This document shows positions 1 through 64,000 of a stretch of 64,000 bases of DNA, piece by piece. Origin of the DNA: Paludisphaera mucosa (GTDB lineage Bacteria > Planctomycetota > Planctomycetia > Isosphaerales > Isosphaeraceae); assembly GCF_029589435.1 (NCBI RefSeq), contig NZ_JARRAG010000002.1, positions 5,022,001-5,086,000 on the forward strand. Reading direction: 5' to 3'. The position numbers were made by a program, and so were the translations under genes. Position 1 is the stretch's first letter, and each line of letters opens with the position of its first letter. The notes below the pieces were generated by a model. That model was given only the letters and a program-made list of their open reading frames with translations, made no database searches and was not told the DNA's origin.

Positions 1-1351
1 GGTAGATCGGCGCGGCGAGCCCCGGGTCGAAGTCGGGGTTGGGCGTGTTGGCCTGGGCGTCGACGGAGCTGCGCCAGGCGGCGAATTTCGCCCGCATCGC
101 GCGGGCGCGGGATGGGTCGCGGCCGGCGAGGTCGGACTGCTCGCCCGGGTCGGCGGCGAGGTCGTACAATTCGAGGCGGCCGTCCTCGTAATGCTCGATC
201 AGCTTCCAGTCGCCCTCGCGGAGCGAGCCGGCGGGGCGGCTCCCCTGGTTGGTGTAGTGCGGGAAGTGGAACGGGAAGGCCCGCGGCGGGGCGGGGGGGC
301 CGCCGCGGAGCCGGGCGGCGAGGCTCACGCCGTCGAGGCCCGGCTCGGCCGGCGGCGGGCCGCCGCAGAGTTCCATCAACGTCGGCGTGAAATCCAAATT
401 CACGGTCGGCTCGGCGATCGTCGCGGGCGAAATGCGGCCGGGCCAGGCGACGATCAGGGGCACGCGCAGGCCGCCCTCGTAGAGGTAGCCCTTGCCGGCG
501 CGGAAGGGGGTGTTGTGGGTCGCGGGGGCGTCGCCGCCCTCCAGGACGTGCAGGCCGCCGTTGTCGGACGTGAAGACGACGATCGTCTTGCCGGCGAGCC
601 CCTGGCGCTCGACCGCGGCGAGGATCATGCCGACCGTGTCGTCGAGAGTCTCGATCATCGCCGCGTACGTCGGGTTGTAGGCGTCGCGATGCTTCGCGAC
701 CAGTTCGGGCTTCGCGGCCAGGCGGATGTGCGGGTTGTGGTGGGCGATGTAGAGGAAGAACGGCCCGTCCTTCTTCCGCTCCAGGAACTCGACCGCCCGC
801 CGCGTGATCGCGTACTCGTTCTTCCCCCCCTCGGTCGCGGAGGGCTCGGAGTCGGTCGGCGGCAGAAAGGCCTCGTCGAAGCCCTGGTCGACGGGCGCGG
901 AGCCGGGGGCGTCGCCCAGGTGCCACTTGCCGAAGATGCCCGTCGCATAGCCCAGGCCCTTGAACCGCTCGGCCAGGGTCACCTCGGAGCCGGGCAAGGC
1001 CATGGCGATCTGAGGATGGAGGAGCTTCTGCGAGGGGGCGTCGGGCCGGCCCGGCAGGAAGGTCGTCAGGTGCAGCCTCGCCGGCGACTTGCCCGTCATC
1101 AGGGCGGCGCGCGACGCCGAGCAGATCGAGAGCCCGCAATACGCCGAGGTGAACCGCGCCCCCCGCGTCGCGAGCCGGTCCAAATTGGGCGTCGCGTGGT
1201 CCTTGCGGCCGTAGCAGGCGAGGTCGTTGATCCCCAGGTCGTCGGCCAAAATGAAGACGACGTTGGGCCGTTCGTCGGCAATGGCGACGCGCGACGACGA
1301 GACCAGTGCCAGGGTGATGAGCAGGGCGGGCAGGGCTCGCGGCGGATTCAT
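1..1351 (-). CDS. Sulfatase (arylsulfatase-type), C-terminus cut by window edge
   Basis: The gene encodes an exported sulfate-ester hydrolase of the alkaline-phosphatase-like fold; 450 residues are visible and the stop lies beyond base 1. The ATG at 1349-1351 starts a hydrophobic signal peptide ending near ADERPN. Next comes the family metal-binding start (VVFILADDLG, then NLDRLATRG). The formylglycine signature CSASR lies near residue 78, followed by ALMTGKSPARL; the cysteine is the residue converted to formylglycine. Position 3 of the motif is Ala rather than Pro, a variant handled by radical-SAM maturases. FGKWHLGD and FTSDNGG are further family motifs. The substrate cannot be told from sequence, but planctomycete sulfatases usually act on sulfated polysaccharides. 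It reads away from the radical SAM gene at 1435-3231, on the same strand and 83 bases downstream of it. Confidence 0.93.
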   Translation of the reverse strand, partial: MNPPRALPALLITLALVSSSRVAIADERPNVVFILADDLGINDLACYGRKDHATPNLDRLATRGARFTSAYCGLSICSASRAALMTGKSPARLHLTTFLPGRPDAPSQKLLHPQIAMALPGSEVTLAERFKGLGYATGIFGKWHLGDAPGSAPVDQGFDEAFLPPTDSEPSATEGGKNEYAITRRAVEFLERKKDGPFFLYIAHHNPHIRLAAKPELVAKHRDAYNPTYAAMIETLDDTVGMILAAVERQGLAGKTIVVFTSDNGGLHVLEGGDAPATHNTPFRAGKGYLYEGGLRVPLIVAWPGRISPATIAEPTVNLDFTPTLMELCGGPPPAEPGLDGVSLAARLRGGPPAPPRAFPFHFPHYTNQGSRPAGSLREGDWKLIEHYEDGRLELYDLAADPGEQSDLAGRDPSRARAMRAKFAAWRSSVDAQANTPNPDFDPGLAAPIY

Positions 1352-1434
1352 GAGGGGGTTCTCCGGGAGGTCGAGGCCGACGTGGACGGCCGCCGCATTC
1401 TACCCGACTCCGCCCTATGATTGATGACGGCCGC

Positions 1435-3231
1435 TCAGACCCCCGCGTTCGAATACATCGACGGCGCCTCGGCGTTCGCGGCGATCATGGGGTACTTGGG
1501 CGGACGGGCGGTGGTGTGCGTGGCGATCCGTCCCGAGAAGAGCCGCCGGGTCCACCCGGAGCCGCCCCAGATGGAGCGAAGCAGCCCGAGCTGGCCCAGC
1601 GCCTGGTACATCAGCCGGAACTTCCAGACGTCGTCGCGCTTCTTGAATAGGTCGCGGACGAAGTTGAGGGGGTTGTAGAACACGGCGTACGCCGCGAACA
1701 TGTTGGCCTGCTTGCGCCAGGGATGGCGGCTGCCCGTCGTGAGGCAGTGGTTGCCGTCGAAATGGCGGTCGCCGACGACCTCGCCGTCGACCTCGCTCAT
1801 GAGCAGGCCGTCCTCGAAGTACTGCTCGTAGCTCTTCGAGCCGACCATGGGCGTCAGGAAGGTGATCTGCATGCTGACGGCGCCCGCCCGGCGCAGGAAC
1901 CGCACCTGGTTCAAGAGGCCGTAGAGGCCCTTGAAGGTGAACAGCGGCTGCTCGTCGTGGTGCATGATCATGGGCATCGGGGCGATGGCCTGGTCGAGCA
2001 GCTTGCGGAAGACGACCCGGGTCTTCTCGGGCGTCTGGCCCTTCTTGACCAGCGAGGCCGTCATGTCCTCGATGCCGAACCAGACGGCGCGGACGCCGGC
2101 CTCGCGGGCGAGGGGGAGCAGGTCGGCGTTGCGGTCGACGTCGTGCTCGGTGGCCTCGGTGCCGATCCAGATCGCATCCCGGAAGGGCTTGCCGTTCGCC
2201 CGTCCGCGGGCCATCTCCGCGAGCAGCGATTCGGTCGCGGCGCGGTTGTTGAAGAAGTTGTCGTCGGCGCCGAAGAAGGTCGCCATGCCCGAGCGCTCGA
2301 CGATCCCCGCCAGCTCCTCGACGATCCTTCGCGGGCTTTTATGCCGATACGTCCCCTGGTTGTACCCCGGGATCGGGCAGTACGGGCAATGGAACTTGCA
2401 GCCGTGGGTCATCACCACGGTCAGGAGCGCGGCGTGGTTTTTCAGGCCGGCGGCCGGCAGGGGGCGGTCGGAAAGCTCCTCGCCCTTGTGGGGGGGCTCG
2501 AACAGGCCCAGGCCGTCGAAGGGGAGCGGCAGCTCGTCCAGGTCGCGCACCAGGCGCTGGGGGCCGGTGTCGATCAGGGCCTCGGGCGCGTCTTCCCCCG
2601 CCTCGGGGGCCAAGACGAGGCCGGCGACGTCGTGCAGGGCGCCGGCGGCGCGGGCGCGGTCGAAGCCGTCGCGCCAGGATTCGCCGTCGGCCTTGAATTC
2701 GAGGATGCGGTCGAGCAGCTCCAGCAGGACGTACTCCTCGCCCGTGACGACCACGTCGGCCCCGGCCCGGCCGTCTCCACCCAGGCCGAAGAAGTCCCAG
2801 GGCTCGTACGCGGCCTTCGACCCGCCGGCGATGATGAGCGGCCGATGCTCGCCCATGCTCCAGGCGTCTTCCACCAGCCGATAGGCCGATCGGCTGTGGA
2901 TCTGCATGCCCGAGACCAGGAACAGGTCCGGCGCCGCGCCGGCGATCCGCGCCCGGCTCGGCCGCACCCGCTCGGACCACGACTGGAGGACGAGCCGCGT
3001 GTCCGTGAGCCCCGCCGCGAAGAGCGCCGAGCCCACGGCCCGCGCCGCGCCCGGGATCAGCGACTTGTCCACGAAGACGTAGGGCCCGAGCCGCGTCCGC
3101 CGGTCGAACGCCGTCATGAAGAGCGTCCGGACGCCCTTGCCGGCCGTCCTCCGCAGCACGCGGGCCTCAAGCTCGCGATAGGCCCCTGGCGCTGTGTAGA
3201 CGTCGTCTCTCGACCTTCTCGTCAATTCCAT
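1435..3231 (-). CDS. B12-binding-domain-type radical SAM protein
   Basis: This 598-residue cytoplasmic protein is a radical SAM enzyme. The [4Fe-4S] cluster motif is C278-KFH-C282-PY-C285, followed by PIPGYNQG. The roughly 270 residues before it include a segment (LFLVSGMQIHSRSAYRLVE, then PLIIAGGSKA and VVVTGEEYVLLELL) with the layout of the cobalamin-binding Rossmann domain of B12-dependent radical SAM proteins. The DxHxxG B12 loop is not obvious, so cofactor use is uncertain. After the cluster the TIM-barrel region continues (FFGADDNFFNN, WIGTEATEHD, VWFGIEDMT). The C-terminal ~100 residues (YAVFYNPLNFVRD) resemble those of lipid- or hopanoid-modifying members, but the substrate is unknown. 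The ATG start follows a GAGGAAGAG stretch. REPIN-like element A lies just upstream. Confidence 0.85.
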   Translation of the reverse strand: MELTRRSRDDVYTAPGAYRELEARVLRRTAGKGVRTLFMTAFDRRTRLGPYVFVDKSLIPGAARAVGSALFAAGLTDTRLVLQSWSERVRPSRARIAGAAPDLFLVSGMQIHSRSAYRLVEDAWSMGEHRPLIIAGGSKAAYEPWDFFGLGGDGRAGADVVVTGEEYVLLELLDRILEFKADGESWRDGFDRARAAGALHDVAGLVLAPEAGEDAPEALIDTGPQRLVRDLDELPLPFDGLGLFEPPHKGEELSDRPLPAAGLKNHAALLTVVMTHGCKFHCPYCPIPGYNQGTYRHKSPRRIVEELAGIVERSGMATFFGADDNFFNNRAATESLLAEMARGRANGKPFRDAIWIGTEATEHDVDRNADLLPLAREAGVRAVWFGIEDMTASLVKKGQTPEKTRVVFRKLLDQAIAPMPMIMHHDEQPLFTFKGLYGLLNQVRFLRRAGAVSMQITFLTPMVGSKSYEQYFEDGLLMSEVDGEVVGDRHFDGNHCLTTGSRHPWRKQANMFAAYAVFYNPLNFVRDLFKKRDDVWKFRLMYQALGQLGLLRSIWGGSGWTRRLFSGRIATHTTARPPKYPMIAANAEAPSMYSNAGV

Positions 3232-3689
3232 GACCGTCGATCTCTTCCTCGAAAATCGGGAGGGAGCCTGCGGGAGGCCGTCACCGGCGGGCGGGCGTGG
3301 GGGTCGCGTCGAGGGCCGGCGTCGGCCCTCATTTCTAAACGACGATGAAGCGGCGGGATCTCGCCGCGCGTGGAAAAGTCGCGAGCCAAACCATAACGTC
3401 GTTTCCCCCCGCGGAGGAAGGTGGCCCGCAGGGCCGGATGAGGGGGAGACGAGCGAGTCGACCGGAGGAATTGCGGCAGGCCTCGCCTTGGTCTGCTTCA
3501 GCGAGGTGACGGATTATCGGACCGGCCGACGCGCCTCATGATCCGAGAGGAACGATGCATGAAACGGGCCGGATGTCCGGGCGACGGCTCGATGGCGCGT
3601 CTCCCCTTCATCCGGCCCGGCGGGCCGCCTTCCCCCGCGAGGGGGGAAGGGGTTTTACGTGATTGTATGTCAACTCAAGAAATCATGGA
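3232..3689. other. 458-bp intergenic region holding inverted repeat element A
   Basis: There is no convincing coding sequence between the start of the radical SAM gene and the end of the cytochrome gene; the short frames here lack family features. The region should carry the promoter of the radical SAM gene. Most of it is occupied by the inverted palindromic pair at 3401-3652. An A+T-richer stretch (TTTTACGTGATTGTATGTC) follows at about 3653-3671. Confidence 0.6.
3401..3652. repeat. REPIN-like inverted pair, element A
   Basis: Two ~50-bp units lie in opposite orientation about 145 bp apart. Unit 1 (3401-3453) reads CCCCCCGCGG, GAAGGTGGCCCG, GGGCCGGATGAGGGGGAGAC. Unit 2 (3600-3652) is its reverse complement with a few changes (GTCTCCCCTTCATCCGGCC, then CGCGAGGGGGGAAGG). 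The same unit recurs at 20044-20217 and 53250-53454, and a short form sits at 59589-59615. All copies are intergenic. This matches the structure of REP doublets, but no RAYT-type transposase is seen in the window. Confidence 0.75.
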
Positions 3690-6668
3690 TCACTTCGGCG
3701 GGGCGACCTGGCCCGGCGAGGCGAGGTAGGCGAAGAGGTCGCGGATCTCCTGGGGGGAGAGGGCTTCGAGCTGGCCTTCGGGCATCATGGAGACGTTGGA
3801 GGACTTGATCTCCTCGACGTCCTCGCGGGGAAGGAGGATGCGCTCGTTGGCGGTCTGGATGGTCAACACGGCGTCGGTCTGGCCGCGGAGGATGCCCGAG
3901 ACGAGGCGGCCATCGGCGGTGGCGACGTTGGTCACGGTGTACTCGCGGGCGACGGTCGCGCTGGGGTCCAGGACGTTCTCGAGGATGTAGTCGGCGTTGG
4001 CGCGATCGGAGCCGGTCAGCTCGGGGCCCACGTCGCCGCCGGCGTCGAACAGCTTGTGGCAGGCGTGGCAGGTCCGCAGGTAGAGGGCCCGGCCGTTGCC
4101 GAGGTCGGGCTTGCCGGCGGCGAGGACCGACTTGTACTTGCCGATCAAGGACGCCTTGTCGGCCGAGGTCGCGCGGACGGTCCCCCAGACGGACTCCAGC
4201 CGCTTCGCCAGGCCGGCGTCGCCCAGCGCCTGGATCTGGCGGGCGATCGTCACGCTGACGTCGCGCCGGGGCACGACTCCGCGCTCCACCGCGTCCAGCA
4301 GGGCGAGCGCCCAGGCCGGCCGCGCGGCGAGCGTGGCGACCGCGTCCTCGCGCTCGGCCGGCGTGAGTTTGGAGTAGCGGTCGAGGACGACCCGGGGGAC
4401 GTCCGGGTCGGCGAAGGCGGCCATGGCGCGGAGCGCACGGGCTCGCAGGGCGTCGTCGTCGAGCAGGCCGGGCAGGTCGCGAGCCAGGCCGGGCGTCCGA
4501 CGCTCGACGAGGGCGGACAGGGCCACCGCCCGGCGGTCGGCATCGAACTTGGGGTCGAGCAGGATCGTGCGGAGGGCGTCGACGGCCTTCGGCTCGTCGA
4601 GGATCACGGCCAGCAGCAGCGCCTTTTCCAGGACGCCCGGCGATTTCACCGCGGACAGCCCGGCATAGAGGTCCCCCCAATTTTCGGGCCGGGGGACCTG
4701 CTTGCGGCCCCGGAAGGCTTCCAGCACGCCGTCGAGGACGTCGGAACGGACGTCGTCGCGGTCGAGCTTCAGGACCGCCGCGAGCGCCGCGAGGCCCTTC
4801 GCGGGGTCGGACGTGACGATCCGGCGGGCCAGGAAATTGCGGAGCATCGGCAGCTTGACCTGCGGCACGAGGGCCGCCGCGCGGTCGAGGTCGCCCGCCG
4901 CGAGGGACTCTATCCCGTACCAGGTCATGAGCGGCAGCATCGGGTCGGCCGGGTCGATGTCCGCCGCCGCGAGCGTCTCCGCCAGCGGCCGGCGGCCGGC
5001 CACCGGGATGCGCTGGAGGGCCGACGTGAGCGCCAGCCGGACGCGGGGAGCGGTCTCGCCCTTCGCCTGGTCCGCGAGCTTAGCGATCACCGCGGGCGAG
5101 ATCGGCGGCTTGTCGACCAGCAACCTGACGGCCCAGCCCCGGACGGAGTCGTCGCGGTCGGCCAGCAGGCCGAGGAGCGCCGGCTCGTCGAGCGCCCCGA
5201 TCGCGTTGAGGGCCCAGAGGGCGCGGAGGCGGCCGGGGGCCGTCGCCGCGTCGCGGAGGATCGCCTGGAGCCCGGCGCGGGCCGAGGTCATGTCGGCGCC
5301 GGCCGCCGCGCGCTCCTGGAGGAGGAGGCGGCCGGTGCGGACGTACCACTCGTTCTTGTGGCGCTGGAGCGCGACGAGCTGGTCGTTCGTCTGCTTCGCC
5401 AGGTCCACGACGACGGGCTTCACGTCGCCGTAGCTCATCTTGTAGATGCGGCCGTTCTCGCGGTGGGAGCCGTCGGCGTCGTTCTCGTGGCACTCGCCGA
5501 CGTCGGCCCAGTCGGTGAAGTAGACGGCGCCGTCGGGGCCGTACTTCAGCTCCAGGCCGCGGAACCAGACGTCGTCGACGCGCAGCAGGTCGGGGTCGTG
5601 ATGCGCGACGTAGCTCGACCCTTTGCGCTCCAGGCGGTCGTGGTTCACGCGGTGGCCGTGGATGTTGAACGTGTAGACGCCGTCGCGGTACGAGTCGGGC
5701 CAGTTGTCGCCCAGGTAGATCATCGCCCCGACGTGGGCGTGGCCGCCGCCGGCCTGGCTGTGCTTGTCGTGCCCGGCCCCCTCGCGCGACTCGGTCCAGT
5801 GGCCGCCGGCCCAGTGCAGGTGGTCGGCGCACGTGGGAATGCGCCGATATGTGTTCACGTTGAAGTCCTCGCCGAACATCCGGTCGAACCGGGCGCCGGG
5901 GACGACGTGGAACAGGTGGGGGATGACGCAGTTGGTGATGAACGCCTCGCCGTGGTCGTCGAAGTCGAGCCCCCAGGGGTTCGTCGTGCCGTGGGCGACG
6001 GCCTCGAAGGCCTTGCGCGTGGGGTGGTACCGCCAGACGCCCGTGTTGATCGCCACGCGGTCGGCGTCGGCGGTCCCCGGGGCGCCGACGCGGGAGTTCG
6101 ACATGATGCCGTTGAGGCCCCAGAGCCAGCCGTCCGGGCCCCATTTCAGGCCGTTGAACATATTATGCTGGGCCTTGACGTCCCAGCCGTCGAGCGCGAC
6201 GACCGGGGGCCCGTCGGGCCTGTCGTCGCCGTCGGCGTCGGGGATGAAGAGGAAGTTCGGCGTGGCGCAGAGCCAGACGCCGCCGAAGCCCAGCTCGATC
6301 CCGGTGAAGCTGGTGCCCCCCTCGTAGAAGACCTTGCGGGAGTCGAACCTGCCGTCGCCGTCGGCGTCCTCGAAGATCACGACCCGGTCCTTGCCCACGG
6401 GCCCGCCCAGCCAGATCGGGTACGAGAAGTTCTCGACGACCCAGAGCCGGCCCCGGGGGTCGATGGTGAAGGCGATCGGCTGGACGACGTCGGGCTCGGA
6501 GGCGAACGGCCTGACCTGGAAGCCCGGCGGGATGGTCATCCGCGACGGCGCCTGGTCGACGGCCACGGGCGCGTGGCTGGGGGCCGGGTCGTCCGCGCCC
6601 GCCAGGATCGGCAGGGCCCCGGCCGCGAGGGCCGACGAAAAGGCGAGGAAGAGGCGTCGCGCGGTCAT
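3690..6668 (-). CDS. PVC-type membrane-bound dehydrogenase / haem-c protein with HEAT repeats
   Basis: This 992-residue exported protein is of the Planctomycetes-Verrucomicrobia type. A signal peptide (MTARRLFLAFSSALAAGALP) supports the ATG at 6666-6668 over an upstream in-frame start at 6731. Residues ~40-420 form a beta-propeller-like dehydrogenase domain (TIGR02604 type: PPGFQVRPFASEPDV, VVENFSYP, IFEDADGDGRFD, HNMFNGLKWGPDGWLWG). Alanine-rich HEAT-like repeats fill about 430-800. The C-terminal ~140 residues are a TIGR02603-type haem domain with the haem-c motif CHACH at about residue 867 and the family end LSPQEIRDLFAYLASPG. It probably oxidises a carbohydrate-derived substrate in the periplasm and passes electrons to the bound haem; the substrate is unknown. 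It is the first gene of a minus-strand run that includes the radical SAM and sulfatase genes, but a 458-bp gap separates it from them. Confidence 0.9.
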   Translation of the reverse strand: MTARRLFLAFSSALAAGALPILAGADDPAPSHAPVAVDQAPSRMTIPPGFQVRPFASEPDVVQPIAFTIDPRGRLWVVENFSYPIWLGGPVGKDRVVIFEDADGDGRFDSRKVFYEGGTSFTGIELGFGGVWLCATPNFLFIPDADGDDRPDGPPVVALDGWDVKAQHNMFNGLKWGPDGWLWGLNGIMSNSRVGAPGTADADRVAINTGVWRYHPTRKAFEAVAHGTTNPWGLDFDDHGEAFITNCVIPHLFHVVPGARFDRMFGEDFNVNTYRRIPTCADHLHWAGGHWTESREGAGHDKHSQAGGGHAHVGAMIYLGDNWPDSYRDGVYTFNIHGHRVNHDRLERKGSSYVAHHDPDLLRVDDVWFRGLELKYGPDGAVYFTDWADVGECHENDADGSHRENGRIYKMSYGDVKPVVVDLAKQTNDQLVALQRHKNEWYVRTGRLLLQERAAAGADMTSARAGLQAILRDAATAPGRLRALWALNAIGALDEPALLGLLADRDDSVRGWAVRLLVDKPPISPAVIAKLADQAKGETAPRVRLALTSALQRIPVAGRRPLAETLAAADIDPADPMLPLMTWYGIESLAAGDLDRAAALVPQVKLPMLRNFLARRIVTSDPAKGLAALAAVLKLDRDDVRSDVLDGVLEAFRGRKQVPRPENWGDLYAGLSAVKSPGVLEKALLLAVILDEPKAVDALRTILLDPKFDADRRAVALSALVERRTPGLARDLPGLLDDDALRARALRAMAAFADPDVPRVVLDRYSKLTPAEREDAVATLAARPAWALALLDAVERGVVPRRDVSVTIARQIQALGDAGLAKRLESVWGTVRATSADKASLIGKYKSVLAAGKPDLGNGRALYLRTCHACHKLFDAGGDVGPELTGSDRANADYILENVLDPSATVAREYTVTNVATADGRLVSGILRGQTDAVLTIQTANERILLPREDVEEIKSSNVSMMPEGQLEALSPQEIRDLFAYLASPGQVAPPK

Positions 6669-6897
6669 GACGGGCGGGACTCCGGGCGGGGCTGATCGGC
6701 TGGGGCGACTTCGTTCCGGCCGGCGACCCACCGGCGACGGACCTGCAGACTAAGCCCGCCGCCGAGCGCCGTCAATGGCCGACGGGGCGCCCCCCTTGCG
6801 GCCGCAGCGATGGCCGGCTTGCCCGGCCGCGGCGATTGAATAACCGGCGTGGTGAACTAGGCTTGTTGCAGACGCACCTGCGGAACAGGGAGGGACG

Positions 6898-8493
6898 ATG
6901 AGCGAGCCGAGAACGGGGCGGCGATTCTGGCGGGCCGAGGCGTGGTTCTTCCTGGGTATCTGGCTGGCGCTGATGGTCTTCGGCCGGAGCCGGTTCTTCC
7001 ACGATCCCGGCACGTTCTGGCACACGGTCATGGGCCGGAACATGCTCTCCTCAGGACGGCTGATCGAATCCGACCCGTTCAGCTACACGTTCGGCGGCAC
7101 CCCCTGGGTCCCGTACGAATGGCTGGCGGAATGCGCCATGGCCGTCGTCCACGGGATCAGCGGGCTCGACGGCCTGCTGCTGGCGACGGCGACGGTCCTG
7201 GCGGGGCTCTATGCGTGGACGGCCCATCGGCTGATCCGCGGCGGCCTGCACTGGCTGCCGACGGCCTTGATCGTCTCCATGACGATCGCCGTGAGCGGGA
7301 CGCATTTCCTCGTCCGGCCGCACATCCTCTCGATCGTGTTCCTGGGGATCACTTACGCGGCCCTCTGCGATTTCGAATCGGGGCGAATCGGGATCGGGCG
7401 GCTCTTCTGGCTCATCCCCCTCTACGTGATCTGGACGAACTGGCACGGCGCGGTGCTGGGAGGCCTGGCGACCCTGAGTTTGGCCGGGCTCGGCTGGTGT
7501 CTCGTCGGGGCCTTGCAGGGCGATTCGCCGATCCGAAATCGCGGCCAGGCCTTCCTGCTGGCGATGCTGGCCGTCGGCTGTGGGCTGACCGTGCTGGTGA
7601 ATCCTTACGGCTTGCGGCTGCCGGCGACCTGGTTCGCGATCATGGGGTCGCCGGTCCTGCCTCGCATCATCGTGGAGCACGCGCCTCCCGATCCTCGCGA
7701 GATGGGCTTCTGGACGCTCGTGATCCTCGGGTTGGGCTATACGGCCGCCTTGCTGAGCGCGCTGCCTCGTCGGCCGCGCGTCACCTGGCTGATCCCGCTC
7801 GTCTGGTTCGTCCTGGCCCTTTCGCGCATCCGGCACGCGTCGCTCTTCGCCATCGTGTCGGTCCTGGCCTTCGCGGACATGCTCCCGTACACCCGACTGG
7901 CGACCTGGCTGGCGAGGCCGGGCAGGGACCTGTTCCGCCGCCCGGATCCCGATCCCGGCCCCGCCGGCCGGCGCGAATGGGCGCCGATGCTCGCGCCCGC
8001 GCTCGTCGTCCTCGCCGCGATTGGGCTGCAGGCGGCCGACGTCCGCGTCCCGGTCCTGGGTCGCGGCTGGGCGAGGCTCGATCCCGCCCACTGGCCGATC
8101 GAACTCCTGCCGGAGCTGCGGCGGTGCGAGCGCGAGTATTCGCAGGGCTCGCGCATTTTCAACGATTATGCGCTCGGCGGCTTCCTCATCTATTTCACGC
8201 CCGACCTCAAGGTCTTCATCGACGACCGCTGCGAAGTCTACGGCGACGCCTGGCTGCAGCGGTTCACCGACTCCGAGTCGAAGGACCCGCGGCTCCTGGA
8301 TGAATGGCTCGAAGAATACCGGATCGACCACGCCTTCGTCCTGGTCGGCTCGGGCTTCGATCGGCACATGGCCCGGCAGCCGGGCTGGTCCCTGGTCGGC
8401 CGATCGCAGGTGGCGAACCTCTATCGCCGCGACCTCCCCCGGCGGCTCCCGCAGCCGCGCACGTCGACCGCGTCGCTCGTCCCGTCGTCTTGA
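6898..8493 (+). CDS. Polytopic membrane protein of unknown function (GT-C-like topology)
   Basis: This is a 531-residue integral membrane protein with about ten hydrophobic segments (AWFFLGIWLALMVFG, LLLATATVLAGLYAW, LIPLYVIW, AFLLAMLAVGCGLTVLV, PALVVLAAIGLQAA and others). Conserved-looking soluble stretches include HDPGTFWHTVMGRN, ESDPFSYTFGG and VPYEWLAE near the N-terminus. A C-terminal extracytoplasmic part holds IFNDYALGGFLIYF and VFIDDRCEVYG. The early acidic loop and many-helix layout are reminiscent of GT-C glycosyltransferases that use polyprenyl-phosphate sugars, but this is inference and no catalytic motif is certain. The ATG follows a good ribosome-binding site (GGGAGGG, 5 nt spacing). 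The preceding gene is divergent. Confidence 0.8.
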   Translation: MSEPRTGRRFWRAEAWFFLGIWLALMVFGRSRFFHDPGTFWHTVMGRNMLSSGRLIESDPFSYTFGGTPWVPYEWLAECAMAVVHGISGLDGLLLATATVLAGLYAWTAHRLIRGGLHWLPTALIVSMTIAVSGTHFLVRPHILSIVFLGITYAALCDFESGRIGIGRLFWLIPLYVIWTNWHGAVLGGLATLSLAGLGWCLVGALQGDSPIRNRGQAFLLAMLAVGCGLTVLVNPYGLRLPATWFAIMGSPVLPRIIVEHAPPDPREMGFWTLVILGLGYTAALLSALPRRPRVTWLIPLVWFVLALSRIRHASLFAIVSVLAFADMLPYTRLATWLARPGRDLFRRPDPDPGPAGRREWAPMLAPALVVLAAIGLQAADVRVPVLGRGWARLDPAHWPIELLPELRRCEREYSQGSRIFNDYALGGFLIYFTPDLKVFIDDRCEVYGDAWLQRFTDSESKDPRLLDEWLEEYRIDHAFVLVGSGFDRHMARQPGWSLVGRSQVANLYRRDLPRRLPQPRTSTASLVPSS

Positions 8494-8615
8494 CCTCCAC
8501 GACCAACGCGCCTCGCCTCGCCGCGATTTTCCATGACCGCCTTGAACCTCACGTGGCGTCAGGTCTTATCATGCCCTCGGCAGGGCGGTGACCGAGCGAA
8601 TCGAGGAGGCCGGCG

Positions 8616-9395
8616 ATGTCGCGACGATCGGGAGAGGCCGCGCGGTTCTGGAAGGTCGGCGAGCTGGCCGAGCGTTGCGGGCTGACGGTGCGGACGCTCC
8701 ACCACTACGACTCGACGGGGCTCTTGCGGCCTTCGGTCCGCACGGAGTCGGCCCACGGCGCAGGGCATCGCCTGTACGGCGAGGCGGACGTCGCGCGGCT
8801 CCAGCAGATCCTGTCGCTCAAGTTGCTGGGGTTCAGCCTCGACCAGATCCGCGAGCAGCTGGGGCGCGACGAGTACGACCCGCGCCAGGTCCTACGGCTG
8901 CACCTGGCGAGCGTCCGCGGCCAGCTCGCGGAGCTGACGAGCCTGGAGTCCCGCCTGCGGACTCTCGCCGACGCGCTGGACCGCGCAGAGGCCGTCTCCG
9001 TCGAGGAATTCCTGACCACCATTCAGGGGATGACCATGATCGAGAAGTATTACACGGCCGACCAGCTCGCGGCGCTGCGGAAACGCCGGGAAGAGGTCGG
9101 CGAGGAGGCGATGAACCGGGCCCCGCAGCAGTGGGCCGACCTACAGGCCGAGGTCCAGGCCGCGATGGACGAGGGTGTCGACCCGCCCGACCCCCGCGCC
9201 GGCGCGCTCGCCCGGCGCTGGTTCGACCTGGTCTCGGCGTTCACCGGCGGCGACCCGGAGATTTTCAAGTCGCTCAACCGGATGTACGCGAACGAGGACC
9301 GCATACGCGACATGGACGTCGCCGCGATGCGCCCCATGATCGCCTGGATCGGCGAGGCGGCCGAGGCGGCGGGCGTCCGACATCCGGGAATGTGA
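8616..9395 (+). CDS. MerR-family regulator with TipAS drug-recognition domain
   Basis: This 259-residue transcription factor has an N-terminal MerR winged helix-turn-helix (residues ~11-80: WKVGELAERCGLTVRTLHHYD, then RLYGEADVARLQQI). A dimerisation helix follows (~85-135). The C-terminal TipAS-type domain (~145-255: YYTADQLAALRKRREEVG, then WFDLVSAFTGGDPEIF) binds thiopeptide-like or other hydrophobic ligands in characterised members. Such regulators usually activate their own promoter or a neighbouring efflux gene. No efflux gene adjoins it here, so the target is unknown. The ATG is preceded by GAGGCCGGCG. The downstream neighbour is convergent, 18 bases away. Confidence 0.92.
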   Translation: MSRRSGEAARFWKVGELAERCGLTVRTLHHYDSTGLLRPSVRTESAHGAGHRLYGEADVARLQQILSLKLLGFSLDQIREQLGRDEYDPRQVLRLHLASVRGQLAELTSLESRLRTLADALDRAEAVSVEEFLTTIQGMTMIEKYYTADQLAALRKRREEVGEEAMNRAPQQWADLQAEVQAAMDEGVDPPDPRAGALARRWFDLVSAFTGGDPEIFKSLNRMYANEDRIRDMDVAAMRPMIAWIGEAAEAAGVRHPGM

Positions 9396-9413
9396 CGCCC
9401 GCCGGGGCTCGCG

Positions 9414-11459
9414 TCACTCCGCGGGCTCGATCACGACGATTTCATGGACGTCGACCTTCGGGACGGTGAGCCGGATGCGGCCGTCCTCGTAGGTGAACGG
9501 CAGGTCGACGCCGGCCGGTTGGAGCGAGACCTTCGCCGGCCTGGACGCGACGCGGATCGCCACGCCCAGCGGGCCGACGGGGGGGATCGCGTCGAAGACG
9601 GGCTCGGTGCGGTGGGGGCCCGAGGTGTTGACCAGGTTGACCAGCAGCTTCCCCCCCTTGCGGGCGAGGTGGACGTCGACGCCGGCCTCGGTCGAGCCGT
9701 TGACGACGGCGATCGGCTCGGGGGCCAGCTCGCGGACCAGGTCGTCGAGGAATCGCCGAGCGGTCGCGTCGGGCTGGTGGGAGTACGCCCGGCCCATCGG
9801 GAAGAAGGTCGCGGCGATCCGGCCCTTGCCGAGCGTCGCGACGGCCGCGGCGGGCCGGGTCGGGGACGAGGCGTCGGCCGTCTCGCGTAGCGTCCCGAAC
9901 GGCTTCGCCTTCGGGCCGAGCGTCACGGTCGGGGCGCGGCCGGGCAGGTCGACCGCCGTCCCGCCGTGGGCGAGGTGGACTTCCCACGATCCGGCCGGGT
10001 CGATCTTCGCGTCGAGCGCTTCGGCGAACAAAGATGCGGAGTCGGGCCCGACGAGCAGCAGGTTGCCGCCGTTCCGGGCGTAGTCGAGCAGGTTGACGCG
10101 GAACGCCGGGTCGAGATAGTCTCACTCGGGGACCACGATCAGGGGGTACTCGGCGAGCCGGCCGGCGAGCTGGTGTTCGCCGAGGACCTCGACCGAGCGT
10201 CGGGCTTCCAGCAGGGCCGCGAGCACCCCGCCCAGGCGTTCGTTGTCGCGGCCGAAGAGCTGGTCGACGCGCCGGTAGTGCGCGGGGGTCGAGAACAGGA
10301 GGCCGACCTGCGGGACGGCCTGGGAGTGGTGGCAGAGGGCCTGACGGGCCCGGCAGAAGGCGGCGACCTCGGCCATGGCGGGCATCCGCGCGAGGTCGAC
10401 GGAGCCGTCGCGGTTCTGCGTGAAGTACGCCTGGAAGCCGCCGCCGAGGGCGAGGATCACGGCCGCCTCGCGCTGCAGCTGCACGGCCGACTTGGTGTTG
10501 CGGCCGGGCGTGGTGGTCTGGCTGGGGACGGTCGTGAAGCTCCAGGCCATGAGGTCCCAGGGGACGCCCTGGCGGGCCAGGTAGCGGCCCGACAGCCGCG
10601 CCGAGTTGACGCTGTCCTGGGGCGAGAAGTCGCCCGAGAGGAAGTCGACCGGGGCGGCGACGGGCTCGGGCATGTGGTCGGTGAAGGCCCAGTTGGAGCA
10701 GACCTGGAACGTCGGGTCGGTCGCCTTCACCCCCGCGACCACGCGCCGGAGGTAGCCGCGATAGGCCTGGCGGTGGAAGTCCAGGAAGGGCCGCCAGTGG
10801 GGCTCGCCCGGCCCCTTCGGCAGGGTGGAGAAGCCGGTCGCGTCGAGGAACGCCTTACGGGCGGCGTCGCCGTAGTCGGGGACCGTGGCCCAGCAGTCGC
10901 CGTCGATCCAGACGCCGTCGACGCCGTAGCCGGCCAGCTCGCGGAGCTGCGGGATGAGCAGCCCGTCGGCGTAGGGGCCGAACGGCGACGTCGCCTTGTC
11001 GTCCTTCGAACCGTCGGCGCGGGTCGCGGCCCAGTCGGGGTGGGCGTGCACGGCGTGCTCGTCGTAGATGCCCGAGTAGTGCATGTAGAGCGCCACGCCG
11101 CGGCGGGCGGTGGCCTCGCGCCAGACCTTCAGGGGGTCGCCCACGAACCCGGGGACGGGGTTCCCCACCTTCGTCGGGTAGCTCGTGTAGCCGGGGTGGC
11201 CCTTGCAGTCGGTCTGCAGGTAATCGGGCCGCACCAGGTCGATGATCCGGTCCACCATCTCCGGGGTCGTGTTCTTGCCGACCTCGTTGCAGTCGGGCCC
11301 CGCGTGGAAGTCGAAGTGGATGCCCAGGAAGCTGTCGGCCCGTTTGAGCCGGGGCGGGTCGCCGGCGAGGGCGGACGTCGCGACGAGGCCGAAGGCCAGC
11401 GCGATCGCGGAGGCGATCGGCCGGGACGCGCGGGGGCGTCGAAATCGGGGGGTGTTCAT
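9414..11459 (-). pseudogene. Secreted GHL6/GH42-like glycosidase interrupted by an in-frame TGA
   Basis: One reading frame runs from the ATG at 11457-11459 to a stop at 9414-9416 and would give 681 residues, but codon 446 (10122-10124) is TGA. Before it lie a signal peptide and a TIM-barrel-like glycosidase part (GIHFDFHAGPDCNEVG, then YMHYSGIYDEHAV and GYGVDGVWIDGDCW), resembling hypothetical glycosyl hydrolase family 6 and alpha-fucosidase-like proteins. After it, in the same frame, the protein continues as DYLDPAFRVNLLDYARNGG and LLLVGPDS, the expected trimerisation/GATase-like domain, and then a beta-rich C-terminal domain (FTYEDGRIRLTVP). The sequence around the stop reads VVPE-stop-DYLDP, so a single change from TGG (Trp) to TGA explains it. 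As written, only a 445-residue N-terminal fragment would be made. A sequencing error or translational readthrough are the alternatives. Confidence 0.8.
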
Positions 11460-11513
11460 GAGGGTTTTCCGGTGGGTGGAGTGCGGAGCGGGGCGGGGGC
11501 GGGGGCGCTCGGT

Positions 11514-11975
11514 TCAGCGGACGCCCCACTCCCAGAGGCCGAAGGCGGTCTTGCGGTCGAGCGGGTGGCCGTTCGCCTTCAGGGCCCAGCCGGCCTGCCC
11601 GCGGTGGTGGGATTCGTGAGAGATCAGGTAGCCGAGGAACGCCGTGACGTGGGGCTTGAATCCCTTGACCCGGCCTCCCTTGGCGACGGCGTCGGCGAGG
11701 AGCCCCCCGACGGCCGCGCCGGAGGCCGTCAGAGCGGCCGCAAGGTCGGCCTTCGTCCCGGCGTCGCCCTCGACCTTCGAGAGCCCTTCGAGGAGTTCCG
11801 GGGCGGACGCCTTCAACCACATCAGCCGGACGTTGTGCATGTGGGCGAACAGGCCGAAGGCCGTGCGCCCCTTGCCGCCCAGGGAATCGGCCAGGTGCTC
11901 CTGGGCGATCGCGTCGAGCATGCACAGGTTGATCCGATTATGGATCTGCCACGTCTCCACGAGCGCGTCCGTCAT
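11514..11975 (-). CDS. DinB-family protein
   Basis: This 153-residue protein has the four-helix-bundle DinB/YfiT fold. The metal-binding histidines fit the family spacing: one in LFAHMHNVRLMWL in the first half, then SHESHHRGQAGW near residue 120. Characterised relatives are metal-dependent thiol transferases or damage-inducible proteins; the reaction here is not known. The length is typical. It lies 54 bases upstream of the interrupted glycosidase on the same strand and 42 bases downstream of the GH172 gene, so the three may be cotranscribed. Confidence 0.9.
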   Translation of the reverse strand: MTDALVETWQIHNRINLCMLDAIAQEHLADSLGGKGRTAFGLFAHMHNVRLMWLKASAPELLEGLSKVEGDAGTKADLAAALTASGAAVGGLLADAVAKGGRVKGFKPHVTAFLGYLISHESHHRGQAGWALKANGHPLDRKTAFGLWEWGVR

Positions 11976-12017
11976 GCCGACTCCCTTTCGTCTGCGATCG
12001 TTCCCCTGGCGACGGCC

Positions 12018-14108
12018 TCAGCGCTTGGCCTTGGTCTGGCCGCCGAAGTCGCCGGCGGGCGCGGGGACGAGCTTGATCCAGTCCATGCCGACGAGGTAGC
12101 TGCTGCTCCTGGGGTTCTTGCCGGCGATCGAGATGCTCAATACGTGCGGGCCGGCCTCGAGGTCGGCGACGCCGAGCGGGACCTCGCCCGAGTGGACGAC
12201 GGACGTCGCGTAGAGGTCGATCGGCTTGCCCAGCGGCGCGCCGTCGAGCGCGAATTGCACCGTCCCGTAGTCGGAGGCCTTCGTGAAGCCGCCCCACAGG
12301 GCGTAGGAGCCGGCCTTCTCGACGGGCAGCTCCAGGTCGAGCCGGGCGTCCGGTTGGCGGACCAGCCAGAAGAGCTGCGAGAAGCCCGACCAGGCGTCGC
12401 CGAAGGGGGTCATGTCCTGATTCGGCACGTCGCCGGCCGTCTTGGCGCGGACCTTCAGCGATTCGGCCTCGATCGCGCCGGGCTCGCGCTTGATGGGCGG
12501 CCGGGCGTGGACGACCCGCGTCGACAGGTCGGGGACGGACGACGGCTCGACGGTCGCGCCGGGGGCGGCGTAGAAGTAGGCGATCGTCGCGTACTGGACC
12601 TTCACGGCCTCCCAGTGCCACAGCTCGATGTCGAACGACAGGGACTCGGCGAACGGGATGTTGTCGAGGATCTGGAGGCGGAGGTTGCTGGTGTTCCCCT
12701 TGTTGCCGGGGCCGTCGCAGCGGCTCTGGGCGTGGAACGGATTCATGAAGGGATGCGGGTCGCACCACGCGTAGCCGAAGTAGTCCTCGGTGCCGGTCCC
12801 GAACGTGCTGGGGAACTTCTCGCCGTCGACGTAGACCTTCTCGTCCCCCTCGCCCCACCACGCCGGGGTCGGGTTGTAGACGTTCGCGGCCAGCCCGACG
12901 TAGCGGCCCGCGCCGCCCGAGACCCGGAGCGCCGGCCAGTCGAGCGTGCCGTCCCCCTTGATCGTCGGCACGTCGTCGCGCTGCCGCCACCGGGCGTGGA
13001 ACGTGAGCTTGTCCGCGGCCGCGGGATCCTCGATAGCATTCAGATTCAATGACATTTGGGGACGATGGGTGGTGTAGTTCTCGATCGAGAGCTTCACGCC
13101 CCGGCGATAGGGCATATACCAGCGGGCGAGCAACGTCCCGTCCTCGCGGGCCTCGGTGAGCGCCGTTCGGAACGGGTTGAGTCCGGGCCCGGTGCCGAAG
13201 AAGTCGCCGAGCGGTACGGCCACCTGAGGCGCGGGAGCATCGTCGAAGGTGATGGTCAGGAGGGTCCGGGCGAGGGCGTCGGCCAGGGCCGCCTCGTCGA
13301 GCCCCTCCTTGTCGATCTTGAACTCGATCGCGGTAAGCGCGCCTGGGCGGCCCTTCGCGTCCGTCGGGAGTTCCAGCGAGAACTTGCGGCCCGAAAAGGT
13401 CGTCTCCGACAGGCTCGACTTCTTCAGGGGGCTCGGCGCCGCGGTCAGCTCGCGCCGGGCCCTGGCGATCGCCTCGCCCGCCCGCGACAGGACCTGGGGC
13501 GTGTAGCTCTCGACGGCCGTGTCGGGGGCGAACGTCGTGACGTTCACCTGGTAGTACTGGTCGCCTTTGGTGGTCGTGATCTTGATCGACTTCGCGAACG
13601 GGAAGGGGAAGTACAGGTTCCGCCCGCGCGAGGCGTCGTGGCCGAAGGGGGCGGAGAAGGGCTCGACCTTGCCGTCGGTGATCGTCGCGAAGTCGGCCGC
13701 GAGGACCGGCTCGGCCGCGCCGTCGATGTAGATCCGCAGCTCGCCGTCCGGGTTGGCGCTCCAGATCCGCGAGACGTAGCCCGGCCCCTTGGCGTCGGCC
13801 AGGACCCACTCCTGCTTATCGCCCAGGCCCTCGACGCGCAGATAGTGGCCGCGGTCGCCGTTGGCGAAGGGGGCGACGATCTTGTCGCCCTCCAGCTTGC
13901 TCGCGCGGTCGTAGCTGGAGAACTGGAACGACCGCTCGCCCGCCCGGGGCGGCTCGGCCAGCCACGAGGGGTCGGCCATCCTCCCCAGGAGCGACTCGAC
14001 CGTGATCGGCCTCGGCGGGGCTCCGAACGCGTTCGAGATCGTCATGGTGGTCAGCAGCCCGAGCGCCAGCAAGGCGCGACGGGGCGTTGGCTGGAAGAGC
14101 GGAAGCAT
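12018..14108 (-). CDS. GH172 (DUF2961) glycoside hydrolase with C-terminal jelly-roll
   Basis: This 696-residue exported enzyme belongs to the DUF2961 family, now CAZy GH172. Characterised members act on D-fructofuranosides (difructose dianhydride I) or D-arabinofuranosides. The ATG at 14106-14108 is chosen because it begins a signal peptide (LALGLLTTMTISNAFGA). The upstream in-frame ATGs would add 25 charged residues. Family features include SYDRASKLEGDK, GPGYVSRIWSANPDGELRIYIDG, FPFAKSIKITT, ARWYMPYRRGV, and FGTGTEDYFGYAWC with the acidic residues expected in the active site. Residues ~540-690 form a beta-sandwich (RLDLELPVEKAGSYALWGGF, LSISIAGKN) resembling a carbohydrate-binding module. 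With the GH32 gene at 61.8 kb it hints at fructan use, but the two are far apart. Confidence 0.9.
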   Translation of the reverse strand: MLPLFQPTPRRALLALGLLTTMTISNAFGAPPRPITVESLLGRMADPSWLAEPPRAGERSFQFSSYDRASKLEGDKIVAPFANGDRGHYLRVEGLGDKQEWVLADAKGPGYVSRIWSANPDGELRIYIDGAAEPVLAADFATITDGKVEPFSAPFGHDASRGRNLYFPFPFAKSIKITTTKGDQYYQVNVTTFAPDTAVESYTPQVLSRAGEAIARARRELTAAPSPLKKSSLSETTFSGRKFSLELPTDAKGRPGALTAIEFKIDKEGLDEAALADALARTLLTITFDDAPAPQVAVPLGDFFGTGPGLNPFRTALTEAREDGTLLARWYMPYRRGVKLSIENYTTHRPQMSLNLNAIEDPAAADKLTFHARWRQRDDVPTIKGDGTLDWPALRVSGGAGRYVGLAANVYNPTPAWWGEGDEKVYVDGEKFPSTFGTGTEDYFGYAWCDPHPFMNPFHAQSRCDGPGNKGNTSNLRLQILDNIPFAESLSFDIELWHWEAVKVQYATIAYFYAAPGATVEPSSVPDLSTRVVHARPPIKREPGAIEAESLKVRAKTAGDVPNQDMTPFGDAWSGFSQLFWLVRQPDARLDLELPVEKAGSYALWGGFTKASDYGTVQFALDGAPLGKPIDLYATSVVHSGEVPLGVADLEAGPHVLSISIAGKNPRSSSYLVGMDWIKLVPAPAGDFGGQTKAKR

Positions 14109-14291
14109 GGGGAGAGGCCCTCTTCGCGGAAGGATCCGGTCGGGCGCGCGGGCGGGGCGACGAACTCCGTCCGTCGACATCACCCATCGGATCAGACCCC
14201 GAAGCCCCCCGCAAGGACCCGCCGGCCTCGCGCCAGGCGCGGGCCGGGGGCGCCCGGGCGGAGCGATCGGCGGCGGGGGCGATCGTTGTCG

Positions 14292-14960
14292 TCAATCCAG
14301 AACCTGCCTCCGCCTGCGACGCTCTTCGTATCCCTTGAGCCAGCGCTGGGCGCGCGGCAGGTCTTCCTTCCGCACCCGGACCTTCGGGCCGTATCCCCAC
14401 ATCTGGGGCTTGAAGCCGCCCATCACCATGTTGACGTCGATCCGGTCCGCGATCGCGGGGATGCCTTCTTCCATCAACTGGTCGGCGACGAACTTCGCCT
14501 CGATGGGGTTGCTCGCCATGAAGCACTCGGCGAGTTCGGGCAGGGGCTCGCCCGCAAGTTCCGCGAAAGGGTCGTCGACGTCGACCACCTCGGGCAACAC
14601 CTCGTCCAGGATCGGTTCGGCTTCGTCGGCGGTGACGAAGCCGGGATCCTCGACGCCGTCGGCGGTCGTCCCGCAGGCCCAGCAGACTTCGAAAGAATCG
14701 TCGACCTTCGACCCGCACTTCGGGCAGTCCCACTCGCCCGGCTCGGGGAGGGGCTCGCCCGCGAGTTCGGCGAAGGGGCCTTCGCCATCGACCTCTTCGG
14801 CAAGCGTCTCTTCTTCGGGGAGCGGCTCGTCCGGGGTCGGATCGGCTTCGTCGGCGGTGACGAAGTCCGGGTCCTCGACGCCGTCGACGGTCGTCCCGCA
14901 GGACCAGCAGACTTCGAACGAATCGTCGACCTTCGACCGGCACTTCGGGCAGTCCCACAT
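14292..14960 (-). CDS. Zinc-ribbon protein with duplicated ribbon module and DUF2007-like C-terminus
   Basis: This is a 222-residue cytoplasmic protein. The ATG at 14958-14960 puts WDCPKC at the very N-terminus; an upstream in-frame start would add 15 residues. Two zinc ribbons are visible: C4/C7 with C18/C21, and C79/C82 with C93/C96. Each is followed by an acidic linker ending in PFAELAGEPLPE. The C-terminal ~75 residues (CFMASNPIEAKFVADQLMEEGI, PKVRVRKEDLPRAQRWL) match DUF2007-type 'putative signal transducing protein' domains. Function is unknown; the ribbons suggest nucleic-acid or protein binding. The two modules are nearly identical, see the repeat entry. Confidence 0.85.
   Translation of the reverse strand: MWDCPKCRSKVDDSFEVCWSCGTTVDGVEDPDFVTADEADPTPDEPLPEEETLAEEVDGEGPFAELAGEPLPEPGEWDCPKCGSKVDDSFEVCWACGTTADGVEDPGFVTADEAEPILDEVLPEVVDVDDPFAELAGEPLPELAECFMASNPIEAKFVADQLMEEGIPAIADRIDVNMVMGGFKPQMWGYGPKVRVRKEDLPRAQRWLKGYEERRRRRQVLD
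14526..14957 (-). repeat. In-frame tandem duplication of a zinc-ribbon/acidic-linker module
   Basis: Unit 1 (14733-14957, 75 codons) and unit 2 (14526-14732, 69 codons) are adjacent copies inside the zinc-ribbon gene. The first ~36 codons differ at only a few positions (CPKCRSKV against CPKCGSKV, CWSC against CWAC). The linkers keep TADEA and FAELAGEPLPE, but unit 2 is six codons shorter. The DNA is nearly identical over long stretches, which points to a recent duplication. Confidence 0.85.
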
Positions 14961-15099
14961 GGATTGTGGCTCCGAAGGGGGTGGATCTCGAACACCAGGC
15001 CGCACCCGGATCCTACCGCGTCCCGCACTCGAACGTGTTGGGACGCCGATCGGCGCTCACAAAAAGATTCGGATGCCCTCGTCCCGCGAACTCCGTGCC

Positions 15100-15771
15100 T
15101 CAGGCGGCGGCCTTCCGGCGTCGCAGGTGGACCGCGATCAGGCCGAGGGCCGCGACCCCGCCCAGCGTCAGGCCGCCCGGTTCGGGGACCGCCCCGGTCG
15201 ACCGACCGTTGATGCGGAAGGCCGGCTGGGCCTCGGTTTCCACCGACCACGTCGCGGCCCGGTCGAAGCTGAAGGCGGCGGAGCCCGAGGTCGGGGGATC
15301 CGAGAGGTGCCAGAACCCGCGATAGGTCGAGGCCGCCGCGTCGGTCGCCAGGAAGTAGGTCGCCCCATCCAGCAGCATGAGCGACCCCGAGGCGACCCCC
15401 GTCGCGACGCCGCCGAGTTCCGGCACGGTCGCCGCGACGGTCTCCAAAACCGTCCCCGGCGCGCCTCCAGGACCCGAGTTCGACATGATGCGGAACGTCA
15501 GGACGTCCTGCGCCGGGGCGGGCGGGCCGTACAGGGCGACGTCGAACGAGGTGAGGAGGAAATCCCCCCCCGTGACCGTGAAGGCGGCCGCGACGTCCTG
15601 GGTCGACGCCGTCGGGTCGCCGGGCGTTCCCAGGTCGATGGTCCAGCCGCTGGTGGCGTCGAACGAGCCGCCGGGGCCGAACGTCGAGTAGACGACGTCC
15701 GCGCGGGCGCCCCACCCCCAGGCGATCGCCAGGAGGGCGCTCAGGAGCGAGACGGAACGCATGAGTTTCAT
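15100..15771 (-). CDS. PEP-CTERM sorting-domain protein
   Basis: This 223-residue secreted protein has a signal peptide (LMRSVSLLSALLAIAWGWGARA) and a C-terminal PEP-CTERM signal: VPEPGG, a hydrophobic helix (LTLGGVAALGLIAVHL) and a basic end (RRRKAAA). These signals direct cleavage and sorting by an exosortase; none is encoded in the window. The body (~165 residues, beta-rich: TSGWTIDLGTPGDPT, FRIMSNSGPGGAPG, GFWHLSDPPTSGSAAF) resembles choice-of-anchor or lectin-like domains of other planctomycete PEP-CTERM proteins. The ATG at 15769-15771 is chosen because it begins the signal peptide. Upstream in-frame starts would bury it about 100 residues in. Confidence 0.88.
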   Translation of the reverse strand: MKLMRSVSLLSALLAIAWGWGARADVVYSTFGPGGSFDATSGWTIDLGTPGDPTASTQDVAAAFTVTGGDFLLTSFDVALYGPPAPAQDVLTFRIMSNSGPGGAPGTVLETVAATVPELGGVATGVASGSLMLLDGATYFLATDAAASTYRGFWHLSDPPTSGSAAFSFDRAATWSVETEAQPAFRINGRSTGAVPEPGGLTLGGVAALGLIAVHLRRRKAAA

Positions 15772-16040
15772 GGCGGCCTCGAGTTTCCATCGGGCGGACG
15801 GCGCCGACGACTGCGCGGCTCGCAACGGCGCGAGGGAGATCGCCTCGGTCGGGGCGCGGCCCAGTAGAACGGAATCCTCGAATCGTGCAATCTCGCATCC
15901 GGCCTGGTCGTCGGTTTTCGAGGCAGGGCGGGGCCGACCCGGAGGGCCTTGCGGACCCCTTGGCGGGCGTCGGGGGGTGTGATAACGTCGGTGGACTTCT
16001 GGGGGCGCACAGGTCGAAGCCGCGGCGGGGGGATGGGGCG

Positions 16041-17231
16041 ATGACGACGATGATGGGTTCGACGTCGCGGCGAGCGTTCGCATGCGTCCTGTTGGCGGGC
16101 ACGATCATGGCGGCGAGCGATGCTTTGGGGGCCGAGAAGTACTGGGCCTACGTCGGCACGTACACCAATTCGAAGACCTCGCCGAGCGAGGGGATCTACA
16201 AGCTCGAATTCGACCCGGCCACGGGCTCGCTGACGCCCAAGGGGGTCGCGGCCCGGGCGGCGGATCCCTCGTTCCTGGCCGTCCACCCGAGCGGCAAGTT
16301 CCTCTACGCCGTCGACGAGGTCGGCGACTTCGAGGGCCAGAAGGCCGGCGGCGTCTCGGCGTTCGCGCTGGATCCCGCGACCGGCGACCTGAAGCTGCTG
16401 AACCAGCAGTCGTCGAAGGGCGACTACCCCTGCCACCTGGCCGTCGACCCCCAGGGCAAGGCCGTGGTCGCCGTCAACTACGGCGGCGGCAGCGTCGCCT
16501 GCCTGCCGATCGAGCCCGACGGCTCGCTGCGGCCGGCGTCGTCGTTCATCCAGCATCACGGCAAGAGCGTCGACCCCGACCGCCAGGGCGCGCCCCACGC
16601 GCACTCGGTCAACTTCGACCCCACGGGCAAGCTCGCCCTGGTCGCCGACCTGGGGCTGGACAAGGTCCTGATCTACGACCTGGACGCCGCCGCCGGCAAG
16701 CTGACGCCGCACGACCCCGCCTTCGCCGAGGTCCAGTCCGGCTCGGGCCCCAGGCACCTGGCCTGGCACCCCTCGGGACGCTTCGCTTACGTCATCACCG
16801 AGATGGGGGGGACGGTCGCCGTCTTCGATTACGACAAGGCGAAGGGCTCCCTGAAGGAAGTCCAGGCGATCCGCACGCTCCCCGGCGACTACAAGGGGAA
16901 GGCCGGCTGCGCCGAGGTCGTCGTGCACCCGTCGGGCAAGTTCGTCTACGGCTCCAACCGCGGCCACGACAGCCTGGCGATCTACGAGGTCGACCCGGCG
17001 ACGGGCAAGCTCACGGCGGCCGGGTGGAAGCCGACCGGCGGCAAGAACCCGCGCAACTTCGTGATCGACCCGACGGGCGGCTACCTGCTGGCCGAGAACC
17101 AGGACTCGAACACGATCGTCGTCTTCCGCATCGATCCGGCGACCGGCGGGCTGACGGCCGTGGGCGAGCCGGTCTCGATCCCCAAGCCGGTGTGCATCCG
17201 GTTCGTGGCGCAGCCGATCTCGGCGAAGTGA
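16041..17231 (+). CDS. Lactonase-type seven-bladed beta-propeller (6-phosphogluconolactonase-like)
   Basis: This 396-residue protein is of the Pgl/YkgB lactonase family. Repeated blade signatures run through it: YVGTYTNSKTS, DPSFLAVHPSGKFLYAV, GDYPCHLAVDPQGKAVV, GSGPRHLAWHPSGRFAYV, GKNPRNFVIDPTGGYLLAE. Cytoplasmic relatives hydrolyse 6-phosphogluconolactone. This one has a signal peptide (ACVLLAGTIMAASDALGA), so it is probably exported and may act on another lactone or only bind. The ATG at 16041 has GGGGGATGGGG just upstream. It is divergent from the PEP-CTERM gene and is followed after 21 bases by the SprT-like gene, suggesting cotranscription. Confidence 0.92.
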   Translation: MTTMMGSTSRRAFACVLLAGTIMAASDALGAEKYWAYVGTYTNSKTSPSEGIYKLEFDPATGSLTPKGVAARAADPSFLAVHPSGKFLYAVDEVGDFEGQKAGGVSAFALDPATGDLKLLNQQSSKGDYPCHLAVDPQGKAVVAVNYGGGSVACLPIEPDGSLRPASSFIQHHGKSVDPDRQGAPHAHSVNFDPTGKLALVADLGLDKVLIYDLDAAAGKLTPHDPAFAEVQSGSGPRHLAWHPSGRFAYVITEMGGTVAVFDYDKAKGSLKEVQAIRTLPGDYKGKAGCAEVVVHPSGKFVYGSNRGHDSLAIYEVDPATGKLTAAGWKPTGGKNPRNFVIDPTGGYLLAENQDSNTIVVFRIDPATGGLTAVGEPVSIPKPVCIRFVAQPISAK

Positions 17232-17252
17232 CCTGAGCCCCGAGGCCCGCGC

Positions 17253-18083
17253 ATGAGCGTACCTTTGGGCGACGACGCGTCGTGGGCCGAGGCCCCCGGC
17301 CCCGGGCGGCCGCGCCAGGCCAAGCTGGCCTCGCTGCTGTACGCCCCGGCCGAGGTCCGCGAGCGGTCGCGGCGCATTTATGAGGCCCTGATCGACGAGT
17401 CGCCCCAGATCCGAGCGGGCAACTTCTCGCGGCTCGCCGTCGACGACCTGGAACGACTCTTCCGCCTCTACGACGCCGGGTTCTTCCGGGGCTTCCTCTC
17501 GGAGATGCTCCAGGAGGACCGGGCCTACCCGATGGCCTTCCGGCTCTCGCGCCGGCTGACCCGCGCCGCCGGCCAGACGATCCGCCTGGTGCGCCGGATC
17601 CGGCGCGGGGGGGTGGTGGTCGAGCAGCCGGAGTACGAGATCTCGGTCTCGACGACCTTGCTCTTCAACACCTTCCAGGACGTCGACCGCGAGGTCGTCG
17701 TCGGCGGACTGGCCTGCTCGGACCGCCTGGAGGCGCTCCAGCGGATCTTCGAGCACGAGCTGCTGCACCTGGCCGAGTTCCTGGGCTGGGGCCGATCGAG
17801 CTGCTCGGCCGAGAACTTCCACGCGCTCTCGCGGCGGATCTTCGCGCACGAGGGTGTGCGGCACGACCTGGTCACCCCCCGCGAGCAGGCGGCGTCGGCC
17901 TTCGGCGTCCGCGTGGGCGACGCCGTCGAGTTCGACATGGAGGGATCCCGGCTCCGCGGCCGCGTCAACCGCATCACACGCCGCGCCACCGTGCTCGTCG
18001 AACACCCCTCCGGAGCCCTCTTCACCGACGGCCGCCGCTACCAGACCTTCTACGTCCCGCTGGCGCTGCTGCGGAAGTTATGA
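17253..18083 (+). CDS. SprT-like zinc metalloprotease domain protein with C-terminal SH3/KOW-like tail
   Basis: This is a 276-residue cytoplasmic protein. The zinc-protease motif HELLH lies at residues 168-172 after RLEALQRIFE, followed by LAEFLGWG and the later SRRIFAHEG, as in SprT-like domains. The N-terminal ~100 residues are helical and charged. The C-terminal ~55 residues (VRVGDAVEFDMEGSRLRGRVNRI, VLVEHPSG) look like a small beta-barrel of the SH3/KOW sort that could bind nucleic acid. SprT/Spartan relatives act on DNA-protein crosslinks; whether this protein does is untested. It follows the propeller gene closely. Confidence 0.8.
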   Translation: MSVPLGDDASWAEAPGPGRPRQAKLASLLYAPAEVRERSRRIYEALIDESPQIRAGNFSRLAVDDLERLFRLYDAGFFRGFLSEMLQEDRAYPMAFRLSRRLTRAAGQTIRLVRRIRRGGVVVEQPEYEISVSTTLLFNTFQDVDREVVVGGLACSDRLEALQRIFEHELLHLAEFLGWGRSSCSAENFHALSRRIFAHEGVRHDLVTPREQAASAFGVRVGDAVEFDMEGSRLRGRVNRITRRATVLVEHPSGALFTDGRRYQTFYVPLALLRKL

Positions 18084-18131
18084 TCGCCGCCGACGCTTGC
18101 GAGCGATTGTCGACGCCCTCGAACCCTCGGT

Positions 18132-18386
18132 ATGCTTGAACCCATGGAAGAGCGAATCCTGGAAGGGACCTGGGAAGAGATCGCCAGCCGCGGGCCCGAG
18201 CTGGCCGGTCGCAGGGTGCGCCTCACGGTTCTCGACGAGCCGGAGTCGGGCGGGCCGCTCGACGTGGCCCTCGCCCCCCTGATCGCGATCGCCGAGCGTT
18301 TGACGAGTCCGACGCCCGCCGAGTCGAGCGTCGATTGGTCGGAGGGCGTCGTCGAAAAATTCCGACGACAGGGATTCGACTTGTGA
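18132..18386 (+). CDS. Antitoxin-like protein of a PIN-type toxin-antitoxin pair
   Basis: This 84-residue protein contains LEGTWEEIASRGPELAGRRVRLTVL, a pattern common in small antitoxin-like proteins next to PIN toxins in cyanobacteria and planctomycetes. The C-terminus (DWSEGVVEKFRRQGFDL) is the probable toxin-binding part. The start may be the ATG at 18132 or, four codons on, at 18144; neither has a strong ribosome site. Its stop overlaps the toxin start (GTGA), so translation is probably coupled. Antitoxin identity rests mainly on context and is moderate. Confidence 0.75.
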   Translation: MLEPMEERILEGTWEEIASRGPELAGRRVRLTVLDEPESGGPLDVALAPLIAIAERLTSPTPAESSVDWSEGVVEKFRRQGFDL

Positions 18387-18793
18387 TCCTCTGCGACGCC
18401 GGCCCGCTCTTCGCCCTCGTGGACTCACGGCAGGCGGAGGCTCATCGGCGTTGCAAGGCGGCGCTCGCCGGGCTCTCCTCGCCTCTCGTCACCACTTGGC
18501 CGAGCTTCACGGAGGCGATGTATCTCGCCCACCGGTCGGGCGGGTGGCCGATGCAGGCGATCCTATGGAGTTTCGTCGTCGAATCCTTCCTCGCGTTCCA
18601 TGAGCCGGCACCCGGGGAGACCGAGCGGATGGCCGGCCTGATGGAGCAATATCGCGACGTCCCGATGGACCTGGCTGACGCCACTCTCGTGGCGACGGCG
18701 GAGAGCCTCGGCCTGTCTCGGATCTTCACTCTCGACCACCACTTCCGTGTGTATCGCATCGACGGCGTCCGGGCGTTCGACGTCGTGCCCTGA
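18383..18793 (+). CDS. PIN-domain ribonuclease toxin (VapC-like)
   Basis: This 136-residue protein starts at the GTG at 18383-18385, which overlaps the TGA of the antitoxin gene. Longer in-frame starts would run back into that gene. The PIN acidic residues are present: Asp in ILCDAGPLFALVD near the N-terminus, Glu in FTEAMYLAH, Asp in PMDLADATLVATAE, and Asp in IFTLDHHFRVY. Related proteins are Mg-dependent RNases that cut tRNA or rRNA when freed from the antitoxin. The length is typical of VapC. Confidence 0.88.
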   Translation: MILCDAGPLFALVDSRQAEAHRRCKAALAGLSSPLVTTWPSFTEAMYLAHRSGGWPMQAILWSFVVESFLAFHEPAPGETERMAGLMEQYRDVPMDLADATLVATAESLGLSRIFTLDHHFRVYRIDGVRAFDVVP

Positions 18794-18800
18794 CCAAATT

Positions 18801-18823
18801 CCCGACCCCCCTGCAAGGTCGGG
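18801..18823 (+). terminator. Hairpin between the toxin gene and the sigma-factor gene
   Basis: CCCGACC (18801-18807) and GGTCGGG (18817-18823) form a perfect 7-bp stem with a 9-nt loop, 8 bases after the toxin stop. No T-tract follows, so it is either a weak terminator or an RNA structure ahead of the sigma-factor gene. Confidence 0.35.
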
Positions 18824-18850
18824 CCGGACTGCGGCAACTTACTCTGCACC

Positions 18851-19417
18851 ATGAGCGAGGAACGCCCGCGACGAATGGATGCGGAGGGCCCGGACTGGGG
18901 CGGCGTGCTGGCCCGGCACGACGGCTGGCTGCGGCGCGTGGTGTCGGCCCGGCTGCGGGAGCCGCAGGGGGTCGACGAGGTGATGCAGGAGGTCGCGCTG
19001 GCGGTCGTCGCCCAGCGGGCCCCGCTGCTCGACCCCGCGCGGCTCGGCGGCTGGCTGTATCGTCTGGCGGTGCGTCAGGCGCTTTTGCACCGCCGCAAGG
19101 CGGGCCGCGGGCGGGCGCTCATCGGCCGGTGCGCGACGGCCCGGCCCGCGGCCGAGGCGGCTCCCGAGCCGTCGCCGCTGGCCTGGCTGCTGCACGACGA
19201 GCGCCGGGATCTCGTCCGCCGGGCCTTGGACCGCCTGCCGCCCCGCGACGCAGACCTGCTGGCGCTCAAGCACGGCGAGGGCTGGAGCGCCCGCGAGTTG
19301 GCCGAACGGCTGGGCGTGGGCGTGCCCGCGATCGAGGCCCGGCTCTCGCGCGCCCGGAAACGGCTCCGGGCCGAGCTGCAATCCCTGACCGGCGACTTCG
19401 AGGAGCACGACCCATGA
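18851..19417 (+). CDS. ECF-type RNA polymerase sigma factor
   Basis: This 188-residue protein has a sigma-70 region 2 (residues ~20-85: HDGWLRRVVSARLREPQGVDE, LGGWLYRLAVRQALLHRR) and region 4 (~118-175: RRALDRLPPRDADLLALKHGEGW, with the helix-turn-helix SARELAERLGVGVPAIEARLSRARKRL). It lacks regions 1 and 3, as ECF factors do. The stop overlaps the next start by 4 bases (ATGA at 19414-19417). The downstream membrane protein is its likely regulator. Target promoters are unknown. Confidence 0.9.
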   Translation: MSEERPRRMDAEGPDWGGVLARHDGWLRRVVSARLREPQGVDEVMQEVALAVVAQRAPLLDPARLGGWLYRLAVRQALLHRRKAGRGRALIGRCATARPAAEAAPEPSPLAWLLHDERRDLVRRALDRLPPRDADLLALKHGEGWSARELAERLGVGVPAIEARLSRARKRLRAELQSLTGDFEEHDP

Positions 19418-20025
19418 GCCACGACGACCTCGACGTCGCGATCGACCGCATCGTCGACGGCGGATTATCCCCGACCGGCCTCCGCGAAGCCCTGGCCCGC
19501 GTCGAGTCCGCCCGCGACGGCTGGCGGCGCTGCACGCTCGCTTTTCTGGAGGCCCAGTGCCTGGACGAGGTCCTGCGACGCCCGGCCGCGCCCGAGGCGA
19601 CGAGCCGGCCCGCCCTCACGCTCGCCGCCGAGGCCTCGGCCCGTCGCCGGTCCCTCCGCCCGGCGCTCGCGGCGGCCGTGGCGCTGGCGGCCTTCGGCGC
19701 GGGCTGGTTCGCGGGCGGGACGGCGTCGCGTCGCGACCCGGGACCCTCGGTCGCGATCGTCGAGGCCGCCCCCGCCGCCGGAACGCGTCCCGAACCCCGA
19801 CCCGATCCCGGGCCGAGGTCGAAGCCAGGGCCGGAGCCGATCCCGTCGTGGGTGTTGAACCAGCCGATGCCCGTCTCGGCCGACGCCCAGGCCTCGCTCC
19901 AGGCGCGCGGCTATCGACTCGACCAGCGGCGTCGTATCGTCGCCGCCCGCCTCGCCGACGGCCGCCGCGTCGTGGTCCCCGTCGACCGCGTCGGCGTCCG
20001 CTACGTCGGCGGCGAGACGCTCTAG
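19414..20025 (+). CDS. Single-pass membrane protein, probable anti-sigma partner
   Basis: This 203-residue protein is coupled to the ECF gene by an ATGA overlap. The N-terminal ~90 residues are soluble and helical (DDLDVAIDRIVDGGLSPTGLREALARVE, RRCTLAFLEAQCLDEVLRR). One membrane helix follows (LRPALAAAVALAAFGAGWFAGG), then a Pro-rich periplasmic linker. The C-terminal ~55 residues (SLQARGYRLDQRRRIVAARLADGR, VVVPVDRVGVRYVGG) look like a small sensor domain. Position and topology fit an anti-sigma factor. No HxxxCxxC zinc motif is present, so the call depends on context. Confidence 0.75.
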   Translation: MSHDDLDVAIDRIVDGGLSPTGLREALARVESARDGWRRCTLAFLEAQCLDEVLRRPAAPEATSRPALTLAAEASARRRSLRPALAAAVALAAFGAGWFAGGTASRRDPGPSVAIVEAAPAAGTRPEPRPDPGPRSKPGPEPIPSWVLNQPMPVSADAQASLQARGYRLDQRRRIVAARLADGRRVVVPVDRVGVRYVGGETL

Positions 20026-20043
20026 CCCGATCCCATCCCGGTC

Positions 20044-20217
20044 GTCCTTCCCCCCTCGTGGGAGAAGGTGGCCCGGAAGGCCGGATGAGGGGGAACACCC
20101 TCGTCGGGCCGACGGACTTCGAGGCCCGGGGCTCGCATGGAATGCGACGGGCTTTCGTCGGATGACGAGCCCCTCATCCGGCCTTCGGCCACCTTCTCCC
20201 ACGAGGGGGGAAGGACG
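20044..20217. repeat. REPIN-like inverted pair, element B (nearly perfect)
   Basis: Unit 1 (20044-20092) reads GTCCTTCCCCCCTCGTGGG, AGAAGGTGGCC, AAGGCCGGATGAGGGG. Unit 2 (20170-20217) is its near-exact reverse complement. The ~77-bp spacer has its own outer inverted bases (CCTCGTCGG against CGACGAAAG/GACGAG). The two arms could form a ~45-bp cruciform or RNA stem. It lies between the probable anti-sigma gene and the PDZ gene. Confidence 0.85.
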
Positions 20218-20304
20218 ATCGCCCGAGTTCACGAATGACCTTTCGATCGAGCGCAACTCGGAAATTCCGGCCCGTCACTGAATCCCTTACGGAGATCCTC
20301 GACC

Positions 20305-21405
20305 ATGCTTCGATTCGTCGCCTGCCTGCTGCTCGCCCCGCTCGGCCTGCAAGACGGCCCGGCCGTCCCGACGTCCGGGATGACGCAGGAACCGGCCGGT
20401 GAGAAGCCCGCCGCCGTCCATTCCGTGAATTTCGCCCGGCCGCTGCAAGGATTCGCCGAGTTCCAGGGCGCCACGGCCTTCCAGGCCGCGGACGGGAACC
20501 TGGGTTGGATCGCCGAACTGACGGGGCAATCGAACCTCGCCCTGACGAAGCTCGACGACGCGACCCGCGGCCAGCTCGGCGTCGCCGAGGGCCGCGGCCT
20601 GATCGTGACCTCGGTCCGGGCCAACGGGCCGGCGTGGGAGGCCGGCGTCCGCGAGCAGGACGTTTTGCTGACGCTGGGCGACCAGCCGCTGGCCGAAATC
20701 GACGACCTCGATCGCCTGCTGAAGAAGTCGGGCGACCAGCCCGCGACCCTCACGCTGCTCCGCAAGCGGAAGCCGCTGACGCTCAAGGTCATGGCCCGCG
20801 TCCAGGTCGAGCTCGGCCCGATCGAGGAGAAGGCGCCGGAGTACTGGATCGGCGCGAGCGTCGAGCCGATCGCCGCGGTCCTGCGGGAGCAGCTCGACCT
20901 GCCGGCCGACCAGGGCCTGAGCGTGTCGCGGCTCGTCGACGGGGCCCCCGCCGCCAAGTGCGGCCTCAAGGTCCACGACGTGCTCCTGACCGTCGACGGC
21001 GCGACGGTCCCCGACGCGGCCGGCCTGCTGGAACGCGTCGGCAAGGCGGGGGCCAAGGCCATGCACCTGGAAGTGCTCCGGGCCGGCGAGCGACGCACCC
21101 TGGTCGTCACGCCGGAGAAGCGGCCCCTCCACGACGTCACGAATCGGTCCTACACGTTGTTCCATCAATCCCCGACGACGGCGACCTACACGAACAAGTA
21201 CGTCGACGTCTTCCGCCCCGGCGTGGTCGTGGGCGACGGCGGCCAGACGCTCCAGGGCCTGCTCGCCGAATCGATGCGGTCGCGCACCGCCCCCGCGCCG
21301 GACGCCGACGCCGCGACGAAGCGGATCGACGAGATCGCCGCCGAGATCAAGGCCCTGCGCGAGGCCGTCGAATCGCTCCGCAAGGCCCTCGAAACGAAGG
21401 AGTGA
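20305..21405 (+). CDS. Secreted protein with two PDZ domains
   Basis: This 366-residue exported protein has a short signal peptide (LRFVACLLLAPLGLQ). PDZ 1 spans about residues 90-165 (GRGLIVTSVRANGPAWEAGVR, QDVLLTLGDQPL). PDZ 2 spans about 185-275 (DQGLSVSRLVDGAPAAKCGLK, HDVLLTVDGATV). The C-terminus is a coiled coil (TKRIDEIAAEIKALREAVESL). No protease domain is present, so it is a peptide-binding scaffold or adaptor rather than a DegP-type enzyme. It follows the sigma/anti-sigma pair after repeat element B. Whether it belongs to the same regulon is not shown. Confidence 0.88.
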   Translation: MLRFVACLLLAPLGLQDGPAVPTSGMTQEPAGEKPAAVHSVNFARPLQGFAEFQGATAFQAADGNLGWIAELTGQSNLALTKLDDATRGQLGVAEGRGLIVTSVRANGPAWEAGVREQDVLLTLGDQPLAEIDDLDRLLKKSGDQPATLTLLRKRKPLTLKVMARVQVELGPIEEKAPEYWIGASVEPIAAVLREQLDLPADQGLSVSRLVDGAPAAKCGLKVHDVLLTVDGATVPDAAGLLERVGKAGAKAMHLEVLRAGERRTLVVTPEKRPLHDVTNRSYTLFHQSPTTATYTNKYVDVFRPGVVVGDGGQTLQGLLAESMRSRTAPAPDADAATKRIDEIAAEIKALREAVESLRKALETKE

Positions 21406-21427
21406 CGGCCCCTCTCGGGCGTTCGAG

Positions 21428-23329
21428 TCAGCCCTCGCCCCGCTCGATCGCCTCGACGACCTCGGCCGGAGCGGCGGGGTCGGTCGGGGGGTCGAGGCGG
21501 CCCTGCTCGGCGGAGCGGACGAGGTCGGCGAAGTGGCCGTCGGCCTGGACGAGCTGGCCGTAGGTGCCGCTCTCGACGACCTTGCCGTCCTCGAAGACGA
21601 GGATGCGGTCGGTGTCCAGCAACGTCGTCAGCCGGTGGGCGACGAGGATCACCGTGCGGTCGGCCCGCGCGGCGTCGACGGCCTTCTGGACCCTCCGCTC
21701 GCTGATGTTGTCGAGCGCCGAGGTCCCCTCGTCGAGGATCAGGATCGGCGGGTTCTTGAGGAAGATCCGCGCCAGCGCGATCCGCTGCCGCTGGCCGCCG
21801 GAGAGGTTCTGGCCGCGCTCGGCGACCCGGGCCCGGTAGCCGCCGGGCATCATCATGATCTCGTCGTGGATGCAGGCGGCCTCGGCGGCCCGGCGGATCC
21901 CCTCGTGGGTGACGTCGCGGCAGCCGTAGGCGATGTTCTGGGCGATCGACCCCGAGAAGACGAACGGGTTCTGCCCCACGTAGCCCACCAAGTCGCCGAT
22001 CGACTCGCGCGAGACGCTCTCCAGCGGCACCCCGCCGAACCAGACGCGGCCCGACGTCGGGTGGACGAGCCGCATCAGCACCCGCAGCCACGTCGTCTTG
22101 CCGCAGCCCGAGCGGCCGGCCATGCCGATCGTCTCGCCGTGGCGGACCACCAACGACAGCCCCTCCAGCGCCTGGCGGCCGTTCTCGATCGTCCGCGGGT
22201 ACCTCACCCCCACGTCCTCGGCCACGAACAGGGGTTCGCCTAGCGCCAGGACCGGCGTGCGGGGGTCGACGGGCTTGAACGAGGGGTCGATCGGCTCGCG
22301 CAGCAGGCCGATCAGGTCGCCGACGCGCAGGCTGCTCTCGTGGGCCTCGTCGATGAAGCGGTGGACCTCGTTGAGCGGCGCCATCACGTTCAGGTAGAGG
22401 ACCGAGAACGTGAAGATGTCGCCCAGGTTGATCCGCCCGTGCATGTAGAACGAGACGGCCAGGGCCAGCACGACCAGGTGGAAGAGCCCCTCGTTGAGCG
22501 CCTTGCCGCAGCCGAAGAGCGACATCTGGAAGTGGTGCCGCAGCTCCATGGAGCGCTTCCGCTCCGCGGCCTTGGCCACCCGGCGGACCTCGCGTTTGTG
22601 GGTGTTCGAGGCCCGCACGTAGTCGATGCCGCTGAGCTGCTCGACGACGGTGCCGTCCATCCGCTCGCGGGTGCGCAGCAGGTCGAGCCGCACCCCCTTC
22701 TGGGTGACGATCTGGGCGACGGTCAGGCCGAGCGAGATCGGCACCACGCCGAGCATCGCCAGCGCGACCCAGGGCTGCTGCGTCACGGCGTACGAGATGG
22801 CGAAGCCGCCCGTGAACAGCGCGGGGACGAAGTCCAGGAAGCTGATCCGCAGGAACCGCACGAACCCGTCGGCGCTGCGGGTCACCCGGCCGTACAGCGC
22901 GCCCACCTGGTCCTGCGCCAGCGAGGCCAGGTCGACCTTCATCAGGTGGGAGACCAGCCGCACGCACATGTCCTTGTCGATCCGCGTGCAGGCCCGCTCG
23001 ACCAGGAAACGCCGCAGGACGTTCATCGTCTCGCGGACCAGGTATCCCATGCCGATCAGCGCGAGGTAGCCCGCCGCCGTCCGGGCGATCTCATCCGCCG
23101 GCCGGTTCCGGCCGTCGGCCGAGGGCCCGATGGCGTTCACCAGCTTCCCCAGGAAGATGGCGCTGGCCGTGCCGCCGGCGCTGGCGAGGCCCATGACGAC
23201 CAGGGCCATCGCCAGCGAGGCCCGGTGCCGCCAGGGGACGAGCCGCCAGACCTGCCCGCCCCGCCGCCGGATCCGCGACAGCTCGCGACCGACCTCCCGC
23301 AACCGCCTCGCCACGCTCTCTCGCGCCAT
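21428..23329 (-). CDS. ABC transporter, fused membrane and ATPase domains
   Basis: This 633-residue half-transporter has an N-terminal six-helix exporter-type membrane domain (residues ~30-330: ASLAMALVVMGLASAGG, AIFLGKLVNAIG, GDIFTFSVLYLNVMAPLNE). A C-terminal ATPase follows: Walker A GRSGCGKTT (~402), signature LSGGQRQRIALARI, Walker B ILILDEGTSALD (~528), H-loop VAHRL. It is of the lipid/polysaccharide/drug exporter type (MsbA/MDR-like) and probably works as a homodimer. The ATG at 23327-23329 is preceded by GGAGAAGCG; a TTG six codons upstream is less likely. The substrate is unknown. A cyclic glucan synthase gene lies about 10 kb away on the same strand with an exporter-sized gap, so glucan export is only a possibility. 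Confidence 0.92.
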   Translation of the reverse strand: MARESVARRLREVGRELSRIRRRGGQVWRLVPWRHRASLAMALVVMGLASAGGTASAIFLGKLVNAIGPSADGRNRPADEIARTAAGYLALIGMGYLVRETMNVLRRFLVERACTRIDKDMCVRLVSHLMKVDLASLAQDQVGALYGRVTRSADGFVRFLRISFLDFVPALFTGGFAISYAVTQQPWVALAMLGVVPISLGLTVAQIVTQKGVRLDLLRTRERMDGTVVEQLSGIDYVRASNTHKREVRRVAKAAERKRSMELRHHFQMSLFGCGKALNEGLFHLVVLALAVSFYMHGRINLGDIFTFSVLYLNVMAPLNEVHRFIDEAHESSLRVGDLIGLLREPIDPSFKPVDPRTPVLALGEPLFVAEDVGVRYPRTIENGRQALEGLSLVVRHGETIGMAGRSGCGKTTWLRVLMRLVHPTSGRVWFGGVPLESVSRESIGDLVGYVGQNPFVFSGSIAQNIAYGCRDVTHEGIRRAAEAACIHDEIMMMPGGYRARVAERGQNLSGGQRQRIALARIFLKNPPILILDEGTSALDNISERRVQKAVDAARADRTVILVAHRLTTLLDTDRILVFEDGKVVESGTYGQLVQADGHFADLVRSAEQGRLDPPTDPAAPAEVVEAIERGEG

Positions 23330-23790
23330 CGCTTCTCCAGCCCCCAAAGTCGCACCGACCCGTCACCTCGCCCCGGGCCGACCCCGCGCGGCCGCGAGGC
23401 CGCCGCCCGCCTCTCCGGTCCATGGTACGGATCGGGCCGCCGGTCGTGCGAGGACCGCTCCGGCGATTCGCCCGATTTCCGGCCCGCCCGCCGCGACCTT
23501 CGAAGGCGTTTCTTAAGAATTTGGAAAACCGTGGGGAACGTCCCACGCTCTTTCCGGAAAACGCGTACTAAGTTTGTGAGCGACGGGGACGAACAGATCC
23601 CCACCGTCGCCGCCAGGCCCGACGGGGCGCGGAGGATCGTGTCGAACGCCTGTTCTTCACGATTCCTTAAGGCGCCCCGCACATCGCCTCCCCGGCCGCT
23701 CTGAAGAATCGCCTTCGGCGCGCCGTTTGCTCTTCGCCACCATAGGACCGGAGCGGCTATCCGCCAGGCTTTGCAGGAGGTCTTCCAACC
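23330..23790. other. 461-bp intergenic region with clustered palindromes
   Basis: This divergent region separates the ABC transporter (minus) from a small plus-strand ORF. No family-supported gene is present. Its A+T content rises around 23510-23580, unlike its surroundings. It carries the palindrome cluster described at 23497-23560 and should hold the promoters of both flanking genes. Confidence 0.6.
23497..23560. promoter_or_regulatory. Cluster of three 10-bp palindromes and a hairpin
   Basis: CCTTCGAAGG (23497-23506), TTCTTAAGAA (23510-23519) and TTTCCGGAAA (23551-23560) are perfect palindromes. Between them CGTGGG (23530-23535) and CCCACG (23542-23547) form a stem that can extend through GGAAA and TTTCC. 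GGAAAAC occurs twice. Such a cluster could be a regulator-binding region or an RNA structure for either divergent gene; this is inference. Confidence 0.4.
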
Positions 23791-24057
23791 ATGTTTCCAA
23801 GCGAGGGTTACTTGAGTCCCGTTCTGATCGCCACCGACGTGTCGCCCACCGCCCCTTCCGTCGACCTCGTCCCCCCGGGCCGCGGGGCCGTCGCCGTGCG
23901 ACGGCCGCCCTCGCCCCGCGAGGAAGCCTTGATCGTCGACGAACGGTCGGGCCTGCGGCCCGCCTGCGTCGTCGAGTCCAAGCTCACCCGTCTCCTGAAA
24001 GAAGCCTCGCTGCCCGCCAGCCGCCTCCAGATGCGCGCCATGCTCAAGGCGCGTTGA
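23791..24057 (+). CDS. Small hypothetical protein
   Basis: This 88-residue ORF has a strong ribosome-binding site (GCAGGAGG, about 10 nt before the ATG), which is the main argument that it is real. The product has no recognised domain. The N-terminal half is hydrophobic and Pro-rich (YLSPVLIATDVSPTAPSVDLV). The C-terminal half is basic and helical (VVESKLTRLLKEASLPASRLQ, MRAMLKAR). There is no signal peptide or membrane helix. It stands alone between divergent and convergent neighbours in an otherwise gene-poor stretch. Confidence 0.5.
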   Translation: MFPSEGYLSPVLIATDVSPTAPSVDLVPPGRGAVAVRRPPSPREEALIVDERSGLRPACVVESKLTRLLKEASLPASRLQMRAMLKAR

Positions 24058-24417
24058 GAACGCAAACTCGATATGCTCATATAACCTGGACGATAACGTC
24101 TCGGGATTTTCACATCTCCCCCTCCGCCCGGCGTCGCCGCATCTCTCCCCCTGCGGCGCGACCATCGGATGAATCGACGCTTGCAGTCTTCCATGCAAGC
24201 AATATATTCAGGCGTGAAGCCCCGCGGCCCGCCTGGACTTGCGATCGAAAACGCCCGACCGTCGTCCCCCGCTCGATCGCGAGATCCAGGGGACGGCGGT
24301 CGGCCCTGCGCCTTGGGGTGGGCGGCAGCGCCCGGGATGACGGAGGTCCTGGACGAAAACGGCCGCCCTCCAGCTGGGGCGGGCCGTTGAGACGAATTCG
24401 GGCGACGTGCTCAGAAA
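24058..24417. other. 360-bp intergenic region, no gene seen
   Basis: This region lies between the small plus-strand ORF and the end of the convergent cyclic glucan synthase gene. It includes A+T-rich patches (CATATAACC near 24080, AATATATTC near 24200) unlike the local background, and the probable synthase terminator at 24358-24388. No supported coding sequence was seen on either strand. Confidence 0.6.
24358..24388 (-). terminator. Probable terminator of the cyclic glucan synthase gene
   Basis: On the minus strand AACGGCCCGCCC and GGGCGGCCGTT pair as an 11-bp GC-rich stem with one bulged C and an 8-nt loop, followed by TTC. It lies about 30 bases after the synthase stop. The T-tract is short, so termination may be partial. 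Confidence 0.5.
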
Positions 24418-27400
24418 TCATGCACCCACAGCGTCATCATCAAGTGGAAACATAACGATTTCCACATAACGATGACGGCCGTCGTCGACGAGGGGGATCT
24501 CGGCCGTCTCCTGAATGACGCCGTCGATGGCGACTCGCGTCCGCCCACGCTCGCGTGCGTCGGGGTTGAGGACGTGGATCTCGTAGCGGGTCGCGCCGAA
24601 GCGGTAGTCGACCTGGAAGCGTTCCCACGATGAGGGGATGCGCGGGTCGAGGCTCAGGCGGTCGCCGCGGCGTCTCACGCCGAGGATGCTTTCCAGGCCC
24701 GCCTGGTAGAGCCATCCCGCCGCGCCCGTGTACCAGGTCCAGCCGACGCGGCCGAGGTGAGGGGCCTTGCCGAAGACGTCGCCGGCCAGGGCGTAGGGCT
24801 CACCTTTGTAACGCCGGAAGTCATCCTTACAAAGGGTGTGGCGGATCGGGTCGAGGTGCTCGAACCATTTCAGGGCCGATTCCCCCCGCCCCAACCCGGC
24901 TGCGGCCTGGACGACCCAGGCGGCGGCGTGGGTGTATTGGGCCCCGTTCTCGCGGGTGCCGGGGACGTAGCCCTGGATGTAGCCCGGGCTCGGCTTCGAC
25001 CGGTCGAAGGGGGGGGCGAGCAGCAGGACGAGCCGGTCGGCCTCGCGCACGAGCTGCGCCTCGACGGCGTCGAGGGCCCGGGCCGAACGGGACGCGTCCG
25101 CGCCGGCGAAGACGGACCACGACTGGGCCAGCGAGTCGATCCGGCACTCGGCGTTCGCGGCCGAGCCCAGCGGCGAGCCGTCGTCGAAGTAGGCGCGGCG
25201 ATACCAGCCGCCGTCCCAGGCGTGGGATTCGGCCGCCGCGACCAGGGCGTCGGCCTGGGACCGCCAGCGGCGGGCGCGGTCCGCGTCGCCGCGCGCCTCG
25301 GCGATCGGGGCGAAGCGGCGGAGGACGACGCTCAGGAACCAGGCGAGCCAGACGCTCTCGCCCTTCCCCTCGACCCCCACGCGGTTCATGCCGTCGTTCC
25401 AGTCGCCCCCGCCCATCAGGGGCAGGCCGTGGGCGCCCCGAGGGCTCGAGCGGTCGAGCGCCCGGACGCAGTGCTCGTAGAGCGAACCGGCGGCCGAGGC
25501 GACGCTCGGCAGCCGGTAGTCGTCCTCCTGGCCGGGCGCGAGCGCGGGGGCTTCGAGGAACGGGACCTCGACGTCGAGCACGCCGCGGTCGCCGGTCGTC
25601 TCGACGTATCGCGAGGCGACGAACGGCAGCCAGAGGTAGTCGTCCGAGTACCGCGTGCGCACCCCCCGGCCCGCGGGCGGGTGCCACCAGTGCTGGACGT
25701 CGCCCTCGACGAACTGCCGCGAGGCGTGCAGCAGGACCTGCTCGCGCGCCAGGCCGGGCGCGGCGTGCAAGAGGGCCAGGGCGTCCTGGAGCTGGTCGCG
25801 GAAGCCGAAGGCCCCGCCCGACTGCGAGAACGCGGTCCGCCCCCAGAGCCGGCAGCTCGTCGTCTGGTACAGCAGCCAGCGGTTGATCAGCAGGTCGAAC
25901 GACGGCTCCGGGGTGCGGACCTGGACGGCGCCCAGGAGTTCGTCCCAGCGGGCCGTCGCCCCTTCGAGCGCGGCGGCCGCGCCGACGTTCCGGACGTGGG
26001 CCAGCAGCTCGCGGACCTGGCCGGGGGCGTCGGCCCAGCCCAGCAGGAAGACGACCTCGAGCGACTCGCCGGGGCCCAGGTCGAGCTTCGTCTGGACCGC
26101 GCCGCAGGGGTCGAGCCCCGCGCCGACGCGGCCGGAGAGGGCGACCTGGCCGAGGGCCGAGGGGTTGGCGATCGAGCCGTGGCGGCCCAGGAACTCGCCC
26201 CGGTCGCCGGTGACGGTCCGCGGCCGGCGGTCGACGTCGAGGAACGCGACGCCGGCGGCGAAATCCTCGCGGAGGGCGTTGCGGGCCGTGAGCGCTCCGG
26301 TCTCGGCGTCGACGGCGGTGACGACGTGCATGGCCGAGCGGTCGCGGGTCGTCCCCAGCACCCACTCGGCGTAGAAGGTCGCGGAGAGCTTCCGCGGCGT
26401 CGTCCCCGGGTTCTTGAGGCGGAGGCGGAGGTACTTGACGGGCCGCTCGGGGTCGACGTAGACGTCGAGCCGGTGCTCGATCCCGTGGCTGTTGCGTTCG
26501 AACGTCGTGCGGCCCTGGCCGTGGCGGACGAGGACCGCGCCGGCCGAGGGGATGGGCAGGGGCGTGGGGCACCAGACCTGGCCGGCCTCCTCGTCGCGGA
26601 GGTAGACGACCTCGGCGGAGGGGTCGGAGACCGGGTCGTTGCTCCAGGCGGTCAGCCGGTTCGCCTGGCTGTTCCCCGCCCAGGTCGCCTGCGAGCCCCC
26701 CTCGGTGACCAAAAACCCGATCGTCGGGTTGGCGATCACGTTGCTCCAGGGCAGGGGGGCGAGCGCCGGCCGGGGCAGCGGCTGGCGCGCGGCCGATGCG
26801 CCGTTGCCGTCGGGCCGGCCGGGCGTGTCGATGAGGATGCAGTACTCGCGGCCGTCCGGCGTGAAGCCGCCGAGGCCGTTGGGGAAGAGGAGGCCGTCGG
26901 GCGCCGTCACGGGCTCGTCGCGCCGCGGCGTGGTCGGGGGCGAGGCGGTGAGCAGCTCGGGGAGTTCCGGGCTCCAGTCGACGGCCTCGAGCTGGTCGGC
27001 CAGCGGCCCGTCGGCGGCGTCGAGGATCACGCGGGCGGCCGCGGCCAGCGTCCCCCGCGCGGCGGGGTCGAGGGCGGCGCCGGGGACGACGTGGATCCCG
27101 CCCGGCTGGTTCACGCGTCCGGCGACGCCGACCTCGCGGGCCGCGGCGTCGAGCGGCCCGCCCAGGCCGGGGGCCGGGGCGTCGTCGAGGAACACCAGGT
27201 CGAACTCCAGGCCCTTGAGGCGGAGATACGCCTGCCCCGCCATGAGCTGGCGGGCCAGCGACAGCTCGGGCGCGTCGGCGATCCGCGCCAGCACGATCGG
27301 CAGCCCCAGGCCGACGCCGTGGCGGGCGAGCACCCGGGGGGCGGGCTCGACCGGGTCGGGGGCCGGCGGCCGGGCGCGCAGGGCCGGGCCGGCGAAGATC

Positions 27401-30400
27401 AGGTGCGAGGCCAGGCGCTGGAACAGGTGCGCCTCCTCGGCCGACCAGCCGCGCTGGCCGTTCTCGGCCTGGCGGTGGGCCCAGGCCATCTCGAAGGCGC
27501 GGGCCGAGGCGCTGGGGCCGTGGTACTGGTCGGCCAGCGCGACGGCCCCCGCTCGGTTCTCGGCGACGGCCGTCGTGAACGCCAGGACGACCGTGCCGCC
27601 CGGCGCCAGCGTCAGGCGGCGGCGGAGGCTGAAGATCGGGTCGAGCACCGGCCCGACCGACCCCGAGAGCGCCTCGCCCGGGTCGAGCGCCGCCGGGTCG
27701 GCGACGGTCCGGCCCCGGCCCAGGAACCGCTCGCGGTCGGTCTCGAACGTCGCCTCGCCGACGAGCGTGCAGCCCGCGGAAGAGCCGTCGACGGCCAGGA
27801 CGTGGACGGCCCAGAGGGGCTCCTCGTGCGGCGACCGCGGCCGCCGCCGGCAGAGCAGGGCCGCCGATCCGGGGAGCCATTCCGTCTCCAGGAACAGCTT
27901 GTGGAACGCGGGGTGCGCCAGGTCGGCGTCGTGGCGGGCCAGGACGACCTCGGCGTAGCTGGTGACGTCCAGCTCCCTCGGCTTCGAGCCGTGGTTGAAC
28001 AGGGTCAGGCGGCGGACCTCGGCGAACTGCTCGGGCGAGACGGTCACCTCCAGCAGGCTCTCGACCGAGCCGTCGCGGCGGCGGAACGTCGCCTTGTCGG
28101 CGGCGAAGACGATCTCGTCCTCGTCGGCCGGCCGGCAGACCGGCTGGAACCCCGCCGACCAGACCAGGCCGCTGGCGACGTCGCGGATGTAGAGGAACTG
28201 GCCGTACGCCTCCCGCGCCGGGTCCTCGCGCCAACGGGTCACGGCGAACCCGCGGCACGAGCTGGCGCCCGCGCCGGCGTTGGTGATCATCACGTGGTAC
28301 TGGGCGTTGGAGAGCAGGTGGGTGCGAGGCGCGGCCGTCGCGGGGGTCGTCAACCTGCGGCTGAGGAAGCTCGGCGCGGGGGGCTGCTCGGCCGCCGGCG
28401 CGCCGCCCGCCCCTTCGGCGTCTGCCCCCTGGCCGTAGTCGGCGTCCAGGTCCACCAGCGGCGTGTCGCGGGGCACGCGTTCTTGAAGGAGCAGCTCGGC
28501 GGCGCGGACCATGGGCTCGGCGTGGAACCGCCGCGGCATGAGGTCGCCGAGCACGACGTTGGCGGCTGCCACCAGGCTCATCCCCTGGTGGTGGCTCATG
28601 TACGACCGGACGACCACCGAGTGCTGGCCGGGCGCGAGCCGCGAGGGCGTGTAGTCGACCGCCTCGTACCAGCCGAAGGGGCCCTCGGCGCCCTCGGACG
28701 TCAGCCGCTTGAGGTTCTCGACGGCCGCGGCGGGGGCGATCATCGTGGCCATCGCGGTCGCGTACGGCGCGATCACCCGGTCCTCGTCGAGGCCCTGCTT
28801 GATCCCCAGGCCGGGCGCGCCGAACGCCTGGTAGCGGTAGTCGCCGTCGGCGTACTGGGCCGAGAAGGCCGATTCCGAGATCCCCCAAGGCAGCCCGAGC
28901 TGGCCGCCGTACTCGATCTGCCGCGCGACGGCCGCGCGGCAGGCCTCGGAGAGCACCGTGTTGGACAGGCTCTTGAGCAGCAGCCGGGGCATGAGGTACT
29001 CGAACATCGTCCCGCCCCACGAGATCAGGCCGATCCGCCCGGCCGCGCGGACGAACGGCCGGCCGAGCTGGAACCAGTGCTTGCGGGGGGCCTCGCCGCG
29101 GGCGATCGTCAGGTAGCTCGTCAGGCACGACTCCGACGCCAGCAGGTCGTAGCAGGCGCCGTCGAGCCGCCCCTGCGACAGGTTGCAGCCGATCGCGTAG
29201 AGGTGCTTCTCCTTCTTGTAGAGCGGGCGGAAGTCCATCTCCCGGCCCATCGCGTCGGCCCGATCGGCCAGCGCCGAGAGCCGCCCGGCCAGCACGGCCG
29301 CCGCGGGCCGCGAGGCCGCGAGCGTCTTCAGCGTCGGGGCCGCCGCCCCGGCCGGGAACGCCTCCCCGCCGGTCAGGGCGTCGAGCTGTCGGCGGTGGTC
29401 GCGGACCTGCTCCAGCAGCTTCCGGCCCCAGATCTTGGCCGCGGCGAAGTCGCCCTCGCGACGCCCGGCCTCGGCCGCGACCGCGTCGTTCAGCCGCTCG
29501 GCCTCGGCCTCCACGCGGTCGAGCCAGCTCCGCCAGCCGGGGACGTCCGCCGGCGGCGCGTCGAGCAGCGCCCGCAGCCGCGAGGCGTCGAGGCCGCCGA
29601 CCTCCAGCGCCAGGTTCAGCGCGTCGGCCAACCCCTCCGCGACGGCCGGGCCGACGATCGGCTCGCCGGCCTTCTCGATCAGCCCCTGCCGCAGGGCGAC
29701 CAGGCAACCCAGCAGGTTGCCGCTGTCGACCGTCGAGATGTAGAGCGGCGGCAGCGCCTCGAGCGTCTGCGTCTGGTACCAGTTGTAGAAGTGGCCCCAG
29801 TGGCGTTCGAGCCGGTCCAGGGTGTCGAAGGTCCGCTCCAGGCGGTCGAGCATCGTCCCCAGCGACAGGAAGCCCAGGTCGTGGGCCGACAGCGTCGAGA
29901 TCAGCAGCAGCCCCTTGTTGGTGGGCGACGTCCGATGCGCGACGCGGCCGTCGGGGACCTCCTGGAAGTTGTCGGGCGGCAGCCAGTGGTCCTCGTCGCC
30001 GACGAAGGTCTCGAAGTACCGCCAGGTCTTCCGCGCCAGGCGTCGCAGCGCCCGACGCGGCTCGGCGCCCAGGGGCACCTCGGTCGAGGGCAGGGGGCGG
30101 CTGATCCCGTAGGCCACGAGCGGCGAGAGGAGCCAGGCCAGCAGGATCGGCGCGGCGCACCAGAGCGACTCCGGCCGCAGCCAGGCGACCGCCGCCAGGA
30201 TCAAGATCGCCACCGCCGGCGCCTGCCACATCGATCGGACGAAGTCGCCCAGGCCGCCGCCCAACCGCTGCTCGGTCGACGCGGCCGTCTCCCACTCCAA
30301 CATCCGCTCATGGCTCACGTACTGGCGGTACAGGGTCCGCACGATCGCGTCGACCGCCTGCCGGGCCTGGTCGGGCAGGAAGGCCAGCGACAGGAGCGAC

Positions 30401-33051
30401 TGGCCGCCCAGCGAATAGACGCTCTCCCACCAGCCCCGGAACGGCCCGATCGAGGCGCTGCGGATCGCGCCCACGGTCGTCGCCGTGAGCCACTTGAGGA
30501 CCGGCTGGGCCAGGACCAGCAGCGCCACGCCCGTCCAGAGCCAGGGCGAGCCCGGCATGACGGTCCAGCCGAGGGCCAGCATCAGGACGATCGCCGGCGC
30601 GACCAGGCTGCGGCGCAGGTTGTCCAGCAGCTTCCAGCGCTCGAGCGTCGGCAGCGGGTTGGGCCGGGTCTTCCCGCCCGGCAGCGGGACGTTCGGGCCG
30701 AGCCACGGCAGGAGCTGCCAGTCGCCCCGGATCCAGCGGTGCTCGCGACGCGCGTAGGCGTGGTAGCGGGCCGGGAAGTCGTCGAAGACCTCGGTGTCGC
30801 TCAGCAGGCCGCAGCGGGCGTAGTTGCCCTCGATCAGGTCGTGGCTGAGGATCCGGTTCTCGGGGAAGATCTCGCCCGTGGCCCGCTCGAAGGCGTCGAC
30901 CTCGTAGACCCCCTTGCCCGTGAAGCTGCCGATCCCGTACAGGTCCATGTACGAATCCGAGGCGGCCGTCGAGTACGGGTCGATGCCGCCCCCCGACGCC
31001 AGCAGGCGGGCGAAATACGAGTGCGTCGCGGCCGTCAGGTGGAAGTTCACCCGGGGCTGGAGCACGCCGTAGCCCTCGACCACCCGCCCGCTCGCCGCGT
31101 CGAACCGGGGCCGGTTGAGCGGGTGCGCGATCGTGCCCACCAGCCGCATCGCCGTGTCGCGCGGCATCTGGGTGTCGGAGTCGAGCGTGATCACGAACCG
31201 GAAGTGCGGCAGCGTCGCGGGGTCGACGCTGAAGACGTCGTAGCTGCCGCCGGCGACGTCCCCGCGCAAGAGCTTGTTGAACTCCGAGAGCTTGCCGCGT
31301 TTGCGCTCCCAGCCCATCCACGACCCCTGCGACGGGTTCCAGAGCCGCCGCCGGTGGAAGATGTAGAAGAGGTCCTCGCCGCCCGACGTCGAGGCGTACC
31401 GCGCGTTCAGGGCCCGCACGCGTTCCAGGGCGTCGTCGATCAGGGCCTGGTCGTTGGGCATGTGCTCGCTGGGGGCGTCGGCGAAGTCGGTCAGCAGGGC
31501 GAACCGCAGGTTGGGGTCGGGGTTGGAGAGGTAGTGGATCTCCAGCCGTTCCAGCAGGCCCGCGGCGTGGTGCGGCCGGATCAGCATCGTCGGGATGACC
31601 ACGAACGTCCGGTGCTCGTCGGGGATCCCCTTCTTGAACTCCAGCTTGGCGAGGACCTTGGGCGGCATCACGATCGTCAGGGTGTGGTTGATGAAGCCGA
31701 CGGCCACCTCGCCCACCGGCATCGCGAGGAGGGCCAGGAACGCGAGCAGGCCGAGCGTCCCGAACGACGCGGCCCCGGCGATCCAGACGCAGGCCGAGGC
31801 GATCACGAGCCAGGTCGCGACGATCGACCCGAAGTACACGACGTGCGGGTGCGCGCGGGCCGCCTCCTGCAGCCGCTCGACCCGGGGGCCGCGGTAGGGG
31901 AAGCTCGCGCGGAGGTCCTTGAGCCCGTCCTCGAGCAGCCAGTAGCCGACGTGACGGCGACGGTGGTCGGACGGGTCGGCCCCGGCGGCCAGCTCGACGG
32001 CGCGGCGGGCGACGGCCAGCTCGTCGGCCTTCGACCCTCGCGCGGTCCTCTCGACGACCTTGCGGCAGCGGTCGCAGGTCGCGAAGTCCTGCAGCGCGTA
32101 CGAGCCCGAGGGGTCGTCCAGCAGGATCTTCTGGACGAGGCTCTGCTGCTCGAAGAAGGCGTTCCAGTCGACGGCCGAGAGCAGCCGGAGGCTGACGACC
32201 GAGTTGCCGACGGTCACCTGGTTCGCCGCCTGGCGGTGGTTCTCGCGGCCGACGAGGTCGTCGACGTCGATCCCCCGGGCCTTGAGTCGGTCGTGGACGG
32301 CGGCGGCGGCGGGCGCCGTCGTCCCCGGGGCGCGCGGGGCCTGCATCAGGCGGGCGACGAACGGGCCCGACGGCTCACCGATCGCGGGCCGTTCGGCCTC
32401 GGCCGCGGCGAGCCACGCGTCGGCCCGGCGCCGCTCGCGCCACGACCAGACCATCTCCTCGGCCAGTCGCCGCAGGTTCTCCAGGAGGACCAGGCGGAGC
32501 ATGGTCGGCAGGGCCCAGAGCTCGCCGATGGTGAGCGGAGACTCCTGCTGGAAGGCGGCGACGAAGCGGTTGAGCCGGGCCTCGTCGAACTCGGCGTCGG
32601 TGTGCGCCGCCAGGGCGATGGCGATCGCGTAGGCCCGGGGATAGCCCTTCAGCGGCGTGGCGGCCAGCTTGGGGAGGACCGCGTCATAGCCCTGGGGCAT
32701 GTCGCGGCGGACCTCCTTCAGCACCTCGTCGACGATGTGGAAGTTGTCCAGGAGCCACTCGACGTCGATCCCGCGCGCGTGCTCGTCGCCGGCGACGATC
32801 CGGGCGTGGACCTGTTCGAGGACCTTGCCGTTGTCGGCGAACCGCTTCAACAGCGGGCTGCCCGCCCGCCGGCGACGCGCCGTGACGCCCGCCCCGGCGA
32901 GCGCCCGCGCCAGCCGCTCCAGCCGGTCCGTCCCCAGCAGCTCGCCGCGGATCGGGCCCGCGCGGCGGGGGTCCAGGAGTTCGATCCACGCCCCCTCCCC
33001 GCCGTCCGTCGCCGTCGCGGACGAGGGCCCCCCCAAATACGTTGCGCTCAT
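24418..33051 (-). CDS. ndvB: Cyclic beta-1,2-glucan synthase (NdvB/ChvB-type, GT84-GH94)
   Basis: This 2,877-residue membrane enzyme has the full NdvB layout: a soluble N-terminal region (to ~390), membrane helices (VVYFGSIVATWLVIASACVWI, TLGLLAFLALLAMPVGEVA near ~400), and a GT84 catalytic region with DSDTQMPRDT (~622) and HRWIRGDWQLLPWL (~772). More helices follow. A glycoamylase-like domain (GPFGWYEAVDYTPSRL, ~1450) precedes two glucan-phosphorylase-like parts ending in the GH94 motif GGGDWNDGMNRVG (~2550). In Rhizobiaceae and Brucella this enzyme initiates, extends and cyclises beta-1,2-glucan from UDP-glucose and controls chain length by phosphorolysis. The length is close to the known ~2,800-2,870. 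The ATG at 33049-33051 (MSATYLGG) is preferred; an upstream frame adds 30 Gly/Arg-rich residues. No ndvA-type exporter is adjacent. Confidence 0.93.
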   Translation of the reverse strand: MSATYLGGPSSATATDGGEGAWIELLDPRRAGPIRGELLGTDRLERLARALAGAGVTARRRRAGSPLLKRFADNGKVLEQVHARIVAGDEHARGIDVEWLLDNFHIVDEVLKEVRRDMPQGYDAVLPKLAATPLKGYPRAYAIAIALAAHTDAEFDEARLNRFVAAFQQESPLTIGELWALPTMLRLVLLENLRRLAEEMVWSWRERRRADAWLAAAEAERPAIGEPSGPFVARLMQAPRAPGTTAPAAAAVHDRLKARGIDVDDLVGRENHRQAANQVTVGNSVVSLRLLSAVDWNAFFEQQSLVQKILLDDPSGSYALQDFATCDRCRKVVERTARGSKADELAVARRAVELAAGADPSDHRRRHVGYWLLEDGLKDLRASFPYRGPRVERLQEAARAHPHVVYFGSIVATWLVIASACVWIAGAASFGTLGLLAFLALLAMPVGEVAVGFINHTLTIVMPPKVLAKLEFKKGIPDEHRTFVVIPTMLIRPHHAAGLLERLEIHYLSNPDPNLRFALLTDFADAPSEHMPNDQALIDDALERVRALNARYASTSGGEDLFYIFHRRRLWNPSQGSWMGWERKRGKLSEFNKLLRGDVAGGSYDVFSVDPATLPHFRFVITLDSDTQMPRDTAMRLVGTIAHPLNRPRFDAASGRVVEGYGVLQPRVNFHLTAATHSYFARLLASGGGIDPYSTAASDSYMDLYGIGSFTGKGVYEVDAFERATGEIFPENRILSHDLIEGNYARCGLLSDTEVFDDFPARYHAYARREHRWIRGDWQLLPWLGPNVPLPGGKTRPNPLPTLERWKLLDNLRRSLVAPAIVLMLALGWTVMPGSPWLWTGVALLVLAQPVLKWLTATTVGAIRSASIGPFRGWWESVYSLGGQSLLSLAFLPDQARQAVDAIVRTLYRQYVSHERMLEWETAASTEQRLGGGLGDFVRSMWQAPAVAILILAAVAWLRPESLWCAAPILLAWLLSPLVAYGISRPLPSTEVPLGAEPRRALRRLARKTWRYFETFVGDEDHWLPPDNFQEVPDGRVAHRTSPTNKGLLLISTLSAHDLGFLSLGTMLDRLERTFDTLDRLERHWGHFYNWYQTQTLEALPPLYISTVDSGNLLGCLVALRQGLIEKAGEPIVGPAVAEGLADALNLALEVGGLDASRLRALLDAPPADVPGWRSWLDRVEAEAERLNDAVAAEAGRREGDFAAAKIWGRKLLEQVRDHRRQLDALTGGEAFPAGAAAPTLKTLAASRPAAAVLAGRLSALADRADAMGREMDFRPLYKKEKHLYAIGCNLSQGRLDGACYDLLASESCLTSYLTIARGEAPRKHWFQLGRPFVRAAGRIGLISWGGTMFEYLMPRLLLKSLSNTVLSEACRAAVARQIEYGGQLGLPWGISESAFSAQYADGDYRYQAFGAPGLGIKQGLDEDRVIAPYATAMATMIAPAAAVENLKRLTSEGAEGPFGWYEAVDYTPSRLAPGQHSVVVRSYMSHHQGMSLVAAANVVLGDLMPRRFHAEPMVRAAELLLQERVPRDTPLVDLDADYGQGADAEGAGGAPAAEQPPAPSFLSRRLTTPATAAPRTHLLSNAQYHVMITNAGAGASSCRGFAVTRWREDPAREAYGQFLYIRDVASGLVWSAGFQPVCRPADEDEIVFAADKATFRRRDGSVESLLEVTVSPEQFAEVRRLTLFNHGSKPRELDVTSYAEVVLARHDADLAHPAFHKLFLETEWLPGSAALLCRRRPRSPHEEPLWAVHVLAVDGSSAGCTLVGEATFETDRERFLGRGRTVADPAALDPGEALSGSVGPVLDPIFSLRRRLTLAPGGTVVLAFTTAVAENRAGAVALADQYHGPSASARAFEMAWAHRQAENGQRGWSAEEAHLFQRLASHLIFAGPALRARPPAPDPVEPAPRVLARHGVGLGLPIVLARIADAPELSLARQLMAGQAYLRLKGLEFDLVFLDDAPAPGLGGPLDAAAREVGVAGRVNQPGGIHVVPGAALDPAARGTLAAAARVILDAADGPLADQLEAVDWSPELPELLTASPPTTPRRDEPVTAPDGLLFPNGLGGFTPDGREYCILIDTPGRPDGNGASAARQPLPRPALAPLPWSNVIANPTIGFLVTEGGSQATWAGNSQANRLTAWSNDPVSDPSAEVVYLRDEEAGQVWCPTPLPIPSAGAVLVRHGQGRTTFERNSHGIEHRLDVYVDPERPVKYLRLRLKNPGTTPRKLSATFYAEWVLGTTRDRSAMHVVTAVDAETGALTARNALREDFAAGVAFLDVDRRPRTVTGDRGEFLGRHGSIANPSALGQVALSGRVGAGLDPCGAVQTKLDLGPGESLEVVFLLGWADAPGQVRELLAHVRNVGAAAALEGATARWDELLGAVQVRTPEPSFDLLINRWLLYQTTSCRLWGRTAFSQSGGAFGFRDQLQDALALLHAAPGLAREQVLLHASRQFVEGDVQHWWHPPAGRGVRTRYSDDYLWLPFVASRYVETTGDRGVLDVEVPFLEAPALAPGQEDDYRLPSVASAAGSLYEHCVRALDRSSPRGAHGLPLMGGGDWNDGMNRVGVEGKGESVWLAWFLSVVLRRFAPIAEARGDADRARRWRSQADALVAAAESHAWDGGWYRRAYFDDGSPLGSAANAECRIDSLAQSWSVFAGADASRSARALDAVEAQLVREADRLVLLLAPPFDRSKPSPGYIQGYVPGTRENGAQYTHAAAWVVQAAAGLGRGESALKWFEHLDPIRHTLCKDDFRRYKGEPYALAGDVFGKAPHLGRVGWTWYTGAAGWLYQAGLESILGVRRRGDRLSLDPRIPSSWERFQVDYRFGATRYEIHVLNPDARERGRTRVAIDGVIQETAEIPLVDDGRHRYVEIVMFPLDDDAVGA

Positions 33052-33213
33052 GCCGTCGTTCTCATCCCCGCTGCCCGCCCGCCGGGCCGGATTCGCCCCG
33101 GCCCCGACCGCCCCGCGACCCCGTCCCCCGGATCCTACCATAAACCGGGGCGTCGCGGTCGCCGTCGCGGGCCCGGCGGCGACCCCGCGCCGCGCGTTCC
33201 GGTCGCGGCCGAG

Positions 33214-34215
33214 TCAGGCGGTCCGGCCCGCCGCGGGGCGGATCAGGGGGGCGAGTCGTTCTCGGAAGGTCGTCCCCGGCTTCAGGAGCAGGACGTCCGC
33301 CCACCTGCGGGTGCTCGGGTCGGCGAGCTCGACCGGCCCGTCGATCGTCAGGGTCCTGTCGAAACGGGTCTGGTGCATGTCCATGCCGTACACCTCGAAC
33401 CCGTGGGCCTTCACCAGCTCGTCCATGGCGGCGACGGAGTCGCCCGCGCGTTGGAGCATCGACTCGTTCACCTCGAGCACCAGGCCGATCTCCGGCCAGT
33501 CGAGGGCCGACCGGATCCCGCTGAGGACCTTGACCTCGAAGCCCTCCACGTCGACCTTGACGAACGTCGGCCGGGACCGGTCGAGCTGGTCCAGGTATCG
33601 TTGGCCCGGGACCGTACGGACCTTGAACGACCGGCCCCCCTCCTCCGGCGACCCCGCGAGCGAGCCGATGCCGGTATTGCCCTCGGCGGGCAGGCTCAGG
33701 ACGGCCTCCGACTCGACGTCGGCCACGGCGCAAGGGACCAGCTCGATGTTGCGGTACGGGTTCAGGTCGAAGTTGATCCGCAGCCGGTCGAACGTCTCGG
33801 GGTTGGGCTCGAACGCGAAGCCCTTGCCCCGATCGCCGATCAGGCTCGCCGCCATCAACGACGTCATGCCGATGTTGGCGCCGATGTCGAGGTACTGGTC
33901 TCCGGGACGGAGCACGGCGCGGTAAAGGTACTCGAGCGACGTCTGGTAGTAGGAGCCGCTGAAGTACGTGCGACGCTCGGGCCAGAGGCGGAGGTCCAGG
34001 CGCACCTTGAAGCCGTAAGGGCGGGTGACGATGGGGGCCTGCAGGCCACCCGGCCACCTGGCGTCGGTCTCGGGGTCGTCGTCGAAGCCCCCGCCCCCGA
34101 TCTTGCGGTAAAGCTGCTCCCACCACCACCACGTCTTGCGGATGCTCAGCGGGAATCGTCGCATCGCGAACGCCAGGGTCTTGGTCCCCTGCGAGATTCC
34201 TTGGGCGTCGGCCAT
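33214..34215 (-). CDS. FkbM-family methyltransferase
   Basis: This 333-residue SAM-dependent O-methyltransferase is of the FkbM type. The SAM loop is YLDIGANIGMTSLMAA with FAFEPNPETFDRL following; the domain closes with FVKVDVEGFEVKVLSGI, characteristic of FkbM (residues ~115-280). An N-terminal ~100-residue extension (RKTWWWWEQLYRKI, RPYGFKVRLDLRLWPERR) is common when the substrate is a surface sugar or lipid-linked glycan. The start has AAGGGTCAAGAG upstream. It lies 163 bases upstream of the glucan synthase gene on the same strand, so a role in modifying a surface glycan is plausible but unproven. Confidence 0.9.
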   Translation of the reverse strand: MADAQGISQGTKTLAFAMRRFPLSIRKTWWWWEQLYRKIGGGGFDDDPETDARWPGGLQAPIVTRPYGFKVRLDLRLWPERRTYFSGSYYQTSLEYLYRAVLRPGDQYLDIGANIGMTSLMAASLIGDRGKGFAFEPNPETFDRLRINFDLNPYRNIELVPCAVADVESEAVLSLPAEGNTGIGSLAGSPEEGGRSFKVRTVPGQRYLDQLDRSRPTFVKVDVEGFEVKVLSGIRSALDWPEIGLVLEVNESMLQRAGDSVAAMDELVKAHGFEVYGMDMHQTRFDRTLTIDGPVELADPSTRRWADVLLLKPGTTFRERLAPLIRPAAGRTA

Positions 34216-34341
34216 CTCTTGACCCTTCGATTCAGGAGCATCGAGAGTCCGCGCCGCGGGCTCGTCGCGCGAGCCTGCAAAGCGGCCGGTCTCTCAACTC
34301 AGCACTGGAATGACGACATTTTCATCAAACTTGGGACGAGC

Positions 34342-34371
34342 ATTATATAACCAAGGTGCGGGTCGACGCAA
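34342..34371 (-). promoter_or_regulatory. Possible sigma-70-type promoter for the FkbM gene
   Basis: On the minus strand a perfect TATAAT (34342-34347) has TTGCGT 18 bases upstream (34366-34371). It would give a leader of about 120 nt before the FkbM start. The A+T-rich patch stands out in GC-rich DNA; the -35 match is only 3 of 6. Confidence 0.35.
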
Positions 34372-34448
34372 CGACCGACGCCGTGGACTCATCGGCTGTC
34401 GCGATCGTATGCTGGAGGCGCACCCTCGCCCCGAGGACGGAGACGCCC

Positions 34449-34883
34449 GTGAGACGCATCCCCGAACATCCGCTCTGGCTGGGCCCCGTGGCCGCGCTGC
34501 GCGACCCGAGGGCGCTGGCGGAGGCCGGCGTCGAGGCGGTCGTCGACCTGGCGCTCGACGAGCCGCCTTCGCCGCTCGGCCGCGCGCTGGTCTCGTGCCG
34601 CTTCCCGCTCGTCGACGGCGAGGGCAACCCCGCGTGGCTGCTGCGCTCGGCGGTGCGGGCCGTCGCCGGGCTGATCCGGGACGGGGTCCCCACGCTGGTC
34701 TGCTGCGGGGCCGGCATGAGCCGATCGCCGGCCGTCGCGGGCGCGGCGGTCGCGCTGGTCCGCGGGATCGCGCCCGAGGCGGGGCTGGCGATCGTCGCCT
34801 GGGTCGGGCCCGCGGACGTCTCGCCTGCGCCCTGGCGCGACATCCTGGCCGCCGTCCCGCCGGTCCCGGCCGCCGGCCCTTGA
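34449..34883 (+). CDS. Small dual-specificity-type protein phosphatase
   Basis: This 144-residue protein has the cysteine-phosphatase loop C86-GAGMS-R92 (CX5R) followed by SPAVAGAAVALVRG. An upstream aspartate-containing stretch (CRFPLVDGEGNPAWLL) could supply the general acid. The fold fits dual-specificity (VH1-like) phosphatases, which remove phosphate from Tyr or Ser/Thr, or from other phosphoesters. The GTG at 34449 is chosen because GGAG lies 7-10 bases before it; an in-frame ATG at 34356 would add 31 residues that do not resemble the family. It is convergent with the aldo/keto reductase gene. Confidence 0.82.
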   Translation: MRRIPEHPLWLGPVAALRDPRALAEAGVEAVVDLALDEPPSPLGRALVSCRFPLVDGEGNPAWLLRSAVRAVAGLIRDGVPTLVCCGAGMSRSPAVAGAAVALVRGIAPEAGLAIVAWVGPADVSPAPWRDILAAVPPVPAAGP

Positions 34884-34921
34884 GGGGGGGGCGGCGGCCG
34901 AGAAGGTCGGAAGAGCAAGGC

Positions 34922-35830
34922 TCAGGCCTTGAGGGCGCCGATGGCGGCCTCGGTCCGCTTGAGGATGTCGTCGACCTGGTCCGTGGACTGGAAGCCGATG
35001 ATGTAGGCGTCGACGGTGCCCAGCCCCAGGACGAAGCGGAGCGAGGCGTCGATCTTGGCGGGCTCGGTGATCCGGCCTTCGCCGAGGATCTTCATGCCGA
35101 TGACGCCCTTGCCGGCGGTGTGCATCTCCTCGAGGACCGAGGCGACCTCGTCGGGCTTCTTGTCGTCCATGATCAGCCCTTCGGGGTTGATCCGGGCGAG
35201 GTCGACCTCGACGAACGGCAGCTTGGCGGAGGTCCGCAGCGGGTCCATGCCGTGGCAGCTCGTGCCGTGGGCGCGGATCAGCTTCTCCTCCTTGGCCTGC
35301 ATCAGGGCTTCCATCGCGCCGGTGTGCTCGTGGTCCCAGCCGGTCTTCGTCATGCAGTGCAGCAGGAGGATGTCGATGTAGTCGACGCCCAACTCCAGCC
35401 GGTAGCGCTGCAGGTGGTCGCGGGCGGTGACGGCGTCGGTGGCGTGGGTCTTGGTCTGGATCTGGTACTTCTCGCGTGGGACGCCCTTGAGGGCCTCGCG
35501 CAGGTAGACGTGCGAGCCGTACTGGTCGGCGACGTCGAACAGGGTGACGCCGTGGTCGAGCGCGTGGCGGACGACCTTGGTGAAGCCCTTGACGCCCAGC
35601 TTGGTCTGGTTGCTCGACTGGCCGCCGCCGACGGTGCCGCTCCCCATGCCGATGAGCGAGGTCTCGATCCCCGTCTTGCCCAGGGTCACGCGGGCCTGCG
35701 GGCCGGCGGGCAGGGCGTTCTTGGCGAAGGTCGCGGCGGCGCGGGACGTCCCGGCGCCGGCGGTCGCGGCGAGCGCCGCGGCGGACGCGGTGGTGGCCAG
35801 GAAGTCGCGGCGGTTGAGAGCGGGCGTCAT
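34922..35830 (-). CDS. Tat-exported aldo/keto reductase
   Basis: This 302-residue NAD(P)H-dependent oxidoreductase has an N-terminal Tat signal (RRDFLATTASAAALAATAG), so it is probably exported folded with its cofactor. The ATG at 35828-35830 is chosen for this reason; an upstream frame adds 15 residues. The catalytic tetrad is visible: Asp and Tyr in FDVADQYGSHVYLREAL, Lys in IQTKTHA, His in ILLLHCM. The family C-terminus (VDAYIIGFQSTDQVDDILKR) is intact. The substrate is unknown, most likely a sugar or aldehyde. It is divergent from the riboflavin synthase gene. Confidence 0.92.
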   Translation of the reverse strand: MTPALNRRDFLATTASAAALAATAGAGTSRAAATFAKNALPAGPQARVTLGKTGIETSLIGMGSGTVGGGQSSNQTKLGVKGFTKVVRHALDHGVTLFDVADQYGSHVYLREALKGVPREKYQIQTKTHATDAVTARDHLQRYRLELGVDYIDILLLHCMTKTGWDHEHTGAMEALMQAKEEKLIRAHGTSCHGMDPLRTSAKLPFVEVDLARINPEGLIMDDKKPDEVASVLEEMHTAGKGVIGMKILGEGRITEPAKIDASLRFVLGLGTVDAYIIGFQSTDQVDDILKRTEAAIGALKA

Positions 35831-35986
35831 GGGTCGGGGTCCCCCGTTCGTTTCGTGGAATTTCGATCCGGGCAAGGCGACGGAATCCGTCCGCCGACGT
35901 GGACCTCCGATTCTATCCCGGCCCGGCCGGTGCTACTATGTGAAAGTCGAACATCCCGCGCGAGAAGGACTTGGGAGGTCGAGGAC

Positions 35987-36580
35987 GTGTTCACGGGCCT
36001 GGTCGAGGCGATGGGAAGGATCGAGGCGGTGGCCGACGAGGCCGGCGGCAAGCGGCTCGCCGTCCGCTGGGAGGGGCTCGACGCCCCCCTGGCGATCGGC
36101 GAGAGCGTGGCCGTCAACGGCTGCTGCCTCTCGGTCGTCGCGACCGCGCCGGAACGGTTCGAGGTGCAGGCCGGCCCCGAGACGCTCCTCCGCACCAACC
36201 TCGGCGGCCGCAAGGCCGGCGACCCGGTGAACCTCGAACGCTCGGTCCGCGTCGGCGACCGGCTCGGCGGCCACATCGTCCAGGGCCACGTCGACGCCAC
36301 CGCCACCCTCCGCGAGCGCCGCCGCGAGGGCGACTGGGAGTTCCTCGCCTTCGACGTCGACCCGGCCTGGACCGTGCTCATGGTCCCCAAGGGGTCGATC
36401 GCGGTCGACGGCGTGAGCCTGACGCTGGTGGACGTCGAGCCGGCGGGGTTCTCGATCATGCTCATCCCCCACACCCTGGCCGTGACCACCCTGGGGACGC
36501 TCGCCCCCGGCGACCGGGTCAACGTCGAGGCCGACGTCCTGGCGAAGCACGTCCAGAAGCTGCTGGGGCAGGTCCGTTGA
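35987..36580 (+). CDS. ribE: Riboflavin synthase, alpha subunit
   Basis: This 197-residue enzyme joins two 6,7-dimethyl-8-ribityllumazine molecules into riboflavin and 5-amino-6-ribitylaminouracil, the last step of riboflavin synthesis. Two lumazine-binding repeats are visible: the first starts FTGLVEAMG and includes VAVNGCCLSVV and LERSVRVGDRLGGHIVQGHVD; the second includes VPKGSIAVDGVSLTLV and LAKHVQKLL. The GTG at 35987 follows GGGAGG at 8-nt spacing and gives the conserved N-terminus FTGLVE. Longer open frames upstream lack homology. Its stop overlaps the rsmA start. Confidence 0.96.
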   Translation: MFTGLVEAMGRIEAVADEAGGKRLAVRWEGLDAPLAIGESVAVNGCCLSVVATAPERFEVQAGPETLLRTNLGGRKAGDPVNLERSVRVGDRLGGHIVQGHVDATATLRERRREGDWEFLAFDVDPAWTVLMVPKGSIAVDGVSLTLVDVEPAGFSIMLIPHTLAVTTLGTLAPGDRVNVEADVLAKHVQKLLGQVR

Positions 36581-37539
36581 CCGAGCCCACGCCCGAGCCC
36601 AATCCCGCCCGCCAGACTCAGTCGTACCTCCGGGGCCTGTTCGCCCGCCACGGGATCGCGCCCCGGCACCGGCTGGGCCAGAACTTCCTCGTCGACCTGA
36701 ACATCCACGACCTGATCGTCGAGCAGGCGGCGATCGAGCCCGGCGACATGGTGCTGGAGGTCGGTCCCGGCGCGGGTGCGCTCACGGCGCTCATGGCGGG
36801 CAAAGGCGCGCGCGTCCTGGCCGTCGAGATCGACCCCGGCATGGCCGCGCTGGCGTCCGAGGCCATCGCCGCCGCCCCCAACGCCCGGATCCTCAACATC
36901 GACGCCCTGGCCTCCAAGCACGCCGTCGCGCCCGAGGTGCTGGAGACCCTGGCGCGGGGCCGCGAGGGACGCCCCTACAAGCTCGTCGCCAACCTCCCCT
37001 ACAACATCGCCACGCCGTTGATCATGAACCTCATGGTCGACGACGCCAATCGGCCCGCGCTGCTGGTCGTCACCATCCAGAAGGAGCTGGGCGAGCGGAT
37101 GACCGCCCGGGCCGGCCGCTCGGAGAACAGCGCCCTCTCGATCGTCCTCCAGGCGCTGGCCGAGATCGAGATCGCCCGCGTCCTCCCCCCGTCGGTCTTC
37201 TGGCCCCGCCCCAAGGTCGAATCGGCGGTCGTCGTGATCCGCCCCGACCCCGCGAAGCGCGAGGCCGTCGGCGACCTCGTCTGGTTCCACCGGATCGTCC
37301 GCGACGTCTTCCTCTATCGCCGCAAGGTCCTGCGGGTCGTCCTGGCTAAGCTCGCCCCCGACCATATCTCGAAGGCCGACGTCGACGCCCTCGTGGAATC
37401 CCTGGGCCTCGACGCGAAGACTCGCGCCGAGGCGATGGAAGTCCCCCAGTGGATCGCCCTGGCGAAGGCGCTGAAGGCAAGCTGGGGCGACGTCAAGCCG
37501 GCCGACGAGGGTGACGAGGAGCCCGAGGCCGATGCCTGA
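36577..37539 (+). CDS. rsmA: 16S rRNA (A1518/A1519-N6)-dimethyltransferase
   Basis: This 320-residue enzyme (KsgA/RsmA) dimethylates two adjacent adenines in the 3' hairpin of 16S rRNA during 30S maturation. The family order is clear: [11 protein letters not shown], the SAM loop [21 protein letters not shown], the catalytic [23 protein letters not shown] and [13 protein letters not shown]. The likely start is the TTG at 36577, overlapping the ribE stop (TTGA), with GGGGCAGG just before it; no ATG lies nearby and the conserved [12 protein letters not shown] begins about 14 residues in. Translation is probably coupled to ribE. The C-terminal tail is acidic. Confidence 0.95.
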
Positions 37540-38485
37540 GCCGACCGGGCGAGGACCCATCGTCGTCGCCGGCGGGAGCGGGTTCCTCGGCGTCTCGCTC
37601 GCGACGCATCTCGCGGAGGCCGGCCGGCCGGTCGTGATCCTATCGCGCCGGCCGCCGAGGCCGATCGGACCGTGGCGGCACGTCGCGTGGGACGGCCGCA
37701 CCCTGGGCGAATGGCGACGCGAGCTGGACGGCGCGAGCGGCCTGGTCAATCTGGCGGGCCGAACGGTCGACTGCGTGAAGACGCCCGATCACCGCGACGA
37801 GATCCTGCGTTCGCGCGTGGAGGCGACGCGGATCCTGGGCGAGGCCGTCCGGTCGGTCGGCGCGCCGCCGCCCGTCTGGGTCCAGATGAGCACCGCGCAC
37901 ATCTACGGCGACCCTCCCTGCGTGGTCTGCACCGAGGATTCGCCGTTCGGCTTGGGCCTCGCGCCGACGGTCGGCCGGGCGTGGGAGGATGAGTTCGCCC
38001 GGGCCGTCCTGCCCTCGCAGCGGGACGTGGTCCTGAGGACGAGCTTCGTCGTCGGTCGCGACCGCGGTGCCGGCGGCGGGGCGCTCGCGCGGCTTTTGTT
38101 CCTCGCGAGGCTCGGCCTCGGCGGGCGGGTCGGCTCGGGCGAGCAGGGGATGAGCTGGATCCACGAGGCCGACATGAATCGCCTGTTCGAACGCGGCCTC
38201 GACGATCCTTCGATGCAAGGGCCTTACATCGCCTCGTCCCCCGGCCCCGTCCCCCAGCGCGAATTCATGCGGATTCTGCGCCGCGCCGCCGGCATTCCGA
38301 TCGGCCTGCCGGCCTTCGCGTGGATGGTCCGAATCGGCGCCCCTCTGTTCTTGCGGACCGACCCGGAACTGGCCCTCTACGGCCGCTTCGTAGTCTCGAA
38401 GCGCCTGGAGGACGAGGGATTCGCCTTCCGCTTCCCTCGCCTGGACGAGGCGCTGGGCGACCTGCTGGGCTCGTCGGGCGATTGA
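37532..38485 (+). CDS. TIGR01777-type epimerase (extended SDR, YfcH-like)
   Basis: This 317-residue Rossmann protein overlaps the rsmA end by 8 bases. It starts with the NAD(P) loop [17 protein letters not shown], continues with [15 protein letters not shown] and the YfcH-type [13 protein letters not shown], and has [11 protein letters not shown] in the active-site region. The C-terminal ~50 residues ([27 protein letters not shown]) correspond to the DUF1731 tail. The reaction of this family is not established. The ATG at 37532 follows GAGGAGCCCGAGG; an in-frame start at 37511 is possible. Confidence 0.93.
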
Positions 38486-38508
38486 TGCTCTTGATTGGAG
38501 GGGTCGTG

Positions 38509-39837
38509 ATGTGCAGGCGCACTTTCGGGGCGGCGATCCTGTGGTGCTGGCTCTCGGCGGTAGTGGTCCATGCCGAGGAACCGGCGGTCGTCATCTCGGA
38601 CCTGGTGGACCTGAGCGCCGCCTGCGACGCGGGGACGAGCGAACGGGGCGTCCACGGCGGGACGCAGAGCCGAATCTGCCGCACGTCGCACGGGACGTAC
38701 GTCGCCTATCTGGGGGAAGTAGCCGAGAAGCAGGCCGTCATCCACCTGATCCGGATCCGCGACGGCCGGCCCGAGCGGCTCCTCACCGTCCCCACGGCGC
38801 TGACCGGCAGCGACAGCGTCCAGGTCGTCTGCGACGCCGACGAGGAGGTCTACGTCGTGGCCCCGGCCGTCGAATCCGTCGACGGGAAAGAGCGGGCCTC
38901 GCTCTCCGCACGGCACGTCGATCGGACGAGCGGCGCCGTCGTCGAGTACCGTGCGAGCGTCCCGTTCGGCCGGGGGAGGAACTACGGCTACAGTTCCGTC
39001 TTCGTCGACGCCCCCGGACGAAAGATCGGCGTCGTCTACGGCGGCGGCGACGCGCCCGGCTACCTCGCCTGGACCCGGTTCGAGCTGGCCGAGAAACGCT
39101 GGGCGACGGAGATGATCGTCGCGGACCTGCCCTTCCGCCATTGCTACATGTACGGCTTCGCGGACGGCGCCGGCGGCCTGGCCCTGCTCGCGGAGCGCGA
39201 CATCCGGATCGAGACGGCCGGCGTCGCCCCGACGGATCCCCATCGCCAGGGGAAGGCCGACTACGTCTGGGACGAGCTGCGCCTGTTCAACATCCCTGAC
39301 CTGGGGCGGCCCGAACACGCGACCGTCGACGTGGAGGTGGCCGTCTACGACAAGGAAGCCGGCCTCTATCCGACCGTGCAGAACAACTACGGCGGCGACG
39401 CCTACGTCGACGCGCAGGGGCGCATGCACGTCCTCTACATGTCGACCGACAACAACCACCGGCCCGGGTCCTTCAACCGCCACGCGATCCTGGACGCGCA
39501 GCGGCGGCTCGTCCGCAACGAGCTGATGTCGTTCCAGTCGTCGTCGACCCTGCGCATGTTCCAGTCGACCGCCGGGCGTCATTACCTCGTCGCCATGCCG
39601 TACGACCAGCCCGCGCTCGTGCAGGTCTGGGGCGCCGCCGACGCAGAGGGCGTGCGCTATGAGCTGCTCGCGGAGAAGCGCTTGAGCGACGAGGTCAAAC
39701 CCACCTACGCCGGCCTGGCCCTCTCATGCCCGAGGAATGGGTCGATACGGGACGACCACTTCGATTGCCTCTTCCCGTCCGGTCGATCCTATTACCATTT
39801 CCGCATCGACCTGACGTCTCGCGACCGAGGTCGGTAG
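38509..39837 (+). CDS. Secreted protein with BNR/propeller-like repeats
   Basis: This 442-residue exported protein begins with a signal peptide (FGAAILWCWLSAVVVHA). The ATG at 38509 follows GGAGGGG at about 7 nt; an in-frame ATG at 38485 is less well placed. Repeated motifs of four-stranded blades are visible (RTSHGTYVAYLGE, DADEEVYVVAPAVE, DAPGRKIGVVYGGG, DAQGRMHVLYMSTDNNHRPG, GRHYLVAMPYDQPA), like those of BNR-repeat and sialidase-like proteins. No catalytic residues are recognised. It probably binds or processes a glycan; function is unknown. It lies just after the epimerase gene. Confidence 0.78.
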   Translation: MCRRTFGAAILWCWLSAVVVHAEEPAVVISDLVDLSAACDAGTSERGVHGGTQSRICRTSHGTYVAYLGEVAEKQAVIHLIRIRDGRPERLLTVPTALTGSDSVQVVCDADEEVYVVAPAVESVDGKERASLSARHVDRTSGAVVEYRASVPFGRGRNYGYSSVFVDAPGRKIGVVYGGGDAPGYLAWTRFELAEKRWATEMIVADLPFRHCYMYGFADGAGGLALLAERDIRIETAGVAPTDPHRQGKADYVWDELRLFNIPDLGRPEHATVDVEVAVYDKEAGLYPTVQNNYGGDAYVDAQGRMHVLYMSTDNNHRPGSFNRHAILDAQRRLVRNELMSFQSSSTLRMFQSTAGRHYLVAMPYDQPALVQVWGAADAEGVRYELLAEKRLSDEVKPTYAGLALSCPRNGSIRDDHFDCLFPSGRSYYHFRIDLTSRDRGR

Positions 39838-40052
39838 GCCGCCACATCCAGCCTGGTGCGCTGATCAGCAGAGGGGGGACGCTGGATCACCTCTCGACCC
39901 CGCTCGACTTGTGCCGTATTTGAGCCCGCTTCGGGCGGTAGGATGAGGAGCCGTCATGACGATTGTCGACCGGGCGCCGTCGAGTTAGACTCGCGTGGGC
40001 GAACGATCGCCTCCAGGGCTTTGCTGATTCCGAGGCCGGCGGACGCTCACCG

Positions 40053-41273
40053 ATGCACGCTCACCCGCCCCGCACGTCCCGTCCCTTCAGTCCCCGCGCG
40101 TGGTCGCCCCTCGCGTTCGCGGTCCTGTCGGCCGCCGCGGTCGCGACCGCTCGCGCCGGCTGGGGCGGCCCCGCCGCAGCGCCGCCGAGCGGGGCCGGGG
40201 GCCCGGCGGCCGTCGCGACGGCCCTCCCCGAAGGCGAGACGCTCCGGCAGGCCGCGAAGGGGCGCTTTCTGATCGGCGCGGCGGTCTCGTCGCGGCAACT
40301 GGGCGACCCGAAGATGGCGGACCTGATCGCGCGGCAGTTCGACAGCCTGACCGCCGACAACGAGTTCAAGCCGATATCGCTCCAGCCGCGGCCGGGGCAG
40401 TTCCGCTTCGACGCGGCCGACCGGATCATCGAGTTCGCCCAGGCCCACGGCATGAAGGTGGTCGGCCACACCCTCTGCTGGCACAGTCAGTCGCCCCGAT
40501 GGTTGTTCGAGGGCGAGGACGGCAAGCCGCTGCCGCGCGACGAGGCGCTGAGGAACCTCAAGGCCCACATCGACGCGGTCGCGGGGCACTTCCGGCGGAA
40601 GGTGGTCGGCTGGGACGTGGTCAACGAGGCGATCAGCGACCGCCCGGGCGAATACCTGCGCGACACGCCGGCGCGCCGCGCGATCGGCGACGACTACGTC
40701 GTCAAGGCGTTCGAGTTCGCCCGGGAGGCCGACCCCGACGCCGAGCTGTACTACAACGATTACGGCGACGAGGAGCCCGGGAAGCTCGAGAAGACCCTGC
40801 GCCTGGTCCGCGAGCTGAAGGCCGCGGGCGCGCGCCTCGACGCGGTCGGCATCCAGGCCCACTTCGTCCTGAAGGACGCCGACTCGCCGGATCAGCTCGA
40901 ACGGGCGATCGGGGCCCTCGCCGCCGCGGGCGTGAAGGTCGTCGTCACCGAGCTGGACGTGGACGTGCTGCCGCGTCGCGTCCGGGGGGCGGACGTCGCC
41001 GCCCGCGAGCGGGGAGCCGCCGACCCCTACACCGAGGGGCTCCCCCCCGACGTGGCCGAGGCGCAGGCCCGCTTCTACGAACGGATCTTCCGGGCCGTCC
41101 TGAAACACCCAGGAGTGGCGACGCGCGTCACCTTCTGGGGCACTCACGACGGGACGTCCTGGCTGAACTTCTTCCCTGCGGGTCGGCGCACCAACCACCC
41201 GCTCCTCTTCGACCGCGGACATCAGCCCAAGCCCGCCTTCGGGGCCGTCCTGGGAGTCCTCTCCAGTCCATGA
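40053..41273 (+). CDS. Endo-1,4-beta-xylanase, GH10
   Basis: This 406-residue secreted enzyme has a signal peptide (WSPLAFAVLSAAAVATARA) then one GH10 barrel (~55-400). Family motifs are intact: LTADNEFKP, GHTLCWHSQSP, the acid/base E192 in WDVVNEAIS and the nucleophile E300 in VVTELDVDVLPRR, ending WGTHDGTSWLNFFP. It cuts internal beta-1,4 bonds of xylan with retention. No binding module is attached. The ATG at 40053 is used because the frame upstream is not hydrophobic. The next plus-strand gene, 233 bases on, is a tandem feruloyl-esterase-type protein, so the two may work together on substituted xylan. Confidence 0.94.
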   Translation: MHAHPPRTSRPFSPRAWSPLAFAVLSAAAVATARAGWGGPAAAPPSGAGGPAAVATALPEGETLRQAAKGRFLIGAAVSSRQLGDPKMADLIARQFDSLTADNEFKPISLQPRPGQFRFDAADRIIEFAQAHGMKVVGHTLCWHSQSPRWLFEGEDGKPLPRDEALRNLKAHIDAVAGHFRRKVVGWDVVNEAISDRPGEYLRDTPARRAIGDDYVVKAFEFAREADPDAELYYNDYGDEEPGKLEKTLRLVRELKAAGARLDAVGIQAHFVLKDADSPDQLERAIGALAAAGVKVVVTELDVDVLPRRVRGADVAARERGAADPYTEGLPPDVAEAQARFYERIFRAVLKHPGVATRVTFWGTHDGTSWLNFFPAGRRTNHPLLFDRGHQPKPAFGAVLGVLSSP

Positions 41274-43627
<2,354 letters not shown>

Positions 43628-43930
43628 CCGGCCGTCGCCGGGGTGAGAGGGGCCCTTCGCCGGGGTCTCGGCGGAGGGCCGTCGCGGGCGGCCACGGCGG
43701 TCACGCCGATGGCGGTGGGATCGGTCGGGGGCGCGATCGTGCCGAACAGGCCCGGGCGGCTCCCCGCCCGGCCGAGGACGTCCGCGTCGTCGGGCGTTGG
43801 AAGGGGAGGTGACGTTTCGTTCGTCCGGCCGCCTCGGCCATGCTCCCGATCGGCCCTCCCATCGAGGAAAGCACCCCGCGTGCGACATTCGGCCGACCCC
43901 CGTGGGGCCGGCCGCGTCGAACCTCGGGGA
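43628..43930. other. 303-bp convergent intergenic region
   Basis: This region separates the end of the esterase gene (plus) from the end of the bicupin gene (minus). No supported gene was seen. Its clearest feature is the hairpin at 43752-43771. Confidence 0.55.
43752..43771. terminator. Strong GC hairpin between convergent genes
   Basis: CCGGGCGG and CCGCCCGG pair as a perfect 8-bp stem with loop CTCC. It has no T-tract on either side but lies between two converging genes, so it may serve both as an intrinsic or pausing terminator. Confidence 0.4.
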
Positions 43931-44917
43931 TCAATCCTCCTCGCCCGAGTCCGACGTCCCCTTCTTCGCGTGGAAGAACTTGATGCCGAGCGTCCGCAGG
44001 AAGGTGTGGAGCCCGGCGTCCTGGATGGGGATCAGGTAGGCGGGGGTCCCCGACTCGTTGAAGTGGGCGTGCCAGAGGCCCGGGGGGGTGACGAACGCCG
44101 AGCCCGGCGCCCAGTCGGCGCGCTTGGGGTTGATGATCTTGCCGTCGGCGTCGAGGTCGCGGCCGATCAGGGTGTAGCAGCCCGGCTGGCAGTCGATGAT
44201 GAAGTCGAGCGCGACCGACTCGTGGCGGTGCGGGAGCTGGATCGAGCCCACCGGCAGCACGCCGAACATCGTCCAGATGACGTGGGTGATGGTCCGCGTC
44301 TGGCCGAAGTTGCGGTTGGCCAGCAGGATGCTGACGCGGCTCCGCTTGGCCGCCGCGGGGTCGGCCTCGACCTCGGCCAGCCGGGCGACGGCCTCCTCGC
44401 GCGGGTAGAGGGTCGGCTCGAACCGGGGCTCGCCGGGCTTGACCCCCAGGTAGGTCAGCAAGGGTGCGTCGTGGACCCAGTAGAAGGCCGACTCCTCGTC
44501 GGCGTGGTGCTCGGCCCGGCTGCCGGCGGGGAGCGCGAAGAAGTCGCCCTGCTTCCAGGGCAGCTCGCCGCTCGCCAGGCTGGTCCGGCCCCGCCCGCGG
44601 ATGACGTAATACACCTCGGACGTCGCCTCGGGCGTCGTCGCGATCGATTCGCCCGCCAGGATCCGGATGAAGTTGGCGCAGAGCGCCGGGCTGGAGGCCG
44701 GGCCCGGGCACTGCAGCGACTCGCTCAGGTCGAACGGGACGATCCGCGTCGGGCCCTCCTGGTGGATCCGCCCCGGGAAATCGGCCAGTGGGATTTTGGG
44801 GGTCAGCCCCGAGCCGATCGGGTTGGCCGCCTTGCTGTACTCGAAGTACTCGGCGTCCTCGGTCCATCGGGCCGACGTCGCCTCGGCCCGGGCCTCGTCC
44901 TGGAGCGTCCTGGTCAT
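43931..44917 (-). CDS. Bicupin protein, gentisate-1,2-dioxygenase-like
   Basis: This 328-residue protein has two cupin domains. The first (~70-165) contains SEVYYVIRGRGRTSL, WKQGDFFALPAGSRAEHHAD. The second (~210-310) contains IQLPHRHESVALDFIIDC and GSAFVTPPGLWHAHFNE, with histidines suited to Fe(II) binding. This layout is that of gentisate or 1-hydroxy-2-naphthoate dioxygenases, which cleave aromatic rings, but no aromatic-degradation genes are nearby and the substrate is uncertain. The ATG at 44915-44917 has GGGGGGAAG upstream. Confidence 0.8.
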   Translation of the reverse strand: MTRTLQDEARAEATSARWTEDAEYFEYSKAANPIGSGLTPKIPLADFPGRIHQEGPTRIVPFDLSESLQCPGPASSPALCANFIRILAGESIATTPEATSEVYYVIRGRGRTSLASGELPWKQGDFFALPAGSRAEHHADEESAFYWVHDAPLLTYLGVKPGEPRFEPTLYPREEAVARLAEVEADPAAAKRSRVSILLANRNFGQTRTITHVIWTMFGVLPVGSIQLPHRHESVALDFIIDCQPGCYTLIGRDLDADGKIINPKRADWAPGSAFVTPPGLWHAHFNESGTPAYLIPIQDAGLHTFLRTLGIKFFHAKKGTSDSGEED

Positions 44918-45008
44918 GGATCTTCCCCCCCTTTGAGAGTCGCGGCGGCCGTCCCCGCGACCGCCGACGGATACGAGCCGAGGATGCGGACCTCGGCCCC
45001 TCGCCCCA

Positions 45009-45983
45009 TTATAACGGCCTCGCCCCGCCAGGGGGCGTCCCGGGACGTTGCAGGATGCGCAGGGCCTCGACCGCGGCGTCGCGCGGGTCGGCGCCGTGCC
45101 CGCCCAGCCCGACGGACCGGCGGCCTTCGGCCCATTCGCGGATGACCGGGAGGGCCTCCGCCGCGGCGCGGCCGAGCTTGCCGAGGGCCGCGAGGGCGGA
45201 TTCGGCCGCGACGGGGTCGTCGGTCTCATCGAGCAGCCGGACGAGGTCGGGGACGGCCTCGATCGCGCCGACGGCCCCCAGCGCGTCGGCGGCCAGGGAG
45301 ACGTAGAACGGGTCGGGGTCGTGGGCGACGCGCCGGTTCAGGACGTCGAGGAGCAGCGGGACCGCCGCCGCGGCCGGCGGTCCGATCGCGGCGAAAGCGT
45401 GCAGGCAGAAGGCCCTCGCGTTCGCCTCGTCGTCCTTCGCCATCGCGATCAGCCGCGGGACCGCCGGCGCGGCCGCGGGGCCGATCGCGGCGAGGGTCGC
45501 CACGGCCGACTCTTGATCCTGGCCGGTCCGGTCGTCCAGGATCGCCGCCAGCATCGGGACCGCGACGGCCGCGTCGGGGCCGATCGCCGCCAGGAACCGC
45601 AGGATGCGATCCTTCGTCTCCGGGCCGCCCCGCTCGTAGGCGCCGAGGACCACCAGCCGCGCCGCCGTCTCGGCCAGCAGGCGGCTCGTCGCTTCCCGCG
45701 CCGCGAGGCTCCGGACGGCGTGCGCCAGGTCGTCGTAGATTCGCAGGCCGTCGTTCCAGGGCTCGGGCGAGAACTCGCCGAACGATGCGAACCCATGGAA
45801 ATACACGAGCGTGAAGCCCTCGCCCGTCGCGACCGCGAGATGAGTCGCACCGAAACGTTCGATGACGAACGGCTCGACGCGATGGGCCCGCCACCAGGCC
45901 AGGTCGTCGCCCGCCAGGAGCTCGACCTCGACGGCCAGCCTCGCGTCCAGCTCCCGACGTGCGTCCGTCTCGCTTTCAGGCAT
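45009..45983 (-). CDS. HEAT-repeat protein
   Basis: This 324-residue, probably cytoplasmic protein has about five HEAT/PBS-lyase-like repeats in its C-terminal two thirds (ILRFLAAIGPDAAVAVPML, AVATLAAIGPAAAPAVPRL, LAADALGAVGAIEAVPDLV, ALAALGKLGRAAAEALPVI). The N-terminal ~110 residues (VEPFVIERFGATHLAVATGEGFTLV) are distinct and not recognised. Such repeats serve as protein-binding scaffolds. The ATG at 45981-45983 (MPESETDARR) is chosen; the open frame runs far upstream through other genes' DNA without homology. The bicupin gene follows 91 bases downstream on the same strand. Confidence 0.8.
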   Translation of the reverse strand: MPESETDARRELDARLAVEVELLAGDDLAWWRAHRVEPFVIERFGATHLAVATGEGFTLVYFHGFASFGEFSPEPWNDGLRIYDDLAHAVRSLAAREATSRLLAETAARLVVLGAYERGGPETKDRILRFLAAIGPDAAVAVPMLAAILDDRTGQDQESAVATLAAIGPAAAPAVPRLIAMAKDDEANARAFCLHAFAAIGPPAAAAVPLLLDVLNRRVAHDPDPFYVSLAADALGAVGAIEAVPDLVRLLDETDDPVAAESALAALGKLGRAAAEALPVIREWAEGRRSVGLGGHGADPRDAAVEALRILQRPGTPPGGARPL

Positions 45984-46096
45984 TCGATGGGTCCGACGCG
46001 CGCCGTGGAGGCGCGAGGAATCGCGGCCGTCGGGGAGCCGCCGTTGGAGGTCGGTCACTCGCACGATAGGCGCGTCGGCCGCGATCGTCCAGCCCG

Positions 46097-46660
46097 TCAG
46101 CCCTTCGCCGGCGGAAGGATCGACGGCCGGGCGTGGCGGCGGTCGAGGTCGGGCTCGCCGGGGCGGCGGAACTTCTGGGCGTCGGCCGCGACGTCGTCCC
46201 AGAGGGCGGCCAGCTCGGCGAGGGCCGCCTCGGGGCGGGCCTGGGCCCGCGCGGCGGCGGCTTGCACCTTGTCGCGGAGGGCCGTCAGCGTCTCGATCGA
46301 CATCGAGCCGGAATCGGTGGCCGTCGCCAGCAGGCCGTGCGCGGCGCGGACGGCGTCGTCCCAGGCGCGGGGGTCGACGCCGGGGGGCTGCACCTTCAGC
46401 ATCCCGAAGACCGCGGGCGCGACCTCGCGGCGGCCGAACTCGGACCGCTGTTTGTAGCCGACGAGGCCCGGCCGCAGGATCGCGAACAGCCCGATCCAGA
46501 AGAGCGTGATCGTGATCAGCCCGCCGATCACGAACCGCCGTCCCGAATAGCGGACCTCGCCGCGACCGACCGCCCGATCGAGGCGGGGCCGGGGCGTCGA
46601 CTCGGGATCCTCGGGCTTCCAGGAGCGGGGCGGGGCCCCTTCGTTCGGCGTGGTCGTCAT
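46097..46660 (-). CDS. Hypothetical single-pass membrane protein
   Basis: This 187-residue protein has a Pro-rich cytoplasmic N-terminus, one membrane helix (FVIGGLITITLFWIGLFAIL, ~44-63) and a helical C-terminal domain (ETLTALRDKVQAAAARAQARPE, ALAELAALWDDVAADAQKF). No family is recognised. It lies between the TolB-like gene and the HEAT gene on the same strand, with 117- and 113-base gaps. Confidence 0.7.
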   Translation of the reverse strand: MTTTPNEGAPPRSWKPEDPESTPRPRLDRAVGRGEVRYSGRRFVIGGLITITLFWIGLFAILRPGLVGYKQRSEFGRREVAPAVFGMLKVQPPGVDPRAWDDAVRAAHGLLATATDSGSMSIETLTALRDKVQAAAARAQARPEAALAELAALWDDVAADAQKFRRPGEPDLDRRHARPSILPPAKG

Positions 46661-46777
46661 GGGGGTAGGTGCTTCGGCGGGGGAGGTTTCGCGGCGGACC
46701 CGTTCCGGGCGATCGATTCGACAGCGACATTCTACCGCCGACGGCCCGCGAATGGCACGATCGGGCCGGAGCCCGCC

Positions 46778-48412
46778 TCAGCGCCAGGCCGGGCTCGCCC
46801 ACAGGCCGGGGGCCGAGACGGCGGGTTTTCCGGCGTCGGACCCGAGCGGCAGGATGGTCGGCTCGGGGGCGGCCCCCTGGCGGAATCGCATCATCAGGAG
46901 CCGCTTCCCGTCGGGCCCGAGCGACGGGAAGTTGTAGTCGGGCAGGCCGCCGGCGTAGGGCTTGGGGTCGCCGCCGTCGAGGCCGCACGTCCGCCAGGCC
47001 TTCGCCGCGTCGTCCCGGAACAGGATCGTCCGGCCGTCGAGGAGGACCGGGAAGTTCCCCTGGCGGATCCTCTCGACCTTCCCCTCCATGTCCATCCGGC
47101 AGATCCACGGGGTCCGCGCGGATTGCAGGTCGTCCGGGTCGGCCGATTCGCGGGAGAGGAAGACGAAGCCCCGGCCTTCGGGCAGCCAGGAGAAGAAGGC
47201 CTGGTCTCGGGCCCGGCCCAGGGGCCGGGACTCGCCCGACGCGACGTCCACGAGGACCGCCTGCTGATCCAGCACGCGCTCCGTCGGCCCCCTGTGCAGC
47301 GCGACGAGCGTCTCGCCGTCGGGTGAGAGGGCGGGCTGCATCGTGATCCCGATGGCCAGCAACTCACCCCCCAGGCGGCGGTTGGCGCCCGACTTCAGGT
47401 CGATCTCGTACAGGCCGACCGTGCCTTCGAAGGGGTCGACGCTCGAGACGGCCACGCGGGTCCGGCCCTTCAGGAAGCACCCCGGGATGGAGGTCGACCC
47501 CTCGAAGGGGATGCGGCGGAATCGCCCCGTGCTGAGATCGAGCAGCCGGCCGTCGGTGTCCGATCCCTTCATGCCCGGGCGCCAGGTCCCGGCGTGGCCG
47601 AGCACGGCAAGCTCGGCCCGATCGCCCTCGGTCGGGTCGCTCGTGAAATCCTCCCAGGACTTCCCTTCGACGCGGAAGGCTTCGGGATCCTCGCGGTCGA
47701 TCCAGCGGAACTCCCGGATCTCCGTCCGCTTGTCGGCGGCCCCGAACTGGACCAGCATCCCGGCGGCGAGGTCGACCTTCACGGCGACGCCCCGCTCCAG
47801 CGCGGCGCGGATCTCGTCGATAGTCCGGCGAACCTCGGGGGTGAGGGCCTTCGGAGTCTGCTTCTCCACCTGATCGAATGCGGCGAGCATCTGGCGGGCC
47901 TGCTGCTTCTGGTGCTCGGCGAGCGGCGTGCGATAAGTCGCGATCCCGTCCTTGGTCCCCTCGTAGACGTCGAGGCCGACGTCCTCGGCGTCGGGGATGA
48001 CGTGCGGCTGGGACAAGGTGAGGAAGTGGTAGGCCGTCCCCAGCTCGAACGGGGCCTCATACGGCCGGTATTTCCCGGCCTTCTTGCCCTCGGCCGCGTA
48101 CCACACCCCGTCGCGTTCGATGATGCGGATCATCTCGGACCGCCGCCCCTGGGCCGCCATCGAGAGCGTCGTCCGCCTCCGGGCGGGGGTCGCCAGGACC
48201 TCGACCAGCACCTCGACCCCGCCTTGCAGGTAGGTCGTCGCCTTCCAAATGCACGCCTCCTTCTGCATCCGCGCGGCCGTGGCCCTACCGGCCGCGGCGA
48301 TCGCGGCGACGTCGGGCGCCGGCCCGGCTTGCTGGGCCGGGGCCGGCGGGGCGGCGGCGAGGAGCAGGCAGGCGCAGGCCCAGGCGGCCGGGGTCGGGCG
48401 GCGTCGGTTCAT
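46778..48412 (-). CDS. Secreted TolB/WD40-like beta-propeller protein
   Basis: This 544-residue exported protein has a signal peptide (AAWACACLLLAAAPPAPAQ). Residues ~30-270 form an unrecognised N-terminal domain resembling outer-membrane lipoprotein-sorting folds (MIRIIERDGVWYAAEGKK). The C-terminal ~250 residues show TolB-like blades (LSPDGETLVALHRG, WLPEGRGFVFLSRES, LGPDGKRLLMMRFR). The Ser-Pro-Asp-Gly turns are typical of this class. It may bind a surface polymer or protein; no enzyme motif is seen. Confidence 0.8.
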   Translation of the reverse strand: MNRRRPTPAAWACACLLLAAAPPAPAQQAGPAPDVAAIAAAGRATAARMQKEACIWKATTYLQGGVEVLVEVLATPARRRTTLSMAAQGRRSEMIRIIERDGVWYAAEGKKAGKYRPYEAPFELGTAYHFLTLSQPHVIPDAEDVGLDVYEGTKDGIATYRTPLAEHQKQQARQMLAAFDQVEKQTPKALTPEVRRTIDEIRAALERGVAVKVDLAAGMLVQFGAADKRTEIREFRWIDREDPEAFRVEGKSWEDFTSDPTEGDRAELAVLGHAGTWRPGMKGSDTDGRLLDLSTGRFRRIPFEGSTSIPGCFLKGRTRVAVSSVDPFEGTVGLYEIDLKSGANRRLGGELLAIGITMQPALSPDGETLVALHRGPTERVLDQQAVLVDVASGESRPLGRARDQAFFSWLPEGRGFVFLSRESADPDDLQSARTPWICRMDMEGKVERIRQGNFPVLLDGRTILFRDDAAKAWRTCGLDGGDPKPYAGGLPDYNFPSLGPDGKRLLMMRFRQGAAPEPTILPLGSDAGKPAVSAPGLWASPAWR

Positions 48413-48578
48413 CGTGGCCTCTCGGGTTCGGGCGGGGCTGATCGTCGAGACGGAAGCGTGCGCGGGCCGATCCGGAGGCCCGGGGAGAGGCCCGCGGCGA
48501 CGCGACTCCTCCTCGCGACGGATTCGTCGCGTGGGCCGCTCGCACGATCGTAACGACCGGATCGCGACCGTCCAACGG

Positions 48579-49292
48579 TCAGGTCCCCCGCCGACCCTCC
48601 AGCCGCCGCGCGACGTCGGGCTCGACGCCCTTCGCCAGGCGATTCCCGAGCGTCGCCTTCCAGCTCGCCGAGAGCGCGGGGAGAGCCGCCAGGTCCGCGG
48701 CCCCGGCGCGGTCGGCCTTGTCGTGGTGCATGATCGTGTTGGCCCGCGCGATCGACCAGTCGGGGTGGGGCCGTTCGACGAGGACGAGGGGAGAGCCCGC
48801 GGCGACGAGGCCCTCGGTCACGACGCGGAAGTACCAGCCGGTGCGGCCGGAGTCCTGGACGAGCAGGGTCAGCGTCTTGATCTTCCAGCGGCGGGCGAGC
48901 TTCCAGCAGGGCTGGCGGGGCTGCGAGACCTGGACGACGGCCTCGCCCACGCGGAAGACGTCGCCGATGCAGACGTCGCCCTCGGCCAATCCCGCGATCG
49001 TGAAGTTCTCGCCGAACGCGCCGAAGGCCATGTCGGGCAGGCCCAGCTCGCGACGCCAGTCCGGGTAGTGGGCCGCCGGGTAGCAGCAGACGGCCTTGTC
49101 CACGCCGCCGTGGTTCTCCAGGTCGGCCTGGCCGTCGCCGTCGAGGTTCGTGCTCCGCAGCGCGACCGGGCCGACTGCGGGCTCCTTCCAGAACCCGCTG
49201 ACCCAGGGCCGATCCATCGGGTCGGCCGCCCCCTCGGCCCCCAGGTCTCGAGGACGCCCCACCTGGATGGAGGAGAGAACCGCCGTCGCCAT
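48579..49292 (-). CDS. MOSC-domain protein (YiiM-like)
   Basis: This 237-residue protein has a MOSC domain (~30-170) with the conserved NHGGVDKAVCCYP, FGENFTIAGL, VCIGDVFRVGEAVVQVSQPRQPCWKL, where the Cys binds the molybdenum cofactor or sulfur. A C-terminal 3-alpha tail (~180-237) follows as in YiiM, which reduces N-hydroxylated compounds. The partner reductase is not nearby. The ATG has GGGGG at about 8 nt. Confidence 0.92.
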   Translation of the reverse strand: MATAVLSSIQVGRPRDLGAEGAADPMDRPWVSGFWKEPAVGPVALRSTNLDGDGQADLENHGGVDKAVCCYPAAHYPDWRRELGLPDMAFGAFGENFTIAGLAEGDVCIGDVFRVGEAVVQVSQPRQPCWKLARRWKIKTLTLLVQDSGRTGWYFRVVTEGLVAAGSPLVLVERPHPDWSIARANTIMHHDKADRAGAADLAALPALSASWKATLGNRLAKGVEPDVARRLEGRRGT

Positions 49293-49497
49293 CGCGTCAC
49301 CCCCGTTGAAGTCCGGACGATCCGAGGATTACCAGACGCCCCGCGCCGGGGCAAGTTCGGCCGGTCGGCCGCCCTCGCATGAATACCGGTTCAGGTTTCC
49401 ACGAATTCTTGGACTTGAACGCGTCCGACGACGCTCTTACCCTTGTTCGGGGGGAACCCGAAGGGAGCGACGCGCCTACCAGAGACGACCGCCGCTT

Positions 49498-51822
49498 ATG
49501 ACCATGCCGAGAATCCTTCGCGTCGTCCAGGGCGTCGGCCTCGCCTGCTCGCTCGCCGCCGGGACCGCGTCCGCCGGCGAGCCCGACGGCGACGACGCCT
49601 ACGCGCGCCGGGTGCTGCCGCTCCTGGAGCGGTACTGCATCAACTGCCACATGGAGGGGGACGCGAAGGCCGGCCTGGCCCTCGACCGCTACGACGACCA
49701 GGCCGCCGCGCTGAAGGACGGCAAGACCTGGCTCCGCGTGCTCGACGCGCTCGACGGCGGGACGATGCCGCCCCCCAACAAGCCGCGGCCGACCCTCGCC
49801 GAGATCGAAACCGTCACCGGCTGGATCGAGCACGACTACCTCGCCGCCCAGTGCGGCCAGGGCCGGCCCCCGGCCCCCGTCGTGATCCGCCGCCTGAACC
49901 GCCAGGAGTACGACGCCACGATCCGCGACCTGCTGGGGCTCGACCTGAAGCTGGCCGCGACCCTCTTCCCGGCCGACGACGTCGGCTTCGGCTTCGACAA
50001 CGTGGGCTCGGCGCTCAACGTCTCGCCCGTGCTGGTCGAGAAGTACCTCGACGCCGCCGAGGCCGCCCTGGCCGCCGCGATCCGGCCCCCGGACGTCGCC
50101 GGCTTCCCCCCCGTCGAGCTGATCGGCCTGCAGACGTACCGGCTCCCCCCCGACAAGCCCGTCGAGTTCGCCCACGCGCTCAAGCCCGGCCGCTACATGG
50201 TCGACTTCAGCCTCGTCCGCGTCGGCGTGGAAGAGTCGGTCACGCCCCCGAAGCTGGTGGTCGGCCTGGGCAAGGACCGCCGCACCGTCGACGCCGCCAG
50301 CGTGCAGGACGAGACGGTCGTCTACCGCTACTGGCTGACCGTCGTCGACGGCGACAAGTCGGCCTTCGTCACGCTCGCCCCGGGACAGGCCGAGAGCGAG
50401 AACGTCGTCGCCCCCAAGCAGGTCGGCGCGGCCGCCGGCGGCGACCAGCGCTACGGCGGCGACCGCGGCCTGCACGTCGACTCGATGGTCGTCCGCGGGC
50501 CGGTCGTCGTCGACGAGGCGGGCCTGCCCGAGTCGCACCGCCGCATCCTCTTCGCCGCGCCCGACCTCGGCGACGCCGCCCGGCTCGACGCCGCCCGCCG
50601 CGTGATCGCGCGGTTCGCCGACGCCGCGTTCCGCCGGCCCACGCCCGCCGACGAGGTCGACCGCGTCATGGCCGTCTTCCGCCTGGCCGACGACCGCGGC
50701 GAGAGCTTCGAACGCGCCGTGCAGGTCGCCTTGACGTCGATCCTCGCCTCGCCGCGCTTCCTCTACCTGGTCGAGCCCGACGCGGGCTCGCCCGGCGTCG
50801 ATCGGCCGCTCGACGAATTCGAGTTGGCGAGCCGCCTGTCGTACTTCCTGTGGAGCAGCATGCCCGACGCGGACCTGTTCGAGCAGGCCCGCGCGGGGTC
50901 CCTGCGGGCGAACCTCCGCGAACAGGTCGCCCGGATGCTCGACGACCCCAAGTCGGCCGCCTTCGTCGCCAACTTCGCCGGCCAGTGGCTCCAGCTCCGC
51001 CGCCTGGAGGGCGTCGCCCCCGACCCCGACCGCTTCCCCGGCTTCGACGAGACGCTGCGGGCCGCGATGCGCGAGGAGACCGAGCGGACCTTCGCTCACG
51101 TCCTGCGCGAGAATCGCAGCATCCTCGAGCTGCTGGACGCCGATTACACATTCGTGAACCCCGCGCTGGCGAAGCATTACGGGATGGAAGGCGTCGAGGG
51201 CGAGGGCTTCCGGCGGGTCGTCCTGACCGACGGCCGCCGCGGCGGCGTGCTGACGCAGGCGAGCGTGCTGACCCTGACGTCGAACCCCAACCGGACCTCG
51301 CCCGTGAAGCGCGGCCAGTTCATCCTCCAGCAGCTCCTGGGCACGCCGCCCCCGCCGCCGCCGCCGGACGTCCCCAAGCTGGACGACGACAAGCACGCGG
51401 GCGACGCGGTCTCGCTCCGCGAGCGGATGGAGCGGCACCGGGCCGACCCCCAGTGCGCGTCGTGCCACCAGCAGATGGACGCCCTGGGGTTCGCCCTGGA
51501 GAACTACGACGCCGTCGGCCGCTGGCGGGCCAGCGACGGCGAGGCCCCGGTCGACGCCTCGGGCGAGCTGTCCGGCGGCCGCGCCTTCTCGGACGTCGGC
51601 GGGCTGAAGAACGTGCTCCGCTCGACGGCCTCGAAGAAATTCGCGCAGTGCCTGATCAAGAATATGCTAACCTATGCCCTGGGGCGGGGCCTGGAGCCCG
51701 CCGATTTCTGCACGATCGAGGACGTCCGCTCGCGCCTGGCCGGCGACGGCTGGCGGATCCGCAACGCCGTCCTCGGGATCGTGGAGAGCCCGGCCTTCCA
51801 GAACCGCGGCGTCGCCCCCTGA
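49498..51822 (+). CDS. DUF1592-type planctomycete c-type cytochrome
   Basis: This 774-residue exported protein has a signal peptide (VQGVGLACSLAAGTASA), then a planctomycete haem-c domain with C47-IN-C50-H51. The DUF1587/1592/1588/1585 run follows: VIRRLNRQEYDATIRDLLGLDL, FPADDVGFGFDNVG, FELASRLSYFLWSSMPD, RRGGVLTQASVLTLTSNPNRTSPVKRG. A second haem motif CASCH lies near residue 655 and the family C-terminus is present (SKKFAQCLIKNMLTYALGR). It is probably periplasmic and redox-active, but the reaction is unknown. It starts at ATG 49498 or 49504. A DUF1552 gene, its usual partner, follows after 65 bases. Confidence 0.94.
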   Translation: MTMPRILRVVQGVGLACSLAAGTASAGEPDGDDAYARRVLPLLERYCINCHMEGDAKAGLALDRYDDQAAALKDGKTWLRVLDALDGGTMPPPNKPRPTLAEIETVTGWIEHDYLAAQCGQGRPPAPVVIRRLNRQEYDATIRDLLGLDLKLAATLFPADDVGFGFDNVGSALNVSPVLVEKYLDAAEAALAAAIRPPDVAGFPPVELIGLQTYRLPPDKPVEFAHALKPGRYMVDFSLVRVGVEESVTPPKLVVGLGKDRRTVDAASVQDETVVYRYWLTVVDGDKSAFVTLAPGQAESENVVAPKQVGAAAGGDQRYGGDRGLHVDSMVVRGPVVVDEAGLPESHRRILFAAPDLGDAARLDAARRVIARFADAAFRRPTPADEVDRVMAVFRLADDRGESFERAVQVALTSILASPRFLYLVEPDAGSPGVDRPLDEFELASRLSYFLWSSMPDADLFEQARAGSLRANLREQVARMLDDPKSAAFVANFAGQWLQLRRLEGVAPDPDRFPGFDETLRAAMREETERTFAHVLRENRSILELLDADYTFVNPALAKHYGMEGVEGEGFRRVVLTDGRRGGVLTQASVLTLTSNPNRTSPVKRGQFILQQLLGTPPPPPPPDVPKLDDDKHAGDAVSLRERMERHRADPQCASCHQQMDALGFALENYDAVGRWRASDGEAPVDASGELSGGRAFSDVGGLKNVLRSTASKKFAQCLIKNMLTYALGRGLEPADFCTIEDVRSRLAGDGWRIRNAVLGIVESPAFQNRGVAP

Positions 51823-51887
51823 ACGGGACCTCCTCTCCCGCCGCCGCATCCCCGCATCGAAACGTCGACGCCTGTGAGGAGGATCGG

Positions 51888-53234
51888 ATGACGAATCTCA
51901 GCCGACGCGCCACGCTCCGCGGACTGGGGGCGGCCCTCGCCCTGCCCTGGATGGAGAGCCTGGCCCCGTTCGCCCGCGCCGCCGGCGCGGTGAGGGCCGA
52001 CGCGGGCAAGCCCCCCGTGCGGATGTGCTGCTGGTACGTCCCCAACGGCGTCCACCTGCCGGCCTGGTTCCCCGACCACGAGGGGGCGATCGTCGACCTG
52101 CCGCCGACGCTCGAACCCCTGGCGTTCGCGCGGGAGTCGCTCTCCACCTTCCACGGCCTGATCCACAACACGGCGTCGACCAACGGCGACACCGAGGGCT
52201 GCGGCCACGGCCAGGGGGCGGCCAGCTTCCTCACCGGCGCGCAGGCGGCCAAGTCGCAGGACGCCGTCCGCGTCGACGTCTCGGTCGACCAGCTCTACGC
52301 CCGCCACGTCGGCTCGGCCACCCGCTTCCCCAGCCTGGAGCTGGGCTGCGAGTCGCCCCGCTCGGGCAACGCCTTCGGCTACAGCGGGGCCTACAAGACC
52401 CACATCTCGTGGCGCAACCCGACCTCGCCGGCCCCCTACGAGCTGAACCCCAAGGTCGTCTTCGACCGCCTGTTCACGAAGGGGACCAACAGCCTGACGC
52501 AGGCGACCGTGGCCGACCGCGACTTCTACCGCAAGAGCCTGATCGACTACGTCCGCGACGACGCCGACCGCGTCCGCCGCGCCGTCTCGTCGAACGACCG
52601 CCGCAAGCTCGACCAGTACCTGACCGGCGTCCGCGAGGTCGAGCGGCGGATCCAGCAGTCGGCCGCGTCCGCCGCCGACCTCCCCGGCGACTTCGCCCGC
52701 CCGGCCGGCGTCCCCGAGGACTTCGACGAGCACCTGCGGCTGATGTGCGACCTGATGGTCCTGGCCTTCCAGACGGACGCCACCCGCGTGTCGACCTTCA
52801 TGCTGACCAAGGAAGCCTCGGACCGGAACTACCCCTGGCTCGGCTTCACCGACGGCCACCACGAGCTGTCGCACCACGGCAACGACCCCGAGAAGAACCG
52901 GAAGCTGCGCGCGATCGACCGCTACCACGTCTCGATCCTCGCCTACATGGTCGAGAAGATGACGACGATCGAGGAGGCCGACGGCTCGACGCTGCTGGAC
53001 AACTCGATGGTCCTCTACGGCAGCGGCATCGCCGACGGCGACCGCCACGACCACGTCAACCTGCCCGTCGTCCTCGTCGGCAAGGGGGGCGGCGCCCTCC
53101 GCGGCGGCCGCCACCACCGCTGCCGCGCGGAGACCCCCATGGCCAACGTCCTGCTCACCATGCTCCAGCAGGCCGGCGTCCCCATCGACCAGTTCGGCGA
53201 CAGCACCGAGTCGCTCTCCGACCTGGCCGTCTGA
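51888..53234 (+). CDS. DUF1552 protein, partner of the DUF1592 cytochrome
   Basis: This 448-residue exported protein has a Tat-like signal (SRRATLRGLGAALALPWMESLAP) and an AdoMet/sulfatase-unrelated DUF1552 body: CCWYVPNGVHLPAWFP, STFHGLIHNTASTNGDTEG, FLTGAQAAKSQD, SLELGCESPRSG, FTDGHHELSHHGND, MVLYGSGIADGDRHDHVNLPVVLVG. It has an alkaline-phosphatase-like or DUF1501-like flavour in its C-terminal half, but no function is established. The start has a strong ribosome site (GAGGAGG, 5 nt). It is almost always found next to DUF1592 cytochromes in planctomycetes, as here. Confidence 0.93.
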   Translation: MTNLSRRATLRGLGAALALPWMESLAPFARAAGAVRADAGKPPVRMCCWYVPNGVHLPAWFPDHEGAIVDLPPTLEPLAFARESLSTFHGLIHNTASTNGDTEGCGHGQGAASFLTGAQAAKSQDAVRVDVSVDQLYARHVGSATRFPSLELGCESPRSGNAFGYSGAYKTHISWRNPTSPAPYELNPKVVFDRLFTKGTNSLTQATVADRDFYRKSLIDYVRDDADRVRRAVSSNDRRKLDQYLTGVREVERRIQQSAASAADLPGDFARPAGVPEDFDEHLRLMCDLMVLAFQTDATRVSTFMLTKEASDRNYPWLGFTDGHHELSHHGNDPEKNRKLRAIDRYHVSILAYMVEKMTTIEEADGSTLLDNSMVLYGSGIADGDRHDHVNLPVVLVGKGGGALRGGRHHRCRAETPMANVLLTMLQQAGVPIDQFGDSTESLSDLAV

Positions 53235-53249
53235 AACCCGGCCCCGAAC

Positions 53250-53454
53250 GGCCTTCCCCCCTCGCGGGGGAAGGTGGCCCAAGGGCCGGATGAGGGGGAG
53301 ACGAGCCGGGAAGCCCTCGGATTCCGGCCTCCCTCGCCATCCTCCGGATCGGGCCGCCTCTCGGCCGCTGATCCACCCCGCGACTCACACCCCCTCCCCG
53401 CCCCGACGACCCTCATCCGGCCTCCGGCCGCCTTCTCCCCGGGGGGAGAAGGAC
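53250..53454. repeat. REPIN-like inverted pair, element C
   Basis: Unit 1 (53250-53305) reads CCTTCCCCCCTCGCGGGGG, AAGGTGGCCCAAGGGCCGG, ATGAGGGGGAGACGAG. Unit 2 (53410-53454) is an inverted, slightly diverged copy (CCTCATCCGGCC, CCGCCTTCTCCCC, GGGGGGAGAAGG). The spacer is about 105 bp. It lies between the DUF1552 and HEAT genes, both plus strand, and could end transcription of the first. Confidence 0.75.
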
Positions 53455-53491
53455 CCTTGGCGGCGACTCCTCGAAGATCAGGAAGCCCGAC

Positions 53492-55639
53492 ATGAGCATC
53501 CGGGAATCGATCCGGGCGATGATCGCGATGGGCGGCTGGGCGTTCGCGTCGGCCGCCCTCGCCGGCGCCGTCGACGACCTGAAGTCGGAGGACGTCGAAC
53601 TCCGCCGCTCCGCCGCGGCGGCGATCCGCTCGGGGCCTCGCGACGCCCGCATCGCGGCGCTGCCGGGCCTGATCGACCGCCTGATGACCGAGAAGGACGG
53701 CCAGGTCCGCCTCTCCGTGCTCGACGCCGTGACCAGCCTCGGCCCCGACGCCGCGCCGGCCGTGGACGCCCTGGTGCACACCCTGCGCACCAATTACGGC
53801 GGCCAGGGCCGCGAGGAGTCGCACCAGGACTACCGCTCCGCCCTGGCGCTGGCGGCCATCGGCAAGCCCGCCGTCGAGCCGCTCCGCGGGCTCCTGAAGG
53901 AGCGCAGGGAGAGCGTCCGCGCCGAGGTCGTCATGGCCTTCGGCCGCATCGGCCCCGACGCCGCGGCCGCCGTCCCCGACCTGTCCCCGCTGCTCGCCGA
54001 CCCCAGCGACCGCATCCGCACCGAGGCCGTCCGCTCGCTGGGCTCGATCGGCCCCGCCGCCGTCGACCCCTTGATCGCCGCATGCTCGGATGAGAACGCG
54101 AAGGTCCGTTCCGGGGCCGTCGAGGCCCTGGGCTACGCGACCGCGCCCGACCCCCGCGCCGTCCGCGCCGCGCTCGATCGGGCCCGCGACGCCGCCCCCG
54201 AGGTCCGCGCCGCCGCGCTGCGGGCCCTGACGAAGCTCAAGGCGGCCGTCCCCGAGGCCGACGCCCTGGCGGCCTTCCAGGAGAGCCTCCGCCACGCCGA
54301 CCAGGCGGTCCAGCTCGCGGCCGTCGACGGCTTCGTCGAGCGGCCCGCGCTCCTGCCGAAGGCGGCCGACGAGCTGGAGGCGCTGCTGATCGCTCCCGGC
54401 GAGGGCGTCGCGCGGCGCGCGGCGTTCCTGATCGGGCGGATGGGGGCCGACGCCGCGCCGAGGCTCCTCCGCGCCCTGGCCGACGAGCACAGCCCCGTCG
54501 AGGCGATCGCCGAGGCCCTCGCCCACCTCGGCCGTCCGGTCGTGCCGGCTTTGACGGCGGCCGTCGACTCGCCGACGCCACGCGTCCGTCGCGCCGCGAT
54601 CCTGGCCCTGGGGAGCCTCCGCCCGCTCGCGCCGGGGGCCGTCGAGATCCTTTCGAAGGGCCTGCGCGACCCCGACCCCGGCGTCTCGGCCGCGAGCCTC
54701 GCCGCGCTGGGCAATCTCGGCCCGCGGGCCGCCGCGGCGCTCCCCGAGATCCGCGCCCTTCTCAAGGCCGACTCGGCCGACCTGCGGGCGAAGGCCGTCG
54801 ACGTGCTCGCCCAGGCGGCCCCGCGCGACGCCCGGCTCGCCGACGACTTCCTGGCCGCGGTCGACGATCCCGCGCCGGCCGTCCGGCGCCGGGCCCTCGA
54901 ACACCTCCGCGGCCTGGGGACGCTCGGCCGCCGCGCCATCCCGCCGGCGATCGCGAAGCTGTCCGACCCCGACGACGACGTCCGCGCCGCCGCCGCCGAC
55001 TTCCTGGGCGGCCACGGCCCCTCCGCCGCCGAGGCCGTCCCGGCGCTGACGACCCTGCTGAGCAGCCCGACGCCCCGCCTCCAGGTCCTCGCCGCGCAGA
55101 CGCTCGGCAAGCTGGGCCGCACCGCGCAGCCGGCCTTCGAGGCGGTGGCGGCGCTCCTGGAGTCGCCCAGCGTCGAGGCCCGCGAGGCCGCCGCCCAGAC
55201 GCTCGGTGGGCTCGACCTCGACGCCGAGGCCGTCCGCCCCCGCCTGGCCCGCGCGCTCCGCGACGAGTCGTCCGTCGTCCGCAAGGCCGCCCTGCGGACC
55301 GTCCAGCGGTTCGGCCCGGCCGCCTCCTACTTCGCCCCCGACGTCATCCTGATGGCCGTCGAGAAGGAGGACCGCCCGGCCGTCGAGCGGATGATCAAGC
55401 GCCTCGAACGCCGAGGGCCCGACCCCCGCACCATCCCCGAGCTGGCCGCCCGCCTGGGCCACGACCACCCGGCCGTCCGCCTCCTCGCCATCAAGCTCCT
55501 CGCCCTCGCCGGCCCCGCCGCCTCGACCGCCCTCCCCAGCCTCGAACGCCTCCGCGAAGACCCCGACGCCGAGGTCCGCACCCAGGCCAAGGCCGCCTGC
55601 GACCAGATCAAACCCGCCAAGCCCCCCGGCCAGGCCTGA
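53492..55639 (+). CDS. Large secreted HEAT-repeat protein
   Basis: This 715-residue protein has a possible weak signal (AMIAMGGWAFASAALAG), followed by about 17 HEAT/PBS-lyase-type repeats over nearly all its length (repeating LG..G..A, as in VVMAFGRIGPDAAAAVPDL, AVRSLGSIGPAAVDPLI, AAADFLGGHGPSAAEAVPAL). Repeats of this sort make superhelical scaffolds for protein binding. No enzyme domain is present. The ATG at 53492 follows GGAAGCCCGAC. It is alone, between element C and the LssY_C gene. Confidence 0.85.
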   Translation: MSIRESIRAMIAMGGWAFASAALAGAVDDLKSEDVELRRSAAAAIRSGPRDARIAALPGLIDRLMTEKDGQVRLSVLDAVTSLGPDAAPAVDALVHTLRTNYGGQGREESHQDYRSALALAAIGKPAVEPLRGLLKERRESVRAEVVMAFGRIGPDAAAAVPDLSPLLADPSDRIRTEAVRSLGSIGPAAVDPLIAACSDENAKVRSGAVEALGYATAPDPRAVRAALDRARDAAPEVRAAALRALTKLKAAVPEADALAAFQESLRHADQAVQLAAVDGFVERPALLPKAADELEALLIAPGEGVARRAAFLIGRMGADAAPRLLRALADEHSPVEAIAEALAHLGRPVVPALTAAVDSPTPRVRRAAILALGSLRPLAPGAVEILSKGLRDPDPGVSAASLAALGNLGPRAAAALPEIRALLKADSADLRAKAVDVLAQAAPRDARLADDFLAAVDDPAPAVRRRALEHLRGLGTLGRRAIPPAIAKLSDPDDDVRAAAADFLGGHGPSAAEAVPALTTLLSSPTPRLQVLAAQTLGKLGRTAQPAFEAVAALLESPSVEAREAAAQTLGGLDLDAEAVRPRLARALRDESSVVRKAALRTVQRFGPAASYFAPDVILMAVEKEDRPAVERMIKRLERRGPDPRTIPELAARLGHDHPAVRLLAIKLLALAGPAASTALPSLERLREDPDAEVRTQAKAACDQIKPAKPPGQA

Positions 55640-55703
55640 CGGCCGCTCTCGCCGCCCGGTCGTTTGACAGGCGCGCCCGCTCGATCCAGAATGACGTGAG
55701 CGG

Positions 55704-56690
55704 ATGGATGAGAGGAACGGCCTCGGTGCGTCCGGGACGACGTCGCCCACGAACCTGGCGGTGAACGAGATGACGGACGAGCATGCGGAGGATCCGGGAG
55801 GGCCGGCGGCGACGCCCGACGCGCCGGGCGATGTCGTCGTCGCGAAGCCCCCGCATTCGCGGGCGCGGCGGTGGTCGACGCGGGCTCTGAAGATCCTCGC
55901 GGCGTCGTTGGTGTTCTGGCTGGTCCTGGCGTACCTGATCGCGCCGTTTTTCTGGACGCACTACGAGCACCACCCGGCGATGGTCGAGGCGCCGCGGACG
56001 ACGGTCACGGCGCAAGGGATCCCCGGCGACCCGCTGAACGTGGGCCTGATCGGGACGAAGGCCGAGCTGGTGCTGGCGATGGCCGACGCGGAGTGGGATC
56101 CGGCCGACCCGGTGACGCTCCGCTCCAGCCTGGAGATCGCCGGCAGCGTGCTGCGGGGCAAGCCCTATCCCGACGCGCCGGTCAGTCCCCTGTTCGTGTT
56201 CGGCCGCAAGCAGGACCTGGCGTTCGAGAAGCCCGCCGGCGCGAGCGCCAAGCGTCGGCACCACGTCCGCTTCTGGGAGTCGAGCGAGCTGGGCCGTGGC
56301 GGCGTGCCGCTCTGGATCGGGGCCGTGACGTTCGACCGGAGCGTCGGCCTGAGCCACCGCACCGGCCAGATCACCCACCACATCGGCCCCGACGTCGACG
56401 CCGAGCGCGACGCCCTGATCGCCGGCCTCCGCGAGCGCGGTCGGCTCCGCGAGATCTATCAGGTCACCGGCGTGGGCGCGACCCTGTTCGGCCGCAACGG
56501 CGGCGGCGACGCGTATTACACCGACGGCGAGCTGACCATCGGCGTCCTCATCGCCGGCGACCGCAGAGACCAGGCGCCGGCCACGCTCGACAACCCGCCC
56601 GTCATCTGGTTCAAGGAACAGCTCTGGTCCGTCGTCAAGCCGATGCTCGAATCGCTGCCGGCCCCCGCGCCGGAGGATGAGCAGCCTTGA
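55704..56690 (+). CDS. LssY_C-domain membrane protein
   Basis: This 328-residue protein has a cytoplasmic N-terminus, one membrane helix (ILAASLVFWLVLAYLIAPFFW, ~72-92) and a periplasmic LssY C-terminal-type domain (~110-320: GIPGDPLNVGLIGTKAELVLAMADAEWDPADPV, PLFVFGRKQDLAFEK, HHVRFWESSE, WIGAVTFDRSVGLS, GDAYYTDGELTIGVL). In LssY the domain follows a PAP2 phosphatase; here it stands alone. The start may be the ATG at 55704 or 55770. Its stop overlaps the next gene. Confidence 0.82.
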   Translation: MDERNGLGASGTTSPTNLAVNEMTDEHAEDPGGPAATPDAPGDVVVAKPPHSRARRWSTRALKILAASLVFWLVLAYLIAPFFWTHYEHHPAMVEAPRTTVTAQGIPGDPLNVGLIGTKAELVLAMADAEWDPADPVTLRSSLEIAGSVLRGKPYPDAPVSPLFVFGRKQDLAFEKPAGASAKRRHHVRFWESSELGRGGVPLWIGAVTFDRSVGLSHRTGQITHHIGPDVDAERDALIAGLRERGRLREIYQVTGVGATLFGRNGGGDAYYTDGELTIGVLIAGDRRDQAPATLDNPPVIWFKEQLWSVVKPMLESLPAPAPEDEQP

Positions 56691-57718
56691 GACGCATGAC
56701 CCGACGCGACGCGTTGCGCGCCGGCGGGGCCGGGATGCTGCTCGCGACGGCTTCGCGGAGCCCCGCGCAGGCCGTCGCCGAAGGCCGCGTCATGACCGTG
56801 CTCGGCCCGATCGCGCCCGAGGACATGGGCGTCACGCTGCCGCACGAGCACGTCCTGGTCGATTTCGTCGGGGCCGACGCCGCCTCGCCCGATCGCTACA
56901 AGGCCGACGAGGTCTTCGCCGTCGCGCTGCCGTATTTGAAGAGGATTCATGAGCAGGGGGTGCGGACGTTCGTCGAGTGCACGCCGGCCTTCCTCGCCCG
57001 CGACCCGGCGCTGCTGCGGCGCCTTTCGGAGGCCTCGGGCCTGCACGTCCTGACCAACACGGGGTATTACGCGGCGTCGGGCGGGAAGTTCCTGCCGGGC
57101 CACGCGCGGACCGAGTCGGCCGACGCCCTCGCCGCGCGCTGGCTGGCGGAGTGGCGCGACGGGATCGGCGGGACGGGGATCCGGCCCGGCTTCCAGAAGA
57201 TCGGCGTCGACGGGGGGCCGCTCCCCGAGGTCGGCGTCAAGCTCGTCCGCGCGGCGGCCCGCGTCCACCTGGCGAGCGGGCTGACCATCGCCGCGCACAC
57301 CGGCGACGGCCGGGCCGCGATGCAGGAGCTGGACGTCCTCCGCGAGGAGGGGGTCGACCCCTCGGCCTTCATCTGGGTCCACGCCAACGCCGAGCCGGAC
57401 CCCGCCCTGCACGCCGAGGCCGCCTCGCGCGGCGCGTGGGTCGAGTTCGACGGCGTCGGGCCCGGCTCGGTCGACCGCCACGTCGAGCTGGTCGCCGCGA
57501 TGAAGGGCAAAGGCCGGCTCGGCCGCGTGCTGCTCTCGCACGACGCCGGCTGGTATCACGTGGGCGAGCCCGGAGGCGGCGAATTCCGGCCGTTCGACAC
57601 GCTGTGGAAAGACCTCGTCCCGGCCCTCCGCAAGGCGGGGCTCTCCGAGGCCGACGTCCGCACGCTCACCGTCGACAACCCCCGCGCCGCCTTCACGATC
57701 CGGGTCCGGCGGGCCTGA
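56687..57718 (+). CDS. Phosphotriesterase-family metal-dependent hydrolase
   Basis: This 343-residue exported (Tat-like RRDALRAGGAGMLLATA) protein is of the amidohydrolase-like PTE/lactonase family. Metal ligands are intact: H53 and H55 in PHEHVLVDF, the likely carbamylated Lys in FQKIGVDGG, His in TIAAHTGDG and WVHANAE, and Asp in LLSHDAGWY. Family members hydrolyse lactones or phosphotriesters. The TTG at 56687 overlaps the previous stop and lies 10 bases after GGAGG; an ATG at 56696 is an alternative start. Cotranscription with the LssY_C gene is likely. Confidence 0.9.
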   Translation: MRRMTRRDALRAGGAGMLLATASRSPAQAVAEGRVMTVLGPIAPEDMGVTLPHEHVLVDFVGADAASPDRYKADEVFAVALPYLKRIHEQGVRTFVECTPAFLARDPALLRRLSEASGLHVLTNTGYYAASGGKFLPGHARTESADALAARWLAEWRDGIGGTGIRPGFQKIGVDGGPLPEVGVKLVRAAARVHLASGLTIAAHTGDGRAAMQELDVLREEGVDPSAFIWVHANAEPDPALHAEAASRGAWVEFDGVGPGSVDRHVELVAAMKGKGRLGRVLLSHDAGWYHVGEPGGGEFRPFDTLWKDLVPALRKAGLSEADVRTLTVDNPRAAFTIRVRRA

Positions 57719-57810
57719 ACCGCGTGCCGAGTCGACGACGAGCGGCCTCCCTTCTATGATGAGGGAGTGGCCGCGACCACGTTCGAGACCCATCGGGAGG
57801 CCCCGACCGC

Positions 57811-59115
57811 ATGACCTCGCCCGCCGAGGACGTTTCGACCCCGGCGTCGCCGAGGCGGATCTCGCGGCGTCGCCGCTGGCTGTTCCGCATCGTCACCCTG
57901 CTGGCGGTCGCCGGCGCGCAGGAGGCGCTCTTCCGCGTCCTCTTCCCGCTGCCCGAGGTCCTGGGGTTCAACCGGATCCATTACCAGCAGATGGCTCAGT
58001 CCCACCCCCAGATCGGCAAGGCGATGGAGCGCGGGCTGGTCTACGATCGGCTGCTGATCGACAGCCGGCCCGACGGCTTCGCGGAGGTCCACAACCTCAA
58101 CCTGTACGGGTTCCGGGGGCCCGATTTCCGGATCGCCCCCACGCCGGGACGTCGGCGGATCCTGGTGATCGGCGACAGCGCCGTCGAGGGCGAGGGCGTC
58201 GACGATTCGGCGACGATCACCGCCGAGTGGTCGCGGCTCCTGGCCCGCGACGGGACGGCCGCCGAGGTGATCAACCTGGGCGTGATCGCCGCCAGCCTGC
58301 CCCACCTGTGGATCCTGACCCGCGACGCGGTGGCGCTCCTGCGGCCGACCGACGTCGTCGTCGCGCTCTACCCCAACGACCTGCCGGCCCCGGCGGACGA
58401 ACGTTCGTTCGACTCGCCCGCGCCGCGGTTCGCCCCCAACGACGAGGCCTTCCGACGCCCCCGCCTGGCCGTGCTGGTGGATCGTGCCCTCTACGAGAAG
58501 CCGATCCACCGCCGCTGGCCGCACCTGCCGATCCGCTTCTTCGCACCCGTCCCCGACGGCACCAACCCCTGGTCCAGCAAGGCCCGGCCCGATGCGCTCA
58601 AAGATGAGCTGTATCAAGACATGAAGGCAGGACGACTCAACCCGTGGCTGTACCACCAGTCGCGGGACATGCCCAGGCTGCTGACGCACGACTTCGCCGC
58701 AGGCGGCTCGCCCCGGGAGTTCCTGGCGCGGATGGAGGCGGTCTGCCGGTCGGTCGGGGCGGGGATGATGGTCGCCTACACGCCCTTCTGCGGCGTCGTC
58801 CATCCGCGATACGCCCCGGCCCTCGTCGAGCTGGGCATGGACCGCGACGCCGCCGCCGCGCTCGCCGTCGACCCGAGATTCCGGAGCCAGAATCGCGTCC
58901 TGGCCGAAGTCTGCGACGACCTGGGCCTGCCGCTGGCCGACGCGACGGCCGACCTCGTCGCCGCCGAGGCCGCCGGGACCCCTCAGTACTGGCCGTACGA
59001 CACCCACCCCGACGCCCGGGGCTACGCGACGATCGCCCGACGCCTCCACCTGGTCTGGAAGGCGTCACGTCCCGAGGCCTCGAAACCCTCTCCCCCCCCC
59101 GGAGCCGCCCCATGA
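57811..59115 (+). CDS. SGNH/GDSL-type hydrolase-like protein with N-terminal membrane anchor
   Basis: This 434-residue protein has an N-terminal hydrophobic anchor ([19 protein letters not shown]) then a SGNH hydrolase domain. S123 lies in [26 protein letters not shown] supplies the Gly block, LYPNDLP contains the Asn block, and DTHPDARGY near the C-terminus supplies Asp and His. Relatives remove acyl groups from lipids or surface polysaccharides. The ATG follows GGGAGG at ~10 nt. It is coupled to the next gene by an ATGA overlap. Confidence 0.85.
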
Positions 59116-59561
59116 ACCGACTCGTCCTCGCCGGCCTGCTGTTCGCCTCGCTGGGCGTCCCGGCCCTCGCGCAATCCCCGACGAAGGAGGACGACGCGGC
59201 GGTGCGCTCCGTCGTCGCCCGGTACGTCGACGCCCGCGAGGCCCGCGACGCCAAGGCCGTCGAGGCCCTGCTCACGCCCGACGCCGATCAACTCGTCTCC
59301 GACGGCACCTGGCGCCGCGGCCGCGAGTCGCTGGTCCAGGGGATGCTCGAATCGTCGCGCAAGAATCCGGCGAAGCGGACGATCGAGGTCGAGTCCGTCC
59401 GCCTCCTCGCCGCCGACGTCGCCCTCGCCGACGGCCGCTACACCCAGGTCGGCGCCGACGTCCGCGCCATGTGGACGTCCATCGTCCTGACCCGCACCGC
59501 CGACGGCTGGAAGATCGCCGGGATCCGCAACATGCTCCCCTCCCCGCCGGCGGCGAAGTAG
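59112..59561 (+). CDS. Secreted SnoaL-like (DUF4440/SgcJ-type) protein
   Basis: This 149-residue exported protein has a signal peptide ([17 protein letters not shown]) and a cone-shaped NTF2/SnoaL-like fold: [76 protein letters not shown]. Members bind small ligands or serve as enzyme domains; no function is assigned. Its start overlaps the SGNH stop. Confidence 0.9.
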
Positions 59562-59588
59562 GCCCTGGTCGATTTGCGACGCGAGACT

Positions 59589-59615
59589 CCCTTCTCCCCG
59601 CCGTGGGGGGAAGGC
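59589..59615. repeat. Solo REP-like hairpin unit, element D
   Basis: CCCTTCTCCCCGCC and GTGGGGGGAAGGCC resemble the hairpin half of the ~50-bp units of elements A-C but lack the GGCCGGATGAGGGGG half. It lies 28 bases after the SnoaL-like stop. Confidence 0.55.
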
Positions 59616-59809
59616 CGTTAGAAGTTGGAAACTCGACCTGCACGAACACGCCACGGTCGAGAATCCCCCCGCACGGAATTCATTCCCCGACCCGCGTTCG
59701 TGGGCATAATCTCCATGGACCTCGCGACGAACCGGTCGCCGCCTGGTGACGAGGACGATCGCGAGAGAGCCTTAAAATCTGCAACGCAAATCGACGAGCG
59801 AACCCAATT

Positions 59810-59824
59810 TTTCGAGCCTCGAAA
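59810..59824. promoter_or_regulatory. 15-bp palindrome
   Basis: TTTCGAG-C-CTCGAAA is a perfect 7-1-7 inverted repeat in an A+T-rich patch about 190 bases before the IMPase start. It could be an operator; no regulator is assigned. Confidence 0.3.
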
Positions 59825-59894
59825 TCGGCCGTAAAGTGTTTGGAGATGGAATGATGCGGGAGATTCGGCCGGCAGCGGCCTGCGGCGAACGGAG

Positions 59895-59927
59895 CCTAAT
59901 CGAAGCCTAATCGAAGCCGAGTCAAAG
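59895..59927 (+). repeat. 11-bp tandem repeats upstream of the IMPase gene
   Basis: CCTAATCGAAG occurs twice in a row (59895-59905, 59906-59916), followed by the degenerate CCGAGTCAAAG (59917-59927). The 11-bp period puts the copies on one helix face, as in PhoB/OmpR-family binding sites. Confidence 0.5.
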
Positions 59928-59963
59928 CCAACCGGCGACCGGCCGGATGGGCGGCTTCCCGGG

Positions 59964-59969
59964 TATAAT
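59964..59969 (+). promoter_or_regulatory. Possible -10 box of the IMPase gene
   Basis: A perfect TATAAT lies 46 bases before the GTG start, in very GC-rich DNA. No recognisable -35 lies 16-18 bases upstream, so the promoter may need an activator, possibly bound at the 11-bp repeats. Confidence 0.35.
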
Positions 59970-60015
59970 GAGGATCGTCGTCGGGTGAATTCCGGGAGCC
60001 TGGGGGTCGTGTTTC

Positions 60016-60846
60016 GTGGAAAAGTGGAAGGCCGAGCTTGAAGTCGCCGAGGCCGCCGCGAAGGTCGGGGGCGGGGTCGCGGCCGGGTATTTCCAGGGCG
60101 GGCTGGCGGCGGACGTGAAGAACGCCGAGGGGGAGGGAAGTTACAACCTGGTTACCCAGGCCGACGTCGAGGCCGAGCGGGCCGTGATCGCGGTCATCAA
60201 GAAAGCGTTCCCCCACCATGCGGTCTACGGCGAGGAGCTGCACGAGGCCGGCGAGGACGCCGCCGCGGTCCTCGCCGCCGAGGACGTCTGGATCGTCGAC
60301 CCGATCGACGGCACCAGCAACTTCGTCCACGGCATCCCTCATTTCGGGATCTCGGTCGCCTACTACCACCAAGGGGTCGCGACCGTCGGCGTCGTCGGCA
60401 ACCCGCTCTACGACGACTGGTACACGGCCGTGCGAGGCGGGGGGGCCTTCCACAAGGGCAAGCGGGCGCGGGTCTCGCCCTGCACGCGGATCGACGAGGT
60501 GCTGGTCTCGTTCGGCTACTTCTACGACCGCGGCGCGATGATGGAGGCCACGCTCGAGGTCTGCCGCGAGATCCTGTTGCGCAAGGGGCACGGCCTGCGC
60601 CGGATGGGCGCCGCGACGCTCGACCTGGCCCACGTCGGCGTGGGCTCGACGGGCGCCTTCTTCGAGTACGAGCTGGCCCCCTGGGACTTCGCCGCCGGCC
60701 GCCTGTTCGTCGAGGAGGCGGGCGGCCGCGTCACCACCTGCCATGGCGAGCCCCTGACCCTGACCAAGACGAGCGTCCTCGCCTCCAACGGGCTCGTCCA
60801 CGACGAAATGGTCGCGATCATGGGCGAACACTTCAAGCGGACGTGA
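60016..60846 (+). CDS. Inositol monophosphatase-family phosphatase
   Basis: This 276-residue Mg-dependent phosphatase is of the IMPase/FBPase/CysQ superfamily. Metal-binding motifs are GEELHEAGED, DPIDGTSNFVHGIPHFGIS (the WIVDPIDGT signature) and WDFAAGRLFVEEAGG at the C-terminal end. It may act on inositol phosphate, fructose-1,6-bisphosphate, histidinol phosphate or PAP; the sequence does not decide. The GTG at 60016 gives a natural N-terminus (EKWKAELEVAEAAAKVGG). Confidence 0.93.
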   Translation: MEKWKAELEVAEAAAKVGGGVAAGYFQGGLAADVKNAEGEGSYNLVTQADVEAERAVIAVIKKAFPHHAVYGEELHEAGEDAAAVLAAEDVWIVDPIDGTSNFVHGIPHFGISVAYYHQGVATVGVVGNPLYDDWYTAVRGGGAFHKGKRARVSPCTRIDEVLVSFGYFYDRGAMMEATLEVCREILLRKGHGLRRMGAATLDLAHVGVGSTGAFFEYELAPWDFAAGRLFVEEAGGRVTTCHGEPLTLTKTSVLASNGLVHDEMVAIMGEHFKRT

Positions 60847-60867
60847 CGTCCGCGGATTTTCACGCGA

Positions 60868-61710
60868 TCAGAGTTGCATAAATGCATTGATCGCGGCCAG
60901 GGTTTCGAGGGCGTCGGCGGCGATCGCGATCGACCCCGGCGGGGCGAGGGGCTCGCGGGGGTTGATGCGGATCAGGGTCGCCGAGAAGCCGTGGGCGGCC
61001 CGCTCGCAGAAGCCGCGGACGGTGGGGATGGCGGTCCCGGCGCCGCATTCGACCACGACGAGCCGGGCCTGGGCCTCGGCCAGGCCCTTCAGCCACGCGC
61101 GAAGCCGCGCGGCCTGGGCGTCGGACGCCGAGCCGTCCCAGCCGCCGTCGCCGAACATCAGGATGTTGGGCCGGGCGAGCGTCCCGCAGCGCGGGCATCG
61201 GGGCAGGTCGCCGACGGCCCGCATCGTCTCCGGGTCGATCGTCGCGGCCTGGCCCTCGGCGGGGAAGATCCCCACGCCGCACTCATCAAGGCATTGAAGA
61301 AAGTCGATTGCGCCGTGGACCTCGTGGATCCGGTCGACCGGGAACCCCGCACGCTGGAACTGGCCGTCGACGTTCGACGTGTAGACGAACCCCCCTTGCG
61401 GGGCTCGGTCGGCCCAGCGCTTGAGGATCGCGAAACCCTTGTGCGGCCGGGTCGCCCGGTAGAGTTCCAGGCGGTGTCCGTAGAAGCCCCAGGCCAGCCC
61501 GGGGTCCTGGCGGAACCAGCGGGGCGAGGCCAGGGCGACGAAATCCAGGCCGAGCTTCGCGTAGGGCGGATAGGCCTGCCAGAATCCCTGGCGGCCCCGG
61601 AAGTCGGGCAGGCCGCTGTCGACGCCCATCCCGGCGCCCGCGCCGATGAGGATCGCGTCGGCCCGCGAGACGGCCTCGGCGGCGCGGCGGGGTTCCGGCG
61701 TCGGATCCAT
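60868..61710 (-). CDS. Sir2-family NAD-dependent deacylase
   Basis: This 280-residue sirtuin has the NAD-binding start ILIGAGAGMGVDSGLPDFRG, a variant TSNVDGQF (where TQNIDGLH is usual), the catalytic H132 in EVHG, and a zinc site from CLDEC and CPRC. LRPN-type ALARPNILMFGD and the NAD-closing VVVECGAGTAIPTV follow. It would remove acyl groups from lysine using NAD. The longer loop between zinc cysteine pairs (~32 residues) is unusual. The ATG has AAAGGGGG upstream. It is divergent from the GH32 gene, 86 bases away, and convergent with the IMPase gene. Confidence 0.9.
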   Translation of the reverse strand: MDPTPEPRRAAEAVSRADAILIGAGAGMGVDSGLPDFRGRQGFWQAYPPYAKLGLDFVALASPRWFRQDPGLAWGFYGHRLELYRATRPHKGFAILKRWADRAPQGGFVYTSNVDGQFQRAGFPVDRIHEVHGAIDFLQCLDECGVGIFPAEGQAATIDPETMRAVGDLPRCPRCGTLARPNILMFGDGGWDGSASDAQAARLRAWLKGLAEAQARLVVVECGAGTAIPTVRGFCERAAHGFSATLIRINPREPLAPPGSIAIAADALETLAAINAFMQL

Positions 61711-61796
61711 GGTCGCCCCCTTTCGCTCGGTGGCCTGTCGGTCTATCCTCGTGGGGTGCGAGACGACGCGAACGCCCCTTCGAGGAGCTGGATTTC

Positions 61797-63923
61797 ATGC
61801 TTGCCACGATGGTCTTGGTCGGGCTGCTCGCCGGTGCGCCGGCGGCCCAGGACGCGAAGCGGCCGGACGTCCCGATCGCCGACTTCGAGGGGCCGGACTA
61901 CGGCGGCTGGAAGGCGACCGGCGAGGCCTTCGGCCCCGCGCCCGCCCGGGGGACTCTCCCCGGCCAGATGACCGTTGAAGGATACCTGGGCCAGGGCCTG
62001 GTGAACAGCTTCCGCGGCGGCGACGACGCGACCGGCGAGCTGGCGAGTCCGCCTTTCCGCATCGAGCGCGAGCACCTGAACTTCCTGATCGGCGGCGGCG
62101 GCTGGGCCGGCGAGACCTGCCTCGACCTGCTCGTCGACGGCAAGGTCGTCCGCTCGGCGACCGGCCCCAACCGCGACCCCGGCGGCACCGAGCGGCTCCG
62201 CTGGGCCGCCTGGGACGTCAAGGACCTGCAAGGGAAGGACGCGACCCTGCGCGTCGTCGACCGCCGCAAGGGGGGGTGGGGACACGTCAACGTCGACCAG
62301 ATCGTCCAGACCGACGCGCCGAAACTCCCCGTCCGCGCCACGCGGGCCATCGCGCTGAAGGATCGATACCTGCTCATCCCGGTGAAGACCGGCGCCCCCA
62401 AGGTCCGCGCCAAGATCCTGGGCGAGCGGGGCGAGACGCTCCGCGACTTCGACGTCGAGCTGGCCCCGGGCGAGGCCGACTTCTTCGCGTTCAGCGACCT
62501 GGCCGCCCATCGTGGGAGCACGGTCACGGTCCGCGTCGACGAGCTGGAAGACCCCACGGCGCTGGGGCGGATCCAGCAGTCCGCCTTCCTTCCCGGCGCG
62601 GCGGAGGCGTACAAGGAGAAGCACCGGCCGCAGCTCCACTTCACGTCGCGCGTCGGGTGGCTGAACGACCCCAACGGGCTCGTCTGGCAGGACGGCGAGT
62701 ACCACCTCTTCTACCAGCACAACCCCTTCGGCTGGGCCTGGGGCAACATGCACTGGGGGCACGCCGTCAGCCCGGACCTGGTGCATTGGAAAGAGGCGGG
62801 GATCGCGCTCTACCCCCACGAGTACGGCGACTGGGCCTTCTCCGGCAGCGCGGTAGTCGACGTGAAGAACACGGGCGGATTCCAGAAGGGCGACAAGCCG
62901 CCGATCGTCGCCGCCTACACCAGCACCGGGCGGGGCGAGTGCATCGTCTACAGCAACGACGGCGGCCGGACCATGACCGAGTACGAGGGGAACCCGGTCG
63001 TCAAGCACGAGGGCCGCGACCCGCGGCTGCTCTGGCACGAGCCGTCGAAGCGCTGGGTCATGGCGGTGTACGACGAGGGCAAGAACCCCGACCGCCAGAG
63101 CATCGACTTCTACACCTCGCCCGACCTCAAGGCCTGGACGTTCGGCAGCCGGCTCGACGGCTTCTTCGAGTGCCCCGACCTGTTCGAGCTGGCCGTCGAC
63201 GGCGATCCGAGCAACAAGCTCTGGGTCGTCTACGCGGCCGACGGCAAGTACAAGCTCGGCAAGTTCGACGGCAAGACGTTCGAGGTCGTCTCGGGCCCCG
63301 AGAAGCTCGTCTTCCGCCACGGCAACTTCTACGCGGCGCAGACGTTCAGCGACGAGCCTAAAGGGCGTCGCATCCAGATCGGCTGGGCCAACGGCGTGAC
63401 GTTCCCGGGCTCGCCGTTCAACCAGCAGATGAGCCTGCCGACCGAGCTGACGCTGCGGATGACCAAGGACGGTCCCCGGATCTTCGCCGAGCCCGTCGCC
63501 GAGCTGAAGTCGCTGCGGGCCGGGGCCCGCGAATTCTCGAAGACGACCCTCGAACCGGGCGCGAAGAACCCCCTGGAGGGAGCGACGTCGGGCGATCTTT
63601 ACGAGATCGAGCTGGCCTTTCGGCCCAACGGGGCCGAGTCCGTCGAGCTGGACCTGCGCGGGACGCCCCTGGTGTACGACGTGAAGCGGCAGGACGTGGT
63701 CTGCAAGCAGGTGCGGACGTTCGTGCCCCAGGTCGACGGCCTGGTGACCTTGCATGTGTTCGTGGATCGAGGGTCGATCGAGGTCTTCGCCAACGGGGGC
63801 CGGACGGCGATCTCGGTGGCCGACCTGGCCGACGACGCGAACCATTCGCTGGGGATCGCGGCGAAGGGGGGGGCGGTCGGGCTGGAGCGGCTCGTCGTCT
63901 ATCCGCTGCGGTCTTCGTGGTGA
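61797..63923 (+). CDS. Secreted GH32 fructanase (levanase/invertase type) with N-terminal extra domain
   Basis: This 708-residue exported protein has a short signal peptide (ATMVLVGLLAGAPAAQ). The first ~270 residues include a beta-sandwich domain (~25-175: LGQGLVNSFRGGDDATGEL, FLIGGGGWAGETCLDLLVDG) that could bind carbohydrate. The five-bladed GH32 catalytic domain (~280-560) has the nucleophile D291 in WLNDPNG, stabiliser D408 in GRDPRLL and acid/base E458 in FECPDLF. The C-terminal beta-sandwich (~570-708) ends with VFVDRGSIEVFANGG, the GH32C signature. It should release fructose from levan, inulin or sucrose. The start ATG follows GAGGAG. Confidence 0.95.
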   Translation: MLATMVLVGLLAGAPAAQDAKRPDVPIADFEGPDYGGWKATGEAFGPAPARGTLPGQMTVEGYLGQGLVNSFRGGDDATGELASPPFRIEREHLNFLIGGGGWAGETCLDLLVDGKVVRSATGPNRDPGGTERLRWAAWDVKDLQGKDATLRVVDRRKGGWGHVNVDQIVQTDAPKLPVRATRAIALKDRYLLIPVKTGAPKVRAKILGERGETLRDFDVELAPGEADFFAFSDLAAHRGSTVTVRVDELEDPTALGRIQQSAFLPGAAEAYKEKHRPQLHFTSRVGWLNDPNGLVWQDGEYHLFYQHNPFGWAWGNMHWGHAVSPDLVHWKEAGIALYPHEYGDWAFSGSAVVDVKNTGGFQKGDKPPIVAAYTSTGRGECIVYSNDGGRTMTEYEGNPVVKHEGRDPRLLWHEPSKRWVMAVYDEGKNPDRQSIDFYTSPDLKAWTFGSRLDGFFECPDLFELAVDGDPSNKLWVVYAADGKYKLGKFDGKTFEVVSGPEKLVFRHGNFYAAQTFSDEPKGRRIQIGWANGVTFPGSPFNQQMSLPTELTLRMTKDGPRIFAEPVAELKSLRAGAREFSKTTLEPGAKNPLEGATSGDLYEIELAFRPNGAESVELDLRGTPLVYDVKRQDVVCKQVRTFVPQVDGLVTLHVFVDRGSIEVFANGGRTAISVADLADDANHSLGIAAKGGAVGLERLVVYPLRSSW

Positions 63924-64000
63924 GCGTCGGGGGCCGCGCCAGGCCCTGGAAGCCCGGGCGCGGCCGTGCGAGAATCGTGGTCCGGGGCGAATCCCTCGCC

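Follow-up and report, generated by a model that had tools for sequence, protein, structure and literature searches.

The best-known sources of cyclic beta-1,2-glucans are rhizobia and Brucella, and to our knowledge NdvA/Cgt is the one characterised exporter of these rings. The periplasm of planctomycetes, the phylum considered here, is unusually large. Among the described synthases, Agrobacterium Cgs/NdvB (8rf0 and 8rf9) is the main point of comparison, and the available part of PMC10901819 provides the roles of its glycosyltransferase Asp residues, its priming Tyr, and D2393 and D2528 of its GH94 part. The roles of the cyclase residues of TiCGS come from the available part of PMC10834661, and further functionally important residues were taken from the accessible text of PMC11842490.

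We analyzed a 64,000-nt stretch (hereafter the window, meaning the whole stretch) of an 8.2-Mb Isosphaeraceae genome (G000), in which a synthase gene of this kind is followed by a small gene and a gene for an ABC half-exporter (Table 1). The window probably holds a planctomycete cyclic beta-1,2-glucan module, comprising a predicted synthase, an ABC exporter outside the NdvA family, and a small accessory protein. The presence of the synthase in a planctomycete is not new, and by itself the gene is ordinary. Of more interest is its conserved association with an exporter outside the NdvA family and with a small protein of an undescribed family; in related bacteria the three genes tend to travel together.

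Table 1. Positions in the window of the genes and synthase parts discussed in the text
Feature	Position	Strand	Remarks
Cyclic beta-1,2-glucan synthase ORF	24418..33141	minus	2,907 codons; likely start at 33051, giving 2,877 aa
GT84 glycosyltransferase part	30100..31650	minus	427-bit alignment to 8rf0/8rf9 (part searched separately)
GH189 cyclase part	28342..30141	minus	431 bits to 8wy1, 424 bits to 8rf9
GH94 phosphorylase catalytic part	24421..26001	minus	526 bits to 8rf9
Small protein gene, undescribed family	23791..24057	plus	88 codons; codon pattern in 22 rows
ABC half-exporter (ABC_membrane + ABC_tran, Pfam), proposed glucan exporter	21428..23347	minus	next long gene downstream of the synthase

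The synthase gene and its catalytic residues

A previous sequence-only reading of this stretch had claimed a full-length synthase of 2,877 aa at 24418-33051, with GT84, glycoamylase-like, and GH94 parts. The ORF is real and all three parts are present; it lies on the minus strand, which had been left unstated, and is open as far as 33141. The start at M31 (33051) is favored because the ORFs of four relatives (L055, L059, L060, and L050) begin at the corresponding residue. The GC contents at the three codon positions of the ORF (0.73/0.51/0.96) are like those of the other predicted genes in the window. The Pfam search detects a Glycoamylase domain (PF10091), two stretches of the GH94 supersandwich domain (PF06165), and the GH94 catalytic domain (PF17167), with no match to GT84, and the NCBIfam search of the synthase gives no match; the GT84 part is assigned because of its alignment to 8rf0. 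In phmmer, residues 95-2851 of the window synthase align to residues 56-2797 of Cgs/NdvB (8rf0) with 1974 bits (E = 0). The window synthase thus resembles Agrobacterium Cgs/NdvB, as described in the available part of PMC10901819, in its full-length alignment, the order of its parts, its catalytic residues, and its priming Tyr, but is distant from it in sequence and differs in its neighboring exporter, which is of another subfamily. Among the named loci (best 80 of 590), the Rhizobiales synthases are 38-43% identical to the window synthase on the best segment.

The GT84 part contains the DxD motif, the catalytic Asp, and RxxRW, which we take to be a GT84 motif, and these match D624, D626, D739, and the RxxRW of Cgs. 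The loss of GT84 catalytic residues, which the earlier reading had named as the observation that would speak against it, did not occur. The Tyr of the GIDPY string in the GT84 part aligns with the priming Y694 of Agrobacterium Cgs. The matches of D1104 and E1300 of the cyclase are retained as well, and the GH189 part, which matches the GH189 domain of TiCGS from Thermoanaerobacter italicus (8wy1; PMC10834661, available part), keeps the counterparts of five active-site residues (E1356, E1400, E1442, H1536, and H1537). In the GH94 part, where conservation of the catalytic Asp had been proposed as a check, the matches of both D2393 and D2528 of the phosphorylase are retained in the alignment to 8rf9. 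All mapped catalytic positions and the priming Tyr are invariant in an alignment of 13 planctomycete synthases. Judged by these alignments, the window synthase is complete and apparently intact, with its predicted active site kept.

Two other proteins of the same genome are related to parts of the synthase. A 2,083-aa protein encoded on a 180-kb contig (G000:C3:150494-156742; L045:5495-11743) has C-terminal GH94 domains and no other Pfam match, and is a second GH94 protein besides the synthase. A 554-aa protein (G000:C1:1150983-1152644, minus strand; L046:5984-7645), with an apparent signal peptide recognized by eye, resembles the cyclase domain of the synthase (82 bits) and, weakly, an endo-beta-1,2-glucanase (25 bits), and is possibly a beta-1,2-glucanase.

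Spread and phylogeny of the synthase

The rarity that the earlier reading had implied for such a synthase outside its best-known hosts turns out to be wrong. GT84 is already listed for Isosphaeraceae in the available part of PMC5352709. We found the synthase in 24 of 45 Isosphaeraceae genomes, in 102 of the 397 genomes that make up the class sample (Isosphaeraceae included), and in 42 of 392 genomes of the phylum sample; the class and phylum searches scored two first-look candidates per genome, which makes their absences weaker. In the scan of named genomes, the best 80 of 590 confirmed stretches come from Proteobacteria, Nitrospirae, Bdellovibrionota, Elusimicrobia, Clostridia, Bacteroidetes, Chloroflexi, and others.

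A synthase tree of 111 rows was built with FastTree from sequences of at least 2,300 aa; fragmentary synthases were excluded, and L131 and L181 were omitted because they lie on the same contigs as G003 and G007. In this tree, 14 Isosphaeraceae rows form one clade. Two g7 rows (G009 and G010) fall outside it, and the remaining rows from planctomycetes are dispersed over the tree (12 changes), which suggests repeated transfer. The synthases of G009 and G010 (L065 and L066) are of a different lineage and group near their counterparts in G318 and G417; these two Isosphaeraceae genomes have neither the ABC gene nor the small gene. The Fimbriiglobus synthase L210, a fragment added only in a 31-row tree, is the sister of the Isosphaeraceae clade, and for this reason we think that the class family f101 is perhaps Gemmataceae. 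The synthase sequences of L050 (G031) and L060 (G038) are each divided between two ORFs, by a frameshift or an assembly error.

The neighboring ABC exporter and its association with the synthase

A gap of 1.07 kb separates the synthase gene from the ABC gene, which follows it downstream and is likewise on the minus strand. The ORF of the ABC gene opens with TTG, with a likely start at M7 (around 23329), and the Walker A, signature, Walker B, and H-loop strings are all found in its product. The window ABC protein is like the NdvA/ChvA/Cgt exporters in being a half-size ABC protein encoded beside a synthase, as in four Rhizobiales loci. However, it scores only 214 bits on the chvA model TIGR01192 (cutoff 585) and 261 bits on NF010178 (cutoff 733), whereas the four rhizobial NdvA proteins encoded beside synthases, used as controls, score 928-1111 and 904-969 on these models. 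In the trees, in which several long branches meet, the group of the window ABC protein and the rhizobial NdvA proteins form separate starred clades. The scores below the cutoffs and the separate clades led us to reject the window ABC protein as an NdvA orthologue. The earlier statement that no ndvA exporter stands beside the synthase is accordingly right in so far as no member of the NdvA family is found there, but an ABC exporter of another subfamily adjoins the synthase and co-occurs with it, and, on this gene content, the implied lack of an export partner is misleading.

Of the 11 ABC exporters encoded near planctomycete synthases outside Isosphaeraceae that were placed in the tree, ten join the clade of the window protein, the exception being that of G260. 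The G260 exporter (L111:15847-18663; 938 aa) is of a different type and is encoded 323 bp downstream of the synthase; its best NCBIfam score, below the cutoff, is on a cyanophycin-associated ABC transporter. Among the named loci (best 80 of 590), a full-length ABC exporter lies within 3 kb downstream of the synthase in 4 of 58, all Rhizobiales, the 58 being those of 78 named loci with at least 3 kb of sequence downstream (L131 and L181 set aside). One further ABC exporter, a weak match, lies within 3 kb upstream among these best 80 of 590 (L159). For the planctomycete loci of the phylum sample, the corresponding downstream count is 1 of 20 (G260), 20 of the 22 loci having such a flank.

We compared the occurrence of the ABC orthologue with that of the synthase. 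Within Isosphaeraceae, the orthologue is present in 22 of 24 synthase-positive genomes versus 1 of 21 synthase-negative genomes (Fisher p = 1.5e-9, kinship ignored). These orthologues are 61-100% identical to the window protein and score at least 813 bits, whereas the next paralogue reaches at most 232. In 15 of the 24 synthase-positive genomes, the ABC gene comes next after the synthase, on its strand, with gaps of 0.7-2.4 kb; it lies inverted and 30 kb from the synthase in G031, and on a different contig in six genomes. The sole synthase-negative genome with the ABC gene (G017) is 89% complete, and its ABC contig ends 225 bases past the small gene. The two synthase-positive genomes without the ABC gene are G009 and G010, and as their synthases are of another lineage, the presence of the ABC gene within the family tracks the lineage of the synthase and not the species.

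Outside the family, 23 of the 40 class genomes chosen as synthase-positive have the ABC orthologue, versus none of 40 synthase-negative ones (Fisher p = 2.6e-9, not corrected for relatedness, related genomes not being independent). The 40 positives were chosen by hand from 78 outside the family (23 of f101 and 17 mostly high-scoring), the negatives were spread by eye over genomes not among the listed class synthase matches, and 15 first-look candidates were scored per genome, which makes the absences weaker. In f101, the orthologue occurs in 16 of 23 synthase-positive and 0 of 9 synthase-negative genomes. It adjoins the synthase in 14 of the 23 chosen class genomes that have it and lies elsewhere in the remaining 9. 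In the phylum sample, where three candidates were scored per genome, 40 of the 42 genomes with a synthase yielded no ABC orthologue; the two that have it are G000 and G391 (42% over part of the length, on another contig). In addition, G264, with no detected synthase, encodes a relative of the window ABC protein that falls in its clade (47%). As far as these genomes reach, the pairing characterizes one synthase lineage and the neighbors of that lineage in the class, and does not extend to all planctomycete synthases.

We also examined the surroundings of the gene pair. In five relatives of other genera (G037, G038, G008, G014, and G027), the synthase and the ABC gene are kept amid differing flanks. 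None of the 31 other window genes tested recurs in these flanks, which span about 18 kb and cover both sides in G037 and G038 and a single side in G008, G014, and G027, except for a cupin gene with a weak match (37%) in G037 and G038. Plain background synteny was rejected as the source of the pairing, since the two genes stay together where the flanking genes differ. In the near relatives G030, G028, G032, G001, and G002, background synteny extends over about 12018-21405, so these five are not independent evidence. In 6 of 20 further class loci (L249, L253, L256, L257, L259, and L260), the synthase, the small gene, and the ABC gene form a row on one strand with short spacing, and a seventh locus (L277) has the same order on one strand. 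All seven belong to a family other than Isosphaeraceae, and these rows are likely operons.

These results are consistent with a three-part system in part of Planctomycetia, in which the non-NdvA ABC protein exports the glucan and the small protein couples the synthase to the exporter or controls one of them, a reading that we put forward tentatively, at somewhat less than an even chance. It is the gene neighborhood and co-occurrence that point to the glucan as the transport substrate. An unlikely alternative is that the synthase is an ordinary one and that the ABC protein is a lipid or lipopolysaccharide flippase like MsbA, or a drug exporter, and a neighbor by descent only. The window ABC protein shares the ABCB-type architecture of the MsbA lipid exporters and has its highest NCBIfam score on the MsbA model TIGR02203, although its 280 bits are below the cutoff of 602, and its best PDB matches (best 60 of 283) are ABCB1-type transporters. 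The synthase-positive genomes in which the ABC gene was not found (the 40 of the phylum sample and 17 of the 40 chosen in the class), as well as G264, also speak for this alternative. However, 60 of the 61 synthase-negative genomes searched yielded no ABC orthologue, which is unexpected for a housekeeping flippase, the ABC gene keeps its place beside the synthase among changing neighbors, and other ABCB-type exporters are encoded in the same genome (G000). It is still less probable that the ABC protein exports a modified glucan or another sugar of the same pathway instead of the bare ring. Its subfamily differs from that of NdvA, so its substrate may differ too, and the window has a gene for an FkbM-type methyltransferase upstream of the synthase, but this gene recurs in only 2 of 10 relatives (G030, 76%; G032, 31% over 192 aa).

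The small gene and the proposed module

The small gene is divergent from the ABC gene and convergent with the synthase gene in the window. Because it is antisense to both in Isosphaeraceae, the three genes do not form one operon there. Over 22 rows, the differences at the first, second, and third codon positions of its frame number 2988, 2148, and 5513. This frame is free of stops in all 22 rows, whereas each of the other five frames is interrupted in 6 to 19 of them, and a stop follows the frame directly in 18 of 22. On this codon pattern, an RNA was rejected as the nature of the conserved stretch in the gap. Rfam gives no match over the window at gathering thresholds, and at a relaxed threshold it gives one match in the synthase-ABC gap, far below the cutoff (24 versus 45 bits, E 0.45). 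It is highly improbable that the ORF, instead of being a gene, is open by chance or is a regulatory sequence that has been conserved. Although it is short, varies in its N-terminal half, and has no Pfam or NCBIfam match, it shows the codon pattern above, and in other families similar proteins are encoded next to the synthase or the ABC gene, in varying orientations.

The small gene (E < 1e-7) is present in 23 of 45 Isosphaeraceae genomes, exactly those with the ABC orthologue. In G031 it accompanies the displaced ABC gene, 30 kb from the synthase, and in G008 it was missed in the flank comparison and found by a separate search. Matches of the small protein at E 0.002-0.01 in the synthase-negative G021, G024, and G034 were taken as chance. 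Of the 20 further class loci, 15 have the small gene near the synthase according to a profile search (the match in L263 being doubtful); this count comes from an earlier profile, and a later profile was built partly from its matches. In the Fimbriiglobus locus L210, the small gene stands directly after the synthase. In G260, a weak match stands just before the synthase, and this is the one case among the 22 synthase loci of the phylum sample; one small-protein search, with 15 candidates per genome, missed it, which makes the absences weaker. In G493, G525, G619, G595, and G520, the small gene lies beside the ABC gene away from the synthase or on another contig, and in G448 it adjoins neither. 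None of 20 paralogous ABC loci has it, 18 of them having only a few hundred bases of flank.

The small protein has a motif that reads roughly EExLVxDxRxxLxPxQxVExKLxxLL. Searches with the small protein in Pfam, NCBIfam, and the PDB sequences give no match, or matches at E 0.084 and 0.71. A simple hydropathy scan of the window protein shows no membrane segment. The AlphaFold model (mean pLDDT 69.9, pTM 0.37) is confident only around two C-terminal helices.

By analogy with the Agrobacterium and Thermoanaerobacter enzymes, the module would work as follows. The synthase would glycosylate itself on the conserved Tyr, the GT84 domain would elongate a beta-1,2-glucan from UDP-glucose, GH94 phosphorolysis would trim it, and the GH189 domain would close it into a ring, all on the cytoplasmic side. 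The ABC half-exporter, presumably as a homodimer, would carry the glucan to the periplasm, where it may have an osmoprotective function. The small protein may be a dedicated accessory, perhaps a regulator or an adaptor of the synthase or the exporter, although this is a guess. If the pairing is functional, ring export would have been solved at least twice, by different ABC subfamilies beside the same synthase, and planctomycetes would gain a defined candidate osmolyte pathway. The comparison also names two candidate genes, one of an undescribed family, in a class with culturable members. In the openly licensed literature, taken without supplements and including parts of PMC12102758 and PMC5352709, no pairing of a planctomycete synthase with an ABC exporter is described, and the small gene is unnamed.

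Elsewhere in the window, a GH10 glycosidase gene is followed on the same strand by a putative esterase gene (39963-43627), perhaps a xylan-degrading pair. ARAGORN calls a tRNA-Pro on the minus strand at 55387-55470, inside a plus-strand HEAT-repeat ORF (53492-55639), and one of these two calls may be wrong.
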